From Chryseobacterium camelliae (lineage in GTDB: Bacteria; Bacteroidota; Bacteroidia; Flavobacteriales; Weeksellaceae), in assembly GCF_002770595.1 (NCBI RefSeq), contig NZ_CP022986.1:3596001-3660000 (forward strand): a stretch of 64,000 nucleotides of DNA. Reading direction: 5' to 3'. A model generated the notes under the pieces. The model did not search any database. It worked only from the letters and a program-made list of their open reading frames with translations, and was not told the DNA's origin. The stretch's first letter is position 1, and each line of letters starts with the position of its first letter. Position numbers and translations under genes: made by a program. Of this stretch, positions 1 to 64,000 are shown one piece after another.

Positions 1-1
1 C

Positions 2-85
2 TTTAAAACCCCCAACCTGCCTTACACGATCGATCAGTTCGCTTCGAGGTTCCAGGCACAACTTGGCGTAAGATATAATTTTTAA
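2..85 (+). CDS. C-terminal end of an outer-membrane beta-barrel protein (partial)
   Basis: An open frame enters from the left edge and stops at 83-85. The 27 visible residues end in VRYNF, an aromatic-terminated last beta strand typical of TonB-dependent receptors and other Bacteroidetes outer-membrane barrels. A terminator-like hairpin follows 30 bases later. The rest of the gene lies outside the window, so the exact family cannot be named. Confidence 0.5.
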   Translation, partial: FKTPNLPYTIDQFASRFQAQLGVRYNF

Positions 86-114
86 TCATTTTTATTTACT
101 TAAATTTTTTCACG

Positions 115-142
115 AGGCTGCCATTTCTTTGGCGGCCTTTTT
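115..142 (+). terminator. Rho-independent terminator of the left-edge outer-membrane gene
   Basis: Stem AGGCTGCC (115-122) pairs with GGCGGCCT (131-138) with one G-U pair and an 8-base loop. A T-rich tail follows. It sits just after the stop at 85. Confidence 0.75.
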
Positions 143-267
143 ATTTGAACTCATTAAGGTCTTTAAGAGCTACTCTGAGAAAAAATATGTGCAAACAGCC
201 ATTCCTATGCTAATGCAGTACGGGAAATTGTCAGCGTTGAACCTGATCAGGAATTATTGATCAAACA
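143..267. other. Short intergenic stretch without a supported gene
   Basis: It lies between two terminators. One plus-strand frame stays open from about 144 to a stop at 258 and reads like ordinary protein, but it has no convincing start and no recognisable family. It may be a decayed gene end or chance. Confidence 0.3.
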
Positions 268-294
268 AAAACCCGGGATTTGAATCCCGGGTTT
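268..294 (-). terminator. Rho-independent terminator of nrdA
   Basis: Perfect 12-bp inverted repeat, AAACCCGGGATT (268-279) against AATCCCGGGTTT (283-294), with a 3-base loop. On the minus strand it is followed by a T-rich run. It lies 27 bases past the nrdA stop. Confidence 0.85.
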
Positions 295-321
295 CGATAT
301 AATAATGAAATCTAAATCTTA

Positions 322-1980
322 TTAAGCTTCACAGCTGGAACAGCTTACGAAATTAACCATCAGTTCTTTAGATACCGAAGAACTTCTTTGGTAATACAAA
401 GTTTTTACACCTTTTTTCCAGGCTTCAATATACAGGTAATTAACATCTTTTACCGGCATGGTTGAAGGAATCTGAAGGTTAAGTGATTGCGCCTGGTCAA
501 TATACTGCTGTCTCTGTGCAGCCTGAGAAATGATCTCCATAGGAGAGATTTCCTTGAATGTCTTGAAGACGGCTTTCTCTTCTTCAGAAAGTTCTTTCAG
601 GTGCTGCACGGAACCGTGGTTAAGCATGATGGTTCTCCATGTTTCCTCATTATCCAGTCCTTTTTGCTCCAGCAATTTTGCCAGGTATTTATTCTTACGC
701 ATAAAGTTTCCTTTTGCAAGACCGGCTTTATAATAGTTGGAAGCAAAAGGCTCGATTCCCGGAGAAGTCTGCCCAAGAATAGCCGAGCTTGAAGTGGTAG
801 GAGCAATAGCCATGGTAGTAGTATTTCTCAATCCGTATCCTTTCAGCAATTCCGGTTCACCGTAGATATTGGCCAGTTCTCTTGAAGCCTGTTCTGCCTG
901 CTCCTTAATATGCCTGAATGCTCTTGCATTGAACTGTGTTGCCTCAAAGCTTTCAAAAGGGATCATATTCTTTTGAAGATAAGAATGGTATCCCAATGCG
1001 CCTAAACCAAGTGCACGGTGGCGCATAGCAAAATTTCTTGCTCCCTGAAGATAATAGTTACCCTCTGTTTTGTCTATGAATTCAGATAAAACAGCATCAA
1101 GGAAATACACGGCTAGTTTTACTGCATCGGTATCTTTCCACTCATCATACAGTTCTAGATTCATGGAAGATAAACAGCAGATGAACGATTCTTCCCTGGT
1201 GGAAGGCAGCATGATTTCTGAACACAGGTTACTGGCGTTTACCGGTAATCCTAAATCTTTATATACCTGAGGCTTGTTTCTGTTAACGTTATCGGTAAAG
1301 AAAATATAAGGAAGTCCTTTCTGCTGACGGCTTTCCAGAACCCTTGCCCATACTTTACGTTTCTCCATATCTCCGTCTATCATATCCTGCATCCAGTAAT
1401 CCGGAACACAGACACCGGTAAATAAGTTCTGGATCGGGCTACCGATATCTTTAATGGAAAGGAATTCTTCGATATCTCCGTGATCGATGTCAAGATAAGC
1501 GGCAAACGCACCTCTTCGTACACCGCCCTGGGATACTACATCCATGGCCGTATCGAAAAGCTTCATAAAAGATACGGCTCCTGAAGATTTTCCGTTATCT
1601 GTTACAGCAGTACCCCGGTTACGCAGTTCTCCGAAATATCCTGAAGTTCCGCCCCCGATTTTGGTCTGCATGATGACCTCACCCATCTTATGGGTAATGC
1701 CTTCAATACTGTCCGGAATATGAACATTGAAACATGAAATGGGAAGTCCTCTCTGGGTTCCCATATTGGCCCACACCGGAGACGAGAAACTGATCCATCC
1801 TTTAGTGATCATTTCTTTAAACGCCGGCTGAAGCTCCGGTTTGTATAATTTTTTGGCAGCGGCAGTGGTAATCCTGTCGATAGCACCTTCCACTGTTTCA
1901 CCTTTCAGGAGGTAGCCTCTGTTGAGCATCTGCTCAGACTCTTCATTAAGCCACCATATATTTGTGTGTTGTTCTTCCAT
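322..1980 (-). CDS. nrdA: Ribonucleoside-diphosphate reductase, large (alpha) subunit
   Basis: Catalytic subunit of class I ribonucleotide reductase; reduces NDPs to dNDPs in the cytosol together with NrdB. Using the ATG at 1980 (552 aa), the thiyl-radical site NLCSE is at residues 251-255. Redox cysteines are at C83 and in ICCL (268-269), the radical-transfer tyrosine pair is Y529-Y530, and the tail CSSCEA carries the shuttle cysteines C547 and C550. An in-frame TTG at 1998 would add six residues but lies in the arm of an intercistronic hairpin, so the ATG is preferred. The protein begins almost directly with the NrdA helical domain and lacks the roughly 90-residue ATP-cone found in the E. 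coli enzyme. It is downstream of nrdB on the same strand. Confidence 0.95.
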   Translation of the reverse strand: MEEQHTNIWWLNEESEQMLNRGYLLKGETVEGAIDRITTAAAKKLYKPELQPAFKEMITKGWISFSSPVWANMGTQRGLPISCFNVHIPDSIEGITHKMGEVIMQTKIGGGTSGYFGELRNRGTAVTDNGKSSGAVSFMKLFDTAMDVVSQGGVRRGAFAAYLDIDHGDIEEFLSIKDIGSPIQNLFTGVCVPDYWMQDMIDGDMEKRKVWARVLESRQQKGLPYIFFTDNVNRNKPQVYKDLGLPVNASNLCSEIMLPSTREESFICCLSSMNLELYDEWKDTDAVKLAVYFLDAVLSEFIDKTEGNYYLQGARNFAMRHRALGLGALGYHSYLQKNMIPFESFEATQFNARAFRHIKEQAEQASRELANIYGEPELLKGYGLRNTTTMAIAPTTSSSAILGQTSPGIEPFASNYYKAGLAKGNFMRKNKYLAKLLEQKGLDNEETWRTIMLNHGSVQHLKELSEEEKAVFKTFKEISPMEIISQAAQRQQYIDQAQSLNLQIPSTMPVKDVNYLYIEAWKKGVKTLYYQRSSSVSKELMVNFVSCSSCEA

Positions 1981-1995
1981 AGCTGTTATATTTTC

Positions 1996-2028
1996 CAATT
2001 CCTGAGCATGTTTAATACTCAGGAATTG
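1996..2028 (-). promoter_or_regulatory. Hairpin in the nrdB-nrdA intercistronic leader
   Basis: Perfect 11-bp inverted repeat, CAATTCCTGAG (1996-2006) and CTCAGGAATTG (2018-2028), with an 11-base loop. On the minus strand it ends 15 bases before the nrdA ATG. There is no T-run after it, so it resembles an RNA-processing or stability element rather than a terminator. Confidence 0.5.
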
Positions 2029-2162
2029 TTATTAGGTATATTGTAGTAATTTCGAAATTCTGTTTTCAGAATGTACTTTTAACATCCGGAAACTGTTCAT
2101 CAGATCTTTTGCTGCCCCCATGATGTAAAGCATTACATAACATGACGGCTGAGATTCAGGCT

Positions 2163-2192
2163 GCTTTGACGCTCGCTTCGCTCGCGCCTTTA
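2163..2192. repeat. GC-rich CGCTCGCTT-type intergenic repeat element
   Basis: A run holding GACGCTCGCTTCGCTCGCG stands out in an AT-rich intergenic space just downstream of nrdB. It contains a near-tandem duplication of CGCTCGCT/TCGCTCGC. It is far more GC-rich than its surroundings and resembles interspersed extragenic repeats, but no second copy was noticed in this window. Confidence 0.35.
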
Positions 2193-2207
2193 CCAAACGA
2201 CCAGTCC

Positions 2208-3182
2208 TTAAAAAAGATCGTTCGCGGTAATACTCTTATCGTGTTTGGTATAATCCACCGGCCTTTTGGCAAAGAAATCATCCATGGAATTGGCAAAAAC
2301 CTCTTCTTCGAACCATACCATCGGACGGTATTGTTCAGGAGAAATGTTGTAACGTGGTTCCATATTGATTTTCTTCAGGCTGTCGTCAACACGGTACTTC
2401 ATAAAGTTCAGAAGGTCTTCTCTGGAGAATACGCTCAGTTCACCCAGTTCGAAAATCCAGTCCAGGATTTCCCCTTCGAGTTCTACCGACTGGTCTACCA
2501 GGGTGTAAATATCTTCGATATCAGAATCGGTTAAGAGTTCCGGTTGTTCTTCACGGATTTTATTGATGAGGAAAATTCCTGCATTGGCATGAATCTGCTC
2601 ATCAATGGAAGTCCAGGCGATGATATTGGAAACATTTTTCATGTACCCTTTGAAACGGGTAAAGGAAAGAATGATGGCAAACTGGGAGAAAAGGGATACG
2701 TTTTCGATCAGGATGCTGAATAATAACAGTGACGATACATATTCTTTGGGAGTGGCTGAATTCGCATGTTTCAAAACATTGGAAAGGAAATCGATCCTCT
2801 TTTTTACCGCAGGGATTTCAATGACATTTGTGAATTCTTCATTGTAACCCAAGACTTCTACAAGACGCGAATAGGCTTCCGAATGACGGAACTCACATTC
2901 TGCAAATGTGGCTCCCAGTCCATTGAATTCAGGCTTCGGAAGGTGATTGTACAGGTTGCCCCAGAAGGTTTTTACGGATACCTCAATCTGTGCAATGGCC
3001 AGAAGGGCATTTTTTACAGCATGTTTTTCATGAGGCTCCAGCTGTGAATGAAAATCCTGAACATCCGCCGTGAAGTCCACTTCCGAATGCACCCAGAAGG
3101 ATTTGTTGATCGCTTCCACAAACTGAAGTACTTCAGGGTATTCAAATGGTTTATAACTTACTCTTTTATCAAAAACTCCCAT
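2208..3182 (-). CDS. nrdB: Ribonucleoside-diphosphate reductase, small (beta) subunit
   Basis: Radical-generating ferritin-like subunit of class I ribonucleotide reductase (324 aa). Predicted metal ligands are E67, E97 and H100 in the first half and E160, E195 and H198 (DEQIH) in the second. The radical tyrosine is Y104, at the same spacing from E97-H100 as Y122 is from E115-H118 in E. coli. The first ligand is Glu where E. coli has Asp84. There is no N-terminal ATP-cone of the kind fused to NrdB in some Bacteroidetes. It is first in a two-gene operon with nrdA. Metal type (Fe or Mn) cannot be decided from sequence alone. Confidence 0.95.
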   Translation of the reverse strand: MGVFDKRVSYKPFEYPEVLQFVEAINKSFWVHSEVDFTADVQDFHSQLEPHEKHAVKNALLAIAQIEVSVKTFWGNLYNHLPKPEFNGLGATFAECEFRHSEAYSRLVEVLGYNEEFTNVIEIPAVKKRIDFLSNVLKHANSATPKEYVSSLLLFSILIENVSLFSQFAIILSFTRFKGYMKNVSNIIAWTSIDEQIHANAGIFLINKIREEQPELLTDSDIEDIYTLVDQSVELEGEILDWIFELGELSVFSREDLLNFMKYRVDDSLKKINMEPRYNISPEQYRPMVWFEEEVFANSMDDFFAKRPVDYTKHDKSITANDLF

Positions 3183-3603
3183 ACTAAACGTCTTTAAAAT
3201 TTATAATCAGGACACTTTGGATGAAGTTGAGAAAATTCAATTGGCTGATTAACCGTTGTTTGCAGGGTTTTGCCCTTCTCTTACGGTGCCGCTTTATCCT
3301 TAGTTATCTATAACCACAAAGTTCTAAAAAAAGAACTGATTTTAAAAGAGGCAAATACTAAATCATTGAGTTTTAACCGTAAAAGTTTTCCACATTTGCC
3401 GGAAACTTCCTTCCCTATTGGTTTTTGGAGGAGTTGCCTTGTAAAAAGGTGTGAAATTGCAGGATTATAGTTAAACACTTTTTTTTAATTGTATGTAAAT
3501 CAGTATGTAATATATTAAACGATGATTTATTACAATAAAAACAGGTTCTTGTAACAAATCCCGGGTTGCTTCTACTTATTAGGCATAAAGATATAACCAC
3601 TTC
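3183..3603. other. Divergent intergenic region between nrdB and the ABC transporter
   Basis: 421 bases with no supported gene. It must hold the nrdB promoter (leftward) and that of the ABC operon (rightward). Visible structure: AGTTCT-N6-AGAACT at 3320-3337 and two direct GTATGTAA copies at 3491-3498 and 3503-3510. No clean TAnnTTTG element in the right position was found for either gene. Confidence 0.5.
3491..3510. promoter_or_regulatory. Direct repeat GTATGTAA x2, possible operator
   Basis: Two exact 8-bp copies spaced 12 bp start-to-start, about 95 bases before the ABC ATPase start. Placement suits a regulator site for the efflux operon, but no regulator gene is adjacent. Confidence 0.3.
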
Positions 3604-4293
3604 ATGTTAGTAATCGAAGATTTACATAAATCATATGACACCGGAAAGAGCAAGCTCCATGTGCTGAAAGGAATCAATCTTACGATTTCCGAAGGCGAGT
3701 TTGTTTCCATCATGGGGAGTTCCGGATCAGGAAAGTCAACGCTTCTGAACATCATCGGTATCCTGGATGAAAAAGATTCAGGGGTATATGAGTTGGATAA
3801 TGTCCCGATTGAGCATTTATCTGAAGTGAAAGCGGCCGAATACAGAAGCCGGTTTTTAGGATTCATTTTTCAGTCTTTTAACCTGATCGGCTATAAGACC
3901 GCCCTGGATAATGTTGCCCTTCCGCTATATTACCAGAATATTCCCCGAAAAGAACGGAACCAGAAAGCAATGGAATACCTTGAAAAGGTAGGACTGGCAC
4001 AATGGGCCAACCACTTGCCCAATGAACTTTCGGGTGGACAAAAACAAAGGGTGGCCATTGCCCGTGCGCTGATTACTGATCCTAAAGTGGTGCTTGCGGA
4101 TGAACCGACCGGTGCATTGGATTCCAAAACTACCCACGATATCATGAAGCTTCTTCAGGACATCAATAATGAAGGTAAAACCATCATTGTAGTAACCCAT
4201 GAACCCGATGTTGCCGCGCAAACCAAACGCAATGTAGTCTTAAAGGACGGTATTATAGAAAGTGATGAATTTATTGTACAGCACGTATTGTGA
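3604..4293 (+). CDS. MacB/LolD-type ABC transporter ATP-binding protein
   Basis: Cytoplasmic ATPase that powers the two following FtsX/MacB-type permeases (229 aa). Walker A GSSGSGKST is at 38-46, Q-loop Q90, signature LSGGQ at 142-146, Walker B with D166-E167, and H-loop H199. The QRVAIARAL and DEPTGALD context is characteristic of the MacB/LolD class rather than importer ATPases. It is the first gene of a four-gene operon with two permeases and an HlyD-like adaptor. No outer-membrane TolC-type channel is encoded next to it. The substrate cannot be inferred. Confidence 0.9.
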   Translation: MLVIEDLHKSYDTGKSKLHVLKGINLTISEGEFVSIMGSSGSGKSTLLNIIGILDEKDSGVYELDNVPIEHLSEVKAAEYRSRFLGFIFQSFNLIGYKTALDNVALPLYYQNIPRKERNQKAMEYLEKVGLAQWANHLPNELSGGQKQRVAIARALITDPKVVLADEPTGALDSKTTHDIMKLLQDINNEGKTIIVVTHEPDVAAQTKRNVVLKDGIIESDEFIVQHVL

Positions 4294-4319
4294 TCGGTAT
4301 TTAAATTTTAAATATGACC

Positions 4320-4359
4320 TATTGAAATTTTAATCTTTCAATCTTTAAATTTTTCAATA
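4320..4359. repeat. AT-rich inverted repeat inside the ABC operon
   Basis: TATTGAAA (4320-4327) and TTTCAATA (4352-4359) flank further TTTAA/CTTTCAATC-like material between the ATPase and first permease. It could fold into a weak hairpin or be an AT-rich intergenic repeat. No T-run terminator follows. Confidence 0.35.
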
Positions 4360-4375
4360 TTAAATTATAAATAAC

Positions 4376-5605
4376 ATGTTTGACCTAGACCGTTGGCAGG
4401 AAATATTCAGTTCTATTCGCAGTAACGTATTGCGGACGGTACTTTCGGGCTTTACCGTGGCGCTGGGGCTGTTTATCTTCATTGTTCTTTTCGGGATCGG
4501 AACGGGGCTTCAGAATGCATTTACCCAGGGATTTACACGGGATGCGCAAAACCTCATTTCCATTTTTACCGGGAAAACTACAATCGCTTATAACGGACTG
4601 CAGTCGGACAGAACGGTAACCATGAATAATGATGACTATGATTTCCTGGTGGATACCGATAAGAAAAAGGTGGGTTATTCCACACCGAGATATACGTCCA
4701 GCCTTATGGTAAAATACGGAAAGGAAAGCGGTACGTACCAGGTGAACGGCGCAGATCCTCAGGAGCAGTTTATTGAAAACAGGAAAATCCTGGAAGGCCG
4801 TTATCTGTCACCTATTGATATAGAACGGAAGCAGAATGTTGCTGTTATCGGGAGGATGGTGCAGCGTGACCTCATTAAAAACGGAAGCCCGGTAGGAAAG
4901 GATTTAAACATCAACGGAACGATGTTCAGGGTAGTGGGTGTGTTTTCTGATGATGGAGGAGACTGGGATGAAAGGCATATTACGGTCCCCATAACTACTT
5001 TGCAGCAGATGAAGAAAGGTTCTGATACGGTAAATATGGTATATATTGCCTATGATGAGCATCTTACTCCTCAGCAGGCCATCAAATACGGGGATGAACT
5101 GAAAGAACGCCTGAAATCAAGGAAAAATGTTGCGCCTGATGATGAAAACGGAGTCAGGGTCTGGAACAATGCCCAGAACATGAATGATACCTTTACTTTT
5201 ATGGCTGTGCTGACGGCTATCGTAGGGTTTATCGGGATGGGTACACTGCTGGCGGGGATAATCGGTATCAGTAACATCATGGTGTATATCGTGAAGGAGA
5301 GGACCAAGGAAATCGGGGTGAGAAAAGCGATCGGAGCCAAACCGGGAAGCATCGTGGCGCTGATTGTACAGGAAAGTGTGGTTATTACGGTGGTTTCAGG
5401 GATTGTCGGGGTAGCACTCGGCGTGCTGGCTCTGAAACTGATCGGGAACAACTTAGAAGAATATTTCATCAGGGAACCGGCGGTAGGCTGGGGAACCATC
5501 CTGATGGCTTTTATTGCTTTGATTTTTTCCGGGCTTATTGCAGGATTCGTGCCGGCATACCGGGCCTCAAGGATCAAACCGATAGAAGCTTTAAGAACAG
5601 AATAA
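4376..5605 (+). CDS. MacB-like ABC permease, first subunit
   Basis: Inner-membrane subunit (409 aa) with the MacB layout: one N-terminal transmembrane helix (about 20-45), a large periplasmic domain (about 50-270) and three C-terminal helices of the FtsX domain (about 275-400). The tail PAYRASRIKPIEALRTE is the usual MacB/FtsX ending. It probably pairs with the next gene as a heterodimer driven by the preceding ATPase. It begins WQEIFSSIRSN, very like its neighbour, which suggests an old duplication. Confidence 0.88.
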   Translation: MFDLDRWQEIFSSIRSNVLRTVLSGFTVALGLFIFIVLFGIGTGLQNAFTQGFTRDAQNLISIFTGKTTIAYNGLQSDRTVTMNNDDYDFLVDTDKKKVGYSTPRYTSSLMVKYGKESGTYQVNGADPQEQFIENRKILEGRYLSPIDIERKQNVAVIGRMVQRDLIKNGSPVGKDLNINGTMFRVVGVFSDDGGDWDERHITVPITTLQQMKKGSDTVNMVYIAYDEHLTPQQAIKYGDELKERLKSRKNVAPDDENGVRVWNNAQNMNDTFTFMAVLTAIVGFIGMGTLLAGIIGISNIMVYIVKERTKEIGVRKAIGAKPGSIVALIVQESVVITVVSGIVGVALGVLALKLIGNNLEEYFIREPAVGWGTILMAFIALIFSGLIAGFVPAYRASRIKPIEALRTE

Positions 5606-5631
5606 AAAATAATAACTCATACGGCACTACA

Positions 5632-6903
5632 GTGAATATTTTATTTAAAAAAGATACCTGGCAGGAAATTTATTATTCATTACGGAATAATAAACTCCGG
5701 ACATTCCTTACCATGATCGGTGTAGGTTGGGGGATGTTTCTGTATGTAAGCCTGCTTGGTGCTGCAAAAGGGATGGAGAATGGTTTTGATAAACTGTTTT
5801 CCGGATTTGCCACCAACTCCATATTCCTGTGGGCCCAGAATACTTCCATTCCTTATGACGGTTTTCCGAAAGGAAGGAAAGTAAACCTGCAGCTGCCGGA
5901 TATGGATATGCTCAAAAGAAAGGTTCCTGAAATCGATTATATTTCCCCACAAAATTCAAGGGGAAGCTTTACCGGAACGCCTGGTGAATCCATGTCTAAG
6001 AATGGTAAAAGTGCTACCTATTCTTTAACGGGTGATTATCCGGTAGGAAATAAAATTTCAGAGAAGAAGCTTATTTTCGGAAGGTATATCAATGATGCCG
6101 ATGTTTCGGAGAATAAAAATGTAGCTGTAATAGGGGAAGAAGTATACAAGAATTTTTTTGATGCTAAAAAGAAAGAAAACCCATTGGGGCAATCCATCAA
6201 TATCAAAGGGATTTTCTTCAATGTGATCGGTGTGTTCAGGATTAAGAAAGGAGGAGGCTTTGAAAATGACCAGACGGTCTTCATTCCGCTTTCTACCTAC
6301 ACGAAAATGTACAATGCTGCTGATAAAATAGATATGTTTGCGATAGTAAGCAAGCCCAACGCCAATGTAAATGAAGTGGAAGAACGCGTCAAGCGTGAAC
6401 TGAAAGCTAAAAATAAAGTATCGCCTGACGATACCAATGCTTTCGGGAGCTTTAACCTGGGAAAAGAGTTTAAAAAGCTGACTGGCTTCCTTTCCGGCAT
6501 GCAGCTGCTGACGATTATCGTAGGAACTTTAACCATCCTTGCCGGAGTCATTGCGATTTCCAATATCCTGCTCATCACGGTAAAGGAGAGAACCAAAGAA
6601 ATCGGGATCCGGAGAGCATTGGGAGCCAAGCCAGCTGAGGTAAGGAATCAGATCCTCCTTGAAAGTGTGGTCATTACTTTGTCTTCGGGGCTGCTCGGCT
6701 TTATTTTCGGGATTTTCACCCTGATCATTCTAAATATACTGACCCAGAACCAGGATGACTTCCCTTTTTATAACCCAACCGTTAATTATTCCAATGTGTT
6801 CGCAGCCATGGCTGTCATGGTAGTTTTAGGTTTGGTCATCGGGATGATTCCGGCTCAGCGGGCCGTAAAAATCAGGCCTATTGAGGCATTAAGAACAGAA
6901 TAA
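5632..6903 (+). CDS. MacB-like ABC permease, second subunit
   Basis: 423-aa paralogue of the preceding gene with the same architecture: one N-terminal helix, a periplasmic MacB domain, three C-terminal FtsX-domain helices and the ending KIRPIEALRTE. The start is a GTG at 5632; the opening NILFKKDTWQEI aligns with the start of the first permease, and the next Met falls inside the first helix, so GTG is kept. It lies 26 bases after the first permease. Together they fit a heterodimeric MacB-like exporter. Confidence 0.87.
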   Translation: MNILFKKDTWQEIYYSLRNNKLRTFLTMIGVGWGMFLYVSLLGAAKGMENGFDKLFSGFATNSIFLWAQNTSIPYDGFPKGRKVNLQLPDMDMLKRKVPEIDYISPQNSRGSFTGTPGESMSKNGKSATYSLTGDYPVGNKISEKKLIFGRYINDADVSENKNVAVIGEEVYKNFFDAKKKENPLGQSINIKGIFFNVIGVFRIKKGGGFENDQTVFIPLSTYTKMYNAADKIDMFAIVSKPNANVNEVEERVKRELKAKNKVSPDDTNAFGSFNLGKEFKKLTGFLSGMQLLTIIVGTLTILAGVIAISNILLITVKERTKEIGIRRALGAKPAEVRNQILLESVVITLSSGLLGFIFGIFTLIILNILTQNQDDFPFYNPTVNYSNVFAAMAVMVVLGLVIGMIPAQRAVKIRPIEALRTE

Positions 6904-6942
6904 TACAACATTAACCGCTTAATTAAAAAGTAAACTGTACAT

Positions 6943-8136
6943 ATGAAAAAGAAATTTACCTGGAAAAAAGCTGTTTATATATTGCTGGGACTTTTACTGG
7001 CAGTAGCATTAATTGCAGGGATAAGTTATCTTGTAAAATCCAATTCCAAGCAGGCGGAAGCCTTCCTTACCCGTAAGGCTACCATCCAGAATATGGAGGA
7101 TAAAGTGATGGCTACCGGAAAGATCGTTCCAAAAGAAGAGATCGAAATCAAACCGAATATTGCCGGGATCATTGATAAAATCCTGGTGGATGAAGGTGAT
7201 AAAGTAACCGCGGGCCAGCTGATTGCAACGGTGAGGATTGTTCCCAACCTTGCTGAGGTGAACAATGCCCAGCAGGATGTACAGACTTCCCAGATCCAGA
7301 TCAGCAACGCGAAAATGAACGTAAGCAATATGCAGAAGCAGTTTGCCATGCAGCAGAAACTTTATAGCCAGGGCGTTATTTCCCAACAGGAATACCTGAA
7401 TTCCCAGCAGCAGCTGTATTCTGTGCAACAGGCACTGAAAAATGCAAATCAGCAGTTGGTTACGGCACAGAAAAGATTGCAGATAGCCAAAACAGGAGCT
7501 ACACCGGAGCTTCAGGGACTGGCTACAACCCAGATCCGTTCAAAAGCTTCGGGTACCGTGCTTGAAGTTCCGGTAAAAGTAGGGAGCCAGGTTATTGAAG
7601 CCAACTCTTTCAACGCCGGAACCACCATATGTTCTATCGCTGATCTTAATTCATTGATCTTCCAGGGAGAAATTGATGAAGCCCAGGCCGGAAAACTGAA
7701 ACAGGGTATGCCGATGAAAATTGTTATCGGTGCCTTGCAGAATAAAACATTCCCGGGGAAACTGACCATGATTGCTCCAAAGGGTAAGGATAATAACGGA
7801 ACCATCAAATTTCCGGTAGAAGGCGATGTGTATAATCCTAACAACGAATACATCCGGGCAGGATTCTCCGCCAATGGTGAAATTGTGCTTAAGTCCCGTA
7901 AAAATGCACTGCTTTTGGACGAATCCCTGATTCAGTATGAGAAGGTGAAAGGAAAAGATAAACCTTTTGTGGAAGTGAAGCAGACAGATGGTAAGTTCAG
8001 AAAAGCTTACGTGACTTTAGGGGCAAGTGACGGTATTAATGTTGAAATCCTTTCCGGACTGTCAAAAGATGATGAGGTGAAAGTGTGGAATCCTTCAGAT
8101 AAAGATAAGGAAGAGCTTAAGGAGAAGAAAAAATAA
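6943..8136 (+). CDS. Periplasmic adaptor (HlyD/MacA family) of the ABC exporter
   Basis: Membrane-fusion protein, 397 aa. A single N-terminal anchor helix (about 9-30) is followed by a lipoyl-like half with EIKPNIAGIIDKILVDEGD, a long Gln-rich coiled-coil hairpin (about 105-185), the second lipoyl half (about 190-215), then a beta-barrel and a membrane-proximal domain with a Lys/Glu-rich tail. It is last in the operon and would bridge the MacB-like permeases to an outer-membrane channel encoded elsewhere. A strong terminator follows. Confidence 0.88.
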   Translation: MKKKFTWKKAVYILLGLLLAVALIAGISYLVKSNSKQAEAFLTRKATIQNMEDKVMATGKIVPKEEIEIKPNIAGIIDKILVDEGDKVTAGQLIATVRIVPNLAEVNNAQQDVQTSQIQISNAKMNVSNMQKQFAMQQKLYSQGVISQQEYLNSQQQLYSVQQALKNANQQLVTAQKRLQIAKTGATPELQGLATTQIRSKASGTVLEVPVKVGSQVIEANSFNAGTTICSIADLNSLIFQGEIDEAQAGKLKQGMPMKIVIGALQNKTFPGKLTMIAPKGKDNNGTIKFPVEGDVYNPNNEYIRAGFSANGEIVLKSRKNALLLDESLIQYEKVKGKDKPFVEVKQTDGKFRKAYVTLGASDGINVEILSGLSKDDEVKVWNPSDKDKEELKEKKK

Positions 8137-8161
8137 TAAACGACTCTATACATTTAGATTG

Positions 8162-8193
8162 ATCCCGGAATTTATGATTCCGGGATTTTTTTT
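8162..8193 (+). terminator. Rho-independent terminator of the ABC efflux operon
   Basis: ATCCCGGAAT (8162-8171) and ATTCCGGGAT (8177-8186) form a perfect 10-bp stem with a 5-base loop, followed by a run of eight T. Confidence 0.9.
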
Positions 8194-8273
8194 ACATTGT
8201 GCAGAATATTACAATAAGCATGTAACAACCGGCCGGATCAGAATGTCTTATCTTTAAATCTACATGATATACC

Positions 8274-9791
8274 ATGAAAAAAGACTATTGGATTCTTTTT
8301 GTTTTTATCATCGCAAAGTTTATTCTTCAGTACGCATTGATCAGCCCTGAATATGAACTCCACAGAGATGAATACCTGCATTTGGACCAGGCCAATCATC
8401 TTGCCTGGGGATATCTGTCTGTTCCCCCTGTAACGTCATGGTTAGCCTGGATCATCAGGACGCTGGGAAATGATGTGTTTTGGGTTAAGTTTTTTCCTGC
8501 TCTGTTCGGTGCATTGACGATTGCTCTTATCTGGAAAACCGTTGAAGCGCTGAATGGAAATCTTTTTGCTAAGGTGCTTGCCTCTACAGGTATTTTATTT
8601 TCTGCCCTGCTCCGGCTGAACATGCTGTTTCAGCCTACATCACTAGAGGTGTTTCTCTGGCTGTTTTTGTACTATGCAGTAATCAAATACATCAATTCTG
8701 AAAAAATACAATGGCTGTATGTCGCAGCTGTGGTTTTTGGGATAGGAATATTGAACAAATATAATATTGCTTTTTCGGTACTCGGACTTATCCCTGCATT
8801 TCTGTTAACCGAGCACAGGAAGATATTCAGGAACCGTCATCTATATTGGGCAGCGCTTTTAGTTTTGATAATTGTTTTCCCTAATCTGTTCTGGCAGTAC
8901 CGGAATAATTTTCCGGTTGTGCATCATATGAAAGAACTTTCGGAAAGTCAGTTGGTGCATGTCAGCAGAATGAATTTTCTTAAGGCACAGGTGCTGTTTT
9001 TTATAGGAAGCATTTTTTTCATTATCGCAGGTTTGGGAGCATTATTATGGTACAGGCCCTTTAAAAGATTCAGGGTTTTCTTCTGGAGCTATATCATTAC
9101 GATGCTTATATTTTTATTTTTAAAAGCAAAGGATTATTATGCAATAGGGCTGTATCCGGTGTATATTGCTTTCGGTGCGGTATTTCTCAGTCATCTGTTT
9201 GATAAGGGGAAGGCCAGGTTTTTCAAACCGGTCAGTATAATGATTCCTCTGGTTTTATTTATTCCTTTGTACAGTATAGCCTTTCCAAATAAAAGTCCCG
9301 GGTATATTGTTTCTCATCAGGATCTATACAGAAAGTTCGGATTGCTTCGCTGGGAAGATGGAAATGAGCATTCTTTACCTCAGGATTTTGCCGATATGCA
9401 GGGTTGGAAAGAGCTGGCCCGAAAGGTGGATCAGGAATATGCGGGACTGTCAAAAACAGGAAGAACGATAGTGATATGTGATAATTACGGAGAGGCGGGA
9501 GCCATCAATTATTATACGACAGAAGGGATTAAAGCGGTGTCATTCAATGCGGACTATATCAATTGGTTTGACCTCAGTAAAAGGTTTAAAAATGTCATCC
9601 GGGTTAAAGAAAAGCCGGAACATGAACTTGAAGAAACCGGACCTTATTTTGAACATTCGCGCATTGCCGGTACTGTTGATAATCCTTTTGCTAGAGAAAA
9701 AGGGACAGTAATTTTCAGTTTTGAAAATTCAAAAATAGATATTCGTAAAAGAATTCAGGATGAGATTAATGAGATCAAAGGAGACTGGTAA
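8274..9791 (+). CDS. GT39/ArnT-like integral membrane glycosyltransferase
   Basis: 505-aa GT-C-fold protein. An acidic LHRDEYLH motif lies in the first periplasmic loop (about 30-37), as in PMT/ArnT-family enzymes that take lipid-phosphate sugars. About ten hydrophobic helices run to residue 345, followed by a soluble C-terminal domain of about 160 residues. It has its own intergenic space on both sides and is not part of the polysaccharide clusters. Acceptor (lipid A, protein or glycan) and donor cannot be read from sequence. Confidence 0.75.
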   Translation: MKKDYWILFVFIIAKFILQYALISPEYELHRDEYLHLDQANHLAWGYLSVPPVTSWLAWIIRTLGNDVFWVKFFPALFGALTIALIWKTVEALNGNLFAKVLASTGILFSALLRLNMLFQPTSLEVFLWLFLYYAVIKYINSEKIQWLYVAAVVFGIGILNKYNIAFSVLGLIPAFLLTEHRKIFRNRHLYWAALLVLIIVFPNLFWQYRNNFPVVHHMKELSESQLVHVSRMNFLKAQVLFFIGSIFFIIAGLGALLWYRPFKRFRVFFWSYIITMLIFLFLKAKDYYAIGLYPVYIAFGAVFLSHLFDKGKARFFKPVSIMIPLVLFIPLYSIAFPNKSPGYIVSHQDLYRKFGLLRWEDGNEHSLPQDFADMQGWKELARKVDQEYAGLSKTGRTIVICDNYGEAGAINYYTTEGIKAVSFNADYINWFDLSKRFKNVIRVKEKPEHELEETGPYFEHSRIAGTVDNPFAREKGTVIFSFENSKIDIRKRIQDEINEIKGDW

Positions 9792-9971
9792 ATAGCTTTT
9801 CCATCAGAGGAGTAAAGAAATCCACAATTGAATACGGGAAATCAGAATGTGGTTATTAGTCCGGATTAATTGGTAATCAAGAATGTATCTCTCTTTGCAA
9901 TTCATAAGATTTACTGATAAAGGAACAGGTTTTGCCGTTACAGCATAACCATTCACCATTTATTTATCATT

Positions 9972-10877
9972 ATGGAAAATAAAAACTTTGATGTCATCAT
10001 TATAGGAGGAAGCTATGCAGGACTCTCTGCAGGAATGGCCCTCGGCAGATCACTGAGAAATACCCTGATTATTGATGATGGCAAGCCTTGTAATATCCAG
10101 ACCCCGCAGTCCCATAATTTTCTGACTCATGACGGGACTACGCCTGCGGAAATCAGCTCTGCCGCTAAGGAACAGGTGCTTAAATATGACACTATACAAT
10201 TTTATGACGGGCTGGTTACCGGTATTATAAAGGATGCCGGAAGATTTGAAGTGGAAACCAAACATGGAGAAAACTTCAGTGCGAGAAAAATCATTCTGGC
10301 TACAGGAATCAAAGATATTAAACCTGATATTCCCGGATTTGAAGAGTGCTGGGGAATTTCAGTACTGCATTGCCCGTATTGCCATGGTTACGAAGTACGG
10401 GATGAAGTTACCGGAGTATTGGCCACCGGCGATGTCGCTTATGAATTTACAAAGTTGATCCATCACTGGACCAAAAAACTGACCCTGTTCACTAATGGCC
10501 CTTCGGAAATGACTACCGAACAGCAGCAGAAATTCAGGGAGAAAAATATTACGATCGTTGAAGACAGGATCAAAGCAATCCATCATGAAAACGGCTATAT
10601 TCAGGAGCTTATTTTTAAAAATGGGAAAAAAGTACCCTTAAAAGCATTGTATTCCAAAATCAATATTGAACAGAATCTGGATGTCTCAGGGATTATTGCC
10701 TGTGAACTGGCAGAGCACGGGGTGGTAAAGATAGATTCTGCTCATAAAACCAGTGTGGATGGCATTTTTGCCTGTGGTGACAGTGTAACGCTGATGAGGT
10801 CGGTAGCCACAGCCATTGCCCATGGGAACATGACCGGGGCCATTGTTAATAAAGAACTGATTGAAGAAGACTTTTAA
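9972..10877 (+). CDS. Thioredoxin-reductase-like FAD/NAD(P)-dependent oxidoreductase
   Basis: 301-aa flavoprotein disulfide-reductase family member. The FAD Rossmann motif is IIGGSYAGLSA (about 10-20), the redox pair C134-PY-C137 sits in HCPYCHGYE, and the closing FAD motif is GIFACGD. The length matches TrxB, but the CPYC motif and HGYE context differ from canonical TrxB (CATC), so it is better called a TrxR-like oxidoreductase than thioredoxin reductase itself. It is transcribed alone, ahead of glyA. Confidence 0.82.
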   Translation: MENKNFDVIIIGGSYAGLSAGMALGRSLRNTLIIDDGKPCNIQTPQSHNFLTHDGTTPAEISSAAKEQVLKYDTIQFYDGLVTGIIKDAGRFEVETKHGENFSARKIILATGIKDIKPDIPGFEECWGISVLHCPYCHGYEVRDEVTGVLATGDVAYEFTKLIHHWTKKLTLFTNGPSEMTTEQQQKFREKNITIVEDRIKAIHHENGYIQELIFKNGKKVPLKALYSKINIEQNLDVSGIIACELAEHGVVKIDSAHKTSVDGIFACGDSVTLMRSVATAIAHGNMTGAIVNKELIEEDF

Positions 10878-10946
10878 TCAGTAAATATTTGGGAATTAAC
10901 GTTAAAAATCATCTCTGATGATGCTGGAAGCTTACCGGAAATTCCG

Positions 10947-10954
10947 TACATTTG
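10947..10954 (+). promoter_or_regulatory. Probable glyA promoter -7 element
   Basis: TACATTTG fits TAnnTTTG and lies about 30 bases before the glyA ATG. No good -33 TTG was seen. Confidence 0.45.
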
Positions 10955-10982
10955 GGGTGAAAAATTCAAAATAAAGAAGTAA

Positions 10983-12248
10983 ATGGATATTATTTTTGAC
11001 CTGATTGAAAAGGAAAGACAAAGACAAACCCACGGATTGGAACTGATTGCCTCGGAAAATTTCGTTTCTGAAAATGTGATGAAAGCAGTGGGGAGTGTAC
11101 TTACCAACAAATATGCTGAAGGATATCCCGGGAAAAGATATTACGGAGGATGTGAAGTAGTAGATGAGGTCGAAACATTAGCCATTAACAGAGCCAAAGA
11201 ACTGTTCGGGATTGAGTATGCGAATGTGCAGCCTCATTCCGGATCCCAGGCCAATGCAGCTATTTACCTTGCGGTATTGAAGCCGGGAGATAAAATTATG
11301 GGAATGGATCTTTCCATGGGAGGGCATCTTACCCACGGTTCAGCTGTGAATTTTTCAGGGATGCAGTATGATGTAGTTTCGTATGGCGTAAACAGGGAAA
11401 CAGGCCTTATCGATTATGACCAGATGAGGGAAGTAGCATTGAGAGAAAAGCCTAAGATGCTGATCGCAGGATTCTCTGCTTACTCAAGAGATCTGGATTA
11501 TGCCAAGTTCAGAGAGGTTGCCGATGAAATAGGAGCCACATTGTGGGCGGATATTGCCCATCCTGCAGGTCTTGTTGCCAAAGGATTGCTGAATTCCCCG
11601 TTTGAACACTGCCACGTAGTAACCACAACCACTCATAAAACACTGAGAGGCCCGAGAGGAGGAATGATTATGATGGGAAAAGATTTTGAAAATACTTACG
11701 GACACAAAACACCTAAAGGAGAAATCAAAATGATGAGTCAGGTGTTAGACAGTTCAGTATTCCCTGGAATCCAGGGAGGCCCTCTGGAGCATGTCATCGC
11801 TGGAAAAGCAGTTGCTTTCGGTGAAGCTTTGGATGCTCAGTTTGCTACGTATGCCAAGCAGGTGAAAGATAATGCTCAGGCATTATCGAAAGCTATGATT
11901 GACAGAGGATTTGACATCGTAAGCGGCGGTACAGACAATCACCTGATGCTGGTAGATCTGAGAAATAAAGGCGTGAACGGCAAGGAAACTGAGAAAGCCC
12001 TGGTACAGGCAGATATTACCTGCAACAAAAATATGGTTCCTTTTGATGATAAATCTCCTTTTACTACATCAGGAATCAGATTGGGAACAGCAGCTATTAC
12101 TACTCGTGGCCTTAAAGAAAAAGATATGGATACCATTGCCGAACTGATTTCGGAAGTTGTGGATAACATCAAAAATGAAGAGGTCCTGTCTTCAGTAAGA
12201 AAGAAAGTGAACGAACTGATGGCAGACAAAGCTTTATTTAATTACTAA
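10983..12248 (+). CDS. glyA: Serine hydroxymethyltransferase
   Basis: Cytosolic PLP enzyme interconverting serine plus tetrahydrofolate with glycine plus 5,10-methylene-THF; main source of one-carbon units. It is full length at 421 aa. PLP lysine is K219 in [11 protein letters not shown], preceded by DIAHPAGLV (about 190-198), with the N-terminal LIASENF signature at 21-27. It may share folate supply with the formyltransferase of the polysaccharide cluster, but there is no operon link. A terminator follows within 30 bases. Confidence 0.97.
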
Positions 12249-12274
12249 AAAAATATATTAATTTTTAATATCAG

Positions 12275-12303
12275 AGAATGGGCATTTTGTCCATTCTTTT
12301 TTT
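12275..12303 (+). terminator. glyA terminator lying immediately before recX
   Basis: AGAATGG (12275-12281) and CCATTCT (12291-12297) with a 9-base loop and a T-run to 12303. It ends five bases before the preferred recX ATG (12308), so recX is either read through from glyA or started by an unrecognised promoter. Confidence 0.75.
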
Positions 12304-12307
12304 ATCT

Positions 12308-12769
12308 ATGGAAAAGAAGTATTTTACGTATGAAGAAATAAAACAGAAACTGGTCAACTACTGCGTATATCAGGACCGCTGCCATGCGGAAGTGGAACAG
12401 AAGATGAGGGAATTTTTACTTATTGATGAAGCAAAAGAGGAAATCATCCTTTACCTGCTGAAAGAGAACTACCTTAATGAAGAGCGGTTCACCAGAAGTT
12501 ATATCAGAGGAAAATTTTATATCAAGCATTGGGGTAAGAATAAAATAAAGATAAACCTCAAACAGAAACAAGTTCCTGAAAAACTGATCAATAAGTGTTT
12601 TGATGAGATTGATGAAGATGATTACAGAGCAGCAATCAAAAAAATATATGACAATTACTATTCAAAGCATACAGGTTTACAGGAATATCAGAAAAAAAGC
12701 AAAACAATAAAATATGTCATGGGGAAGGGATATGAATATGATGCTATTATCAGCTCCATAGAAGAATAG
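12308..12769 (+). CDS. recX: Regulatory protein RecX
   Basis: Small helical modulator of RecA (153 aa). The sequence has three-helix repeats typical of RecX, including CHAEVEQKMREF, LLKENYLNEERFTRSYIRGK and a final VMGKGYEYDAIISSI. An in-frame ATG at 12278 would add ten hydrophobic residues, but it lies within the glyA terminator stem, so the ATG at 12308 is chosen. Its position directly behind a terminator suggests low expression by read-through. Confidence 0.85.
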   Translation: MEKKYFTYEEIKQKLVNYCVYQDRCHAEVEQKMREFLLIDEAKEEIILYLLKENYLNEERFTRSYIRGKFYIKHWGKNKIKINLKQKQVPEKLINKCFDEIDEDDYRAAIKKIYDNYYSKHTGLQEYQKKSKTIKYVMGKGYEYDAIISSIEE

Positions 12770-12867
12770 TATTATTTTTATTATGCATTAAATAGTACAT
12801 GTAGGCAATCATGTAGAGTTAACAAAATCGTAATTTCATTTAGAAGCATTTAGATACAAAAAAATAA

Positions 12868-12875
12868 TACTTTTG
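12868..12875 (+). promoter_or_regulatory. Probable promoter -7 element of the T9SS cargo gene
   Basis: TACTTTTG matches TAnnTTTG. The predicted transcription start falls near 12880, which rules against the in-frame TTG at 12878 as start and supports ATG 12896. No -33 TTG at the usual spacing was found. Confidence 0.5.
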
Positions 12876-12895
12876 CTTTGAAATTATATACGATT

Positions 12896-15895
12896 ATGAA
12901 AACAAAACTATTCTATCTGAGGAAGATACTGTTCGTATCTTTTATGCTGCTCTCACTATGGAGCTGGGGACAAAAAACCTATCAACTAATTACAGATGCT
13001 TCAGGATTAAATGCTGGAAGCAAATATCTGATAGTAAATAGGAATACTGAAGGATCAGGTTATGCTTTAAGTTCACAATCTGCAAATAACAGAGCCAGAG
13101 CGGTTGTTAATATTACTTCAGCATTACAGATTGTAACTACTCCTGCTGCTTCTACAGGTGATACTGGTGCATTTGAGATTACCTTAGGAGGTAATACTGG
13201 ATCTTGGACATTATATGATCCTGTAAATCCAGGTTACTTATATGCAGCAAGCAGCAGCAGTAATTATTTAAGAACACAGAATACTTCAACTACATGGACT
13301 ATTACATTTTCAAATGGTTCTGCTGTAATGACGAGCCAGACTAATGTAAGTAGAAACGTACTGATGTATAATAACTTATTTTCCTGTTATGCCTCAGGGC
13401 AGAGTCCGGTATATTTGTTTAAAGAAGTTTTATCTTCTGCAGTTCCAACTGTTACAGGTAGTAATCAAACTATAACTGTAGGTGCAGCATTTTCTTATCA
13501 GGTACAGGCAACTGAATATCCATCATCTTTTGCAATTGCAAGTGGCTCTTTGCCTTCAGGTTTGAGCATGAGCTCTTCAGGGTTAATAAGTGGAACTCCA
13601 AATGCAGTTGGTACTTCCAGTACAGGAATAACTGCCACCAATAATTTAGGTACATCTTCCCCTGCAACTTTTAATTTTGATGTACAAATGGGAAATCAAA
13701 GTATCAGTGGATTTACGGATACGTCAGTAAATTTAGGTAATGGCTCAACTATAACATTGCCGGCACAGACTGATCAGGGATTATCCATTTCATATACTTC
13801 ATCAAATACTTCTATAGCTTCAATTTCAGGAAATACATTAACATTTGCGCAGCCAGGTTCTGTTAATATTACGGCTAACCAGCCCGGTAACAGTAATTAT
13901 AACCCACTGAATGTTGTTAAAAATTTTACAGCAAGCAATGCATGTTTTAATGAAGATTTTTCAAGTATTACCAGCGGTAGTAATTCAAGTACCAGTGGAT
14001 CAAATACCACATGGAGTGGTAATGCTAATTTCACAAGTGCAAATACTGCTTATAATGCAGGTGGTGCTGTGAGACTCGGGTCCTCAAGTTCTTCGGGATC
14101 GATGACAAGTCTTGTATTAAGCAATATTGCAGGAAATGTAACTGTTTCCTTTGGTGTGAAAGGCTGGAGCAGTGTAGAAGGAGATATAGAAGTCACTCTT
14201 GGTGGACAGACTCAGACCGTTTCATATACATCAATTATTTCAGGATCATTTCAAAATAAGTCATTAAGTTTTTCAAACATTCCGCTTGGATCAACTTTAA
14301 AAATAGCAACTACATCAGGTAGAGCATTTGTAGATAATGTAAGCATTTCATGCGGTACAGCTACAACCTGGACTGGCAGCTGGTCTAATGGCTCGCCTAT
14401 AAACACCTCTATTGTAGTGATCAATGAAGATTATTCAGGAGGATCTTTTTCGTCACAATCTCTAAATGTGAGCACTACAAAAACCTTAACTATTAATTCA
14501 GGTGAAGTAGTGACTACCGGCAATACAGTAAACGACGGAATCATTGTTGTAAATAATGGAGGTAACTTTATACAAACGTCTGGATCAGTTTATTCAGGAA
14601 ATGGTGTATTTACTGTAAATAAATCTGGTACAAGTGCCCAGAATAAATATGCCTTCTGGTCTTCACCGGTACTATCTCAGAACCTGTCAAACATTTATGG
14701 AGCTACTGCACCTGCATTTATTACGGAATACGATACGGCAACGGACTATTTTGTTAACGCAAGTTCAACAACTGCGGTAGCAGGTAAAGCGTACTCTATT
14801 AAAACTCCTTCAGCTAATGCATCGTTAACCTTCTCAGGGACTCCTGTAAATGATAACCAGACATTTACCTTATCTGTAGCCGGAAACGGATTTAACCTGG
14901 TTGGTAACCCATATGCATCAAACCTAGATCTTAACGCATTCTACACAGCAAACTCAGGGAAAATTTCCAACACATTCTATTTTTGGGATAATACAAGCAA
15001 TTCTGTGACTACGCAAAGTGGATCTACGACAACGAACGTAGGGTATGCTACCTATAATCCGGCCTCTCAGATCTGGGTTCCTGCACCGAACATCAGTACT
15101 GTTCCTACAGTAAATACAGCAAGCATTGGTCAGGGCTTTATTGTAAAAGCTACCAATACTGCGGATACATCATTGAATTTTACCAATGCTATGAGAATTG
15201 GTAGTCAGGGAGCATACTTTAATAAATCTGCGGCTAGTGTTACGGAAGGGAAATTCTGGTTACAGTTAAGCTCTTCATATAATACTCAGAATACGTTAGC
15301 GGTAGCCTATCTGTCCCAGGCTTCCCATAATTATGATCAGTATGATTCTAAAGCAATTGCTTCAGGTTCGGATGCATTTTACACATTGGCAGATGCAGAG
15401 AGACTGGTTATTCAGGGAAAAGGAAACTTCAATATTAACGATGTAGTGCCTGTAGGGGCAAAGCATTTTGAAGGTGGTGATTTTATGATATCAATGATCA
15501 AAAAAGAAGGTTTGTTCAACAGTGGTCAGCCGGTTTATCTTCATGATAAAGTGTTGAATACCTATACCAATCTTCAGAACAACAATTATCATTTCACAGC
15601 TTCTGCAGGAGAAGTTTCAAACCGGTTTGAAATCGTTTATAAAGAACAGAATGTACTTTCTGTAAGTGATCATTCAAAAAAAGAGGCATTCGAAGTCTAC
15701 AGAAACGGGGAAGAATTTGTAGTGAGAAACGATAAAAATATTCAGTCTGTCGAAGTATATGATGCGTCAGGAAGAATTATTATTCAGCTAAAGAATAATA
15801 AAACGACCGTTAATTTCAGACTGAATACTAATGGTGCCTATATTGTAAAAGCTATTTCTGAAGGTAAAGAATACAGCAGAAAAATAATTAAATAA
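12896..15895 (+). CDS. Large secreted surface protein with T9SS type A sorting domain
   Basis: 999-aa exported protein. It has an N-terminal signal peptide (hydrophobic run ending about WSWGQ), a lectin-like or beta-sandwich segment, an Ig-like putative domain around 180-265 (GSLPSGLSMSSSGLISGTP), a second Ig-like segment (about 265-345) and a beta-sandwich segment starting CFNEDF (about 350-490). A long Ser/Thr/Asn-rich region follows. The last ~75 residues form the type A sorting domain (VYDASGRII..., ending YSRKIIK), which is cleaved when cargo crosses the outer membrane through the T9SS. Its role is probably adhesion or surface structure; no catalytic domain is seen. Confidence 0.85.
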   Translation: MKTKLFYLRKILFVSFMLLSLWSWGQKTYQLITDASGLNAGSKYLIVNRNTEGSGYALSSQSANNRARAVVNITSALQIVTTPAASTGDTGAFEITLGGNTGSWTLYDPVNPGYLYAASSSSNYLRTQNTSTTWTITFSNGSAVMTSQTNVSRNVLMYNNLFSCYASGQSPVYLFKEVLSSAVPTVTGSNQTITVGAAFSYQVQATEYPSSFAIASGSLPSGLSMSSSGLISGTPNAVGTSSTGITATNNLGTSSPATFNFDVQMGNQSISGFTDTSVNLGNGSTITLPAQTDQGLSISYTSSNTSIASISGNTLTFAQPGSVNITANQPGNSNYNPLNVVKNFTASNACFNEDFSSITSGSNSSTSGSNTTWSGNANFTSANTAYNAGGAVRLGSSSSSGSMTSLVLSNIAGNVTVSFGVKGWSSVEGDIEVTLGGQTQTVSYTSIISGSFQNKSLSFSNIPLGSTLKIATTSGRAFVDNVSISCGTATTWTGSWSNGSPINTSIVVINEDYSGGSFSSQSLNVSTTKTLTINSGEVVTTGNTVNDGIIVVNNGGNFIQTSGSVYSGNGVFTVNKSGTSAQNKYAFWSSPVLSQNLSNIYGATAPAFITEYDTATDYFVNASSTTAVAGKAYSIKTPSANASLTFSGTPVNDNQTFTLSVAGNGFNLVGNPYASNLDLNAFYTANSGKISNTFYFWDNTSNSVTTQSGSTTTNVGYATYNPASQIWVPAPNISTVPTVNTASIGQGFIVKATNTADTSLNFTNAMRIGSQGAYFNKSAASVTEGKFWLQLSSSYNTQNTLAVAYLSQASHNYDQYDSKAIASGSDAFYTLADAERLVIQGKGNFNINDVVPVGAKHFEGGDFMISMIKKEGLFNSGQPVYLHDKVLNTYTNLQNNNYHFTASAGEVSNRFEIVYKEQNVLSVSDHSKKEAFEVYRNGEEFVVRNDKNIQSVEVYDASGRIIIQLKNNKTTVNFRLNTNGAYIVKAISEGKEYSRKIIK

Positions 15896-15902
15896 AAATA
15901 AA

Positions 15903-16139
15903 ATGAAAAAATTAATAATAGTAATTGTAATGGTATTTTCAGGTATTGCTTATGCACAGCAGTCTGATAACCCTTTTGTTTATGATGATATTGCAGAGGA
16001 AAAGGCGGATCCGGTTCCCGGTACGCCCGGAGATCCTGTACAGCCTGCACCTATTGATGAACATGTTCCGATTCTCTTTATTGCAGGAATAGCTACAATT
16101 ATTCTTCATGCAAAAAGAAAGAAAACAATAGATGCTTGA
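15903..16139 (+). CDS. Small exported Pro-rich protein with C-terminal membrane tail
   Basis: 78 aa, starting seven bases after the T9SS cargo gene and certainly co-transcribed. It has a signal peptide (about 1-18, cleaved after AYA), an acidic/Pro-Gly linker with DPVPGTPGDPVQPAPIDEH (about 36-54), a short hydrophobic segment VPILFIAGIATIIL (about 55-68) and a basic tail HAKRKK. The tripartite tail (PID motif, hydrophobic stretch, Arg/Lys end) looks like a sorting or membrane-retention signal. From memory, similar tiny proteins occur near T9SS cargo in Flavobacteriia. Function unknown. Confidence 0.75.
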   Translation: MKKLIIVIVMVFSGIAYAQQSDNPFVYDDIAEEKADPVPGTPGDPVQPAPIDEHVPILFIAGIATIILHAKRKKTIDA

Positions 16140-16154
16140 TAGCAAATAAGATAA

Positions 16155-16188
16155 AAAAATCCAAAGTATATAAGACTTTGGATTTTTT
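16155..16188 (+). terminator. Rho-independent terminator after the T9SS cargo operon
   Basis: AAAAATCCAAAGT (16155-16167) pairs with ACTTTGGATTTTT (16175-16187), with a 7-base loop and a T-run. It could act in both directions. Confidence 0.88.
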
Positions 16189-16279
16189 ATTACAATTACA
16201 GATGGGTTTTTGCTAAAAATTAAATTCAATGAGTTACATGGTCTTACCTGCCACATAACAAAATAAGTGATTACTACGA

Positions 16280-16309
16280 TTGTCAAAATGAATAATATGT
16301 TTACCTTTG
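16280..16309 (+). promoter_or_regulatory. Promoter of polysaccharide cluster 1
   Basis: TTG (16280-16282), a 19-base spacer and TACCTTTG (16302-16309): an exact match to the Bacteroidetes housekeeping promoter. It implies a leader of about 20 bases before the ATG at 16338. Confidence 0.8.
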
Positions 16310-16337
16310 TGTTCAATTATAAACCATTTGATGTTGA

Positions 16338-18305
16338 ATGAAAAAGCTAAATGACGCTTTCAGGGCATTGTATAGGGGCGACAATCTATTGAAGATTACG
16401 GAACTGAGATATCTGCCCCGCTGGTTGGTTATTGTTATTGATGTTCTAATCGTTCTATTTTCGATATTATTAGCTTATTTCTTCTTGAAAAAGCTTCATA
16501 TACGTGTTAACTATGCATCTTACAGTTTTCAGAAAAGACTTATTATTATAGCAGTAAATATCCTGTTTATGTTCATTTTTAAAACATATGCAGGGATTAT
16601 ACGTCATTCAACCTTTTTTGATTTCTTTAAAATATTGTTGTCTTCTGGTGCTACATTATTTACCTTATTGTTTATTAATTATTGTTTCGAACTATCAGTA
16701 GGAACATCATTATACCTTTATCCAAGCCTGTTTTTATATTTCTTTATTTCTGTTTCCATTATGTTCTTCTTCAGGATCTTTACGAAACAGTTTTTCAATA
16801 TGCTGATGGATATCAAAGGGAATTCCTCCAAGATAAGGGTTGCCGTAATAGGCGTAGGAGATGTTTCTGTATCCTTGGCCAGAGCGATTGTTCATAATCC
16901 AAGCTATCCTTATCAGCTTGCCGGTTTTCTTACAAATAGATCCGATTCAAACAGAGCATTATTGTTAGGGCATAAAATTTACAATCAGGAGCAGATCCTT
17001 AGGAATGAACATCTAGTTAACCAGTTTGACGCTGTATTAATTATCAAAGAAATCATGACTAAAAGTGATCTGGAAGAGTGGATGACTTTTGCTTTAGACA
17101 GAGGCCTGAAAGTTTTAAAAGCACCTTCTCTCAGTAAGATGAGAGATTCTGACCTTGTAGGAGGGATCAGGCAACTCCAGATTGAAGACTTATTGAACCG
17201 TAAACCTATTAAAATTGAAAACGAAGAAGTAAAAAGAAGACATTTTGAAAAAAATGTTCTTGTTACCGGAGGCGCAGGTTCAATAGGAAGTGAAATCGTC
17301 CGGCAGGTAGCACAGTTTAATCCTTCATTAATTGTTGTACTAGATCAGGCAGAATCACCTCTGTATGAACTGGAACTGGAACTGCTTGAAAAATTTCCTG
17401 AGCAAAACTTTAAATTTATCCTGGCTGATATATCCAATAGTTACAGACTGGAAAAAGTATTTGAAACATATAGGTTTTCAATGGTGTACCATGCGGCAGC
17501 TTACAAACATGTACCTATTATAGAAGACAATCCTCACGAAGCTGTATTTGTCAATATATTAGGGACCAAGAATATTGCGTTGTTATCCAAAAAATATAAA
17601 GTCAATCGTTTTGTAATGGTTTCCACGGATAAGGCTGTTAATCCTACCAATGTTATGGGCGCCTCTAAAAGGGCAGCAGAGCTTTTCGTGCAATCATTAC
17701 AGAATTCTGAAGGAAATGTTACCAAATTCATTACAACTCGTTTTGGTAATGTTTTAGGATCTAATGGCTCTGTGATTCCGCATTTCAGAAGGCAGATTGA
17801 AAAAGGAGGGCCTGTGACTATTACCCATCCGGACATCATCAGATACTTTATGACTATCCCGGAGGCCTGTGAATTGGTATTACAGGCGGGTACCATGGGA
17901 AATGGTGCTGAAATCTATGTATTTGATATGGGTGAGCCTGTAAAGATTCTGGATCTTGCAAAGCGTATGATCAAGCTTTCAGGATACACTCCTGATATTG
18001 ATATTAAAATTACATTTGTAGGATTGCGTCCGGGAGAGAAGCTTTACGAGGAACTTTTAAGCAATAATACCACTACGATCCCTACCCATCATGATAAAAT
18101 TATGATTTCCAAAGATCCGTACATGAGTTTTAATGATATTGATGTGTTGATTATCAAGATCATAACGGCAGCTGTTAAAAGAGATAAATTGGAGGTAGTC
18201 CGAATACTGAAAAATATTGTTCCAGAATTTATTAGTAATAATTCAGAGTTTGAATTGCTGGATCATCAGAAAAAAGAAAGTTTAATTGACGGGAATAGTC
18301 AATAA
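16338..18305 (+). CDS. Membrane-bound nucleotide-sugar 4,6-dehydratase (WbpM/PglF/CapD family)
   Basis: 655 aa. Four N-terminal transmembrane helices (about 28-150) precede a first Rossmann-like region (about 165-290) and a C-terminal SDR catalytic domain. NAD motif GGAGSIGSE is at 311-319, STDKAVNPTN at 429-438, and the catalytic pair is M440/K444 (MGASK), where Met replaces the usual Tyr as in WbpM/PglF. The expected reaction converts UDP-GlcNAc to UDP-2-acetamido-2,6-dideoxy-4-hexulose, feeding the PglE-like aminotransferase at 41035. It is first in cluster 1 behind a strong promoter. Confidence 0.88.
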   Translation: MKKLNDAFRALYRGDNLLKITELRYLPRWLVIVIDVLIVLFSILLAYFFLKKLHIRVNYASYSFQKRLIIIAVNILFMFIFKTYAGIIRHSTFFDFFKILLSSGATLFTLLFINYCFELSVGTSLYLYPSLFLYFFISVSIMFFFRIFTKQFFNMLMDIKGNSSKIRVAVIGVGDVSVSLARAIVHNPSYPYQLAGFLTNRSDSNRALLLGHKIYNQEQILRNEHLVNQFDAVLIIKEIMTKSDLEEWMTFALDRGLKVLKAPSLSKMRDSDLVGGIRQLQIEDLLNRKPIKIENEEVKRRHFEKNVLVTGGAGSIGSEIVRQVAQFNPSLIVVLDQAESPLYELELELLEKFPEQNFKFILADISNSYRLEKVFETYRFSMVYHAAAYKHVPIIEDNPHEAVFVNILGTKNIALLSKKYKVNRFVMVSTDKAVNPTNVMGASKRAAELFVQSLQNSEGNVTKFITTRFGNVLGSNGSVIPHFRRQIEKGGPVTITHPDIIRYFMTIPEACELVLQAGTMGNGAEIYVFDMGEPVKILDLAKRMIKLSGYTPDIDIKITFVGLRPGEKLYEELLSNNTTTIPTHHDKIMISKDPYMSFNDIDVLIIKIITAAVKRDKLEVVRILKNIVPEFISNNSEFELLDHQKKESLIDGNSQ

Positions 18306-18355
18306 TACTTTTTTGACATAGAATTATTTTATTTATCTATAGGATATAAATCTTT

Positions 18356-18394
18356 AGCAAAAATAATATGTTTTAATTTGGCATTATTTTTGCT
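18356..18394. repeat. 12-bp perfect inverted repeat upstream of the Wza gene
   Basis: AGCAAAAATAAT (18356-18367) and ATTATTTTTGCT (18383-18394) with a 15-base loop. It lies between the dehydratase and the export lipoprotein. There is no T-run, so it may be a processing hairpin or an operator. Confidence 0.45.
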
Positions 18395-18503
18395 ATAAGT
18401 GGAGCGATTTATAAATTATCCTGTGTTTCTTAATTCTTTAGTGCTTATAGAAGATGTAGGCATACATTAATAAATATTTTTTTAAGTTCTAAAATAATAA
18501 TCC

Positions 18504-18511
18504 TATTTTTG
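18504..18511 (+). promoter_or_regulatory. Probable promoter -7 element of the Wza-Wzc genes
   Basis: TATTTTTG fits TAnnTTTG. It overlaps the in-frame GTG at 18511, so transcription would start downstream of that codon and translation at ATG 18529. Confidence 0.5.
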
Positions 18512-18528
18512 TGAAAAATTTATCATCA

Positions 18529-19338
18529 ATGAATTGGAAAAACTTTATTTGCGGAAGCGCGCTTTTAATGCTATTATTTTCCTGTGGCGCGAGGCAGGAG
18601 ATCAACTATATGAAGGATATTGAAAATATAGTGTTAGACAATTCAATTAAAAATAGCAGATCAACTTTACAGCCGGGTGACCAGCTGATTATTACGGTAA
18701 CGGCAAAAGATTTAGATGTTGTTAAACCTTTTAATCAGATTTATTCTTCGAGCTCAACAATAACACAATTTTCCACTCCTAGCTCCAATAGTCTTCCACA
18801 GCAAATCCCAGTTTCTGGTCCTACTTATAGTGTAGATACAGATTACAATATTGTTTTTCCTCAGATTGGAAAAGTTAACGTTCAAGGTGAAAATATTGAA
18901 AGTCTTAGGATAAAACTTATGGGACTGATAAGTAAGTATGTTAAAGATCCTGTTGTAGATGCTAAATTAATAAATTTCAAGGTTTCTGTAGTAGGGGAAG
19001 TTACTAGGCCAGGAACCTATGTAGTCCCGGATGGTACTACAACAGTATTTGGCGCATTGGGATTAGCAGGTGATCTTACGCCATTCGGAGTAAGAACAAA
19101 TGTTTTGGTCTTAAGGAATGTTGATGGTGTTATAACACAGAATCGTATAGATCTTACCAGTGCACAATTTATCAATTCTCCTTATTATTATTTAAAACAA
19201 AATGATGTCATTTATGTACAGCCAAACTCCAATAGAGAAAAAGCTGCAAGAGTAGACCCGAATACAGGATTATACATTTCCGTAGCGTCAGTTCTTGCCT
19301 CTTTGGTAATCGGGGTCTTGGCATTGGTTAAAAATTAA
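18529..19338 (+). CDS. Wza-like polysaccharide export outer-membrane lipoprotein
   Basis: 269 aa. The signal peptide ends in the lipobox LLFSC with acylated Cys19. A poly-export domain begins at STLQPGDQLIITV, and an SLBB-like domain lies around VSVVGEVTRPGTYVVPDGTT. The C-terminal hydrophobic segment (about 245-265) may form the outer-membrane helix barrel, as in Wza. It would be the outer-membrane exit channel for capsule or exopolysaccharide, partnered by the Wzc kinase that follows 30 bases later. It is the only such gene in the window, so both polysaccharide clusters may depend on it. Confidence 0.88.
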   Translation: MNWKNFICGSALLMLLFSCGARQEINYMKDIENIVLDNSIKNSRSTLQPGDQLIITVTAKDLDVVKPFNQIYSSSSTITQFSTPSSNSLPQQIPVSGPTYSVDTDYNIVFPQIGKVNVQGENIESLRIKLMGLISKYVKDPVVDAKLINFKVSVVGEVTRPGTYVVPDGTTTVFGALGLAGDLTPFGVRTNVLVLRNVDGVITQNRIDLTSAQFINSPYYYLKQNDVIYVQPNSNREKAARVDPNTGLYISVASVLASLVIGVLALVKN

Positions 19339-19368
19339 GAAATTTATTTACGAAAGTTATTTTATATA

Positions 19369-21744
19369 GTGGATTATAATCAAAACCAGGAAGAGTTTCA
19401 GGAAGAAAAACTCAATATCAGAGAACTTATACAACCATATGCTTACAGATGGTATTGGTTTCTAATTGGTTCAATAGTAGCCGTTATTTTAGCGTGGTTT
19501 TTCTTGCGTTATAGTGTACCTGTTTACAGTGCTGAATCAACATTATTGATTAAAGAGGTTAAAAAATCAACTTCCGGACAACCTGAAATGTCTGTTATTT
19601 CTGAGTTAGGAGGAATTGGTGGTATGGGAACCAATTCCGTGGATAACGAAATTGAAATTCTTAAGTCAAAAAAACTCATGCTTTCTGTAGTAAGAGAAAA
19701 ATCTTTGGAAACCAATGTATATGCAATTGGAAAAATCAAGGAAACAGAGCTCTATAACGAAAGTACACCATTTATTGTTCACGTTGTTAGCGAAAAGAAA
19801 AAGGCTAAATATCCGTCGAAGAATGTAATTGCCAGAATTGATGGCAATAAGATTATTGTAGAATCCGAAGACTTCAAAAAAGATATTATTACTGAATTTA
19901 ATAAGTCAGTAAGTATGCCTTTCGGCATAATTATGTTTCAGAAAAACGAAAAATATAAGCCATCTTCAAGTGATAAATTAATAAAAGAATTCAGGCTTCA
20001 GTTCATGTCAGGCATGGATAGAGCAAGATACTATCTAGGCAAGTTAAGTGTTAATGTGGTTCAGAAAGAAGCTACTGTATTAAAAATTTCAATTACCGAT
20101 CCGGTTGCTGATAAAGCAGAAGATATTCTGAATGCATTAGCAATTAACTACAACAAAGAGGCAAATCTCGATAAAAATTCTGAAGCTCAGAAAACTGCCA
20201 GTTTTATTGATGAGAGAATCAACCTGATTGGAAAAGAGCTGGGAAATGTTGAGACTGAGAAAGAAAATTTTAAAGTTCAAAACAATATTGCTGATATTCA
20301 GACGGAAGCTGAGCTATCCTTAAAGACTGCAATGAGTAGTCGTCAGAATCAGCTGGAGATAGAATCTCAGCTTGAACTTGTGAATGCTTTAATTGGTAAT
20401 CTAACCAGACAAGGGAGTTATCAGGTACTCCCATTAAATGTTGGATTAGCTGATTCAAATACCATTTCAGATATTGCTGCATACAACCAGCTTGTTATTG
20501 AGAGAAACCGTTTGCTTGAAAATTCAACACCTGCTAACCCTGTTGTTCAGGATGCAACCAAACAGATCAACGGAATGCGAAGTGCTGTATTACAGAGTCT
20601 TCAGAAAAGCAAGTCAGCCCTGCAGATTTCAAAAAATACAATTTCAGGAGAACTTAACAGGTTATCTGGAAAGATTTCAAAAATTCCTGTTCAGGAAAAG
20701 ATGTTCCGTAGTATTGAGAGACAGCAAAATATTAAAGAACAACTTTACCTTCTTTTATTACAAAAAAGAGAAGAAGCTGCCATTTCATTAGCGATTGCCG
20801 CACCAAAAGCAAGAATTGTTGATGATGCTCTAGCCAATCCTGTACCAGTGTCTCCCAAGAAAATAATAGTCTATTTAGTCGCTTTGGTTATTGGATTGTT
20901 AATTCCATTTGCAATTATTTATTTGCTGGAATTATTTAATAATAAAGTTAAAACCAAACAGGAATTAGAAAAACTTGCTGAAGGAACTACAGTAATTGGG
21001 GAATTACCTTCTTTAGAAAAAGGTGATAGTGAAATCGTACAGCTCAATGACTTATCACCTGTAGCAGAAGCTTTTAGAATACTGATCACAAACATTAATT
21101 TTATGTTGCCTAAAAATAAAAAAGGTAATGTAATTTTTGTGACATCCTCTGTAAAGGGTGAAGGAAAAACATTTACATCTGTAAATTTAGCCCTGACATT
21201 AGCTACGCCTCAAAAAAGGGTAATTATTATTGGTTCAGATATCAGAAATCCTCAGCTGCAGAGATACAATGAAAGCAGAAGAGGTTTGATCGGATTGTCT
21301 GAATTTATGTATGATAATCAAATGGAAGCTTCTGAAATTATCCACCCTACTTCCTTTAATCCACATTGTGACGTGATTTATTCAGGAGCCATTACACCAA
21401 ACCCCACAGAATTATTATCTAATGGAAGGTATCAGGAGTTAGTAGAGAGTCTGAAGCCAAAGTATGATTATATTTTATTAGACACCGCACCATTAATGCT
21501 TGTAGCAGATTCATTCTTAATCGCAGATGTTGCAGATATAACAGTATATGTTACAAGATCTGGTTACACAGAAAAAGAATTAGTTGGATTTATAAGAAAA
21601 CAGATAAAAGACAGAAAAATCAAAAACGTTGGTTTGGTACTTAATGACGTAAGCAAAGCACATGGTGGATATGGTTATGGGAAATATGGATATGGTTACT
21701 CAGCAGATACTCATAAACCTTGGTGGAAAAAATTAATGGGCTAA
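19369..21744 (+). CDS. wzc: Wzc-like polysaccharide co-polymerase and tyrosine autokinase (cluster 1)
   Basis: 791 aa, GTG start 30 bases after the Wza gene. There is an N-terminal Wzz domain with a helix near residue 30-50, a long coiled coil (about 260-470), a second helix (about 500-520) and a cytoplasmic BY-kinase domain. That domain has Walker A GEGKTFTS (about 597-604), Walker A' GSDIRNP and Walker B ILLDTAP (about 701-707). The C-terminal tyrosine cluster [10 protein letters not shown] (about 768-777) is the autophosphorylation site. It regulates chain length and export together with Wza. Its closest relative in the window is the second Wzc at 45336. Confidence 0.92.
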
Positions 21745-21746
21745 AA

Positions 21747-21790
21747 ATTACAATGAGAGTGGTAGTCATCCGCTTCGAATAAATTGTAAT
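21747..21790. repeat. Inverted repeat overlapping the -33 of the next promoter
   Basis: ATTACAAT shortly after the Wzc stop pairs with ATTGTAAT at about 21783-21790, which contains the -33 TTG of the promoter at 21784-21813. It may be a terminator/promoter overlap or an operator. Confidence 0.3.
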
Positions 21791-21813
21791 GATTTTTCCT
21801 AAATATATCTTTG
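21784..21813 (+). promoter_or_regulatory. Internal promoter of cluster 1
   Basis: TTG (21784-21786), a 19-base spacer and TATCTTTG (21806-21813) match the Bacteroidetes consensus. The leader before ATG 21871 is about 50 bases. It would drive the long sugar-synthesis operon. Confidence 0.75.
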
Positions 21814-21870
21814 ATTTTAACTCAAGACTTAATAAAAATTTTTTAAACTTCAAATAAAGCACTTAATTAA

Positions 21871-23163
21871 ATGAAAATATACAAAATAGCAGTTATAGGA
21901 CAGGGTTATGTAGGACTACCCTTATCTTTGGAGTTTGCTAAACACTTTCCTGTATTAGGTTTTGACATCAATGAGCAGAGAGTAAATCAATTGAATGAAG
22001 CGATAGATATTACAATGGAGGCAGATATTGAAAAACTAAACAATAGTTTAAAATTATTCAAGGAATCGGATGGGAAAATCGGATATTCTGCAACCAATAG
22101 TTTAGAAACTATTTCTCAAGCTAACATTTTTATTGTAACTGTTCCTACTCCAATTGATAAATACAATGCTCCGGATCTTAATCCATTAATCTCTGCTTCA
22201 AAGATGTTGGGAGAGATTATTAAAAAGGATGATATTGTTATCTACGAATCAACAGTTTTCCCAGGTTGTACAGAAGAAGAATGTGTACCTGTGTTGGAAA
22301 AATATTCAGGATTAAAATATAATCAGGACTTTTTTGTAGGATATTCTCCGGAAAGGATTAATCCGGGAGATAAAATAAATACACTTACAAGTGTAAAAAA
22401 AGTAACATCTGGTTCTACAGAAAAAATTGCTGAAGAAGTAGATAATCTTTATAAAAAAATTATTATCGCAGGAACTCATAAAGCTCCAAGTCTGAAAGTT
22501 GCGGAAGCATCAAAAGCTATTGAAAATGCACAGCGTGATGTAAATATTTCTTTTGTTAATGAATTGGCATTAATTTTTGATAGAGTAGGAATTGATACCA
22601 ACGATGTTCTTGAAGCTGCAGGAACAAAATATAATTTTCTTAAGTATAAACCGGGATTAGTAGGAGGACATTGTATTTCTGTAGATCCATACTATTTAGC
22701 TCATAAGGCCGAGCAACTGGGTTATCATCCTGATGTTATTTTATCAGGCCGCCGTGTAAATGACTCCATAGCAAAATTTGTTGCATCGAAAGTTGTTAAG
22801 CTTCTTATAGCAAAAGGTGGAGTGATAAAAGATTCCGAAGCTCTAATTTTAGGAGTTACTTTTAAAGAAAACTGTCCTGATGTAAGAAATACAAAAGTGA
22901 TAGACATTTATAAAGAGCTTTTAGATTACGGGGTAAAGGTTGATATTTATGATCCTTGGGCAAGCAAAGAAGAAGTAAAACATGAGTATGGAGTTGATAT
23001 TCTTGATGTCCTTGCTGATGATAAAAAATATGATTCTTTGATTATTGCTGTTTCTCATAATGAATTTCTTCAAATGGATCTTAATACTTTGAAGAAAGAA
23101 AATGCAGTTGTTTTTGATACTAAAGCTTGCTTGGACAGGAATTTAGTTGATGGGAGATTATAA
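21871..23163 (+). CDS. UDP-N-acetylhexosamine 6-dehydrogenase (TviB/WbpO/WbpA-type)
   Basis: 430-aa nucleotide-sugar dehydrogenase oxidising C6 of a UDP-HexNAc to the uronic acid with 2 NAD+. NAD motif GQGYVGLP (about 10-17); catalytic Cys268 in VGGHCISVDPYY; C-terminal UDP-binding domain with GVTFKENCPDVRNTK. It sits with WbpE-, WbpD-, WbpB- and WbpI-like genes, so UDP-GlcNAc to UDP-GlcNAcA is the likely reaction. TviB-type enzymes can also take UDP-GalNAc; this cannot be separated by eye. Confidence 0.88.
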   Translation: MKIYKIAVIGQGYVGLPLSLEFAKHFPVLGFDINEQRVNQLNEAIDITMEADIEKLNNSLKLFKESDGKIGYSATNSLETISQANIFIVTVPTPIDKYNAPDLNPLISASKMLGEIIKKDDIVIYESTVFPGCTEEECVPVLEKYSGLKYNQDFFVGYSPERINPGDKINTLTSVKKVTSGSTEKIAEEVDNLYKKIIIAGTHKAPSLKVAEASKAIENAQRDVNISFVNELALIFDRVGIDTNDVLEAAGTKYNFLKYKPGLVGGHCISVDPYYLAHKAEQLGYHPDVILSGRRVNDSIAKFVASKVVKLLIAKGGVIKDSEALILGVTFKENCPDVRNTKVIDIYKELLDYGVKVDIYDPWASKEEVKHEYGVDILDVLADDKKYDSLIIAVSHNEFLQMDLNTLKKENAVVFDTKACLDRNLVDGRL

Positions 23164-23172
23164 AAGTTTACA

Positions 23173-24363
23173 ATGAACTACGATATCATAATTGTTGGTG
23201 CTGGATTAGTAGGGTTATCAACGGCGTACAAAGCCAAACTTAAAAATCCAGGGTATAAAATTTTAATTTTAGAAAAGGAAAATGATGTTTCATTACATCA
23301 GTCCGGTCATAACAGTGGAGTGATTCATAGTGGAATATATTATAAACCGGGAAGCTTAAAAGCAAAAAATTGTATTGAAGGATACAATTCTATAATTAAT
23401 TTTGCCACAGAATATGGTATTCGATATGATCTTTGCGGAAAAATTGTTGTGGCTACTTCGCAGGAGGAAGTTCCATTATTAGATAATATTTATAAAAGGG
23501 GAGTTGAAAACGGTCTGCAAGATCTAAAATATCTTTCCAGAGAAGAATTTCGTGAAATTGAGCCACATTGCGAAGGTATCAAAGCTATAAAGGTTCCACA
23601 AACTGGAATCATCGATTATCCTGGAATTGCAAAAAAAATTAAAGAACTTTTTGAAGAATTAGGAGGCGAAATTAAATTTAATAATAAAGTAACAAATATT
23701 GTTAATAGAGGTTTGGAGATTATTGTTGAAACTAATAATTCTGAATACAAAACAAAGAAATTAATTTCTTGTGCCGGTCTTTATTCTGATAAAATTACAA
23801 GAATGACAAATAAAGAGAATGATGTAATTATTATTCCTTTCAGAGGTGAATATTATAAAATCAATGACGAAAAGAAGCATCTTGTAAAACATCTTATTTA
23901 CCCTGTTCCGGATCCTAACTTTCCATTTTTGGGAGTTCATTTTACCAGAATGATTGATGGAAATATAGAAGCTGGTCCTAACGCCGTTCTCGCATTCAAA
24001 AAAGAAGGCTATAAGCTTTTTGATTTTAATTTTAATGAAACAATGCAGACACTCATGTGGCCTGGTTTTAGAAAGATTGTAGCAAAATACGGGAAAACAG
24101 GGTTAGGAGAAGTTCATCGTTCACTTTCTAAAGCTGCATTTACAAAAGCACTACAAAAACTTTTACCGGAAATTCAAGAACATGATCTTGTTGCAGGAGG
24201 GGCTGGAGTAAGAGCACAGGCTTGTGATAGAAATGGAGCTTTAATTGATGATTTTGATATTGTAAAGAATGGAAATATTATTCATGTAAGAAACGCTCCT
24301 TCACCGGCGGCAACTTCTTGTCTTTCTATTGGCAATAAGATCAGTGAACTAATAGAAAATTAA
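23173..24363 (+). CDS. lhgO: L-2-hydroxyglutarate oxidase/dehydrogenase
   Basis: 396-aa FAD protein. The FAD motif is GAGLVGLSTA (about 8-17). LhgO signatures include HQSGHNSGVIHSGIYY, PFRGEYY, LIYPVPDPNFPFLGVHFTR, GPNAVLAFKKEGY and the end motif NAPSPAATS, all closely resembling E. coli LhgO. The enzyme oxidises L-2-hydroxyglutarate to 2-oxoglutarate, passing electrons to the quinone pool. It lies between the 6-dehydrogenase and the WbpE-like aminotransferase. WbpB/WlbA-type enzymes regenerate NAD+ by reducing 2-oxoglutarate to 2-hydroxyglutarate, and the aminotransferase also makes 2-oxoglutarate. LhgO may therefore recycle this by-product. That role is inferred; the family assignment is firm. 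Confidence 0.88.
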   Translation: MNYDIIIVGAGLVGLSTAYKAKLKNPGYKILILEKENDVSLHQSGHNSGVIHSGIYYKPGSLKAKNCIEGYNSIINFATEYGIRYDLCGKIVVATSQEEVPLLDNIYKRGVENGLQDLKYLSREEFREIEPHCEGIKAIKVPQTGIIDYPGIAKKIKELFEELGGEIKFNNKVTNIVNRGLEIIVETNNSEYKTKKLISCAGLYSDKITRMTNKENDVIIIPFRGEYYKINDEKKHLVKHLIYPVPDPNFPFLGVHFTRMIDGNIEAGPNAVLAFKKEGYKLFDFNFNETMQTLMWPGFRKIVAKYGKTGLGEVHRSLSKAAFTKALQKLLPEIQEHDLVAGGAGVRAQACDRNGALIDDFDIVKNGNIIHVRNAPSPAATSCLSIGNKISELIEN

Positions 24364-24392
24364 TATAAAAACACTTAGCAAATTTAAATTAT

Positions 24393-25523
24393 ATGAAAGT
24401 TGAAATGGTTGATCTTAAAAGCCAATACAATAAAATAAAGGCAGAAGTAAATACAGGTATTCAGGAATGCCTGGATAATACAGCCTTCATTAATGGTCCA
24501 GCAGTAAAAGAATTTCAGAAGGATTTTGAAAAATATCTGAACGTAAAGCATGTAATTCCTTGTGCTAATGGAACAGATGCTTTGCAGATTGCGATGATGG
24601 CTTTAGATCTAAAGCCAGGGGATGAAGTCATTTGTCCCGCTTTCACCTATGTAGCTACTGCTGAAGTAATTGGTCTTTTAGGTTTAAAACCTATTATGGT
24701 AGATGTAGATGAAAATACTTTTAATATAGAATTAAAAGATTTAGAAAAACATCTTACTCCAGATACTAAAGCTATAGTTCCTGTACATTTATATGGGCAA
24801 AGTGCCGATATGGAAAATATTATTGAATTTGCTAAAAAGCATAATCTCTTTGTGATTGAAGATAATGCTCAGGCAATCGGATCAGATTATACCTTTACAG
24901 ATGGAACAGTAAAAAAAACAGGAACCATTGGAGACATTGGGTGCACTTCTTTCTTTCCTTCTAAAAATTTAGGTTGTTACGGTGATGGTGGAGCTTTGAT
25001 GACCAATAATGATGATCTTGCAATCAAAATAAGAATGATTGCCAATCACGGTCAGCAAAAAAAATATCATCATAAAGTTTTGGGTTGTAACTCAAGACTA
25101 GATACTATTCAGGCAGCTGTTTTAAAAGTTAAACTAAAATATCTGGACGAATACTCTACAGCAAGAAATAAGATGGCAACTTACTATGATAAGAATCTTA
25201 AAACTGTTGCTGAAATTCAGGTTCCTGAAAGAGCGCAAAATTCGACTCATGTTTTCCACCAATATACATTAAAGGTAAAAAATGGGAAAAGAGACGAATT
25301 ACAGAAATATCTTGGTGAAAAGAATATTCCAAGTATGGTTTATTATCCTATCCCTTTATATAAGCAGGAAGCATTTCAACAATATGTAGAAGGAAATTTT
25401 AGGCTACCGGTAACTGAAAAACTTTGTTCTGAGGTTATTTCTCTTCCTATTCATACAGAGTTTGACCAAGAAGTAGCAGATTTTATTATTTCAGAAATTA
25501 AAAATTTTTTTTCTAATAACTAA
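24393..25523 (+). CDS. wbpE: DegT/DnrJ/EryC1-family sugar aminotransferase, WbpE-like
   Basis: 376-aa PLP enzyme. PLP lysine K191 is in FFPSKNLGCYGDGGA, with IPCANGTDALQIA near residue 55 and VIEDNAQAIGS near 155. It resembles WbpE/WlbC, which transfers an amino group from glutamate to UDP-3-keto-GlcNAcA. Adjacent WbpD- and WbpB-like genes support that substrate. It is separated from lhgO by 29 bases and from the acetyltransferase by 16, so it is in the same operon. Confidence 0.87.
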   Translation: MKVEMVDLKSQYNKIKAEVNTGIQECLDNTAFINGPAVKEFQKDFEKYLNVKHVIPCANGTDALQIAMMALDLKPGDEVICPAFTYVATAEVIGLLGLKPIMVDVDENTFNIELKDLEKHLTPDTKAIVPVHLYGQSADMENIIEFAKKHNLFVIEDNAQAIGSDYTFTDGTVKKTGTIGDIGCTSFFPSKNLGCYGDGGALMTNNDDLAIKIRMIANHGQQKKYHHKVLGCNSRLDTIQAAVLKVKLKYLDEYSTARNKMATYYDKNLKTVAEIQVPERAQNSTHVFHQYTLKVKNGKRDELQKYLGEKNIPSMVYYPIPLYKQEAFQQYVEGNFRLPVTEKLCSEVISLPIHTEFDQEVADFIISEIKNFFSNN

Positions 25524-25539
25524 TTATAAACAAAAAGAT

Positions 25540-26112
25540 ATGTCGAACTTTTTTGCACATGAAACAGCAGTAATAGATGAAGGTTGTGAAATAGGAGCCG
25601 GAACAAAAATTTGGCACTTTTCTCACATTATGCCGAATTGTATTCTAGGTGAAAATTGTAACATAGGTCAAAATGTAGTTATTTCTCCGAAAGTTGTTTT
25701 AGGGAAAAATGTGAAGGTTCAGAATAATGTATCTATTTATGAGGGCGTTACGTGTGATGATGATGTGTTTCTAGGCCCTTCAATGGTTTTTACAAATGTT
25801 ATTAATCCCAGAAGTGCTGTTAATCGTAAAAATGAGTATCTAAAAACTCATGTTGGAAAAGGAGCTTCAATCGGAGCGAACGCAACCATTGTATGCGGAC
25901 ATAATATAGGTGAATATGCATTCATTGGTGCTGGAGCGGTAGTTACCAAAGAAGTTTTAAACTATTCGCTTGTTGTTGGTAATCCTGCAAAACAAATTGG
26001 CTGGATGAGCGAGTTTGGACAAAGATTAGAATTTGATGAAAATTTTACTGCAATTTGTCCTGAAAGCGGCGAAATATATAAACTAGAAAATAATATAGTC
26101 ATAAAATTATAA
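25540..26112 (+). CDS. wbpD: Left-handed beta-helix N-acetyltransferase, WbpD-like
   Basis: 190-aa acyltransferase built from hexapeptide repeats (for example GENCNIGQNVVISPKVVLGK, IGANATIVCGHNIGEY). The opening FAHETAVIDEGCEIGAGTKIWHFSH and the NPRSAVNRKNEY loop are characteristic of WbpD/WlbB, which acetylates the 3-amino group of UDP-GlcNAc3NA using acetyl-CoA. It is the only sugar acetyltransferase noticed in cluster 1, so it might also serve the PglE-like product, although its sequence favours the WbpD role. Confidence 0.87.
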   Translation: MSNFFAHETAVIDEGCEIGAGTKIWHFSHIMPNCILGENCNIGQNVVISPKVVLGKNVKVQNNVSIYEGVTCDDDVFLGPSMVFTNVINPRSAVNRKNEYLKTHVGKGASIGANATIVCGHNIGEYAFIGAGAVVTKEVLNYSLVVGNPAKQIGWMSEFGQRLEFDENFTAICPESGEIYKLENNIVIKL

Positions 26113-26126
26113 AAATTAGGTGAGAC

Positions 26127-27137
26127 ATGAGCAATAAGATAAAATTTGCCGTAGTTGGTTGTGGGCATATAGGTAAAAGACATGCTGAAATGATCAGCAG
26201 AAATGAAGAGGCAGAATTAGTAGCAATTATTGATGTTAAACAAAGATCAGCCCTGCAAATTGATCATTTTGATGCACCGTTTTTCAATAGCTTAGATGAT
26301 TTCTTAGCATCAGATATTGAGGTAGATGTTATCAATATTGCTTCTCCTAATGGTTTTCACGCCGAACAGGGTATGAAAGTTTTGAATTCTGGGAGACATT
26401 TGGTTATAGAAAAACCTATGTCTTTGACTAAAAAAGATTCAGAAGCATTAATTTTTAAAGGATTACAAAAGCATAAGCAAGTATTTTGTGTAATGCAAAA
26501 TCGTTATTCTCCTCCATCCGTCTGGTTAAAAGAACTTCTAGAATCGGGTAAGTTGGGTAAGATTTTCATGGTACAGATTAATTGTTATTGGAATAGAGAC
26601 AATCGTTATTACAAACCAGATTCCTGGCACGGTAAAAAAGATCTGGATGGAGGTACATTATTTACTCAATTCTCCCATTTTATTGATTTAATGTATTGGT
26701 ATTTTGGTGACATTACAAATATTCAGGCAAAATTTGCTGATTTCAATCATAGTGAGCTGACAGATTTTGAAGATTCAGGTCTAATATCTTTTGATTTTGT
26801 AAATGGAGGTATGGGTTCTCTTAACTATTCTACTTCTGTGTGGAACACAAATTTAGAAAGTAGTATTACTGTTATTGCAGAAAATGGATCTTTAAAAGTG
26901 GGTGGGCAGTATATGAATGAAGTTGAGTATTGTCACATTAAAGATTATCAGATGCCGCAGTTAGCACCTACAAATCCAGGAAACGACTATGGTGCATATA
27001 AAGGATCTGCAGCAAACCATCATTATATTATAGAAAATGTAGTTGATGTTTTGAAGGGAAGAAGCACAATTACTACAAATGCCTTAGAGGGGCTAAAAGT
27101 AGTTGATATTATTGAACGAATCTACAGTTTGCAATAA
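26127..27137 (+). CDS. wbpB: UDP-GlcNAcA 3-dehydrogenase, WbpB/WlbA-like (Gfo/Idh/MocA)
   Basis: 336 aa. NAD motif VVGCGHIGKRHAE (about 8-20), the conserved EKP near 93-95, QNRYSPP near 120-126 and DGGTLFTQFSHFIDLMYW near 172-189, which is typical of WlbA/WbpB. It oxidises C3 of UDP-GlcNAcA. In characterised members the tightly bound NADH is reoxidised by 2-oxoglutarate, releasing 2-hydroxyglutarate. This links it with lhgO and with the aminotransferase, both within 4 kb. Its stop overlaps the next start by one base. Confidence 0.88.
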   Translation: MSNKIKFAVVGCGHIGKRHAEMISRNEEAELVAIIDVKQRSALQIDHFDAPFFNSLDDFLASDIEVDVINIASPNGFHAEQGMKVLNSGRHLVIEKPMSLTKKDSEALIFKGLQKHKQVFCVMQNRYSPPSVWLKELLESGKLGKIFMVQINCYWNRDNRYYKPDSWHGKKDLDGGTLFTQFSHFIDLMYWYFGDITNIQAKFADFNHSELTDFEDSGLISFDFVNGGMGSLNYSTSVWNTNLESSITVIAENGSLKVGGQYMNEVEYCHIKDYQMPQLAPTNPGNDYGAYKGSAANHHYIIENVVDVLKGRSTITTNALEGLKVVDIIERIYSLQ

Positions 27138-28009
27138 TGGTCACTTTATTTTTAGCAACAGAAAAGGGATTTCATGTATTGCATTCACTACTTCAAAATC
27201 AGAAAGTGCATGTTATATATGAAGTTGTTATTGGAACCGATAGAAACGTTGTAAACGATTACTCTAAAGATATCGAACAACTTTGTGTTGCATATAACGT
27301 AAAGTACTGTTATAATCAACTTTCAGAAGGGATCAAGACAGAGTATGCTCTCGCAATCAGCTGGAGAAAATTGATTAAATCTGATTCAGCAAAAATTATT
27401 GTTTTGCATGATTCTATTTTGCCTAAATACAGGGGATTTGCACCTCTTGTTAATCAGCTTGTTAATGGCGAGAAGGTTATAGGAGTGACAGCTTTGATAG
27501 CATCTGAACAATATGACAGAGGGGATATTATTTCACAGTCAACTATTCCTGTAGAATATCCTATTAAAATTCATGAGGCTATTCAACAAATTTCTATATG
27601 CTATGAAAAAATCGTCTTAGAGATATTCAGTACTTTGACAGATACAAATCATCTGTTACTTAGAAAACAACGTGAGGAAGATGCCACTTATAGCCTTTGG
27701 AGAGATGATGAGGATTATAGAATCAACTGGCATGAGAAATCTGAGAAGATTAAGAGATTTATAGATGCTGTGGGGTTTCCATATAAAGGTGCAAAAGCTA
27801 TTTTAGATAATAAAATGGTCACTATAGGCAATGTGGAATTAGTTGATGATGTTTTTATTGAAAATAGAGATATTGGAAAAATTATCTTTATGGAGAAGGG
27901 CTGTCCTACTGTAGTTTGTGGGGAAGGACTGCTATTAGTAAATGAAATCAAAGATGAAGAAGGTCTTGATCTACTGCCATTAAAGAAATTTAGGGCAAGA
28001 TTCATGTAA
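27137..28009 (+). CDS. Formyltransferase-family protein (probable sugar N-formyltransferase)
   Basis: 290 aa. The N-terminal formyl_trans fold carries LHDSILPKYRGFAP (about 90-103) and the DRGD loop; a C-terminal segment resembles the domain seen in Fmt/ArnA proteins. These enzymes use N10-formyl-THF to formylate an amine. In Fmt and ArnA the catalytic triad is Asn-His-Asp; here H91 and the Asp of DRG are present, but the Asn position two before the His is V89. It is coupled by TAATG to the gene before and lies two genes from wecE, so dTDP-Fuc4N is a plausible substrate. An alternative is the 4-amino sugar made by the PglE-like enzyme. Confidence 0.7.
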   Translation: MVTLFLATEKGFHVLHSLLQNQKVHVIYEVVIGTDRNVVNDYSKDIEQLCVAYNVKYCYNQLSEGIKTEYALAISWRKLIKSDSAKIIVLHDSILPKYRGFAPLVNQLVNGEKVIGVTALIASEQYDRGDIISQSTIPVEYPIKIHEAIQQISICYEKIVLEIFSTLTDTNHLLLRKQREEDATYSLWRDDEDYRINWHEKSEKIKRFIDAVGFPYKGAKAILDNKMVTIGNVELVDDVFIENRDIGKIIFMEKGCPTVVCGEGLLLVNEIKDEEGLDLLPLKKFRARFM

Positions 28010-28019
28010 AAAATCAGAA

Positions 28020-29327
28020 ATGAAATTTAAAAAAGAGATAATACTGTCGTATTTTTTTCAGGCTGGAAATGTCATAATTGCATTTCTAACGACTATTATT
28101 CTAACAAAAATGCTTACTCAGTCAGATTGGGGAAATTACTCTTTATTTCAGAATTTAGGGTTAATGACATCTATTATTGGCGGCTTAAGTTTACCTAGTG
28201 CTGTGATTTATTTTGTAGCATCTTCTAAGATTGATACAGTTAAAGTTTTATTTAATTTCTCAGTTTTTCAATTAATTATTTCAGTTGTTACTATACTTTC
28301 TATTTTTTTTATAAATAATTATGTCTCTCATGATTTGCTGAATTTAAAAATTAATAATTATTATTATCTGATTTTTATCTACGTTCTACTTCTCATGGTT
28401 AACAATATTCTTGTTTCCGTTATGAGGGGGGAATTTATGTTTAATCATGTTAATATCATTATTTTTATATCAAATTTATTACTATTATCTTTTTATATTT
28501 ACTATTATTTCTTTGAAAAGTTCACTTCCGTATCTATTAATACTGCTGTTGTACTACTCTTAGTAAATACAGGATTACAGTTTTTTTTAAATTTAAGTTT
28601 TTTGTTTAAAAAACTACAGTTTAAAAAATTAGGGTTCTCTGCACTTAACAGAAATGAGATAAAAGAAATTTTTAAATTCGTTATAACAGTTTATATTGCT
28701 AATGTTGTTCAGATTTTTGTATACAAGATAGATGCTTGGATCTTATATAAATATGTAGGAAGCGGAATAACGGGCATATATACATTAGCAGTAACGGTGT
28801 CTCAGACAACCTGGCTTTTCGCAACAGCTGTTTCTACAATATTATTTTCTCTCATTTCTCAGACAGGAAGTAACGGAATCAATAATACTGTATCATTATA
28901 TCTGAGACTTTCACTTTACGCAACTCTTTTTTTGGGATTTTCACTAACAGTTGCCGTGTATTTTTTATCAGATCTGATATTTGGTGTACAATATAGAGCA
29001 ATTATCTATATAATTCCTATTTTATTAATAGGAATTATTCCATTCTCAATCGTGATCATTTTTGGAAGTTATGTTGCTGGGATAAATAGAAATAAACTAA
29101 ATCTGATAAGTTCTTCAATATCATTTTTCATTGTAATAATTTTAGATCTAATACTCATACCGAAATATCAGTACTGGGGAGCAGCAGCAGCAACAGTAAT
29201 TGCTTATTTATCTAGCTGCCTATACTGCATAATGGTTTTAAAGCTTAAATATAACATACATTTTAATTCTTATATAAATCCTATTTTTTTATATAATGAT
29301 GTAAAAAAAATACTTAAACTAAATTAA
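28020..29327 (+). CDS. Wzx-type lipid-linked oligosaccharide flippase (cluster 1)
   Basis: 435-aa integral membrane protein with 12-14 hydrophobic helices and the MATE/Wzx-like N-terminus (SYFFQAGNVIIAFLTTIILTK). It would flip undecaprenyl-diphosphate-linked repeat units to the periplasm. Very AT-rich even for this cluster. A G6 run at 28426-28431 lies in the coding sequence. Confidence 0.82.
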   Translation: MKFKKEIILSYFFQAGNVIIAFLTTIILTKMLTQSDWGNYSLFQNLGLMTSIIGGLSLPSAVIYFVASSKIDTVKVLFNFSVFQLIISVVTILSIFFINNYVSHDLLNLKINNYYYLIFIYVLLLMVNNILVSVMRGEFMFNHVNIIIFISNLLLLSFYIYYYFFEKFTSVSINTAVVLLLVNTGLQFFLNLSFLFKKLQFKKLGFSALNRNEIKEIFKFVITVYIANVVQIFVYKIDAWILYKYVGSGITGIYTLAVTVSQTTWLFATAVSTILFSLISQTGSNGINNTVSLYLRLSLYATLFLGFSLTVAVYFLSDLIFGVQYRAIIYIIPILLIGIIPFSIVIIFGSYVAGINRNKLNLISSSISFFIVIILDLILIPKYQYWGAAAATVIAYLSSCLYCIMVLKLKYNIHFNSYINPIFLYNDVKKILKLN

Positions 29328-29334
29328 TATAAAT

Positions 29335-30471
29335 ATGATACCTTTCAATAAACCATCCATCGTTGGAAATGAATTAGAATATATTCAAGATGCAGTGAAA
29401 AGAGGAAAAATATCAGGAGATGGATATTACACAAATTTATGTAACGATTTCTTCCGGGAAAAGTTTTCCTTTTCTAATCCTTTACTTACAACATCCTGCA
29501 CAAGTGCTTTAGAAATGACAGCATTGTTAATGGATATCAAAGAAGGAGATGAAATTATTGCACCTTCTTATACCTTCGTTTCTACAGTAAATGCATACAT
29601 CTTGCAAGGGGCTAAAGTTGTTTTTATTGATTCTATGGAAAATGATCCTAATATGGATGTATCACTTATAGAAAAACTGATAACCCCAAAAACAAAAGCA
29701 ATTATTGCTGTTCATTACGCAGGGATTTCTGTAGATATGGATTATCTGGTAGAACTTTGCAAAAAACATAATCTTTATCTGGTAGAAGATTGTGCCCAGG
29801 CTATAGATTCATTTTACAAAGGAAAGAGATTAGGGACTTTTGGACAATTCAGCGCATTTTCCTTTCATGAAACAAAGAATATCATTTGTGGTGAAGGAGG
29901 ACTTCTTGTTGTTAATGATGATAAATTTGCAGATAGGGCTGAAATTATAAGAGAAAAAGGAACTAATAGATCCCTTTTTTTTAGAGGGGAAATTGATAAA
30001 TATGGTTGGGTAGATAAAGGATCATCTTATCTGCCTTCAGACCTTTTAGCAGCATATTTATTTGCACAACTGGAAAATATTGATAAAATTCAATCAAAGA
30101 GAAAATACTTATGGAATCTTTACTATCGGGAACTAAAAGAGTTGTATGACCTTAAATATATACAGTTACCTATAATCCCGGAAGACAATGTAAACAATGC
30201 CCATATGTTTTATATTGTTTTACCTGATCTTCAGACAAGAACTAATCTGATAAAGTATTTGAAGGAAAAAGGTATTTATGCCGTATTTCATTATCAATCT
30301 CTACATCGAAGTGAATATATGGTTAAAAATAATTTTTCAGAAGAAGTCTTAATAAACTCTGACAGGTTTTCAGACTGTTTATTGAGATTGCCTCTATTTT
30401 ATGAACTTACAGAAGAAGATGTGCTATATATAGCAAAAGAAATAAAATTATTTTTTAATGGAAAAATTTAA
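29335..30471 (+). CDS. wecE: dTDP-4-amino-4,6-dideoxygalactose transaminase
   Basis: 378-aa PLP aminotransferase converting dTDP-4-keto-6-deoxyglucose to dTDP-Fuc4N. Strong WecE/RffA signatures: opening IPFNKPSIVGNELEYI, SYTFVSTVNAYILQGAKVVF, PLP lysine K181 in SFHETKN, and REKGTNRSLFFRGEIDKYGW. The substrate would come from RfbA and RfbB at the end of the cluster. It overlaps the next gene, a WecF-like transferase, by 14 bases, as expected for a matched sugar-synthesis/transfer pair. Confidence 0.9.
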   Translation: MIPFNKPSIVGNELEYIQDAVKRGKISGDGYYTNLCNDFFREKFSFSNPLLTTSCTSALEMTALLMDIKEGDEIIAPSYTFVSTVNAYILQGAKVVFIDSMENDPNMDVSLIEKLITPKTKAIIAVHYAGISVDMDYLVELCKKHNLYLVEDCAQAIDSFYKGKRLGTFGQFSAFSFHETKNIICGEGGLLVVNDDKFADRAEIIREKGTNRSLFFRGEIDKYGWVDKGSSYLPSDLLAAYLFAQLENIDKIQSKRKYLWNLYYRELKELYDLKYIQLPIIPEDNVNNAHMFYIVLPDLQTRTNLIKYLKEKGIYAVFHYQSLHRSEYMVKNNFSEEVLINSDRFSDCLLRLPLFYELTEEDVLYIAKEIKLFFNGKI

Positions 30472-31591
30472 TTTAATTTTTTTACCAGATTCTAACTATT
30501 CAGATATTATTATAGATAAATTCGAACAAGTTGCCGAAGGAAAAAATGTGTATATTTGTTTAGCGAATGAAATTAAATACATTAAAAGTAAAAAAGTTAA
30601 TTTTATCCATTCTAGTCTTTCAGGACGATTTCATGGTAATTTGAGTTTTTTAAATAAGGTTTATGGGCGAATCTTTTTTAATCTGAATTCATTAATAACG
30701 ACGAATTTTTATTACAAATACATTCATCAAAAAAGCAACTTTAAGGATGCTAAATTAATAATGATGTTTTGGAGCGGTGAATTGTATAATCATCCTGCAT
30801 ATGAAGAAAGTATTTATGATAACCATTCTTTAAAATATAGAAAAAATAATAAATTATTTTTTTCATCTAAGGCTGTTGACTTTGGTTTAAGGCTTTTAAA
30901 AATGCCTTCCTACAGTGCCTATTATAAGCTGAATCAAAGTATGGATTATTTCTGTTGTTTTTTTCAGTCCGAACATGAAATATTCAATAGAACATTTCAG
31001 TCAAAATCTAAATTCGTTTTATTTACATTTCTTGATTTAGAATTATTGAAATTACAGGAATCAGATTTTGAATCAAAAAAAGAAGACATCTTGATAGGAA
31101 ATTCAGGGTCATTAGAGAATAATCATGCTGAAGCATTTAATTTACTAAAAAAGTTAAATAGTGAAGATTATAGAAAAATAATTGTTCCGCTCAGCTATGG
31201 AGATAATAATTATATCCAAAGTATAATATCATTAGGAAGTCAATATTTTGGTGAAAGAATGAATGCCATGAGTGAGTTTTTAGACAGAAACCAGTATAAT
31301 AATAGCATTTCTAATGTTAAGGTTGCGGTTTTTAACCATTATATTCAACAGGCTGTAGGAAATATTCTATATATGCTATATATAGGCGCAAGAATATATT
31401 TTAATGAAAACAACCCGCTTTATAAAGGGTTTTTAGATAAAGGATTTATTGTAAATTCCTTAAGTGATTTGGAAATTATAAAGCTAAAGCCAATGGATCC
31501 GCTAGATAGAAAGCATAACAAGAATTTAATCCTGGAACTTTTGAATGTTAATGCAAGCTTAAATTATTATAAAACTATAGCTGAATTGTAA
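30458..31591 (+). CDS. WecF-like (GT56) 4-amino-fucose transferase
   Basis: 377 aa. The middle part carries LIGNSGSLENNHAEAF, IIVPLSYGD, FGERM and VAVFNHYIQQAVGNI, matching the pattern of the enterobacterial Fuc4NAc transferase WecF/RffT. WecF adds Fuc4NAc to lipid II of enterobacterial common antigen on the cytoplasmic side of the inner membrane. Translational overlap with wecE supports a Fuc4N-type donor. Sequence similarity is in motifs rather than overall, so exact donor and acceptor are inferred. Confidence 0.75.
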   Translation: MEKFNLIFLPDSNYSDIIIDKFEQVAEGKNVYICLANEIKYIKSKKVNFIHSSLSGRFHGNLSFLNKVYGRIFFNLNSLITTNFYYKYIHQKSNFKDAKLIMMFWSGELYNHPAYEESIYDNHSLKYRKNNKLFFSSKAVDFGLRLLKMPSYSAYYKLNQSMDYFCCFFQSEHEIFNRTFQSKSKFVLFTFLDLELLKLQESDFESKKEDILIGNSGSLENNHAEAFNLLKKLNSEDYRKIIVPLSYGDNNYIQSIISLGSQYFGERMNAMSEFLDRNQYNNSISNVKVAVFNHYIQQAVGNILYMLYIGARIYFNENNPLYKGFLDKGFIVNSLSDLEIIKLKPMDPLDRKHNKNLILELLNVNASLNYYKTIAEL

Positions 31592-31592
31592 A

Positions 31593-33347
31593 ATGTGTGG
31601 AATAGTTGGAATTGTAAGTCGAAATAAAAATATTTTAACTTATCAACAAATAAAGATGATGACCGATGCTATAGAGCATAGGGGTCCGGATGGAGATGGG
31701 CAATGGATTGATGAAACTGAGAACGTAGGATTAGGCCATCGAAGACTTTCTATTATTGACTTATCTGATGCAGGCAGTCAGCCGATGCATTATTTAGACC
31801 GATACAGTATTGTTTTTAATGGGGAAATTTACAACTATTTAGAAATTAGGGATTTCCTTAGTACCAAAGGATATGTTTTCAGGTCAGATTCTGATACAGA
31901 AGTCTTAATGGCCAATTTTGATTATAAAAAAGAAAAATGCCTCGAAGATTTTGACGGAATGTTTGCTTTTGCTATTTGGGATAAACAGGAGCAAAAATTA
32001 TTCTGTGCAAGAGATAGATTTGGAGAAAAGCCGTTTTATTATTATCAAAATAATGAAAGTTTTTATTTCGGGTCAGAAATGAAAGCACTTTGGAGAGTTG
32101 ATGTACCAAGAAAAACGAATGGACGAATGCTATTTAATTATTGGCATTTTGGATATATTAATAATTCAAATGATTTATCTGAAACTTTTTATGAAGATAT
32201 ATATCAGCTGGAACCAAGTCATTATATGTTCATAGATTCTAATGGGAAAATAGTAAAGAAACATAAATATTGGGATATAGATCATAGAAACCAATTAGAC
32301 TTTGTAGATTTTAGAGAAGCTAAAGAAACTTTTTTCAGACTTTTTGAAACCTCTATCAGCAGAAGATTACGTTCTGATGTTGCTGTTGGAACGAGTTTGT
32401 CCGGAGGTTTGGACAGTTCCTCAACTGTATGCATGATTAATCATATGAAGGTTAATGGTGTGGAACAAAAAACATTCTCTGCAAGATTTCCTAATTTCGT
32501 TAAAGATGAATCAGTTTATATTGATAAAGTATTAGATACTGTAAATGCCAAAGGCATAAGTTGCTTCCCAACCACAGAAAGCATGCTTAATAATGTAGAT
32601 AAAATTATTCATCATCAGGAAGAACCGTTTGGTACATTAAGTATAGCGGCACAGTATGAGGTAATGAAATTAGCTAGAGAAAATGGTGTAATTGTTTTGC
32701 TGGATGGACAAGGTGCTGATGAGTATCTTTGTGGCTATCACGGGTTAATAGATTCTTTTTTTATTGAATTAAAGAGCAAAGATAAAAAACTCTATAGGGA
32801 GCAGTTAAAAACTTATAAAGAAGTACATTCATCAAACAAGATTAACAATATTTCGAGAAGGCTGAGAAATAATTTCTTAAAAGAAATGTTATCTGATGCG
32901 CAGATTGATAAATTACTGGGAATAAAGTCAGGAATAGATAACTATATTAAAAAGGATGCTAAAAAAGACCTTTACTCAAAATATAAAAACGAACAGTTTG
33001 ATCGAAAATATAGCGCATCATCATTAAATGAAATGCTGTATCATGCAACTTTCAGAGGTGGTTTACAAGAGTTATTGAGATATGCAGATCGAAATTCTAT
33101 GGCACATTCTCTAGAAGTAAGACTTCCTTTTTTATCACACGAATTGGTAGAATTTGTATTTACTTTACCGTCAATCTGTAAGGTTAATAATGGGTTCTCT
33201 AAATTTATTTTAAGAGAAGCAATGAATGAGATTGTACCAAAAGATATTGTTTGGAGAAAAGACAAAATAGGTTATGAACCTCCTAATAAAAATGATGTGA
33301 ATGGTATTACGTTGAAAAAGTATTTAGTAAATAGTTTTAAGATGTAG
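31593..33347 (+). CDS. asnB: Glutamine-hydrolysing asparagine synthetase-family amidotransferase
   Basis: 584 aa. Class II glutamine amidotransferase domain starts at catalytic Cys2 (MCGIVGIVS), with EHRGPDG, RLSIIDLS and NGEIYNY. The AsnB ATP-pyrophosphatase domain has the PP-loop SLSGGLDSS (about 268-276) and LRYADRNSM...EVRLPFL. Inside a capsule cluster such proteins commonly amidate a uronic-acid carboxylate rather than make asparagine; WbpS of P. aeruginosa is a precedent. The uronic acid made by the WbpA-B-D-E-I set is the natural candidate. Confidence 0.88.
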   Translation: MCGIVGIVSRNKNILTYQQIKMMTDAIEHRGPDGDGQWIDETENVGLGHRRLSIIDLSDAGSQPMHYLDRYSIVFNGEIYNYLEIRDFLSTKGYVFRSDSDTEVLMANFDYKKEKCLEDFDGMFAFAIWDKQEQKLFCARDRFGEKPFYYYQNNESFYFGSEMKALWRVDVPRKTNGRMLFNYWHFGYINNSNDLSETFYEDIYQLEPSHYMFIDSNGKIVKKHKYWDIDHRNQLDFVDFREAKETFFRLFETSISRRLRSDVAVGTSLSGGLDSSSTVCMINHMKVNGVEQKTFSARFPNFVKDESVYIDKVLDTVNAKGISCFPTTESMLNNVDKIIHHQEEPFGTLSIAAQYEVMKLARENGVIVLLDGQGADEYLCGYHGLIDSFFIELKSKDKKLYREQLKTYKEVHSSNKINNISRRLRNNFLKEMLSDAQIDKLLGIKSGIDNYIKKDAKKDLYSKYKNEQFDRKYSASSLNEMLYHATFRGGLQELLRYADRNSMAHSLEVRLPFLSHELVEFVFTLPSICKVNNGFSKFILREAMNEIVPKDIVWRKDKIGYEPPNKNDVNGITLKKYLVNSFKM

Positions 33348-33410
33348 TTATGGATATTTTTTTAAAATTTATATAATTCATCAATGTATCAATAAAATAA
33401 ACAATCACAT

Positions 33411-34469
33411 ATGAAAATTTTAACAATTTTAGGTGCTCGGCCACAATTTATTAAAGCAAGCTCTGTAAGTCGTGAAATAAAAAAATATCTGCAAATAGAG
33501 GAAGTAATAGTACATACCGGACAGCATTATGATACTAATATGTCAGATATTTTCTTTGAACAGATGCATATTCCTAAGCCAAATTACTTCCTTGGAATTG
33601 GTGGAGCGACACACGGGGCGATGACAGGTCAAATGATTGAGCGAATTGAAGAAGTTGTGCTAAAAGAAAATCCTGATATTATTATGGTATATGGAGATAC
33701 AAATTCAACTTTAGCTGGAGCAATAGTTGCATCAAAGCTAAATATTAAACTAGCACATATAGAAGCAGGTTTGAGAAGTTTCAACATGAAGATGCCTGAG
33801 GAAGTAAATAGAATATTAACAGATAGGGTTAGTACTTATCTATTTTGTCCTACTGACAAAGCTGTAGAAAATTTGTATGCGGAAAATTATCAAAATACTG
33901 GCTGTAATATTATAAAAAGTGGCGATGTAATGCTAGATGGAGCCTTATTTTATAAAGAGATAGCAACTCAACCGAATTTTGATATCATGGGTGATTTTGT
34001 TCTCTGCACAATTCACAGAGCAGAAAACACTAATGATATCAATAGACTTAGAAATATTATTGAATCTTTAGACACTATTGCTGAAGAAATAAAAGTAATA
34101 TTGCCTTTACATCCTCGAACTAGCAAAATTATAAAAGAATCTGCAATACCTGTACAAAATATTACAATTACTGAACCAGTTGGATATCTTGAAATGGTTT
34201 GGCTACTAAAGAATTGTACTATCGTAATGACAGATAGCGGTGGTCTTCAGAAAGAGGCTTACTTTTTTAGTAAACCATGTGTTACTTTAAGAGATGAGAC
34301 AGAATGGGAAGAATTAGTCGATGTAGGAGCTAACATCTTAACAGGAACAGATAAAAGTAAGATTCTTGAGGCATATCATCAAGGAAAGAATAAAGAAATA
34401 GCTTTTTCAGAAGAATTATATGGGAGGGGTGATGCTAGCGGTATAATAATAAAAGAACTTTTAAAATGA
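33411..34469 (+). CDS. wbpI: UDP-GlcNAc(3NAc)A 2-epimerase, WbpI-like
   Basis: 352-aa non-hydrolysing 2-epimerase family member. GARPQFIKA (about 8-16), HTGQHYD, IGGATHGAMTGQMIE, GDTNSTLAGA, HIEAGLRSFNMKMPEEVNR and TDSGGLQKEAYF are visible. The GGATHGAMTG segment fits WbpI/WlbD better than WecB. With WbpB, D and E homologues present, the product should be UDP-ManNAc3NAcA. It overlaps the next glycosyltransferase by ATGA. Confidence 0.85.
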   Translation: MKILTILGARPQFIKASSVSREIKKYLQIEEVIVHTGQHYDTNMSDIFFEQMHIPKPNYFLGIGGATHGAMTGQMIERIEEVVLKENPDIIMVYGDTNSTLAGAIVASKLNIKLAHIEAGLRSFNMKMPEEVNRILTDRVSTYLFCPTDKAVENLYAENYQNTGCNIIKSGDVMLDGALFYKEIATQPNFDIMGDFVLCTIHRAENTNDINRLRNIIESLDTIAEEIKVILPLHPRTSKIIKESAIPVQNITITEPVGYLEMVWLLKNCTIVMTDSGGLQKEAYFFSKPCVTLRDETEWEELVDVGANILTGTDKSKILEAYHQGKNKEIAFSEELYGRGDASGIIIKELLK

Positions 34470-35701
34470 AAATATGCTATTTAACTTGGGGAGAAACACC
34501 CCGATCGTATGGTGTTTTTGGATCACAAGTTTTAGGTCAGTTTGTAGCAAATACAAATGAAATAAAGGACGGCAGTTTTTATTTTATCTCAGGTGTACCG
34601 ATTATACATAGTGGACACATTCGAGAAAAAGGTGCCTATAAAGAACAAGTTGAAAAAGTTAAACAAATATTAGGAACAATAAAATTTATAAAAACGCCAA
34701 TTTTTGCATTACAACCTGTTGTATATATGCATAGATTTCTATTTAAGTTTTTATTTTATGGAGCAGAATCATATCTTTTGAAACATTTGAGATCTTTAAA
34801 ACCAAATATTGTTCATTGCAGAGGTTATGGTGCAACATATTTGGCTTTAAAAATTAAAAAGAAATATCATTTTGATTATAAAGTAATATTTGATGCAAGG
34901 GGACTTTTTCCAGAAGAATATGCATTTAAGAATAAATATATCAGACCAAATAAAAATTATTTATTTTTAAAAGAAATGGAAAAACAACTTCTATCAGAAG
35001 CGGATGTTACAATTGTTGTGTCAGATACTATGGCTGAATCATACGAAAAAATTGGAGTTAAATTAATAGAAAAGATTTATTTAAGCGTAGATACAGAAAA
35101 TCTGGCACCTAGTTTAAAGACCTTAAAAGATGAAATAATATATTGTTATCTTGGTGCATTAACTCAAACAACATGGCATACAACAAGTGACCTGTTGAAG
35201 TTGTATACAGAATTAAGAAAAATAACACCAAATTGTAAATTGAAAATTATAACCACATCTTCACATGATGCAATAAAAGAAGTTTTTAAGAAAATTCCTA
35301 GTAATGAAATTATCCTAACTTCAACAAAAAATACCATAGAATTGAAAGCAGAACTGTCTGATGTTAATTTCGGATTGCTACCTTATCGTAGATCAAGCTC
35401 ATGTTTTGAAGATGCGGTTGGTTATAGTATTTTAGGAACTAAGACTGTTGAATTTACTGCAATGGGTATTCCTGTCATAGTAAATGAAGAATGTGGTGGA
35501 GCATCTGTTTTAACCAAAAAATATGATCTCGGTTTTACCTATAATCCCAAGACATTTAAAGAGCTTACTTTTGATAATATTAATAGATATATAAATGATG
35601 GAAAGGAAATGAGACGTAGTGGTATTGCAAAAGATTTATTTGATTACAAAAAAAATGCTGAGAGATATAAAGAATTATATCAAAGATTAGCCGAAGTATA
35701 A
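34466..35701 (+). CDS. Glycosyltransferase family 4 (GT-B) protein
   Basis: 411 aa. Two Rossmann halves. Visible motifs are HCRGYGATYLAL in the N-half, FDARGLFPEE (about 144-153), and VEFTAMGIPVIVN in the C-half at the usual donor-binding site. ATGA overlap with wbpI. It would transfer one of the cluster sugars to the lipid-linked intermediate; donor cannot be named. Confidence 0.75.
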   Translation: MKICYLTWGETPRSYGVFGSQVLGQFVANTNEIKDGSFYFISGVPIIHSGHIREKGAYKEQVEKVKQILGTIKFIKTPIFALQPVVYMHRFLFKFLFYGAESYLLKHLRSLKPNIVHCRGYGATYLALKIKKKYHFDYKVIFDARGLFPEEYAFKNKYIRPNKNYLFLKEMEKQLLSEADVTIVVSDTMAESYEKIGVKLIEKIYLSVDTENLAPSLKTLKDEIIYCYLGALTQTTWHTTSDLLKLYTELRKITPNCKLKIITTSSHDAIKEVFKKIPSNEIILTSTKNTIELKAELSDVNFGLLPYRRSSSCFEDAVGYSILGTKTVEFTAMGIPVIVNEECGGASVLTKKYDLGFTYNPKTFKELTFDNINRYINDGKEMRRSGIAKDLFDYKKNAERYKELYQRLAEV

Positions 35702-35702
35702 T

Positions 35703-36860
35703 ATGTTGATTTCAAAGCTTGGTATACGGACAGTATTCTTTTTTATCTTTTTTTTAGTATTAGGTAGGCTTTACCTTTTTCCATTTGGTGATGAACCGGA
35801 TTTTGAAGTACGTGCTCAGGAGTTGGTAACTGGTGATTCACAACCTTTTTGGACTCCTTATTTCTATTTTGAACCTTTATTAAGGACGTTTACATATTAC
35901 AATTCATGCAATACCAATAGTACATTATTTTCTTATTGGTCTAGCATACAGAATAACGGGTGTACAGAAGATATAGTACAAAGATTAGGCAGGATTGCAA
36001 TAACAATCTTTTCAATGTTACCGTTTTTAATTGCTGTGGTATTTAGAGATACAACATTGAAAATTGTGAATGATTTAGGAATGAAATTCTCTAAAGAAGA
36101 ATGGAATTATAGGTTAGACGTTCTGTGCATCGTTTTTGTCTTTTTAGGTTTTATATATCATGTAAGTGTCTTAGCCTTAGAACAGTTTGTATTAGTATTG
36201 ACAATACCTATATTCCTTTTCTGGGGGAGATGGCCGGTAATTGTATTTATGATAATTCTAGCATCATTACTCGATTTAGGTAATAGTGTTGTAATTGTGA
36301 CCTTTGCAAGTATAGCCTGTCTGTTTTCCTATCTTAAAAAACGTAGAATAATTTTAATTGCGATTACTCTTGTATTGTGTTCGTTAATTTTGGGCATCAG
36401 CTCATTGTCATATATATCGAATATCGAATTTCTTTCCGATAAAGCCAATGGAATGATGCAAGGAGAAGAGGATTTGGGACTTCGTAATAAGTATCCAATA
36501 TTCCTGCGGCCAATCATTACATTTATGACAGGGATTTTTTTTACTCCTTCTGGAGTTAAAGTCATTCCTGCTTATATATTATATGGTATTGCAATTATAA
36601 GATTAATTTTTAAAAAAAATACTTCTGCTAAAAAAGATCCACGTTCTAATCAAAAATTTATCTTTATTGCAGGATCAATTACGTCTATCTTATCTTTCTT
36701 ATTTATACTGCCTAATTATTCTAATGCCAAATATTACGTTTTTATGTTTCCATTTATTTTCTATGCAATTGTAAATAACAAAAACAAAGTAAATATTTTC
36801 AATTTTATAATCATAGTGAATTTTATTATATATCTACACTTATTACTATACAGACTATAG
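35703..36860 (+). CDS. Integral membrane protein, probable Wzy polymerase (cluster 1)
   Basis: 385 aa with about ten hydrophobic helices and a larger periplasmic loop early in the protein (about 25-95: PFGDEPDFEVRA...). No family motif is recognised. It lies next to glycosyltransferases in a cluster that has Wzx, Wza and Wzc but no other polymerase candidate, so the Wzy role is inferred from topology and context. T6 and T8 runs occur at codons 13-18. Confidence 0.55.
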   Translation: MLISKLGIRTVFFFIFFLVLGRLYLFPFGDEPDFEVRAQELVTGDSQPFWTPYFYFEPLLRTFTYYNSCNTNSTLFSYWSSIQNNGCTEDIVQRLGRIAITIFSMLPFLIAVVFRDTTLKIVNDLGMKFSKEEWNYRLDVLCIVFVFLGFIYHVSVLALEQFVLVLTIPIFLFWGRWPVIVFMIILASLLDLGNSVVIVTFASIACLFSYLKKRRIILIAITLVLCSLILGISSLSYISNIEFLSDKANGMMQGEEDLGLRNKYPIFLRPIITFMTGIFFTPSGVKVIPAYILYGIAIIRLIFKKNTSAKKDPRSNQKFIFIAGSITSILSFLFILPNYSNAKYYVFMFPFIFYAIVNNKNKVNIFNFIIIVNFIIYLHLLLYRL

Positions 36861-36900
36861 CTCTGCTAAAAAAATAGTTTAACTAAATTTATTTGAATAA

Positions 36901-37809
36901 ATGAGTATACCAATAGTAAAAATTCTTGTTGCAACTTACAATGGGGAGAAATATATTGAAGAACAAATAGCCTCTATTCTAAATCAAAGAGATGTGAATA
37001 TTGATATTGTTGTAAGTGATGATAATAGCAAGGATAGAACTGTAGATATTTTACATGAAAAATATCCTCAAATTTCAATTGTAAAAAATGATCCTGGTAA
37101 TGGTTCTGCAGCAAAAAATTTTCTCAAGATGGTTTCAGAACTTAACTGTAACGAAAATTTTGATTTTGTTGCTTTTTCTGATCAGGATGATATTTGGTTA
37201 GCAGATAAAATGAAAGCCGCAATAGATTCGCTAGTCAGAGGAGACGCAGATCTATATTGTTCGAACCTAACAAAATGGAATTTATCGACCAATACTTTTA
37301 GCAATCTAAAAAAAGACTTTCCACAGAAAAAATTTGATTATTTATTTGAGGGAGGAAGTGCCGGATGCACCTATGTTTTTACAAAAAAGTTTGCACTGGA
37401 ATTAAAAGATTTTGTCAGCAAAATCGAATTTGCTGATTGGCATGGATTTTCTCATGACTGGCTTGTGTATTTTTTTGCTCGATCAAGAAAGTTCAAAGTG
37501 GTAATTGATGGAAATTCATACATTCATTATCGTCTGCATGATAACAATGTACATGGTCACTTAAATAAATTATCTTTTTCTACCTTTAAAGAAAAGTCAA
37601 TACAGGTTTTGAAAGGATATTATCAGAGACACGCTAATTATAATATACAATACCTTCAGCCTGATTCCGAAGATTTTAAAATTTATTCTAAATTTTTAGG
37701 AACCTATTTTCAAAGAAATAGTGTCATTTGGAAATATAATACTTCCTTAATGAGAGATAATAAAAAATTTCTGATTTTTGCAGTACTTAATTTACTAAAG
37801 TTAAAATAG
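36901..37809 (+). CDS. Glycosyltransferase family 2 (GT-A) protein
   Basis: 302 aa. N-terminal VKILVATYNGEKYIEEQI, SDDNSKDRT, SDQDDIW (a DXD-type motif around 98-104) and a later HDNNVHGH. The layout resembles rhamnosyltransferase-like GT2 enzymes of capsule clusters. It lies directly before the PglC-like gene. Confidence 0.78.
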   Translation: MSIPIVKILVATYNGEKYIEEQIASILNQRDVNIDIVVSDDNSKDRTVDILHEKYPQISIVKNDPGNGSAAKNFLKMVSELNCNENFDFVAFSDQDDIWLADKMKAAIDSLVRGDADLYCSNLTKWNLSTNTFSNLKKDFPQKKFDYLFEGGSAGCTYVFTKKFALELKDFVSKIEFADWHGFSHDWLVYFFARSRKFKVVIDGNSYIHYRLHDNNVHGHLNKLSFSTFKEKSIQVLKGYYQRHANYNIQYLQPDSEDFKIYSKFLGTYFQRNSVIWKYNTSLMRDNKKFLIFAVLNLLKLK

Positions 37810-37814
37810 GAAAC

Positions 37815-38429
37815 ATGTACAAAAAGTTTATAAAAAGATTATTAGATGTAATTTTGTCATTGTTGGGTTTATTGCTTTTAAGTCCTATTTTTATATTAGT
37901 TACAATAGGTTTATATATCTCCAATAATGGTAAACCTTTCTTTTTGCAGGCTCGTCCGGGATTGAATGAAAAAATTTTTAAGATCATTAAATTTAGGACA
38001 ATGAATGATAAAAAAGATGAAAAGGGAAATTTGCTTTCTGATGCTGAAAGGTTAACATCGATCGGAGCTTTTGTTCGAAAAACTTCTTTAGACGAAATTC
38101 CACAATTAATAAACGTGTTGAAAGGTGATATGTCTGTTGTGGGGCCAAGACCTTTGCTGCCGGATTATTTGCCGTTTTATTCGGATTTTCAGAAAAAGAG
38201 ACATCAGGTTAAATCAGGAATTACAGGTTGGGCACAGGTAAATGGGAGAAACGCAATAAGTTGGGAACAGAAATTTGAATATGACGTATGGTATGTTAAT
38301 AATGTGTCTTTTTCCATAGATTTAAAAATATTATTTTTAACAATAAAAAAAATAATATTTCCTGACGGAATTACCGCAGATGGTCACGCCACAATGCCTA
38401 GATTTGACAAACTTGATCAAAAAAAGTAA
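37815..38429 (+). CDS. PglC-like initiating phosphosugar transferase
   Basis: 204-aa monotopic phosphoglycosyltransferase: one N-terminal re-entrant helix (about 8-30), IKFRTM (about 57-62), catalytic DE pair in TSLDEIPQLINVLKGDMS (about 92-109), GPRPLLPDYLPFY and GITGWAQVNGRN. It transfers a sugar-1-phosphate from UDP-sugar to undecaprenyl phosphate, starting the repeat unit. The small size and PLLPDYLP segment fit the PglC/bacillosamine-type subclass. It begins a five-gene block running to the PglE-like aminotransferase at 41035. Confidence 0.85.
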   Translation: MYKKFIKRLLDVILSLLGLLLLSPIFILVTIGLYISNNGKPFFLQARPGLNEKIFKIIKFRTMNDKKDEKGNLLSDAERLTSIGAFVRKTSLDEIPQLINVLKGDMSVVGPRPLLPDYLPFYSDFQKKRHQVKSGITGWAQVNGRNAISWEQKFEYDVWYVNNVSFSIDLKILFLTIKKIIFPDGITADGHATMPRFDKLDQKK

Positions 38430-38442
38430 TATAATTATCAAC

Positions 38443-39492
38443 ATGAGAAAAAATATTTTAGTAACAGGAGCCGGAGCACTTTTAGGTCAAGGAATATTAA
38501 GACTTTTACAGGTTTCAGATTTCGATAAAAAAATTTTCACTGCCGATCCCGATCCTCGATCAACAGGACACTGGCTGGGAGATTATGCAGTTATTATACC
38601 TAAAGTAACTGATGAATCTTACATAGATGCAATAGAAAAAATTGTAACAGAGCATAAGATAGATGCTATTCTGGTAGGAACAGATGTAGAATTACCAATT
38701 CTTTCAAAACATAAAAAAGCATTTTTCGAGAATTATAATTGTCATATTATCGTAAGTAGTGAAGAAGTAATCAATATCGCAAATGATAAATTTTTAACTG
38801 CTGAATTTTTAGAAAAAAACAATTTTCCATTTCCTTTATCTGTGATGGCAAATGATAAAGATAAATTGTATGAAATAGAAGAAAAGTTGGGGTTTCCATT
38901 ATTTGCAAAACCGTTCGATGGAGCTAGATCTTTAGGTATAAAAAAAATAGATACTCATGAAGAGTTAATGGAAATCTATGACCCAAATTCAAATTTGGTT
39001 GTGCAGCAGTTTCTACCGGAGAATGAAGGCGAATTTACTTGTGGCTGCTTAGTGATAGATGGAAAATGTATAGCGGTGGTAACATTAAAAAGAGATTTAA
39101 GAGATGGAAATACATACAGGGCATACAGAGATGATACAACATCAAAATATGACGAATTTATTATTCCAATTGCGGAGAAATTGAATCCTGACGGACCCGT
39201 TAATTTCCAGTTTAGAATTTTTAATGGAAAACCGGTTATCTTTGAAATTAACGGAAGATTTAGTGGCACAACACCTTTACGTCATTTTTTTGGATTTAAT
39301 GAAGTTGAAGCTGTACTAAAATATTATCTTTTCAATGAAACAGTTCAAATGCCACAGCTGAAAAATGGTTTGGTACTGAGAACTTGGTCGGATTTATTTA
39401 TAAATGAAAAAGAATTTGCAGATTTAAGCAATGCGAAGTATTTAGAGCATCCAACAGCAATCTTTCATAATTTTTCACTTAAAAGTAATTAA
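38443..39492 (+). CDS. ATP-grasp ligase-like protein in the polysaccharide cluster
   Basis: 349 aa from ATG 38443, 14 bases after the PglC-like gene; an in-frame ATG at 38380 would overlap that gene by 50 bases and is rejected. An N-terminal Rossmann-like part (ILVTGAGALLGQGILR) precedes a PylC/carbamoyl-phosphate-synthase-like ATP-grasp domain with LFAKPFDGARSLG (about 153-165), VVQQFLPENEGEFTCG and a metal site in VIFEINGRFSGTTPL. Such enzymes join a carboxylate to an amine through an acyl phosphate. An amino-acid or carboxylate addition to an amino sugar is plausible, but no substrate is known. Confidence 0.75.
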   Translation: MRKNILVTGAGALLGQGILRLLQVSDFDKKIFTADPDPRSTGHWLGDYAVIIPKVTDESYIDAIEKIVTEHKIDAILVGTDVELPILSKHKKAFFENYNCHIIVSSEEVINIANDKFLTAEFLEKNNFPFPLSVMANDKDKLYEIEEKLGFPLFAKPFDGARSLGIKKIDTHEELMEIYDPNSNLVVQQFLPENEGEFTCGCLVIDGKCIAVVTLKRDLRDGNTYRAYRDDTTSKYDEFIIPIAEKLNPDGPVNFQFRIFNGKPVIFEINGRFSGTTPLRHFFGFNEVEAVLKYYLFNETVQMPQLKNGLVLRTWSDLFINEKEFADLSNAKYLEHPTAIFHNFSLKSN

Positions 39493-39494
39493 TA

Positions 39495-40379
39495 ATGAAA
39501 GTGTTGATATTTGGAAGTAGTGGTTTTTTAGGCAATTCGCTTTGTAATGTTTTAAAAGAGAATGGAGTTGAATTTTATACGGTTTCCAGATCCGATTCAA
39601 AATCAAGTTATAACATAGATATCAGTGATATTAAGCAATTTTCACAGCTACCACATAATTTTTTTGATGTTGTTGTCAACTGTGCTACGATTTTACCCGG
39701 AGGAAGTTTTCTCGATAATAACTATTTAGAAAAAATTTATAAAACCAACATATTAGGAAGCCAAAATATCTGTATATGGATTAATGGTCAGGAGTCTGTT
39801 AAAAAGATTATAAATTGTTCAACACTTGTTGTCATTAATAAACCTTGGCCACTACAACTATCAGAAGATGAAGCAACATATCCAACAGGAAATCATGTTT
39901 TATATTCAAGCTCAAAGCTAACACAAGAGCTTATTTTTAAGACATTTGCAGAATCTCATAACATCAGTCTGACCCAAATACGTTTTTCAGCTCTTTATGG
40001 GGAAAAAATGAATTGGAGCGGTGTAATCTGTGATATAATTGATCAAGCTAAGAAAAATAAAAAGATTATCTTGAAGAACGGTTCAAAAGTAACAGCCGAT
40101 TTTCTTTATGTTGATGATGCCGCTAAAATTATTTTTTCTTCAATAAAACATAGTTCAGAGGGAATTATAAATGGCGCTTCAGGGAAAGAAACTTCAATTT
40201 TAAAATTAGCAATGATAATTAGAGAATATTTTAACGGTGAAGTTGAAGTTGAAAATTATGATGATCCTGATTTTACAGAAAGCAGATCTCTAATAAATAT
40301 TGATAAGTTAGAAAAGATCATTCAGACCAATACCTTCATGGATTTAAGAAACGGTATAAAGAAGGTGATAGAACAATGA
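39495..40379 (+). CDS. SDR-family NAD-dependent sugar epimerase/dehydratase/reductase
   Basis: 294 aa. Nucleotide motif FGSSGFLGN (about 6-14), NCATI, and the catalytic YSSSK (about 136-140). It has the extended-SDR fold of nucleotide-sugar epimerases and 4-ketoreductases. It starts two bases after the ATP-grasp stop and overlaps the next gene by ATGA, so it is translationally coupled. Exact reaction unknown; a 4-keto reductase or epimerase acting on the WbpM-like product is possible. Confidence 0.75.
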   Translation: MKVLIFGSSGFLGNSLCNVLKENGVEFYTVSRSDSKSSYNIDISDIKQFSQLPHNFFDVVVNCATILPGGSFLDNNYLEKIYKTNILGSQNICIWINGQESVKKIINCSTLVVINKPWPLQLSEDEATYPTGNHVLYSSSKLTQELIFKTFAESHNISLTQIRFSALYGEKMNWSGVICDIIDQAKKNKKIILKNGSKVTADFLYVDDAAKIIFSSIKHSSEGIINGASGKETSILKLAMIIREYFNGEVEVENYDDPDFTESRSLINIDKLEKIIQTNTFMDLRNGIKKVIEQ

Positions 40380-41038
40380 AAGTGCTTATATTTGGTGATG
40401 TTCATGGAAATCTTATTTCATTAGAAAAACTTTTCGGAATTGAAAAAGGTAACTATGATCAGTTTGTCTGTCATGGTGATATTGTGAATTATGGACCATG
40501 GACGAATGAGTGTCTGGAATTTTTATCTCAGCAGCAAAACGGATTTTTTTTAAAAGGTAATCACGAAAAATATTACATTGAAAAATTTTACCCTGGATTG
40601 AACGAAGTTGCAAAATCCTTTTTTAAATATTGTTATCCGATGTTTAATGCCAAATATGTTGAATTAATCAATGAATTTAGAGATGATATCAAAGTTGGGG
40701 ATTTCAAAATAAAACATTCTGTTGATGATTTATATATTTTTAAAGATACAGATATCGAAAGTTTAGATTTTGAAAACAATACAGTTGTTGGTCATTCTCA
40801 TCAGCAGTTTCACAGGGTGATTAAGGGAAAAAATATTTACAATACCGGTAGTTTGGGACAAAACAGATCCCTGCTTGATGTTGCCAATTATCTGATTGCA
40901 GACACCGAAACAAATATTGTTGAATTAAAATCATTTGTTTTTGATATTCAGAAAGTGATTTCTAAAATGGAGGAACTAAAATATCCTTCAATTTGCTTAA
41001 ACTATTATAAATCAAAAAATACGGTAAATAAATTATGA
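40376..41038 (+). CDS. Calcineurin-like metallophosphoesterase
   Basis: 220 aa. All core metal motifs are present: GDVHGN (7-12), GDIVNYG (about 34-40), GNHE (about 61-64) and GHSHQQF near 140. No signal peptide, so cytoplasmic. It overlaps both neighbours by ATGA (SDR before, PglE-like after), an uncommon partner for a capsule sugar operon. It may hydrolyse a phosphorylated intermediate or act as a pyrophosphatase/phosphodiesterase on a nucleotide sugar. Nothing in the sequence identifies the substrate. Confidence 0.78.
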   Translation: MKVLIFGDVHGNLISLEKLFGIEKGNYDQFVCHGDIVNYGPWTNECLEFLSQQQNGFFLKGNHEKYYIEKFYPGLNEVAKSFFKYCYPMFNAKYVELINEFRDDIKVGDFKIKHSVDDLYIFKDTDIESLDFENNTVVGHSHQQFHRVIKGKNIYNTGSLGQNRSLLDVANYLIADTETNIVELKSFVFDIQKVISKMEELKYPSICLNYYKSKNTVNKL

Positions 41039-42183
41039 ATTCAAAAATATGGCTTTCCTCTCCTCACATGGGTGGAAATGAGCAAAAATATATCAACGAG
41101 GCATTTGAAAACAATTGGGTAGCACCTTTAGGACCTAATGTAGATGGATTTGAAAAAGACCTAGAATCTTTTCTAAATAAGGATGTAAAAGTCGCAGCAC
41201 TTTCTGCCGGTACAGCCGCATTGCACTTGGCTTTAATTGAATGCGGCGTCAAACAGGGAGATGAAGTTATTTGTCAGTCCATGACATTTTCAGCTTCCGC
41301 CAATCCAATAGCTTACTGCGGTGCCAAACCTGTATTTATTGACTCAGAAGAAGATACTTGGAATATGTGTCCTGCTGCTTTGGAAGAAGCCATTGAAGAC
41401 AGAATTTCTAAAGGAAATAAGCCGAAAGCAATCATCGTCGTTCATTTATACGGAATGCCTGCAAAAATGGATGAAATCCTTAGAATTGCAGAAAAATATA
41501 ATATTCCTCTTATTGAGGACGCTGCAGAAGCTTTAGGCTCAACTTATAAAGGAATAGCTTGCGGAACTTTTGGGCGTTTTGGCGTTTTATCATTTAACGG
41601 AAATAAAATTATTACTACTTCAGGGGGGGGAGCTTTGGTTTGCCACAATCAGGAAGACAAGGATAAAGCAGTTTTTCTTTCAACTCAAGCAAGAGACAAT
41701 GCCCCGCATTATCAGCACTCTCATATTGGCTACAACTATCGTATGAGCAATATCGTAGCAGGAATTGGAAGGGGACAGATGGAGGTTTTAAATAATAGAG
41801 TAGAAGCCCGCAGAAATATGCATAATTTTTATGCTGAACTTTTCAAAGATATCGAAGGAATAAGTGTTTTTTCTGAGCCATCCCAGGATTATTTTTCTAA
41901 TCACTGGTTATCTGCAATTATTATTGATGAAAAGATTACCGGAAAAAATCGTGAAGATTTAAGAATAGCACTTTTAGAAGAAAACATAGAATCCAGGCCT
42001 TTGTGGAAACCGATGCATTTACAACCTGTATTTTCTGGGTCTCCTTATTATGGAACTCATGTCTCTGAAAAGTTATTTGAAAATGGTTTATGTCTGCCGT
42101 CAGGGTCTAATCTTTCTGATGATGACAGAACGAGAATTAAAAATGTTATTCTAACATTTTTTAATAGTAAAATATTTAATTAA
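41035..42183 (+). CDS. PglE-like DegT-family sugar aminotransferase
   Basis: 382-aa PLP enzyme. Opening KIWLSSPHMGGNEQKYI and NNWVAPLGPNVDGFE are typical of PglE/UDP-N-acetylbacillosamine aminotransferases. LSAGTAALHLAL is near 56-67, and PLP lysine K191 is in FNGNKIITTSGGGALV. It would aminate C4 of the UDP-4-keto-6-deoxy sugar made by the dehydratase at 16338. Codons 197-199, six residues after K191, are written as an uninterrupted G8 run (41623-41630), a possible slippage site. Confidence 0.88.
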   Translation: MNSKIWLSSPHMGGNEQKYINEAFENNWVAPLGPNVDGFEKDLESFLNKDVKVAALSAGTAALHLALIECGVKQGDEVICQSMTFSASANPIAYCGAKPVFIDSEEDTWNMCPAALEEAIEDRISKGNKPKAIIVVHLYGMPAKMDEILRIAEKYNIPLIEDAAEALGSTYKGIACGTFGRFGVLSFNGNKIITTSGGGALVCHNQEDKDKAVFLSTQARDNAPHYQHSHIGYNYRMSNIVAGIGRGQMEVLNNRVEARRNMHNFYAELFKDIEGISVFSEPSQDYFSNHWLSAIIIDEKITGKNREDLRIALLEENIESRPLWKPMHLQPVFSGSPYYGTHVSEKLFENGLCLPSGSNLSDDDRTRIKNVILTFFNSKIFN

Positions 42184-42271
42184 TAATTTAAATTCAATCT
42201 ATCATATTATTGTAATAGATTGACATAGAATTTATTGTCTGAATTTCGTTGTAATTATTTACATATATTTA

Positions 42272-43351
42272 ATGAAAAATATTATTATAACCGGAGGTGC
42301 GGGATTTATTGGATCCCATGTCGTAAGAGAGTTTGTAAAGAGGAATCCTGATATCAAAATCATTAATCTTGATGCCCTTACTTATGCGGGCAATCTGGAG
42401 AACCTGAAGGATATCGAAAATGAACCTAATTATGTTTTTGAAAAGGCGGATATTACAAAGCCTGAAGAATTAAGAGCTGTATTTGAAAAATATAATCCTG
42501 ACGCAGTGGTTCACCTGGCTGCAGAAAGCCATGTCGACCGGAGCATAACGGATCCCATGGCATTTATCAATACCAATGTAAACGGAACAGCAAACCTTCT
42601 GAATCTCTGCAAAGAGTTCTGGACGCTGAACCCCGATCATATCCACGGAAGATTTCCTGATGAACAAAGAGACAATCTTTTTTATCACATTTCCACGGAC
42701 GAAGTTTACGGAAGCCTGGGAGAAACCGGTTTCTTTTTGGAAACGACGGCATATGACCCACAATCTCCCTATTCTGCGTCAAAAGCAGCCTCGGATCATT
42801 TGGTAAGAGCCTATGGCAATACCTATGGAATGCCTTTTATCGTTTCCAATTGTTCCAATAATTACGGGCCCAACCACTTTCCTGAAAAGCTGATCCCGCT
42901 CTGCATCTCCAATATCATCAATGAAAGGCCCTTACCTATTTATGGTGACGGCAAATATACGAGAGACTGGCTGTTCGTCATTGATCATGCCAGAGCGATC
43001 CACCAGATTTTTAACGACGCCAAAACAGGGGAGACCTATAATATCGGTGGCTTTAATGAATGGCAGAATATTGATCTTGTTAAAGAACTTATTAAACAGA
43101 TGGATGCAAAGCTTAACAGGCCGGAAGGCTATTCGGAAAAGCTGATCACTTTTGTAAAGGACAGGCCGGGACACGATAAGCGCTATGCAATCGATGCCAA
43201 CAAACTGAATAAAGACCTGGGATGGAAGCCGTCTGTAACTTTTGAACAGGGACTGGGAAAAACCATCGACTGGTATCTGGAAAACAAAGAGTGGCTGGAG
43301 CATGTAACGAGCGGTGACTACCAGAAATATTATGAAAACCAATACCATTAA
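42272..43351 (+). CDS. rfbB: dTDP-glucose 4,6-dehydratase
   Basis: 359-aa extended SDR. NAD motif GGAGFIGSH (7-15), catalytic region STDEVYG (about 134-140), YSASK (about 167-171), SNNYGP and [11 protein letters not shown]. It makes dTDP-4-keto-6-deoxyglucose from dTDP-glucose, the branch point for WecE (Fuc4N) and RfbC (rhamnose). Base composition is clearly less AT-rich than the gene block to its left. It follows an 88-base gap and precedes rfbA by 14 bases. Confidence 0.95.
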
Positions 43352-43365
43352 ATAAATACACAAAG

Positions 43366-44229
43366 ATGAAAGGTATAATTTTAGCCGGAGGTTCCGGAAC
43401 CCGACTTTACCCTCTTACCATAGCCGTAAGTAAGCAGTTGATGCCTGTCTATGATAAGCCGATGATCTACTATCCGCTTTCCACTTTATTGCTGGCAGGC
43501 ATCAGGGATATTCTGATTATTACGACACCGCACGATCAGGATGGCTTTGTAAAGCTGCTGGGTGACGGCTCACAGATCGGGTGCAACATAGAATATGTCG
43601 TTCAGCCCAGTCCGGACGGATTGGCACAGGCCTTTATCCTCGGAGAACAGTTTATCGGGAATGACGCTGCGGCTCTTGTCCTGGGTGACAATATCTTTTA
43701 TGGGTCAGAGATGGGCACACTACTTAAAAACAAGACTAATCCTGATGGAGGTGTTGTTTTTGCCTATCATGTTTCAGATCCTGAGCGCTATGGGGTAGTT
43801 GAGTTTGATGCAGATCTTAAGGCGGTTTCCATCGAAGAGAAGCCTGCTACTCCAAAATCAAACTATGCGGTACCCGGGCTCTATTTCTACGATAATGAAG
43901 TAGTGAACATTGCCAAAAACATTCAGCCTTCAGCCAGAGGCGAGCTGGAAATTACCGATGTTAACAACGTATATCTTAATAAGGGTAAACTTGAGGTAGG
44001 TGTCCTGGACAGAGGAACTGCATGGCTGGATACAGGGACCTTTGACTCTTTAAACGATGCTTCGGAATTTGTACGGGTCATTGAGAAAAGGCAGGGATTC
44101 AAGATCGGATGCATCGAGGAAATTGCTTTCAGGAATAAATTTATCAACGAAGAAAAGCTGCTTGAAACGGCCAAGAAATATGGCAAAAGCGGGTATGGGG
44201 AATACCTGAAATATTTAATAATGAAATAG
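43366..44229 (+). CDS. rfbA: Glucose-1-phosphate thymidylyltransferase
   Basis: 287 aa, normal family length. Nucleotidyltransferase signature [12 protein letters not shown] (6-17), [28 protein letters not shown] and [10 protein letters not shown]. It makes dTDP-glucose from dTTP and glucose-1-phosphate for RfbB. It is the last gene of cluster 1; three terminator-like hairpins follow. Confidence 0.96.
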
Positions 44230-44241
44230 AAGTAGTAAGAA

Positions 44242-44275
44242 AATGAGATAAATTAGATCTTGTCTCATTATTATT
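44242..44275 (+). terminator. Probable terminator after rfbA
   Basis: AATGAGA (44242-44248) pairs with TCTCATT (44263-44269), followed by an AT-rich, T-biased tail. Modest stem. Confidence 0.55.
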
Positions 44276-44415
44276 GTTTTAATATATTCTTATCGCAGTA
44301 TGTTAGGTGCAGTTAAAAAAATGCTACAGAACAGGGGCTGCAATAAATTTACTTAAAAAGCTTTATTTTAATAAATAGATATTAAATTTCCTTGCAATTT
44401 AATTGAAGCAATAAA

Positions 44416-44449
44416 AAAGATTGGCAGATGTAATCTTTGATTTTTTTTC
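44416..44449 (+). terminator. Second terminator-like hairpin in the inter-cluster spacer
   Basis: AAAGATT (44416-44422) and AATCTTT (44432-44438) with a 9-base loop and a tail containing T8. Confidence 0.6.
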
Positions 44450-44477
44450 TGACCATTGCATATTTATAAAATTTAAA

Positions 44478-44517
44478 ATGAAGGATAAGTGACCAGATTT
44501 GTCCTTCATCTTTTTTT
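44478..44517 (+). terminator. Third, strongest terminator in the inter-cluster spacer
   Basis: ATGAAGGATAA (starting 44478) pairs with TTGTCCTTCAT (44499-44509) with one G-U pair, followed by seven T (44511-44517). Confidence 0.8.
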
Positions 44518-44563
44518 AAGATCATACGCACCACTTATAACATAATTTCCGCTGATATTTTTT

Positions 44564-44571
44564 TATATTTG
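44564..44571 (+). promoter_or_regulatory. Probable promoter -7 element of cluster 2
   Basis: TATATTTG fits TAnnTTTG and lies 17 bases before the GTG at 44589. No clear -33 TTG. Confidence 0.5.
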
Positions 44572-44588
44572 CCCGCAATACAAGTATT

Positions 44589-45158
44589 GTGAAAAAATAT
44601 CCCTTCTGGAAAATGCTAATGGATTATAGTATTGCAGGTATTTCTGTGGTGATCTTTTCTCCTATACTTTTTATTCTCTTCGCTGTGGCTTCCTATGATA
44701 CAGGATTTCCGGGTATTTTTGTCCAAAAAAGAATTGGAAGAAATGCCATTCCGTTTAACATCTATAAATTCAGAACCATACATTCGATTACCCTTCAGAA
44801 ATCCGGTATAGGAGCATGGTTAAGAAAATCTAAACTTGATGAACTGCCACAACTGTTCAATATTCTTAAAGGGGATATGTCGTTGATAGGCCCAAGACCG
44901 GATATCCCGGGTTATTATGACCAGTTGAAAGGTGAAGACCGCTTGGTCCTCCAGCTGAAGCCGGGAGTCATCAGTGAAGCCGGAATCAAATACCGTAATG
45001 AAGATCAATTGCTTCAGCAACATCCAAATCCGATACAATTTAATGATGAAGAATTATTCCCGGATAAGGTAAAAATGAATCTGCAATATTATTATCAACT
45101 GTCTTTTAAAACAGACATCAGTGTGTTGCTGAAAGCTTTTTCAGTTTTTAAATTTTAA
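44589..45158 (+). CDS. Monotopic sugar-phosphate transferase (cluster 2)
   Basis: 189-aa bacterial sugar transferase. N-terminal hydrophobic segment (about 13-35), YKFRT (about 59-63), SKLDELPQLFNILKGDMS (about 80-97), GPRPDIPGYYD and LKPGVISEAG. The start is a GTG at 44589. The segment after GPRP (PDIPGYY, PGVISEAG) differs from the usual GITGWAQ pattern, so substrate may differ from both other transferases in the window. It stands alone between two promoter elements. Confidence 0.8.
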   Translation: MKKYPFWKMLMDYSIAGISVVIFSPILFILFAVASYDTGFPGIFVQKRIGRNAIPFNIYKFRTIHSITLQKSGIGAWLRKSKLDELPQLFNILKGDMSLIGPRPDIPGYYDQLKGEDRLVLQLKPGVISEAGIKYRNEDQLLQQHPNPIQFNDEELFPDKVKMNLQYYYQLSFKTDISVLLKAFSVFKF

Positions 45159-45273
45159 TACCTGTATTGCTGTACATCTTACTTAATGATTCTTAAGTTC
45201 AAGGCTGAATTCAGAAAGTGCAGATAAAATCATTTTAATATGATATTACTACAGACGATATATAAAATATAAA

Positions 45274-45281
45274 TATATTTG
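45274..45281 (+). promoter_or_regulatory. Probable promoter -7 element of the second Wzc
   Basis: TATATTTG overlaps an in-frame TTG at 45279, so translation must start later, at ATG 45336. No -33 TTG at standard spacing. Confidence 0.5.
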
Positions 45282-45335
45282 CAAAGTTTAACTGAAACGG
45301 GATATAATCTTAATTTTCAAAATATAATCCAACAA

Positions 45336-47684
45336 ATGGATAACAAAGACAATAAAGAAATCAATTTTAAAGAACTTTTAAATCCTTATCTGAAAAATTG
45401 GAAGTATTTCCTGGGAACTATTTTCCTCATGGCCTTATTGGCTGTTTACATTATCAAATCAACTGCTCCCGTTTATAAAGCTCAGACTTCTGTATTAATT
45501 AAAGATGCTAAGAAAATGTCTCCTGCAGCCGGTGATATGGGGGTTCTCCAAAGTTTGGGCGGCCTTAGCGGAATGGGTACGAACAGCATCGAAAATGAAC
45601 TTGGTGTTTTTGCATCCAAAAGTATTGTTGAAGATGTTCTGAAAGAACACAATTTTCAGACTCCGATCTATTCTAAACAGAGATTCAACAGTTTAGAACT
45701 TTATGGCAATACCAGTCCTTATATCATCAATATTATTCAGGAGAAAAGCAATGTCGATGTACCTAAAAAGCCTGTTTATATTAAAACTCATGGTGATAAA
45801 ATTATATTATCTTCTGAAGAATGGAGCAAGGACATTATAACATATTATAATAAAACGGTAAATCTGCCTTTTGCTATACTGATGATCAGCAAGAATCCGT
45901 CTTTTCAGGCACCTAAAAAAATGGAGATGTCTGACGTATATTTTACTTACAGCGATTTTGAAGATACTGTTGATAGCTTTCAGAGAGCCTTAGAAGTTGA
46001 TTTACTGGATAAAAACGGAACGATTATCAACTTATCGGTAGAATTTCAGAATAAGGATAAGGCAAAAGATTTCTTGAATGGTCTGGTAAGGCAATATAAT
46101 GTCTATGCTATCAATGATAAAAATATCGAATCAAAGAGAACCAAGGAATTTATTGATAACAGGATCCAGATCATATCAAAGGAGTTGGGTGATGTAGAAA
46201 CCCAGAAAGAAGTTTATAAAGCAGGCAATAATATCGTGGATTTGCCTACCGAGGCAAAAGTCAATCTTCAGCTTAAAGAACAAAGCAAAGCCCAGGCTTT
46301 GGAAATTGGCACTCAGCTGGAACTCAACAGAATTCTTGAGAATACGCTTAATAAAAAAGAAACCGGAGATGTTTTACCTTTTAATTTAGGCTTACAGAAT
46401 GAAGCCGCTACCAAATCTATTCAGGAATATAATGCACTTGTTCTGCAAAGAAATAAATATATGCAGGAAGCTACCCCGGATAATCCACTGGTAAAGAATC
46501 TGAACCGACAAATTGATGAGCTAAGGGCATCATTAACAGAAACCCTGCAGAAGAATGAAACATCCCTGGCATTAGCTAAAAGTAAATTTGAAAGTCAGCT
46601 GGGTGAATCAGAAAGCATGATCAGTAAAATTCCCAGTCAGGAAAAACTTTTCAGAAGCATAGAACGGCAGCAGCAGATTAAAGAAAACCTGTATTTGCTT
46701 CTTCTCCAGAAACGCGAAGAAGCCGCCATAAGTATGGAGATTACGGCTGAAAAGGCAAGGACAGTAGACCGTGCGTTTGTGCTTAAAAAGCCGGTTGCGC
46801 CTAAAAAAATACTGATCTTGGCCGTATTCCTTGTATTGGGTATCATGATACCTTTCTTTGTCATCTATCTGAAACAAATGCTGCAAAGCACTATTGATAA
46901 GAGATCAGATATTACAAAACTTACGAAGGTTCCGGTAGTAGCTGAAATTCCAAAACTAAAAAACAAGGATAAATCCCTGGTGAGTTTTAATGATGTATCG
47001 CCTATGGCTGAGGCATTCAGGATCTTTGTTACCAACCTTAAATTTCTTTTGCCGGTAAAAGAAACCCCGCATGTGATTATGATTACTTCATCTGTAAAAG
47101 GTGAAGGAAAAACATTTGTGTCCACCAATCTTTCAATCATTCTGGCATCTTCAAGAGATCGGGTTCTGGTCATAGGAGCAGATGTTAGGAATCCTCAGCT
47201 GCAACGGTATAACCCCTCTATGAAAATGGCTAAGGGATTAACTGAATTTTTGAGCGGAGAAGAGCTTTCGCTTAATGAAATTATCCATCCCAGCGGCTAT
47301 AACCAGAATTGTGATTTTATCTATTCAGGATCCATTCCTCCTAATCCAACTGACCTGCTTCAAAATGGTAAACTGGATGAACTTCTTTCCATGATCAAAA
47401 TACAGAATCAGTATAAATATATTGTACTTGATACAGCTCCGCTTTTACTGGTAACCGATTCTTTCCTTATTTCTGATAAAAGTGATGCCATTGTATATGT
47501 TACCCGTGCCGGTGTTACGGAAAAGAGTTACCTGGAATTTTTAAATCATTCAGTAGAAGAACAGAAACTTAAAAATGTTGGAATAGTTCTCAACGGCGTA
47601 AAAGAATCAAACTTTGGCTATGGAAACACATTCGGGTACGGTTACCAGGCAGATAAGACGAAGTGGTGGAAAAAAAAGTCATGA
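45336..47684 (+). CDS. wzc: Wzc-like polysaccharide co-polymerase and tyrosine autokinase (cluster 2)
   Basis: 782 aa with the same architecture as the Wzc at 19369: Wzz domain, coiled coil, second helix, and BY-kinase with Walker A GEGKTFVS (about 590-597), GADVRNP, and Walker B VLDTAPLLLV (about 697-706). The Tyr-containing tail ends FGYGYQADKTKWWKKKS. The TTG at 45279 is rejected because it lies in the promoter element. No wza-like gene accompanies it, so it may work with the lipoprotein at 18529. Confidence 0.92.
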   Translation: MDNKDNKEINFKELLNPYLKNWKYFLGTIFLMALLAVYIIKSTAPVYKAQTSVLIKDAKKMSPAAGDMGVLQSLGGLSGMGTNSIENELGVFASKSIVEDVLKEHNFQTPIYSKQRFNSLELYGNTSPYIINIIQEKSNVDVPKKPVYIKTHGDKIILSSEEWSKDIITYYNKTVNLPFAILMISKNPSFQAPKKMEMSDVYFTYSDFEDTVDSFQRALEVDLLDKNGTIINLSVEFQNKDKAKDFLNGLVRQYNVYAINDKNIESKRTKEFIDNRIQIISKELGDVETQKEVYKAGNNIVDLPTEAKVNLQLKEQSKAQALEIGTQLELNRILENTLNKKETGDVLPFNLGLQNEAATKSIQEYNALVLQRNKYMQEATPDNPLVKNLNRQIDELRASLTETLQKNETSLALAKSKFESQLGESESMISKIPSQEKLFRSIERQQQIKENLYLLLLQKREEAAISMEITAEKARTVDRAFVLKKPVAPKKILILAVFLVLGIMIPFFVIYLKQMLQSTIDKRSDITKLTKVPVVAEIPKLKNKDKSLVSFNDVSPMAEAFRIFVTNLKFLLPVKETPHVIMITSSVKGEGKTFVSTNLSIILASSRDRVLVIGADVRNPQLQRYNPSMKMAKGLTEFLSGEELSLNEIIHPSGYNQNCDFIYSGSIPPNPTDLLQNGKLDELLSMIKIQNQYKYIVLDTAPLLLVTDSFLISDKSDAIVYVTRAGVTEKSYLEFLNHSVEEQKLKNVGIVLNGVKESNFGYGNTFGYGYQADKTKWWKKKS

Positions 47685-47704
47685 TAAAGAAGTACAGTTA
47701 ACAA

Positions 47705-49018
47705 ATGAGTGGCAATAAGAAATTATTGAAGAGTATAACTTCATTAGGCATTGTCCAGATTGCGAACTACATTTTTCCTTTTGTTACCATTCCTATCGTT
47801 TCCAGAATCTTAGGACCTGATAAAATTGGATTGGTAAACTATGCCGCATCATTTGCCCTGTATTTTGTATTGCTGGTTTCTTATTCTTTCGAACTGACAG
47901 GTGTACGCCGGGCTGTGAATATTGGAAATAACAGAACATTAATTAATGAGCTGTTCTCAAAAATTTTCTTCTCTCAGCTGTTTTTATTGCTGGTTTCTTT
48001 CGTTATTTTTATTCCGTGCCTGTTTTTAGTGCCATTTTTAAAGCAGGATTATCTGGTTTCTTTTATCAGCTTTACTTTCTGCATACAGTCTTTGTTCTCT
48101 CAGAACTGGCTGTTTCAGGCAAAGCAGGAACTGAAGTTTATTGCAGGTTATAATTTTGCTGCAAGATCATTAATCATGGTAGGAGTGCTTCTGTTTATAC
48201 GAAAAGAGCAGGATTATATCATTTATGCCTGCATCTTCAATCTTGTACCTGTAGCTGTTTCGGTCATTTCATTTATTATAGCGTATAAAAAGTTCCAGCT
48301 GAAACTCTCTGTGCCTGCTTTCAGCGACGTTTTCAAACTGATAAAGGAGGATAGGGTAATCTTTTTATCCAATATGATTATATCCCTTTATTCTACCACA
48401 AGCACTGTAATTTTAGGTTTTTATCATTCTAATGACGTAGTGGGGTATTATACCTCGGCTCAAAAAGTTGTTGATATAGCCAGAAATGTTGTCATGAGGC
48501 CTTTGGTTCAGGGGTTGTTTCCATTTATAGGCGCTGCTTTTACCAAAGGTCTGGAAACAGGTGTTGATGCTGTAAAACGCATACTTCCGGTATTTTTTAT
48601 CCTTACCGTAACAGTTGTATTGGGATTAGCTGTTATGGGACCTTATGTAATCAGGGTGTTTTTCGGTGAAAAATTCAATGACAGTATTATTTTACTTGAA
48701 GTGTTGAGTATAGGTTTATTTGCTATCTTTTTTAATATGTTTTTTGGTTCAATAGTCATGCTGAACTTAAACATGGATAAATTCTTCTTTTCAATTTCAC
48801 TTTTTGCCGCCATATTCAGTCTAGTTCTGAACTTTTTGTTGGTTCCCAGATATGGAGCACTGGCGACATCTGTCATCTGGACTGCCACTGAATTTATTAT
48901 CATATCCATTCAGATCACCATCATCAGGAAAAGGAAGATCAATATTTTTTCAAGAGAACTGTTCTCTGTCAAGCATTTACTGAAAAGCTTGAAAAATTTA
49001 AAATCCTTAGAATCATAA
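47705..49018 (+). CDS. Wzx-type flippase (cluster 2)
   Basis: 437-aa polytopic protein with 12-14 helices. The start IVQIANYIFPFVTIPIVSRILGPDKIG is typical of the O-antigen/teichoic flippase family. It follows wzc by 20 bases and would export the cluster 2 repeat unit. Less AT-rich than the cluster 1 flippase at 28020, consistent with a separate origin. Confidence 0.88.
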   Translation: MSGNKKLLKSITSLGIVQIANYIFPFVTIPIVSRILGPDKIGLVNYAASFALYFVLLVSYSFELTGVRRAVNIGNNRTLINELFSKIFFSQLFLLLVSFVIFIPCLFLVPFLKQDYLVSFISFTFCIQSLFSQNWLFQAKQELKFIAGYNFAARSLIMVGVLLFIRKEQDYIIYACIFNLVPVAVSVISFIIAYKKFQLKLSVPAFSDVFKLIKEDRVIFLSNMIISLYSTTSTVILGFYHSNDVVGYYTSAQKVVDIARNVVMRPLVQGLFPFIGAAFTKGLETGVDAVKRILPVFFILTVTVVLGLAVMGPYVIRVFFGEKFNDSIILLEVLSIGLFAIFFNMFFGSIVMLNLNMDKFFFSISLFAAIFSLVLNFLLVPRYGALATSVIWTATEFIIISIQITIIRKRKINIFSRELFSVKHLLKSLKNLKSLES

Positions 49019-49027
49019 ATAATACGT

Positions 49028-50185
49028 ATGAAAGTTGCCTTTCTTTCTGTTTTTGCTTTTGATGCCAATATTTCATTAATAAATGCACTTAAAGATCAGT
49101 GTGATGTGTACTTCTTCACAGAAGCCCTGCATCAGATCTATAACTATATTGACAAAGATCAACTTCAAAAACGTATTACAGAAGGAAATGATGTAGAACA
49201 AATACAACGTTTCGGAGACCTCATAGATCTTCGTAAAACCTTTGTTATCAAGGGAACTAAAAACTCTGATCTGTTTAGGAAAATGTACAATTCATACAAA
49301 ATAGATGCTGAGCTGAAAAAAATAAAACCTGATGTTATTATTATAGATAATATTACCCTTACGTATGTATGGTCTGCTATCCGTCTCAGAAAAAAGGCAT
49401 TGCTTATTGTTCATGATCCTTTTCAGCATTCCGGTGAAGAATTTATTATTGAGAAATACCTCAGAAAATTATTTTTCAGGCTTATCAGTCATAAAATCAT
49501 ATTAAACAATTCCCAGAAGGACAAGTTCATCAAAGAGTGCGGGCAGAACGTAAAATACATACACAGTTCTTTTCTAAGTGTTTACACCTATTTGACGTAT
49601 TACCACAAAAATATACAGTCTGAAACCTCTTCCCCGGAATTCAATATTTTGTTTTTCGGGAGAATATCACCTTATAAAGGCATCAGATTTTTACTGGAAA
49701 CATTTATAAGCATGCTTTCATCTGAGAAAATACAGAATATGACACTCACCATTGCAGGAAGCGGTGATTTTGATTTTGATATCAACGAATATAAAAGCCA
49801 TCCCGATATTAAAATTATCAATACATTTGTTTCCCCGGAAGATCTTTCGCTTCTTATAGCACAATCCTCAGTTGTAGTTTGCCCTTATACAGATGCTACT
49901 CAGAGTGGAGTGGTTATGTCTGCATTTGCGTTTAAAAAACCGGTTATTGCTACTAATGTTGGAGGGCTACCCGAAATGGTTGAGCATGGTAAAACAGGGA
50001 TCATTATCGAGAAGAACAATAAAAAAGATCTTCAGGACGCTCTCTTGTCACTCTATACTCATCCTGAAAAACTGGATTCAATGAGGGCAAATATTGAGCA
50101 GGAGTATTTCTGTGGAAATAAAAGCTGGAAACATTCAGCTGAGCTTTTTTTGGAAGCAATACAAAGTATCCGTCAAGAGAATTAG
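49028..50185 (+). CDS. Glycosyltransferase family 4 protein (cluster 2)
   Basis: 385 aa, GT-B fold. The C-half has FGRISPYKGIRFLLETF (about 211-227), LTIAGSGDF, and the donor site DATQSGVVMSAFAFKKPVI followed by ATNVGGLPEMVEHGKTG. This is a standard GT1/GT4 domain. Ten bases after the flippase, same operon. Donor unknown. Confidence 0.87.
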   Translation: MKVAFLSVFAFDANISLINALKDQCDVYFFTEALHQIYNYIDKDQLQKRITEGNDVEQIQRFGDLIDLRKTFVIKGTKNSDLFRKMYNSYKIDAELKKIKPDVIIIDNITLTYVWSAIRLRKKALLIVHDPFQHSGEEFIIEKYLRKLFFRLISHKIILNNSQKDKFIKECGQNVKYIHSSFLSVYTYLTYYHKNIQSETSSPEFNILFFGRISPYKGIRFLLETFISMLSSEKIQNMTLTIAGSGDFDFDINEYKSHPDIKIINTFVSPEDLSLLIAQSSVVVCPYTDATQSGVVMSAFAFKKPVIATNVGGLPEMVEHGKTGIIIEKNNKKDLQDALLSLYTHPEKLDSMRANIEQEYFCGNKSWKHSAELFLEAIQSIRQEN

Positions 50186-50203
50186 TAATGCATAGTTAGC
50201 TAT

Positions 50204-51310
50204 ATGATATATCTGTTTACATTTTTTTTATCGATAACTTTTTTTAAGTTGGCAGACTTTTTTTTAGATAAAAAGAAAGTATTAGGTATCCTTTTTCTGG
50301 TGATTGCAATCCTTATTCCATCTATATTGGCAGGCTGCAGGGACTTAAGTATTGGTACAGACACCAGCTTTTATGTAAGGGACTATTTCAGGGATGCGAA
50401 ATATGCGAGAAACTTTTTTGCTTATAAGGAAAAGATTCCGGCTGAGATCGGTTACGCTACCTTTAATTATTTAGTAACAAAAATCTTTCACAGCATATCC
50501 TGGCTGCTGTTTTTCATTCAGGGATTTATAATGTTGTTCATAACACTTTCTATCCTTAACCTGAAGAAGAAGAACCTGCTGCCATGGGCATTCCTCGTCT
50601 ATTTTCTATTGTATTTTTCCAACTCACTGAATATGACCAGACAGACTATGGCTATTGCTGTATGTTTATATTCATTTTCCAATTTATTGACGGGCAGGTT
50701 TGCTAAAGCATTGGTATTTGCAGGAATTGCCATTGCCTTTCACCTGACAGCCTTTATTTTTTTAACGGTATTTCCTATTTATTTTTATACATCGAAATTT
50801 ATTAAAAACTTCTGGCTTTTTCAGCTGCTGATCAGTGTGGCATGTATCATTATCGTGCTTATGCTGGATACCATTATTGTAACTTTTATTGGTGCCGGTG
50901 TACTTGCAGAAGGATTTGATACCTATACTTCGGGTGGGATTTATGGATCGAATATTCCTGCTTCCGATCTGTTTTTATGTTTTGTGTTTTTTCTGGTGTT
51001 TGTTATTTTTAAACAATTTTCTTCATTGGATGAAGACCGGAAAAACTTTTTTCAGACCATCTTTCTGGTCTCCATTATTTTATGTTTTGCCGCGATACAG
51101 TCTACATTTGCCGTAAGGGGAATGTACTATTTTTCATTTATGTCTATTGTTATCATTCCTCTTCTCATTGGAAATATCACTGACAGAAAAATTGAATATT
51201 TACTCTGGATCTGTGTTTTTTCATTATTTATGCTGTACTGGGGACTTACTATTCCCTACGCCAATCTTGGAGAAACTTATCCTTACAAATCTAAAATTCT
51301 GAATTTATGA
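50204..51310 (+). CDS. EpsG-family membrane protein, probable Wzy polymerase (cluster 2)
   Basis: 368 aa with about ten helices. EpsG signatures: GCRDLSIGTDTSFYV (about 45-59) after the second helix and NSLNMTRQTMAIAVCLYSF (about 143-161). EpsG proteins are thought to polymerise exopolysaccharide repeat units in the periplasm. Overlaps the next glycosyltransferase by ATGA. Confidence 0.82.
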   Translation: MIYLFTFFLSITFFKLADFFLDKKKVLGILFLVIAILIPSILAGCRDLSIGTDTSFYVRDYFRDAKYARNFFAYKEKIPAEIGYATFNYLVTKIFHSISWLLFFIQGFIMLFITLSILNLKKKNLLPWAFLVYFLLYFSNSLNMTRQTMAIAVCLYSFSNLLTGRFAKALVFAGIAIAFHLTAFIFLTVFPIYFYTSKFIKNFWLFQLLISVACIIIVLMLDTIIVTFIGAGVLAEGFDTYTSGGIYGSNIPASDLFLCFVFFLVFVIFKQFSSLDEDRKNFFQTIFLVSIILCFAAIQSTFAVRGMYYFSFMSIVIIPLLIGNITDRKIEYLLWICVFSLFMLYWGLTIPYANLGETYPYKSKILNL

Positions 51311-52269
51311 ATCCCCTGATCTCCATTGTTGTTCCCGTGTACAAAGTGGAAAAATACCTATCGGACTGTATCGGCAGTATATTGCTTCAGGAATATGATC
51401 ATTTGGAAATCTTATTGGTTAATGACGGATCACCGGACCGTTGTGGTGCTATATGCAATCAGTTTGCAGAGGAAGATCAGCGTATCAAAGTTATCCATAA
51501 GGAAAACGGCGGGCTATCTGATGCAAGGAATGCCGGATTGCGGGCAATGGCGGGAGAGTATGTAACATTTGTTGATAGTGATGATACTATTGAAGAGAAT
51601 TACGTATCAACACTGGTTAATTTAGCAGAGCGGCATCAAACTCAAATTGCAGTTACCTTATTCCGACATATCAAAGAAGGAGAAGAAAAAACGCAGGTTG
51701 AGAAAAGTGAAAAATTAGAAAAACTATTGTCAACAAATGAAGCATTGGAAACAATGTTTTACCAGGATCTTTTTGACAACAATGCCACAGGAAAACTGTA
51801 TCATCACTCACTGTTCAAAAATATTGAATTTCCAAAAGGGCTTCTGTACGAAGATCTCCTGACAACATACAAATTAATACTTTTATCTCAGAATGGCGTT
51901 GCATTTTCCGGTTCGCAGAATTATAACTATCTGCTGAGAGAAGATAGTATAGAGGGATCCCCATTCAGCAAGAAAAAATTTGATAGTCTGATTTATATCT
52001 TAAAGGACCTCGAAGAATTTAAATCGGAGATTCCAATTCTACATAAATGTATTGAATGCAGGATATTAAGCTTATTATTCCATTTATTTTTTGAAACAGA
52101 AGAAGGCAGTATTTACGAAGTTGAGATTTTCAGCCTGATCAAAAAATACAGGGTCGGAGTCTTAACGGACAGGTATGCAAGGAAAAAAGCAAGAATCGCA
52201 TCTGTTATTTCATTTCTGGGACGCAGACCTCTGAGAATTTTTTATAAGTTTGGAAAGTCAAGAAATTAA
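51307..52269 (+). CDS. Glycosyltransferase family 2 protein (cluster 2)
   Basis: 320 aa, GT-A fold. Opening LISIVVPVYKVEKYLSDCI, LVNDGSPDRCG, GGLSDARNAGL and the metal site FVDSDDTIEENYV (about 89-101). A capsule-type GT2. Translationally coupled to the polymerase upstream and followed closely by the glycoside hydrolase. Confidence 0.87.
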   Translation: MNPLISIVVPVYKVEKYLSDCIGSILLQEYDHLEILLVNDGSPDRCGAICNQFAEEDQRIKVIHKENGGLSDARNAGLRAMAGEYVTFVDSDDTIEENYVSTLVNLAERHQTQIAVTLFRHIKEGEEKTQVEKSEKLEKLLSTNEALETMFYQDLFDNNATGKLYHHSLFKNIEFPKGLLYEDLLTTYKLILLSQNGVAFSGSQNYNYLLREDSIEGSPFSKKKFDSLIYILKDLEEFKSEIPILHKCIECRILSLLFHLFFETEEGSIYEVEIFSLIKKYRVGVLTDRYARKKARIASVISFLGRRPLRIFYKFGKSRN

Positions 52270-52279
52270 ATGCATAACT

Positions 52280-53614
52280 ATGAATATTGAAATTAAAAAC
52301 CTAAATGACTTTTTTAAAGAAAAAAGTCTGAAAATTATAGAATTCTTTATTCTTGCTCTGGTATTATTTTATTTTCTAATACCACAGTTCGTGTACAGCC
52401 AGCAGACCATAAGTGTTGATTTTTCTAAAAAAGTGCAAAAGAAAGAATCCATTGCCGGCTTTCTCCATTTTAACGACCTTACTCCGTTAGATAAAAATAT
52501 CAGGACCCTGAAGCCAAGATACTGGAGGGTTGGGAATGCTCTTCATGACAAAACAAAAAGAACACAGCAAATAAAACTTCTTCACTCTTATCATATTACC
52601 CCTATCCTGGTTCTGACAGATTTTTTTGCCGGGACAGAAGATAATTGGGGCAAACCTTTCCTCAAACAGCAGAAATTCAGGGACCTTGTTAAAAATCTAT
52701 ATCTGGAAAATGGAAATCAGGTTATCTATGATTTATGGAACGAGCCTGACACAGATTCTTGGGGTGGTAGTCAGGAACAGTTTTTTCAAACATTTAAAAT
52801 AGCACATGATGTTATCCGTTCATTGCCTGGCGGAAAAAACGCAGTGATTACCGGACCGGGTACTTCCAGGTTTAATGAAGATTTTATAATGAATTTTCTG
52901 AAATACTGTAATAGTAATAACGTAAGAGTAGATATCCTGAACTGGCATGAAGGAGGAATACTAAAGGATGTACTGAATGTGCAGACCAACATCAGAACTG
53001 CAGAGAAATGGATCAAAGAGTTTCCAAAAGTAGGAATTAAAAAAATATTTATTCCTGAAATCTTATGGCATACCGAACAGTTTAATCCTGCTGCCGTATT
53101 CGCCTATCTTTATGTAATTGAAAAGAATGGTGCATCAGGGGCATGCAAAACATGCTGGGATACTCCTGCAGAATTTGGCGGTAATACCTGCTGGAATAAT
53201 TCTATGGATGGAATTCTGGACCCTCAGGGCAATACAAGATCTGTTTGGTGGGCATACAAGCTTTATGCGGATAGCTTAGATAAGCGGCTTACATCTTCAT
53301 CAACTGAAAGCATAATGAATATCCCGTATCTTGATTCTGACAATAATTTCTCAATGATTATTACCAATATATCTCATGTGGATTTAGCTAAACTGGACAT
53401 TGATCTCAAAAATATGAACTCAGGAATCATAAACCACAATGGCAGTCAGACATTAAAACTCTATGAGATTACCAATACCAATGAAAAGCCGCTTAAAAGC
53501 CCTAAACTCCTTTTTGAAATACCCTTTTCTCTAAGCTCGAATAATAAGATAATACATTTAGAAAATATAGCATACAATAAAATGTATTATCTGCTGGTTT
53601 CTAAACGGAAATAA
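52280..53614 (+). CDS. Membrane-anchored PslG/GH39-like glycoside hydrolase
   Basis: 444 aa from ATG 52280; an ATG at 52250 would overlap the previous gene. An N-terminal hydrophobic segment (about 20-38, ending VYSQQ) is a signal anchor or signal peptide. A (beta/alpha)8-type domain follows with predicted acid/base Glu155 in YDLWNEPD and nucleophile Glu260 in IPEILWH, the clan GH-A pattern, then a C-terminal beta domain. A Cys-rich loop (GACKTCW...NTCW) is unusual. The Pseudomonas Psl locus has an analogous hydrolase, PslG. Here it probably trims or edits the cluster 2 polysaccharide in the periplasm. Confidence 0.75.
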   Translation: MNIEIKNLNDFFKEKSLKIIEFFILALVLFYFLIPQFVYSQQTISVDFSKKVQKKESIAGFLHFNDLTPLDKNIRTLKPRYWRVGNALHDKTKRTQQIKLLHSYHITPILVLTDFFAGTEDNWGKPFLKQQKFRDLVKNLYLENGNQVIYDLWNEPDTDSWGGSQEQFFQTFKIAHDVIRSLPGGKNAVITGPGTSRFNEDFIMNFLKYCNSNNVRVDILNWHEGGILKDVLNVQTNIRTAEKWIKEFPKVGIKKIFIPEILWHTEQFNPAAVFAYLYVIEKNGASGACKTCWDTPAEFGGNTCWNNSMDGILDPQGNTRSVWWAYKLYADSLDKRLTSSSTESIMNIPYLDSDNNFSMIITNISHVDLAKLDIDLKNMNSGIINHNGSQTLKLYEITNTNEKPLKSPKLLFEIPFSLSSNNKIIHLENIAYNKMYYLLVSKRK

Positions 53615-53619
53615 TTTAA

Positions 53620-54744
53620 ATGGAAGAATCAGATAAAAATACAGTTAAAATTGTTCAGTTTGTAGAAGCTTTTGGAGGAGGAGTTTATACGTATGTAAAA
53701 GATCTGAGCAATTTTCTGGCTACCCATCAGCATATCATGCCTTGTGAAATTCATTTGATATACAGTCCCAATCGTATTGAACTGGATAAAGATCTTTTTC
53801 ACAAAGAAATTCATCCGGGAATTCACCTTCATGAAATCCATATGCAACGGGATATCAGTTTCAGCAAAGACTGGAAGGTCATTGTAAAAACAAGAAAAAT
53901 ACTAAAAAAAATTAAGCCCGATGTGATTCATCTCCATTCAGCCAAAGCTGGTGTAATTGGCCGCTTAGCTTGTTTAGGATTGGTTTCAGAGAAAAACATA
54001 TATTATTCTCCTCATGGTTTTTCATTCGTACAGCAAAATATTTCCCGAGTAAAGGTGATGCTCTTCAGAGCCATAGAATACGGTATGCAAGTGTTGTTTG
54101 GCGGAACCATTATTGCATCAGGTGATACCGAATTTGAGCTGGCGAAAAATATAGGCAAAACCCTGCTGATCAGAAATGGAGTGGATTTCGAATTGCCTGA
54201 TAAGTTGTATGTCCAAGCAACAAATGCAAACTTTACCATAGGAACGGTAGGAAGGCTGACGCCTCAGAAAAACCCGAAAGTATTTAACCAGATTGCCCTG
54301 CAATTTCCGGAAATTAATTTTATCTGGATTGGAGATGGAGAACTGATTGATGATATTACAGCAGAAAATATTACCGTAACAGGCTGGGTGAGGACACGAG
54401 AGGAATTGCTGCAAAAGATAGGTGCACTGGATGTCTATATACAAGTATCTCTTTGGGAGGGTTTGCCTATTGCTATTCTTGAGGCCATGGCCATGCGTAA
54501 GCCTCTTCTGGTGAGCAATGTGATCGGTAATAAAGATACGGTAGAAAACGATTTCAACGGATTCGTTTATAACACAGTGTCAGAAGCAGTAGAAAAAGTA
54601 TCCTGTTTTTTTAATGAAAAAAAACGCATTGAAATGGGAAATAACTCCTACAAAAAAGCATTTGGGCAATATAATAAAACGACTAATTTTCTTAGGCTCA
54701 TAGAAGTATATAAAGGATATAATAAACATAAAAAAACATCTTAA
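53620..54744 (+). CDS. Glycosyltransferase family 4 protein (cluster 2, second)
   Basis: 374 aa, GT-B. N-terminal acceptor half has FGGGVYTYVKDLSNFL and HLHSAKAGVIGRLA; the C-terminal donor half has TVGRLTPQKNPKVF and the EX7E motif in LWEGLPIAILEAMAMRKPLLVS. It resembles WcaL/CapM-type enzymes. It begins six bases after the hydrolase gene. Confidence 0.86.
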   Translation: MEESDKNTVKIVQFVEAFGGGVYTYVKDLSNFLATHQHIMPCEIHLIYSPNRIELDKDLFHKEIHPGIHLHEIHMQRDISFSKDWKVIVKTRKILKKIKPDVIHLHSAKAGVIGRLACLGLVSEKNIYYSPHGFSFVQQNISRVKVMLFRAIEYGMQVLFGGTIIASGDTEFELAKNIGKTLLIRNGVDFELPDKLYVQATNANFTIGTVGRLTPQKNPKVFNQIALQFPEINFIWIGDGELIDDITAENITVTGWVRTREELLQKIGALDVYIQVSLWEGLPIAILEAMAMRKPLLVSNVIGNKDTVENDFNGFVYNTVSEAVEKVSCFFNEKKRIEMGNNSYKKAFGQYNKTTNFLRLIEVYKGYNKHKKTS

Positions 54745-54759
54745 ACCAGACTAATTTTT

Positions 54760-54767
54760 TATATTTG
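54760..54767 (+). promoter_or_regulatory. Probable rfbC promoter -7 element
   Basis: TATATTTG, 39 bases before the rfbC ATG. No -33 TTG at usual spacing. Confidence 0.5.
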
Positions 54768-54806
54768 CATTCGTCATAATAGGAACATTGTATACTTACA
54801 CAATTT

Positions 54807-55352
54807 ATGGAAATAAGATTAACAACGCTTGAAGATTGCTATATTATAGAATCCACTGTCTATGAGGATGAAAGGGGCTACTTCTATGAAAAATTCAACC
54901 AAAAAAAATTCGAGGACTTAACAGGAATGAATGGCCATTTTGTTCAGGATAATGTTTCTAAATCAGTTTATGGCGTTTTAAGAGGCCTTCATCTTCAGAA
55001 AGGAGATCATGCACAGGCTAAATTGGTTTCCTGTCTGGAAGGTAAAGTTCTTGATGTTGCGGTTGACGTACGTGAAAACTCACCAACTTTCGGTAAATGG
55101 TTTTCTATTGAATTAACGGAAGAAAATAAACTACAGTTATATATTCCAAGAGGCTTTGCTCATGGATTTTGCGTACTGAGTGATACGGCTGTATTTTCAT
55201 ATAAGTGCGATAACTTTTATAATAAAGCATCAGAGGGAGGTATCATCTGGAATGATAATGATCTGAATATCGACTGGCAGCTTCCGCTGGAAGATATTAT
55301 ACTTTCGGAAAAGGATACTGTTTTGCCTTCATTATCTTCAAGAAATTTTTAA
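54807..55352 (+). CDS. rfbC: dTDP-4-dehydrorhamnose 3,5-epimerase
   Basis: 181-aa cupin enzyme, normal length. Catalytic His in LRGLHLQ (about 63-69), IPRGFAHGF (about 112-120) and the Tyr of YKCDNFYNKASEGG. It converts dTDP-4-keto-6-deoxyglucose (from RfbB, 11 kb upstream) towards dTDP-L-rhamnose. The reductase RfbD, needed to finish rhamnose, is not present in the window. Confidence 0.93.
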   Translation: MEIRLTTLEDCYIIESTVYEDERGYFYEKFNQKKFEDLTGMNGHFVQDNVSKSVYGVLRGLHLQKGDHAQAKLVSCLEGKVLDVAVDVRENSPTFGKWFSIELTEENKLQLYIPRGFAHGFCVLSDTAVFSYKCDNFYNKASEGGIIWNDNDLNIDWQLPLEDIILSEKDTVLPSLSSRNF

Positions 55353-55403
55353 AACGGGAATAACAATACTGAAATCCAGGTTTCTACAACGTGCTGCTGT
55401 AAT

Positions 55404-56780
55404 ATGCTAGTCTACATTTTTAAACATTTACCCAAAGTTTTCTTAATTGGAGATTACCTGACTATAAATCTATTTCTGATTATAGGGCAAGTGTTTTTTT
55501 TTGATGATTATTCCCATAATTATAAGGCTCAATTCGTTTTAGTAAATATTTCCTGGTTCTTTATTACCAGCTTAACAAAGCCTTACAAGCGATTAAATAT
55601 AAAAGAATCATCTCTTCATTTTAATGCACTGGCAAAATCACTGTTTATCCTGGTTGCTTTTTCAGTTATTTACTTATGGATGGTTTCTCCGCTTAGAATA
55701 GATTATAAAAATGTTTTACTTTATTTTTTCTCCGTTGCTTTTGCAATGGTTAGCATTCGGTTGATACTGTTTTTGTACCGTAAGAAAAACAGGGTGAAGC
55801 TTGCAAGAGGGCTGTATTCTTTCAATACGGTGCTTATAGGCGAAAATGAATTGGCCAAATCACTCCTATCCAATAATGATCTGAGAAGATCTATGGGAAT
55901 TAGAGGTACCTATGCCTGCAGAAATACCACAACTAAAAATAAATATCTGGGTGAAATTGACCAGTTATTTAATGACATCGAAAGCAGTAAAATAAACAAT
56001 ATCATATTTTGTGATGACTCTATCGGGCTGGATTTATACCTGAAAATATTAGATACTGCCGAGCAGAAAATGATCAGGGTGTATATGGTCCCGGATTTTA
56101 AATATGTTAATCTTGCTCCTGCTCATTTTGATGTCATTAATGAGATGCCATTCCTTAAATTAATTAGGGAACCCCTCTCTAATCCCAAAAAACAAATTCT
56201 GAAAAGAACATTTGATATTTGCTTTTCACTCTTCATCATGGTTTTTCTGTTATCCTGGCTTATTCCTGTTATAGCATTGATCGTGAAGCTGGAAAGTAAT
56301 GAATCTGTTTTTTTCTTACAAAAACGGTCAGGCTTTAAAAACAAATCATTTTTCTGTATCAAATTCAGGAGTATGACCGCAAATAAAAACGCCGATATCA
56401 GAACCGCCGTAAAAAATGACCCGAGAGTAACCAAATTTGGAGCATTCATGCGGAAAACAAGTATTGACGAATTACCGCAGTTTATCAATGTCTTTTTAGG
56501 TGATATGTCTGTAGTAGGACCCAGGCCTCATATGATATCGCAGACAGACATGTACTCCAAGATTACCAAAAAGTATATGACCAGGCACATTGTTAAGCCC
56601 GGAATTACCGGCTGGGCACAGGTAATGGGATCCAGAGGAGAGATATTCTCTCATAGGGATATGGAAAAAAGGATCGAAAAAGATATCTGGTATATTCAGA
56701 ACTGGTCCTTCTTTTTAGACCTCAAAATTATATTCCTGACCTTATACAATATTGTAAAAGGAGACGATCAAGCTTACTGA
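55404..56780 (+). CDS. WcaJ-like undecaprenyl-phosphate sugar phosphotransferase
   Basis: 458-aa polytopic polyprenol-phosphate hexose-1-phosphate transferase. Four N-terminal helices (about 10-115), a central CoA-binding-like Rossmann domain (about 135-250), then a fifth hydrophobic segment and the catalytic domain with IKFRSM, SIDELPQFINVFLGDMS, GPRPHM and GITGWAQVMGSRG. This long type usually transfers glucose- or galactose-1-phosphate. It is last in cluster 2 and one of three initiating transferases in the window. Confidence 0.88.
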   Translation: MLVYIFKHLPKVFLIGDYLTINLFLIIGQVFFFDDYSHNYKAQFVLVNISWFFITSLTKPYKRLNIKESSLHFNALAKSLFILVAFSVIYLWMVSPLRIDYKNVLLYFFSVAFAMVSIRLILFLYRKKNRVKLARGLYSFNTVLIGENELAKSLLSNNDLRRSMGIRGTYACRNTTTKNKYLGEIDQLFNDIESSKINNIIFCDDSIGLDLYLKILDTAEQKMIRVYMVPDFKYVNLAPAHFDVINEMPFLKLIREPLSNPKKQILKRTFDICFSLFIMVFLLSWLIPVIALIVKLESNESVFFLQKRSGFKNKSFFCIKFRSMTANKNADIRTAVKNDPRVTKFGAFMRKTSIDELPQFINVFLGDMSVVGPRPHMISQTDMYSKITKKYMTRHIVKPGITGWAQVMGSRGEIFSHRDMEKRIEKDIWYIQNWSFFLDLKIIFLTLYNIVKGDDQAY

Positions 56781-56872
56781 TTCCTGTAGCTTCTAGAACG
56801 AAACAATTGACATAAATAGGATGCTTTCCTCAAACCGTCTTCTATTTTTAATCCAAACTCTCCAATAATTCG

Positions 56873-56880
56873 TATCTTTG
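56873..56880 (+). promoter_or_regulatory. Probable rimO promoter -7 element
   Basis: TATCTTTG, 19 bases before the rimO ATG. No -33 TTG. Confidence 0.5.
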
Positions 56881-56899
56881 CACACTCAAAATCAAAAAG

Positions 56900-58201
56900 A
56901 TGCGCACAAAATCTGTAGGTAAAAAGAAAATCAATGTGGTAACGCTGGGCTGCTCCAAGAATGTTTATGATTCCGAAGTGCTGATGAGCCAGCTGAAAGC
57001 CAATGGGAAAGAAGTGGTTCATGAAGACAGGGGAGACATTGTAGTGATCAATACCTGCGGATTTATCGATAATGCCAAAGAAGAATCCATCAACACCATC
57101 CTGGATTACGTAGATGCAAAAAACAGAGGCGAGGTAGAGAAGGTTTTTGTAACCGGATGCCTTTCCGAAAGATATAAACCGGATCTGATCAAGGAGATTC
57201 CGGATGTGGACCAGTACTTTGGTACCCGCGATCTGCCGATTCTCCTTAAGCATCTGGGAGCAGATTACAAGCATGAGCTGGTTGGTGAAAGACTAACGAC
57301 AACTCCTAAGCATTATGCCTACCTGAAAATTTCCGAAGGCTGCGACAGGCCATGCTCTTTCTGTGCCATTCCGTTAATGAGAGGCGGACATATTTCTACT
57401 CCGATTGAAAAGCTCGTTACCGAAGCACAGAAATTAGCCAAATCCGGTACCAAGGAACTTATTCTTATTGCTCAGGACCTTACGTATTACGGACTTGATC
57501 TGTATAAGAAAAGAGCCTTGGGTGATCTTCTCAAAGAATTGGTGAAGATTGACGGTATCGAATGGATCAGGCTGCATTACGCATTCCCGAGCGGGTTTCC
57601 TGAAGATGTCCTGGATATCATCCGGGAAGAGCCTAAAATATGCAACTATATAGACATTCCGCTTCAGCACATCAACTCCGACCTGTTGAAATCAATGAAG
57701 AGAGGGACGACACATGAAAAAACCGATGCGCTTCTGGCTAAGTTCAGAGAAAAAGTTCCGGATATGGCCATCCGTACCACTTTGATTGTAGGGTATCCGG
57801 GAGAAACAGAAGAGAGATTCCAGGAACTTAAAGACTGGGTGAGAGAGCAAAAATTCGACAGGCTGGGATGCTTTACTTACTCCCATGAAGAAAATACCAC
57901 TGCTCATGTTCTGGAAGATAATATTCCACAGGAAGTAAAAGAAGCAAGGGTGGAAGAAATTATGGAATTGCAGTCGCAGATTTCCTGGGAGAAGAATCAG
58001 GAAAAGATCGGTCACGTATACACATGTGTTTTCGATAGAAAGGAAGGCAATTATTTTATCGGCAGAACGGAATATGATTCCCCTGACGTAGACAATACAG
58101 TGCTGGTATCGGCTGAAAACACATATATTTCCATTGGTGAGTTTGCTCAGGTGAAAATTACTTCAGCAGAGGAATTTGACCTTTACGGAGAGCTTGTTTA
58201 G
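56900..58201 (+). CDS. rimO: Ribosomal protein S12 methylthiotransferase RimO
   Basis: 433-aa radical-SAM enzyme that methylthiolates an Asp of ribosomal protein S12. The N-terminal UPF0004 domain has three cluster-binding Cys (LGCSKN, NTCGF, VTGCLSERY). The radical-SAM triad is C148, C152 and C155 (GCDRPCSFC), and a TRAM domain ends the protein. MRGGHISTP and SHEENT fit RimO rather than MiaB. Its codon use differs from the polysaccharide genes to its left. Confidence 0.95.
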   Translation: MRTKSVGKKKINVVTLGCSKNVYDSEVLMSQLKANGKEVVHEDRGDIVVINTCGFIDNAKEESINTILDYVDAKNRGEVEKVFVTGCLSERYKPDLIKEIPDVDQYFGTRDLPILLKHLGADYKHELVGERLTTTPKHYAYLKISEGCDRPCSFCAIPLMRGGHISTPIEKLVTEAQKLAKSGTKELILIAQDLTYYGLDLYKKRALGDLLKELVKIDGIEWIRLHYAFPSGFPEDVLDIIREEPKICNYIDIPLQHINSDLLKSMKRGTTHEKTDALLAKFREKVPDMAIRTTLIVGYPGETEERFQELKDWVREQKFDRLGCFTYSHEENTTAHVLEDNIPQEVKEARVEEIMELQSQISWEKNQEKIGHVYTCVFDRKEGNYFIGRTEYDSPDVDNTVLVSAENTYISIGEFAQVKITSAEEFDLYGELV

Positions 58202-58221
58202 ATAAAACACATTTTATATAG

Positions 58222-58253
58222 AAAGCTGGTAAGTCATCTTATCAGCTTTTTTG
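58222..58253 (+). terminator. rimO terminator
   Basis: AAAGCTGGTAAG (58222-58233) and CTTATCAGCTTT (58238-58249) form a 12-bp stem with one G-U pair and a 4-base loop, followed by T. Confidence 0.85.
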
Positions 58254-58508
58254 TTGTTGTATGATTTGATTATTAGGTATTTATGTATTATTCAGCATAA
58301 CAAATGGAACAAAAAGTTAATTTTGTTAACTTTCAAAATGGTATTTTAACATATTTTAACTATGTAAATTAAGTGTTTGTTTTTCAGTATTTTATATTTA
58401 ATTTTAACTTTTAATTTGGTTTTAATTAACTATTGTTAACATTTAAAATAGGTGGATAAGGAGTTTACTTATAGATTTGCCTCCGTCAAAACCAATAAAA
58501 AGTTTACC
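58254..58508. promoter_or_regulatory. AT-rich leader of the RlpA-like gene with repeated TTAAC sites
   Basis: Six TTAAC copies start at 58326, 58346, 58356, 58404, 58426 and 58436. The first belongs to a palindrome AAAGTTAA-N5-TTAACTTT (58313-58333). The spacings 20, 10, 22 and 10 approximate helical turns. A -7 element TAGATTTG lies at 58472-58479. No gene is visible here. Confidence 0.45.
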
Positions 58509-58880
58509 ATGATGAAAAGATTCATTCTCGTAATCATACTGATGATTTCAACCTTTAGTGTATATTCTTTCAGTAAATATGCTAATGAAACAAAAAAGAC
58601 AAGCTACGCATCTTACTATAACGACAAATTCAACGGTAGAAAAACAGCCAGCGGGGAAATTTTTGATAATTCAAAACTTACCGCAGCCAACAGGTCACTT
58701 CCTTTCGGTACCCATATCAAAGTAACCAATCTGAATAACGGAAAAGAGGTTATTGTCAAGATTAACGATCGCGGACCTTATTCTTCTTCCAGGTCACTGG
58801 ATATGTCAAAGGCAGCCTTTAAAGAAATCGGGGATACAGGAAGAGGAACCATTCCTGTTGAATATGAAATCGTAGATTAA
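58509..58880 (+). CDS. RlpA-family double-psi beta-barrel exported protein
   Basis: 123 aa from ATG 58509; a GTG at 58452 lies upstream of the promoter element and is rejected. Signal peptide (about 1-22, ending VYSFS). The DPBB domain has SYASYYNDKFNGRKTASGE, AANRSLPFGTHIKVTN and the conserved INDRGPYSSSRSLDMSKAA. RlpA proteins act on peptidoglycan glycan strands, often as lytic transglycosylases at the septum; the catalytic residues of this short form cannot be confirmed by eye. No SPOR domain is present. Confidence 0.85.
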   Translation: MMKRFILVIILMISTFSVYSFSKYANETKKTSYASYYNDKFNGRKTASGEIFDNSKLTAANRSLPFGTHIKVTNLNNGKEVIVKINDRGPYSSSRSLDMSKAAFKEIGDTGRGTIPVEYEIVD

Positions 58881-58899
58881 AAAGTCTGATTTAAAATAA

Positions 58900-58937
58900 A
58901 AATCCGTCCGATCACAAGATCAGACGGATTTCTTTTT
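58900..58937 (+). terminator. Bidirectional terminator between the RlpA-like gene and xth
   Basis: AAATCCGTCCGATC (58900-58913) and GATCAGACGGATTT (58918-58931), one mismatch, 4-base loop, T-run on the plus strand and a T-rich tail on the minus strand. It touches the xth stop. Confidence 0.85.
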
Positions 58938-59700
58938 ATAGGTCAATTTCCACCAGAGCAGGACAATGGTCGGAATGTACAGCCTCCTTAAGGATGACAG
59001 CCCTCGAGAGCCTGTCTTTTAAAGTATATGAAGTGAAATTATAGTCGAGGCGCCAGCCCTTGTTTTTGCCCCGGGCATTCTGCCTGTAGCTCCACCAGGT
59101 GTAATGGTCCGGCTGGTCGTTGAAAAACCTGAAACTGTCAATCAGTTCGCACTCCTCAATAAAGCTGCTCATCCATTCCCTTTCCATGGGCAGGAAACCG
59201 GATACGTTCTTCAAACGGACAGGATCATGGATATCGATGGCCTGATGACAAATATTGAAATCACCGGAGATAATCAGGTTCGGAATACTTTTTTTAAGCT
59301 CTTTGATGTAATCAAGAAAATCATGGCAAAACTGCATTTTGAAATCCAGCCGCTCCGTATTGGAAGCAGAAGGTACATATACTGAAATCACAGAATATTC
59401 TTCAAAGTCAGCCCGGATAATTCTGCCTTCATTATCATAGCTTTCAATACCGCATCCGTATTCTACATGATTAGGCTTGATTTTGGATGCGATCCCGACG
59501 CCGCTATAACCTTTTCTTACAGCGGAATGCCAGTAACTGTAATAGCCCAGTTTTTCAAGGCTTTCAATGTCGATCTGATCATTTCCTGCTTTACTTTCTT
59601 GGATGCAGACCACATCCGGATCAGCCGATTTCAGCCAGCCTAAAAAGTCTTTGGTAAAGGCCGCCCGTATGCCGTTAACATTATAGGTAATTAATCTCAT
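58936..59700 (-). CDS. xth: Exodeoxyribonuclease III
   Basis: 254-aa AP endonuclease/3'-5' exonuclease of the EEP superfamily. Motifs: ITYNVNGIRAA (3-13), IQESK with the metal Glu (about 33-37), GYSGVGI, SGDFNICH (about 144-151), GWRLDY and the final SDHCP. Cuts abasic sites in base-excision repair. It shares a terminator with the convergent RlpA-like gene. Confidence 0.95.
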   Translation of the reverse strand: MRLITYNVNGIRAAFTKDFLGWLKSADPDVVCIQESKAGNDQIDIESLEKLGYYSYWHSAVRKGYSGVGIASKIKPNHVEYGCGIESYDNEGRIIRADFEEYSVISVYVPSASNTERLDFKMQFCHDFLDYIKELKKSIPNLIISGDFNICHQAIDIHDPVRLKNVSGFLPMEREWMSSFIEECELIDSFRFFNDQPDHYTWWSYRQNARGKNKGWRLDYNFTSYTLKDRLSRAVILKEAVHSDHCPALVEIDL

Positions 59701-59851
59701 GATTTAGGATTCAATTTTAATGATGCTCTATTCAATACAGGATGAGCGGGCGGTCTTATGATTGTCTGGCCAGCATTATTCTGCTTATATGATATAAAGG
59801 CATCAGTTATATATTTCTGCTAAGATATAAACTAATACAGAGTATAAAAAA

Positions 59852-59885
59852 TGGGCGGAAAAAATCATTAAATTTTTTCCGCCCA
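59852..59885 (-). terminator. porX terminator
   Basis: TGGGCGGAAAAAAT (59852-59865) and ATTTTTTCCGCCCA (59872-59885), perfect 14-bp stem with a 6-base loop. On the minus strand it is followed by a T-run and lies 30 bases past the porX stop. Confidence 0.9.
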
Positions 59886-59915
59886 GAACCCAGAGTAAAT
59901 AAACTATGAAAAAAA

Positions 59916-61460
59916 CTATTTGGGTTCTAATATGCTGATCGGAATGATACATTCTTCCAGTGATATCCCGCCGTGCTGATAGGTTTCTTTGTAGTAATTG
60001 ACGAAATGGTTGTAATTTTTAGGATATGCTAAGAAAATATTGTTCTTGGCAAAAATATATTTGGAGCTCAGGTTACCTTTAGGCAAAAACAGCTTTTCAG
60101 GATTGGTAATAGCCCACACATCACTGCTGTCATAAGTAAGGCTCTTTCCGGTCTTATAACGGATGTTGGTCGACGTTTCACGGTCACCGACCACTTTGCT
60201 CGGCTTTTTCACATATACTGTTCCGTGATCTGTGGTGATCACAAGTTTAAATCCGCTTTCCGCAGCAGCTTTGATGATTTTAAGCACTGAAGAATTCTCA
60301 AACCAATTGTAAGTTAATGATCTGAATGTTTTATCATCACGGATCAGCTGGTCAACAATATGGTTATCCGTTTTGGCATGCGAGAGGATATCGATGAAAT
60401 TATAAACGATAACCAGGAGGTCATTATTTTTATGCTGGTTGAAATCATCGTAGATCTTTCTTTCAAAATCTGCATTCAGCACTTTAAGGTACTTCATCGA
60501 CTTTGAATTCAGGCCAATCCGCTTCATCTGATCTTCCAGGAAATCACGCTCATACTCATTTTTATTGCCTTCTTCATTGTCATTGAACCATTTATCCGGG
60601 AAACGTTTTTCAATTTCAGATGGCATCAGCCCTGCAAAGAAAGAGTTTCTTGCATATTGTGTTGCCGTTGGAAGAATACTGTAATAATAGTCTTCAGAAA
60701 CTTTATTATAATACTTCGTGAACAGGGGTTCGATCACTTTCCACTGGTCGTAACGGAGATTGTCTACCATCAGAAGCAGCACCTTGTCCTTCTCAACTTC
60801 AGGTTTCACCTTTTCCTTGAAAAGGGTATGGCTCATGATCGGCTTGTCAGGACCCTGCAGCCAGTCTTCGTAGTTCTTTTCAATAAATTTGGCAAACTGG
60901 ATGTTAGCTTCCTCTTTCTGGCTCTGGAGCAGGTCTGCAAATTCATTATCGGTCACCCTGTCGAACTTGATTTCCCAGTTCAGGATCTTTTTATAGTATT
61001 CTGCCCATTCCTGATACGTTCTCAGGTATGAAAGCTCCATGGAAAGATTCCTGAACTCCTGCTGGTACTGAAGGATAGTTTTCTGTTCCACCAGGTTGTC
61101 TTCCTGAAGGTTCTTCTTCAGGGACAGAAGGATCTGGTTCGGGTTAACCGGCTTCAGAATATAATCGGCAATCTGAGAACCGATTGCTTCTTCCATGATG
61201 TGTTCCTCTTCGCTCTTGGTTACCATTACGATTTTAAGAGCATTGTCTTTCTCTTTGATCATAGGAATGGCTTCCAGTCCGGAAATTCCGGGCATATTTT
61301 CATCAATGAGCGTTAACGCGAATTTCTCCGAATCCATCAGTTCCAGAGCTTCATTCACGTTGTTTACAGGGGTAACATGGTAGCCCTTTTTTTCTAAAAA
61401 TACGATGTGAGGTTTAAGTAAATCTATTTCATCATCTATCCATAATATCTTTTCCGACAT
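59916..61460 (-). CDS. porX: PorX, response regulator with PglZ phosphodiesterase domain
   Basis: 514 aa. N-terminal receiver domain with acidic pocket D9/D10, phospho-acceptor D53 (LIDENMP) and a conserved Lys in YILKPVNP near 103. A helical linker (about 125-200) leads to a PglZ/alkaline-phosphatase-fold domain with LLLMVDNLRYDQW, TATQYARNSFF and ITTDHGT metal-site segments. PorX is the T9SS response regulator, working with PorY and an extracytoplasmic sigma factor, and its effector domain hydrolyses oligonucleotides. It is monocistronic with its own promoter and terminator. It links functionally to the T9SS cargo at 12896. Confidence 0.93.
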   Translation of the reverse strand: MSEKILWIDDEIDLLKPHIVFLEKKGYHVTPVNNVNEALELMDSEKFALTLIDENMPGISGLEAIPMIKEKDNALKIVMVTKSEEEHIMEEAIGSQIADYILKPVNPNQILLSLKKNLQEDNLVEQKTILQYQQEFRNLSMELSYLRTYQEWAEYYKKILNWEIKFDRVTDNEFADLLQSQKEEANIQFAKFIEKNYEDWLQGPDKPIMSHTLFKEKVKPEVEKDKVLLLMVDNLRYDQWKVIEPLFTKYYNKVSEDYYYSILPTATQYARNSFFAGLMPSEIEKRFPDKWFNDNEEGNKNEYERDFLEDQMKRIGLNSKSMKYLKVLNADFERKIYDDFNQHKNNDLLVIVYNFIDILSHAKTDNHIVDQLIRDDKTFRSLTYNWFENSSVLKIIKAAAESGFKLVITTDHGTVYVKKPSKVVGDRETSTNIRYKTGKSLTYDSSDVWAITNPEKLFLPKGNLSSKYIFAKNNIFLAYPKNYNHFVNYYKETYQHGGISLEECIIPISILEPK

Positions 61461-61481
61461 AATTTATTTTTTACATGATAA

Positions 61482-61497
61482 CAGCATCAAAATGCTG
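61482..61497. repeat. Small hairpin in the porX leader
   Basis: CAGCAT (61482-61487), 4-base loop, ATGCTG (61492-61497). It lies between the predicted porX transcription start and its ATG. Confidence 0.4.
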
Positions 61498-61518
61498 ACC
61501 AAATCACGGTTACTGCTG

Positions 61519-61526
61519 CAAAAGTA
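61519..61526 (-). promoter_or_regulatory. Probable porX promoter -7 element
   Basis: On the minus strand this reads TACTTTTG, matching TAnnTTTG, 58 bases before the porX ATG. Confidence 0.5.
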
Positions 61527-61537
61527 AGGAGGATGTC

Positions 61538-61582
61538 AGTTAAATATAAGTTAAATCATATCCCGGACCCCTATATTTAACT
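61538..61582. promoter_or_regulatory. AGTTAAAT half-sites between porX and the HD gene
   Basis: AGTTAAATATA (61538-61548) and TATATTTAACT (61572-61582) form a perfect 11-bp inverted repeat with a 23-base spacer. A further AGTTAAAT starts at 61549, 11 bp after the first. The group sits upstream of the porX -7 element in a 303-base divergent region that otherwise shows no gene. Confidence 0.5.
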
Positions 61583-61737
61583 AATGATAACATTTACAGA
61601 AGTTTACATGAGTAGCTTTTTACGGAAGACAGACGTATGGGAAAACCTGAATTACAGATGAATAGCCACGTCCCATGCTGCTCGTCTGACATTATGACAT
61701 TCATGTCCGTTTAATAGCGCTTACCGTTAAATTTTCC

Positions 61738-61745
61738 TAACTTTG
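61738..61745 (+). promoter_or_regulatory. Probable promoter -7 element of the HD-domain gene
   Basis: TAACTTTG. An in-frame TTG start at 61743 would fall inside it, which supports ATG 61764. Confidence 0.5.
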
Positions 61746-61763
61746 TATCTATACCTATCCTCC

Positions 61764-62981
61764 ATGCAGAACAAGCTAAAAATCATCAACGATCCGGTAC
61801 ATGGATTCATCAAAATTCCTCATGAGATCTTATTCGATATTATTGAACACCCTTACTTCCAGAGGTTAAGGAGGATATCTCAGACAGGGCTGCTGAACCT
61901 GATTTTCCCGGGAGCCACCCATACCCGGTTCCACCATGCCTTAGGAGCTATGCACCTGATGTTTACAGCCATTGAAACCCTGAAACTGAAAGGGGTGGAG
62001 ATTTCGAAAGAAGAAGAAAAGGGAGCATTGCTCGCTATTCTGATGCATGATATCGGGCATGGACCGTTTTCCCATGCGCTGGAAAGTATGCTGATGGATG
62101 ACTGGCATCATGAAAATCTGTCCCTGCTCCTCATGAACAGGCTTAATGAACAGTTCAACGGCCAGTTGTCAACGGCTATTGAGATGTTCCGGGGACAATA
62201 CCACAGGAAATTTTTTAACCAGCTTATCTCATCCCAGCTGGATGTGGACCGGCTTGATTATCTGAAAAGGGATAGTTTCTTTACCGGTGTTTCGGAAGGA
62301 AACGTGAATACCCAGCGGATCATTTCCATGATGAATGTATGTGAGGACCGTGAACTCGTTATTGATGCCAAAGGAATCTATTCCATTGAAAACTTCCTTA
62401 CCGCCAGGATGTTTATGTACTGGCAGGTATATTATCACAAAACTTCTGCGCTGGCAGAGTTTATTCTCGTCAAAATCCTTGAAAGAGCAAAATTTCTTGT
62501 GTCCCAAGGAGTCATTCTGCCGGCCACGGAAAACCTTACCTACTTCCTCTACCGTGAAAAAGGTTCGGCTACCGATGAGGATGTGGAACGTTTCACCCAG
62601 CTCGATGACAATGATATTATACAGGCTATGAAGTTATGGCAGAAATCCGATGATTTTATCCTCTCATACTGGTGCCGTTGCGTAATTCAGAGGGATCTGC
62701 CTAAAACCATCATTTCATCACACCCTTTTGATCAGGCATTTATCGAGGAAAAAATAAAGGATACGAATGCATTTCTCGGAATTGATAACGGCAAAGAACT
62801 GGTGCATGAAATAAAACGTAAGCTTCTTCCTTACGATACCGAAAAGCAGCCAATCTGGCTTTTGCAGAAAAACGGGGAAAAAATAAAACTGCATGAATCC
62901 GAAGATCAGCTCCTTTCAGGATTGATGGTGAATAAGACTACACGATATATTCTTACGTTTCCCAGGAATTTCAATATTTAA
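61764..62981 (+). CDS. HD-domain phosphohydrolase (dGTPase/SAMHD1-like)
   Basis: 405 aa. Metal-binding HD signature: FHHALG (the first His), then H95-D96 in MHDIGHGPFSHALE, and a later DVDRLDYLKRD. NDPVHGFI at the start is typical of the deoxynucleotide triphosphohydrolase-like family that includes dGTPases and SAMHD1. Likely soluble and cytoplasmic. The substrate may be a dNTP but is not proven. It is next to lpxD, with 80 bases between them holding an lpxD promoter. Confidence 0.85.
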   Translation: MQNKLKIINDPVHGFIKIPHEILFDIIEHPYFQRLRRISQTGLLNLIFPGATHTRFHHALGAMHLMFTAIETLKLKGVEISKEEEKGALLAILMHDIGHGPFSHALESMLMDDWHHENLSLLLMNRLNEQFNGQLSTAIEMFRGQYHRKFFNQLISSQLDVDRLDYLKRDSFFTGVSEGNVNTQRIISMMNVCEDRELVIDAKGIYSIENFLTARMFMYWQVYYHKTSALAEFILVKILERAKFLVSQGVILPATENLTYFLYREKGSATDEDVERFTQLDDNDIIQAMKLWQKSDDFILSYWCRCVIQRDLPKTIISSHPFDQAFIEEKIKDTNAFLGIDNGKELVHEIKRKLLPYDTEKQPIWLLQKNGEKIKLHESEDQLLSGLMVNKTTRYILTFPRNFNI

Positions 62982-63026
62982 GAGTGCTAAAGTATATTAA
63001 AATGCACGTTCCGGGATCAAAAAACC

Positions 63027-63055
63027 TTTGCGAATTATAGAATTTCTTATCTTTG
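63027..63055 (+). promoter_or_regulatory. lpxD promoter
   Basis: TTTG (63027-63030), a 17-base spacer and TATCTTTG (63048-63055), seven bases before the lpxD ATG. The leader is therefore extremely short or absent. Confidence 0.6.
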
Positions 63056-63061
63056 CAGAAT

Positions 63062-64000
63062 ATGGAATTTACAGCTTCGCAAATTGCAAGTTTTATAGAC
63101 GGTAAAATAATAGGTGACGGCAATGCACTTATTACAGGAGTTTCACCTATTGAAAACGGCGAACAGGGACACCTTTCTTTTATAGCACAGGACAGGTTTT
63201 CCCATTTTCTAGATAGCACAAAGTGTTCCGTTATCATTGTTTCTGAAAATCTTTTAACAAAAGACACCTATGCACCCACGGTTATTTCCGTAAAGGATGC
63301 ATACCTTTCTTTTCAGGTGCTGATGAACCTATATCAGGAAATGCAGGGCAGGAAAGATGGGATTGAAGAAGGATCTTCCATTCATGCAACTGCTCAGATA
63401 GGAGAGAATGTCTATGTAGGTGCCTTCACCTATGTCTCGGAAAAAGCAAAAATCGGGGAAGGTTCCCAGATCTATCCGCAGGTATACATAGGGAAGGGTG
63501 TAAAGATCGGCAAGAACTGTAAAATAGACAGTGGTGCCAGAATCTATGATTACTGCATCATCGGAGACAACTGTATCATTCATTCCAATACCGTTATAGG
63601 AGGAGACGGCTTCGGTTTCCAGCCTACGGCTGAAGGTTTCAAAAAAATTCCTCAGCTGGGCAATGTTATCATCGAAGATAATGTGGAAATCGGTTCCAAC
63701 TGCAGCATAGACAGAGCGACCATAGGCTCAACGGTCATCGGGAAGGGAACCAAGATCGATAACCTGATCCAGATAGCCCATAACGTGAAAATAGGACAGA
63801 ACAATGTCATTGCCGCGCAGGCCGGAATTGCAGGCTCCACAACCATCGGGGACTGGAATCAGATCGGCGGCCAGGTGGGCATCGTCGGACACATAAAAAT
63901 CGGTAACCAGGTAAGAATCCAGGCACAGAGCGGAGTGAGCTCAAGCGTGAAAGATAAGGAGAGCCTGTATGGTTCACCGGCAATCAACTATAACGACTAT
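63062..64000 (+). CDS. lpxD: UDP-3-O-acylglucosamine N-acyltransferase (5' part)
   Basis: 313 codons are visible and the frame runs off the right edge; the family is usually 330-345 aa, so only the tail is missing. Third step of lipid A synthesis: transfers a 3-hydroxyacyl chain from ACP to the glucosamine amine. An N-terminal uridine-binding domain (about 1-100) is followed by left-handed beta-helix hexapeptide repeats. Catalytic His240 is in [10 protein letters not shown], with GGDGFGFQP near 180-188. In Bacteroidetes lpxD is usually followed by the lpxC-fabZ fusion, which would lie beyond the edge. Confidence 0.95.

What the first reader, a model, noticed from the sequence alone, without database searches (positions are those of the whole stretch)
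29335..31591. WecE-WecF pair suggests an enterobacterial-common-antigen-like repeat unit
wecE overlaps a WecF-like GT56 gene by 14 bases, and RfbA/RfbB supply the dTDP-sugar. Together with a ManNAc3NAcA route this parallels the HexNAc-ManNAcA-Fuc4NAc order of ECA, here in a flavobacterial Wzx/Wzy cluster with a bacillosamine-type first sugar. The acyl group on Fuc4N may be formyl, because a formyltransferase rather than a WecD-like acetyltransferase is adjacent.
Basis: partly seen in the sequence, partly recalled or inferred. Interest (0 to 1): 0.5.

Follow-up and report, generated by a model that had tools for sequence, protein, structure and literature searches.

The report
Formylated relative of enterobacterial common antigen
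A flavobacterial capsule gene cluster probably makes a sugar chain that resembles part of the enterobacterial common antigen but carries a formyl instead of an acetyl group on one rare sugar, and similar three-gene sets occur in other bacterial phyla.

Summary
wecE (29335-30471) passes the curated dTDP-Fuc4N aminotransferase models (545 bits, cut-off 375) and overlaps a GT56 (WecF-like) gene by 14 bases. Genes of the dTDP-Fuc4N and UDP-ManNAc3NAcA routes are present.

The formyl guess now has comparative support. Of 80 fetched loci with relatives of the window formyltransferase (FT, 27137-28009), 61 have a full-length wecE in the fetched stretch and 41 within 150 bp; none of 7 other recognised DegT aminotransferases lies that close. 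In 14 loci FT, wecE and GT56 lie together; a Cellulophaga contig reads epimerase-wecC-rfbB-rfbA-FT-wecE-GT56, with FT where E. coli has wecD.

Two corrections. GT56 is not specific to Fuc4NAc: 13 of 44 GT56 loci lack wecE and have an aminotransferase whose best model is DesI (13 of 13, below its cut-off), suggesting Qui4NAc. And this is not ECA: WecG and WzyE were not found in the genome and four sugars per repeat are likely. Most likely dTDP-Fuc4NFo is made and added by GT56; a ManNAc-uronate acceptor is plausible, not shown. New variant of a known kind.

The parts
29335..30471 (+). WecE: dTDP-4-keto-6-deoxyglucose aminotransferase making dTDP-Fuc4N
   Evidence: PRK11706 545 bits (cut-off 375), TIGR02379 486 (434.85); 54% to E. 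coli WecE; 4piw
30458..31591 (+). GT56 (WecF-like) glycosyltransferase, predicted to add Fuc4NFo
   Evidence: PF07429 49.5 bits (cut-off 25); predicted model pLDDT 78.3, best solved match BshA 3mbo_D Z 21.1, rmsd 3.7 over 326 residues
27137..28009 (+). FT: ArnA/Fmt-type N-formyltransferase, predicted dTDP-Fuc4N N-formyltransferase
   Evidence: PF00551 and PF02911; model pLDDT 93.9; ArnA 5j63 Z 29.0; linkage to wecE
28020..29327 (+). Wzx flippase
   Evidence: PF01943; 12 TM-like segments
42272..43351 (+). RfbB, dTDP-glucose 4,6-dehydratase
   Evidence: TIGR01181 452 bits (cut-off 365)
43366..44229 (+). RfbA, glucose-1-phosphate thymidylyltransferase
   Evidence: TIGR01207 478 bits (cut-off 361)
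21871..23163 (+). TviB/WbpA-type UDP-GlcNAc 6-dehydrogenase
   Evidence: TIGR03026 388 bits (cut-off 190); PRK15182 TviB 519 (below cut-off 592)
24393..25523 (+). WbpE-type 3-aminotransferase
   Evidence: solved WbpE 3nyu 335 bits, second to 7b0d 342 bits
25540..26112 (+). WbpD/WlbB-type N-acetyltransferase
   Evidence: 3mqg 222 bits (LPS biosynthesis acetyltransferase)
26127..27137 (+). WbpB/WlbA-type 3-dehydrogenase
   Evidence: GFO/IDH/MocA; 3q2i 187 bits (its identity as WlbA is recalled)
33411..34469 (+). WbpI-type UDP-sugar 2-epimerase (WecB family)
   Evidence: TIGR00236 327 bits (cut-off 210)
31593..33347 (+). AsnB-type amidotransferase, possibly uronamide-forming
   Evidence: TIGR01536 458 bits (cut-off 267)
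34466..35701 (+). GT4 glycosyltransferase
   Evidence: PF13439/PF00534
35703..36860 (+). Wzy candidate (no family match)
   Evidence: no Pfam match; 10 TM-like segments
36901..37809 (+). GT2 glycosyltransferase
   Evidence: PF00535
37815..38429 (+). PglC-type initiating phosphoglycosyltransferase
   Evidence: PF02397 215 bits
41035..42183 (+). LegC/PglE-type aminotransferase (first sugar)
   Evidence: TIGR04181 400 bits (below cut-off 420); 4ztc 337 bits
16338..18305 (+). PglF/PseB-type sugar-nucleotide dehydratase, upstream of the cluster
   Evidence: PF02719 394 bits; TIGR03589 189 bits (below cut-off 408)
18511..19338 (+). Wza-type export protein
   Evidence: PF02563
19369..21744 (+). Wzc-type protein
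   Evidence: PF13807 and PF13614

Best explanation
The cluster is a Wzx/Wzy polysaccharide locus containing a formyl variant of the ECA Fuc4NAc module. RfbA, RfbB and WecE make dTDP-Fuc4N (family assignment shown). FT formylates its 4-amino group with formyl-tetrahydrofolate to give dTDP-Fuc4NFo (inferred from linkage to wecE and from the ArnA-like fold; not assayed). The GT56 protein then transfers Fuc4NFo to a lipid-linked acceptor (inferred). The acceptor is most likely a ManNAc3NAcA residue or its amide, made by TviB, WbpB, WbpE, WbpD, WbpI and possibly AsnB (inferred, weaker), on a bacillosamine-type first sugar laid down by the PglC-type enzyme. One further sugar is likely, so the repeat would be ECA-like in its Fuc4N-acyl/ManNAc-uronate part but not ECA. 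My separate estimates: formylation of Fuc4N 0.8, transfer by GT56 0.75, ManNAc3NAcA-type acceptor 0.45; the confidence below is for the core claim (FT makes dTDP-Fuc4NFo and GT56 transfers it), not for the acceptor.
For: WecE passes two curated models. FT linkage: 61 of 80 FT loci have a full-length wecE in the fetched stretch (41 within 150 bp, 39 of these on FT's strand); 7 other DegT aminotransferase ORFs (5 WbpE-like, 2 LegC-like) were recognised, none within 150 bp. The 4 other genomes of the family with FT (of 320) all have wecE directly beside it; 3 of the 4 have no GT56 in the stretch, none gives a wbpB match, and WbpD matches there are weak (25-30 bits); L063 has one WbpE-like aminotransferase about 4 kb away. 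FT, wecE and GT56 lie together in 14 of the 16 FT loci that carry GT56: 9 Bacteroidota, 3 Bacillota, 1 Pseudomonadota, 1 Kapabacteria MAG. L127 (Cellulophaga) reads epimerase-wecC-rfbB-rfbA-FT-wecE-GT56; L090 (Aquimarina) the same with two unassigned ORFs between wecC and rfbB. In L182 a different formyltransferase (PF00551 plus N_formyltrans_C, with an Asn in the motif; only 39 bits to the window FT) takes the same place beside a WecE that passes its cut-offs and a GT56. Acceptor: the window GT56 groups with L079 and L109 (97/93); of the 44 other GT56 rows these two alone give a wbpB match (66, 56 bits), a wbpD match over 100 bits (350, 300) and an asnB match over 500 bits (613, 586). L079 has DesI/VioB-type donor genes instead of wecE, so donor genes differ while presumed acceptor genes stay. 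In FT+wecE loci, 2-epimerase or 6-dehydrogenase genes occur in 6 of 16 with GT56 and 2 of 46 without (Fisher p 0.0026).
Against: All 81 FT sequences (window plus 80) have V (72), I (7) or T (2) where ArnA has the Asn of its catalytic set, so activity is not assured. 19 of 80 FT loci show no full-length wecE; some are short contigs, others are full stretches. In the window wzx separates FT from wecE. The acceptor association weakens to 6 of 15 against 2 of 31 (p 0.0097) for stretches of 15 kb or more and 5 of 14 against 1 of 18 (p 0.064) for 20 kb or more. L109 shows no wbpE, wbpI or tviB in its 20.9 kb stretch, and the wbpB matches of L079 and L109 are weak. A later relative in the window's GT56 clade (L183, clade 96/94) has a WbpI-like gene but no wbpB, wbpD or asnB match in about 60 kb around it. 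The shared block may be inherited together without a functional link, and the three-member clade is a single event.
Confidence: 0.6

Rival explanations
1. The formyltransferase acts on another amino sugar of the cluster, such as the LegC-type 4-amino sugar or the 3-amino uronate, and Fuc4N is acetylated or left free.
For: FT directly follows wbpB in the window (they share base 27137) and is separated from wecE by wzx. The cluster also has a LegC-type aminotransferase with no partner acetyltransferase recognised beside it.
Against: Across 80 FT loci no recognised WbpE- or LegC-type aminotransferase lies within 150 bp, against 41 for WecE. A WbpD-type acetyltransferase is present for the 3-amino position.
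Confidence: 0.15
2. The GT56 protein adds Fuc4NFo to a residue other than the ManNAc3NAcA-type sugar, for instance to the first sugar; the resemblance to ECA order is only apparent.
For: 27 of 44 GT56 loci show no 2-epimerase or 6-dehydrogenase in the fetched stretch. Window GT4 and GT2 have no match among eight tested ORFs of L079 and L109. L183 lacks wbpB, wbpD and asnB nearby.
Against: The GT56 clade with L079 and L109 shares wbpB, wbpD and asnB; FT+wecE loci with GT56 are enriched in ManNAc-route genes, though not significantly for full-length stretches.
Confidence: 0.35
3. The FT family has lost formyl transfer and has another role, since its catalytic Asn is replaced.
For: Position 89 is V, I or T in 81 of 81 sequences.
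Against: His91 and Asp127 are invariant in 81 of 81; the model matches ArnA with Z 29.0, rmsd 2.4 over 278 residues including the C-terminal domain; a formyltransferase of another subfamily, with the Asn, takes the same place in L182.
Confidence: 0.1

Closest known systems
Enterobacterial common antigen (ECA) cluster of E. coli
   Same: WecE; RfbA/RfbB homologs; a GT56 transferase; a 2-epimerase and a ManNAc-type uronate route; Wzx/Wzy assembly. Relatives L127 and (with two extra ORFs) L090 keep much of the ECA gene order
   Different: Formyltransferase where WecD would be; no WecG or WzyE match in the genome; TviB/WbpA-type dehydrogenase plus WbpB, WbpD and WbpE types; AsnB; PglC-type initiator; probably four sugars
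P. aeruginosa/Bordetella ManNAc3NAcA pathway (WbpA, B, E, D, I)
   Same: All five enzyme types are present
   Different: Set in a flavobacterial cluster with Fuc4N genes and an L-2-hydroxyglutarate-oxidase gene between tviB and wbpE
ArnA formyltransferase domain (UDP-L-Ara4N 4-N-formylation)
   Same: Best-matching solved sugar formyltransferase, 5j63 Z 29.0, rmsd 2.4 over 278 residues (Fmt 4iqf is tied at Z 29.1); acts on a 4-amino sugar nucleotide
   Different: Asn of the catalytic set replaced by V/I/T; linked to wecE; no dehydrogenase domain
VioF-type dTDP-Qui4N formyltransferases
   Same: Presumed dTDP-4-amino-4,6-dideoxyhexose substrate
   Different: More distant fold match (VioF 4yfy Z 18.0, rmsd 3.0 over 220 residues); substrate is the C4 epimer

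Membership tests
ECA biosynthesis system | WecE making dTDP-Fuc4N | tested here: met
   PRK11706 and TIGR02379 over cut-off
ECA biosynthesis system | WecF equivalog (GT56) | tested here: not met
   Pfam GT56 cut-off passed but best NCBIfam WecF model 121 bits against 457
ECA biosynthesis system | WecG (GT26) ManNAcA transferase | tested here: not met
   No PF03808 match in the genome; E. coli control positive
ECA biosynthesis system | WzyE polymerase | tested here: not met
   No PF06899 match in the genome; E. coli control positive
ECA biosynthesis system | WecD acetyltransferase acting on dTDP-Fuc4N | tested here: inconclusive
   None recognised among the cluster ORFs scanned; FT present instead; the genome was not searched for WecD
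ECA biosynthesis system | Trisaccharide GlcNAc-ManNAcA-Fuc4NAc | not testable with these tools
   Needs chemical analysis
CAZy GT56 / Pfam PF07429 | Match over the curated Pfam cut-off | tested here: met
   49.5 bits, cut-off 25, residues 190-328 only
Sugar N-formyltransferases (ArnA/VioF type) | Formyl_trans_N domain with the conserved His and Asp | tested here: met
   PF00551 52.5 bits; His91, Asp127 invariant in 81 of 81
Sugar N-formyltransferases (ArnA/VioF type) | Asn of the Asn-His-Asp set (role recalled, from no call) | tested here: not met
   V/I/T in 81 of 81 sequences; ArnA has N at that place
ManNAc3NAcA pathway | WbpA/B/E/D/I enzyme types | tested here: met
   By sequence similarity only:

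The most novel reading that the evidence does not exclude
A separate ArnA-type formyltransferase subfamily, without the usual catalytic Asn, is dedicated to dTDP-Fuc4N and together with WecE and GT56 forms a travelling cassette that puts Fuc4NFo on ManNAc-type uronates in Bacteroidota, Bacillota and Pseudomonadota: a formylated, ECA-like glycan family outside the Enterobacterales. GT56 would be a general 4-acylamido-4,6-dideoxyhexosyltransferase family that accepts either C4 epimer, its subclades following the acceptor more than the donor.
Probability: 0.4. Interest if true: 0.65.

Novelty: new variant of a known kind. Interest (0 to 1): 0.5.

Why it matters
A 2020 survey of sugar pathways (PMC7725333, passages seen) states that Fuc4NAc is found only in Gammaproteobacteria. 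Loci with FT within 150 bp of wecE here are 33 Bacteroidota, 4 Bacillota, 1 Verrucomicrobiota, 1 Pseudomonadota, 1 Delongiibacteriota and 1 without a phylum label, which suggests that a formyl form of this sugar is much more widespread; a survey that looks for the acetylated sugar might miss it (inference). If shown, it would give a clear enzyme to test (a dTDP-Fuc4N formyltransferase without the catalytic Asn), a rule for reading GT56 genes in capsule clusters, and a testable link between ECA and capsules outside the Enterobacterales.

Tried and rejected
Label error corrected: the non-WecE aminotransferases were labelled 'Fdt' (dTDP-Fuc3N). Searches (one protein, best solved match 2po3, a 4-dehydrase; all 13; DesI is the best model in 13 of 13, at 204-272 bits against a cut-off of 650) point to a dTDP-Qui4N type instead.

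Arg idea, mostly rejected: the Arg of the GT56 'RQQ' motif is lost in the window, L079 and L109, the loci with strong AsnB, and also in L081, which suggested that Arg binds the acceptor carboxylate. The one further relative found in that clade, L183, also lacks Arg but has no asnB match on the three stretches fetched from its contig; its genome's AsnB homologs lie on another contig. Other loci with weaker AsnB matches (L051, L052, L054, L185-L187) keep Arg. Left as a hint only.

Rows dropped or not fetched: of 38 fetched regions, seven (L061, L070, L074, L075, L077, L078, L080) were not counted as GT56 loci, because the GT56 match was under 50 bits or none was recognised; three of them (L075, L077, L078) have wecE in the stretch. 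L126 (1860 aa ORF) was counted as a GT56 locus but left out of the tree. Of the 21 other genomes matched, 20 were fetched (G505 was not); of the 14 other genomes matched, 3 had been fetched before, 8 were fetched and 3 weak ones (G347, G836, G953) were not. Of 530 FT relatives only the best 80 were kept by the tool. Counts are not corrected for relatedness: 51 of the 80 FT loci are Bacteroidota. By the same token L123 and L112, counted as FT loci without wecE, lie on the contigs of L185 and L186, which carry wecE and GT56 some tens of kb away.

Literature on formylated Fuc4N: searches returned no paper (asked for any one of six terms such as Fuc4NFo), one (PMC7725333), two (only PMC7725333 looked at, by passages). 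One search listed one paper on wbtJ (listing only); two searches gave listings only, apart from PMC7439462. Papers seen: PMC7725333, PMC7439462 and PMC8651671 by passages. The library holds only open-licence PMC papers, so absence from print is not claimed.

GT4 and GT2 of the window show no phmmer match (E up to 10) to eight ORFs of L079/L109, so transferase order could not be inferred from them.
Full report
What is there. In the window a + strand run from 18511 to 44229 encodes Wza- and Wzc-type proteins and a Wzx/Wzy-type polysaccharide cluster; the Wzy is a candidate by its membrane segments only. wecE is secure by two curated models and by 54% identity to E. coli WecE. The GT56 assignment is secure at the Pfam level but distant from WecF proper (121 bits against a cut-off of 457). 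A model built from 16 sequences (mean pLDDT 78.3) matches GT-B glycosyltransferases; its best solved match is BshA 3mbo_D (Z 21.1, rmsd 3.7 over 326 residues).

Sugar routes. RfbA, RfbB and WecE give dTDP-Fuc4N. A TviB/WbpA-type dehydrogenase, WbpB, WbpE and WbpD types and a WecB-family epimerase (WbpI) give UDP-ManNAc3NAcA; the WbpE, WbpD and WbpB types were checked against solved structures. An AsnB-type amidotransferase follows GT56 and may convert the uronate to an amide (inference). The first sugar is probably of bacillosamine type (PglC-type initiator, LegC/PglE-type aminotransferase, and a PglF/PseB-type dehydratase upstream), but its acyl step is not clear. One initiator plus GT56, GT4 and GT2 suggests four sugars per repeat.

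Which acyl group. In the window alone this is weak, since FT follows wbpB and is split from wecE by wzx. Other genomes help. In the 320 genomes of the window's family FT occurs in 5 including the window's; the four others all have wecE directly beside it, and only one of them has GT56. A scan of genome contigs found 530 relatives, of which 80 were kept. 61 of 80 carry a full-length wecE in the fetched stretch and 41 within 150 bp, 39 of them on the same strand; 7 other DegT aminotransferase ORFs and one weak WecE-like one were recognised, none of the 7 within 150 bp. Of the 40 loci of 20 kb or more, 32 have wecE and 23 have it within 150 bp. In L182 a different formyltransferase (PF00551 with the N_formyltrans_C domain, best solved matches ArnA 75 and VioF 69 bits, with Asn in the motif) takes the same place beside wecE and GT56; L182 also carries a DesI/VioB-type pair several kb away. 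FT therefore most likely makes dTDP-Fuc4NFo. Its model (pLDDT 93.9) is closest to Fmt and ArnA (Fmt 4iqf Z 29.1; ArnA 5j63 Z 29.0, rmsd 2.4 over 278 residues; VioF 4yfy Z 18.0), ArnA being a 4-amino-sugar formyltransferase. A caution: in 81 of 81 FT sequences the residue aligned with ArnA's Asn is V, I or T, while His91 and Asp127 are invariant. The catalytic role of that Asn is recalled, not from a call.

The trio and ECA. FT, wecE and GT56 lie together in 14 of the 16 FT loci that have GT56; the other two are L122 (FT 5.6 kb from wecE) and L147 (GT56 3.5 kb from FT). The 14 are 9 Bacteroidota, 3 Bacillota, 1 Pseudomonadota and one Kapabacteria MAG without a phylum label. L127 (Cellulophaga) reads epimerase, wecC, rfbB, rfbA, FT, wecE, GT56; L090 (Aquimarina) has the same order with two unassigned ORFs between wecC and rfbB; L117 (Bizionia) has the same genes with rfbBA further upstream. 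In E. coli the order is wecC, rffG, wecD, wecE, wzxE, wecF, wzyE, wecG (the table omits wecB and rffH, whose places are recalled). FT stands where E. coli has wecD. L109 (a Bacteroidetes MAG) reads wbpD, wbpB, wzx, FT, wecE, GT56, asnB, close to the window's own order, though wbpE, wbpI and tviB are not in its stretch.

GT56 is broader than WecF. Of 44 GT56 rows gathered up to (43 distinct loci), 28 have wecE, 13 have another DegT aminotransferase and 3 neither. In all 13 the best model is DesI, a dTDP-Qui4N type, though every one is below its cut-off; a nearby acetyltransferase matches the NeuD/PglB/VioB model best in 5 of 5 tested, 4 of them over the cut-off. So the donor is probably a dTDP-4-acylamido-4,6-dideoxyhexose of either C4 configuration. 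In the tree of 45 GT56 proteins the WecE label needs 5 changes (shuffled mean 13.3, none of 500 as low): clustered, but switching.

Acceptor. The window GT56 groups with L079 and L109 (97/93). Of the 44 other GT56 rows these two alone have a wbpB match (66 and 56 bits, both weak), wbpD over 100 bits (350, 300) and asnB over 500 bits (613, 586), although L079 has DesI/VioB-type donor genes; L079's genome has a TviB-type gene about 16 kb from GT56. Among FT+wecE loci, epimerase or dehydrogenase genes of the ManNAc route occur in 6 of 16 with GT56 and 2 of 46 without (p 0.0026), falling to 6 of 15 against 2 of 31 (p 0.0097) and 5 of 14 against 1 of 18 (p 0.064) for stretches of at least 15 and 20 kb. 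Against this, L183, which joined the clade later (96/94), has a WbpI-like gene but no match to wbpB, wbpD or asnB in about 60 kb, and L181, with wbpD 300 and wbpB 419 bits on a contig that begins at GT56, lies outside the well-supported clade. A ManNAc-type uronate acceptor, as in ECA, is the best guess but not shown.

Not ECA. The genome has no match to the WecG and WzyE Pfam models, which find both in E. coli. The system works like the Fuc4NAc arm of ECA but is not a member of that system.

Literature. A 2020 survey says Fuc4NAc is found only in Gammaproteobacteria (PMC7725333, passages). My searches for formylated Fuc4N in the held library returned no specific paper. The ECA review PMC7439462 (passages) was used for the ECA pathway.

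Verdict. A sound first reading, partly right as stated. The pairing and the formyl idea stand, the latter now with comparative support; the strict sugar order stays open. I rate it a new variant of a known kind.

Noticed in passing
23173-24363: An L-2-hydroxyglutarate oxidase (LhgO, 541 bits, cut-off 299) sits between tviB and wbpE. P. aeruginosa WbpB is reported to reduce 2-oxoglutarate to D-2-hydroxyglutarate (PMC8651671, passages), so this may recycle 2-hydroxyglutarate made by WbpB, but the enantiomer does not match.
   Followed up: partly
L082 4081, L083 18276: LhgO homologs (442, 448 bits) also lie in two GT56/WecE loci that show no wbpB match, so the oxidase may have another role in such clusters.
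   Followed up: no
38380-41038: PglC overlaps a PRK12767-type ATP-grasp gene by 50 bases, followed by an NAD-dependent epimerase-like gene and a metallophosphoesterase before the LegC-type aminotransferase: possibly an unusual decoration of the first sugar.
   Followed up: no
44589-56780: A second polysaccharide cluster with its own PglC-type and WcaJ-type transferases, Wzc, Wzx, EpsG-type polymerase, several GTs and RfbC follows directly.
   Followed up: no
L070, L074, L075, L126: GT56-like stretches inside ORFs of 1275-1860 aa, suggesting fusions with other domains.
   Followed up: no
L084 6953-8098: An ATP-grasp-type gene lies directly beside wecE and GT56, hinting at an aminoacyl instead of acetyl or formyl group on Fuc4N.
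   Followed up: no
window GT56 residues 106 and 296; L079, L109, L183: A GT56 clade has Ser for Gly after a conserved Trp and lacks the Arg of the RQQ motif.
   Followed up: partly
59916-61460: A response regulator receiver domain fused to a PglZ domain on the - strand.
   Followed up: no
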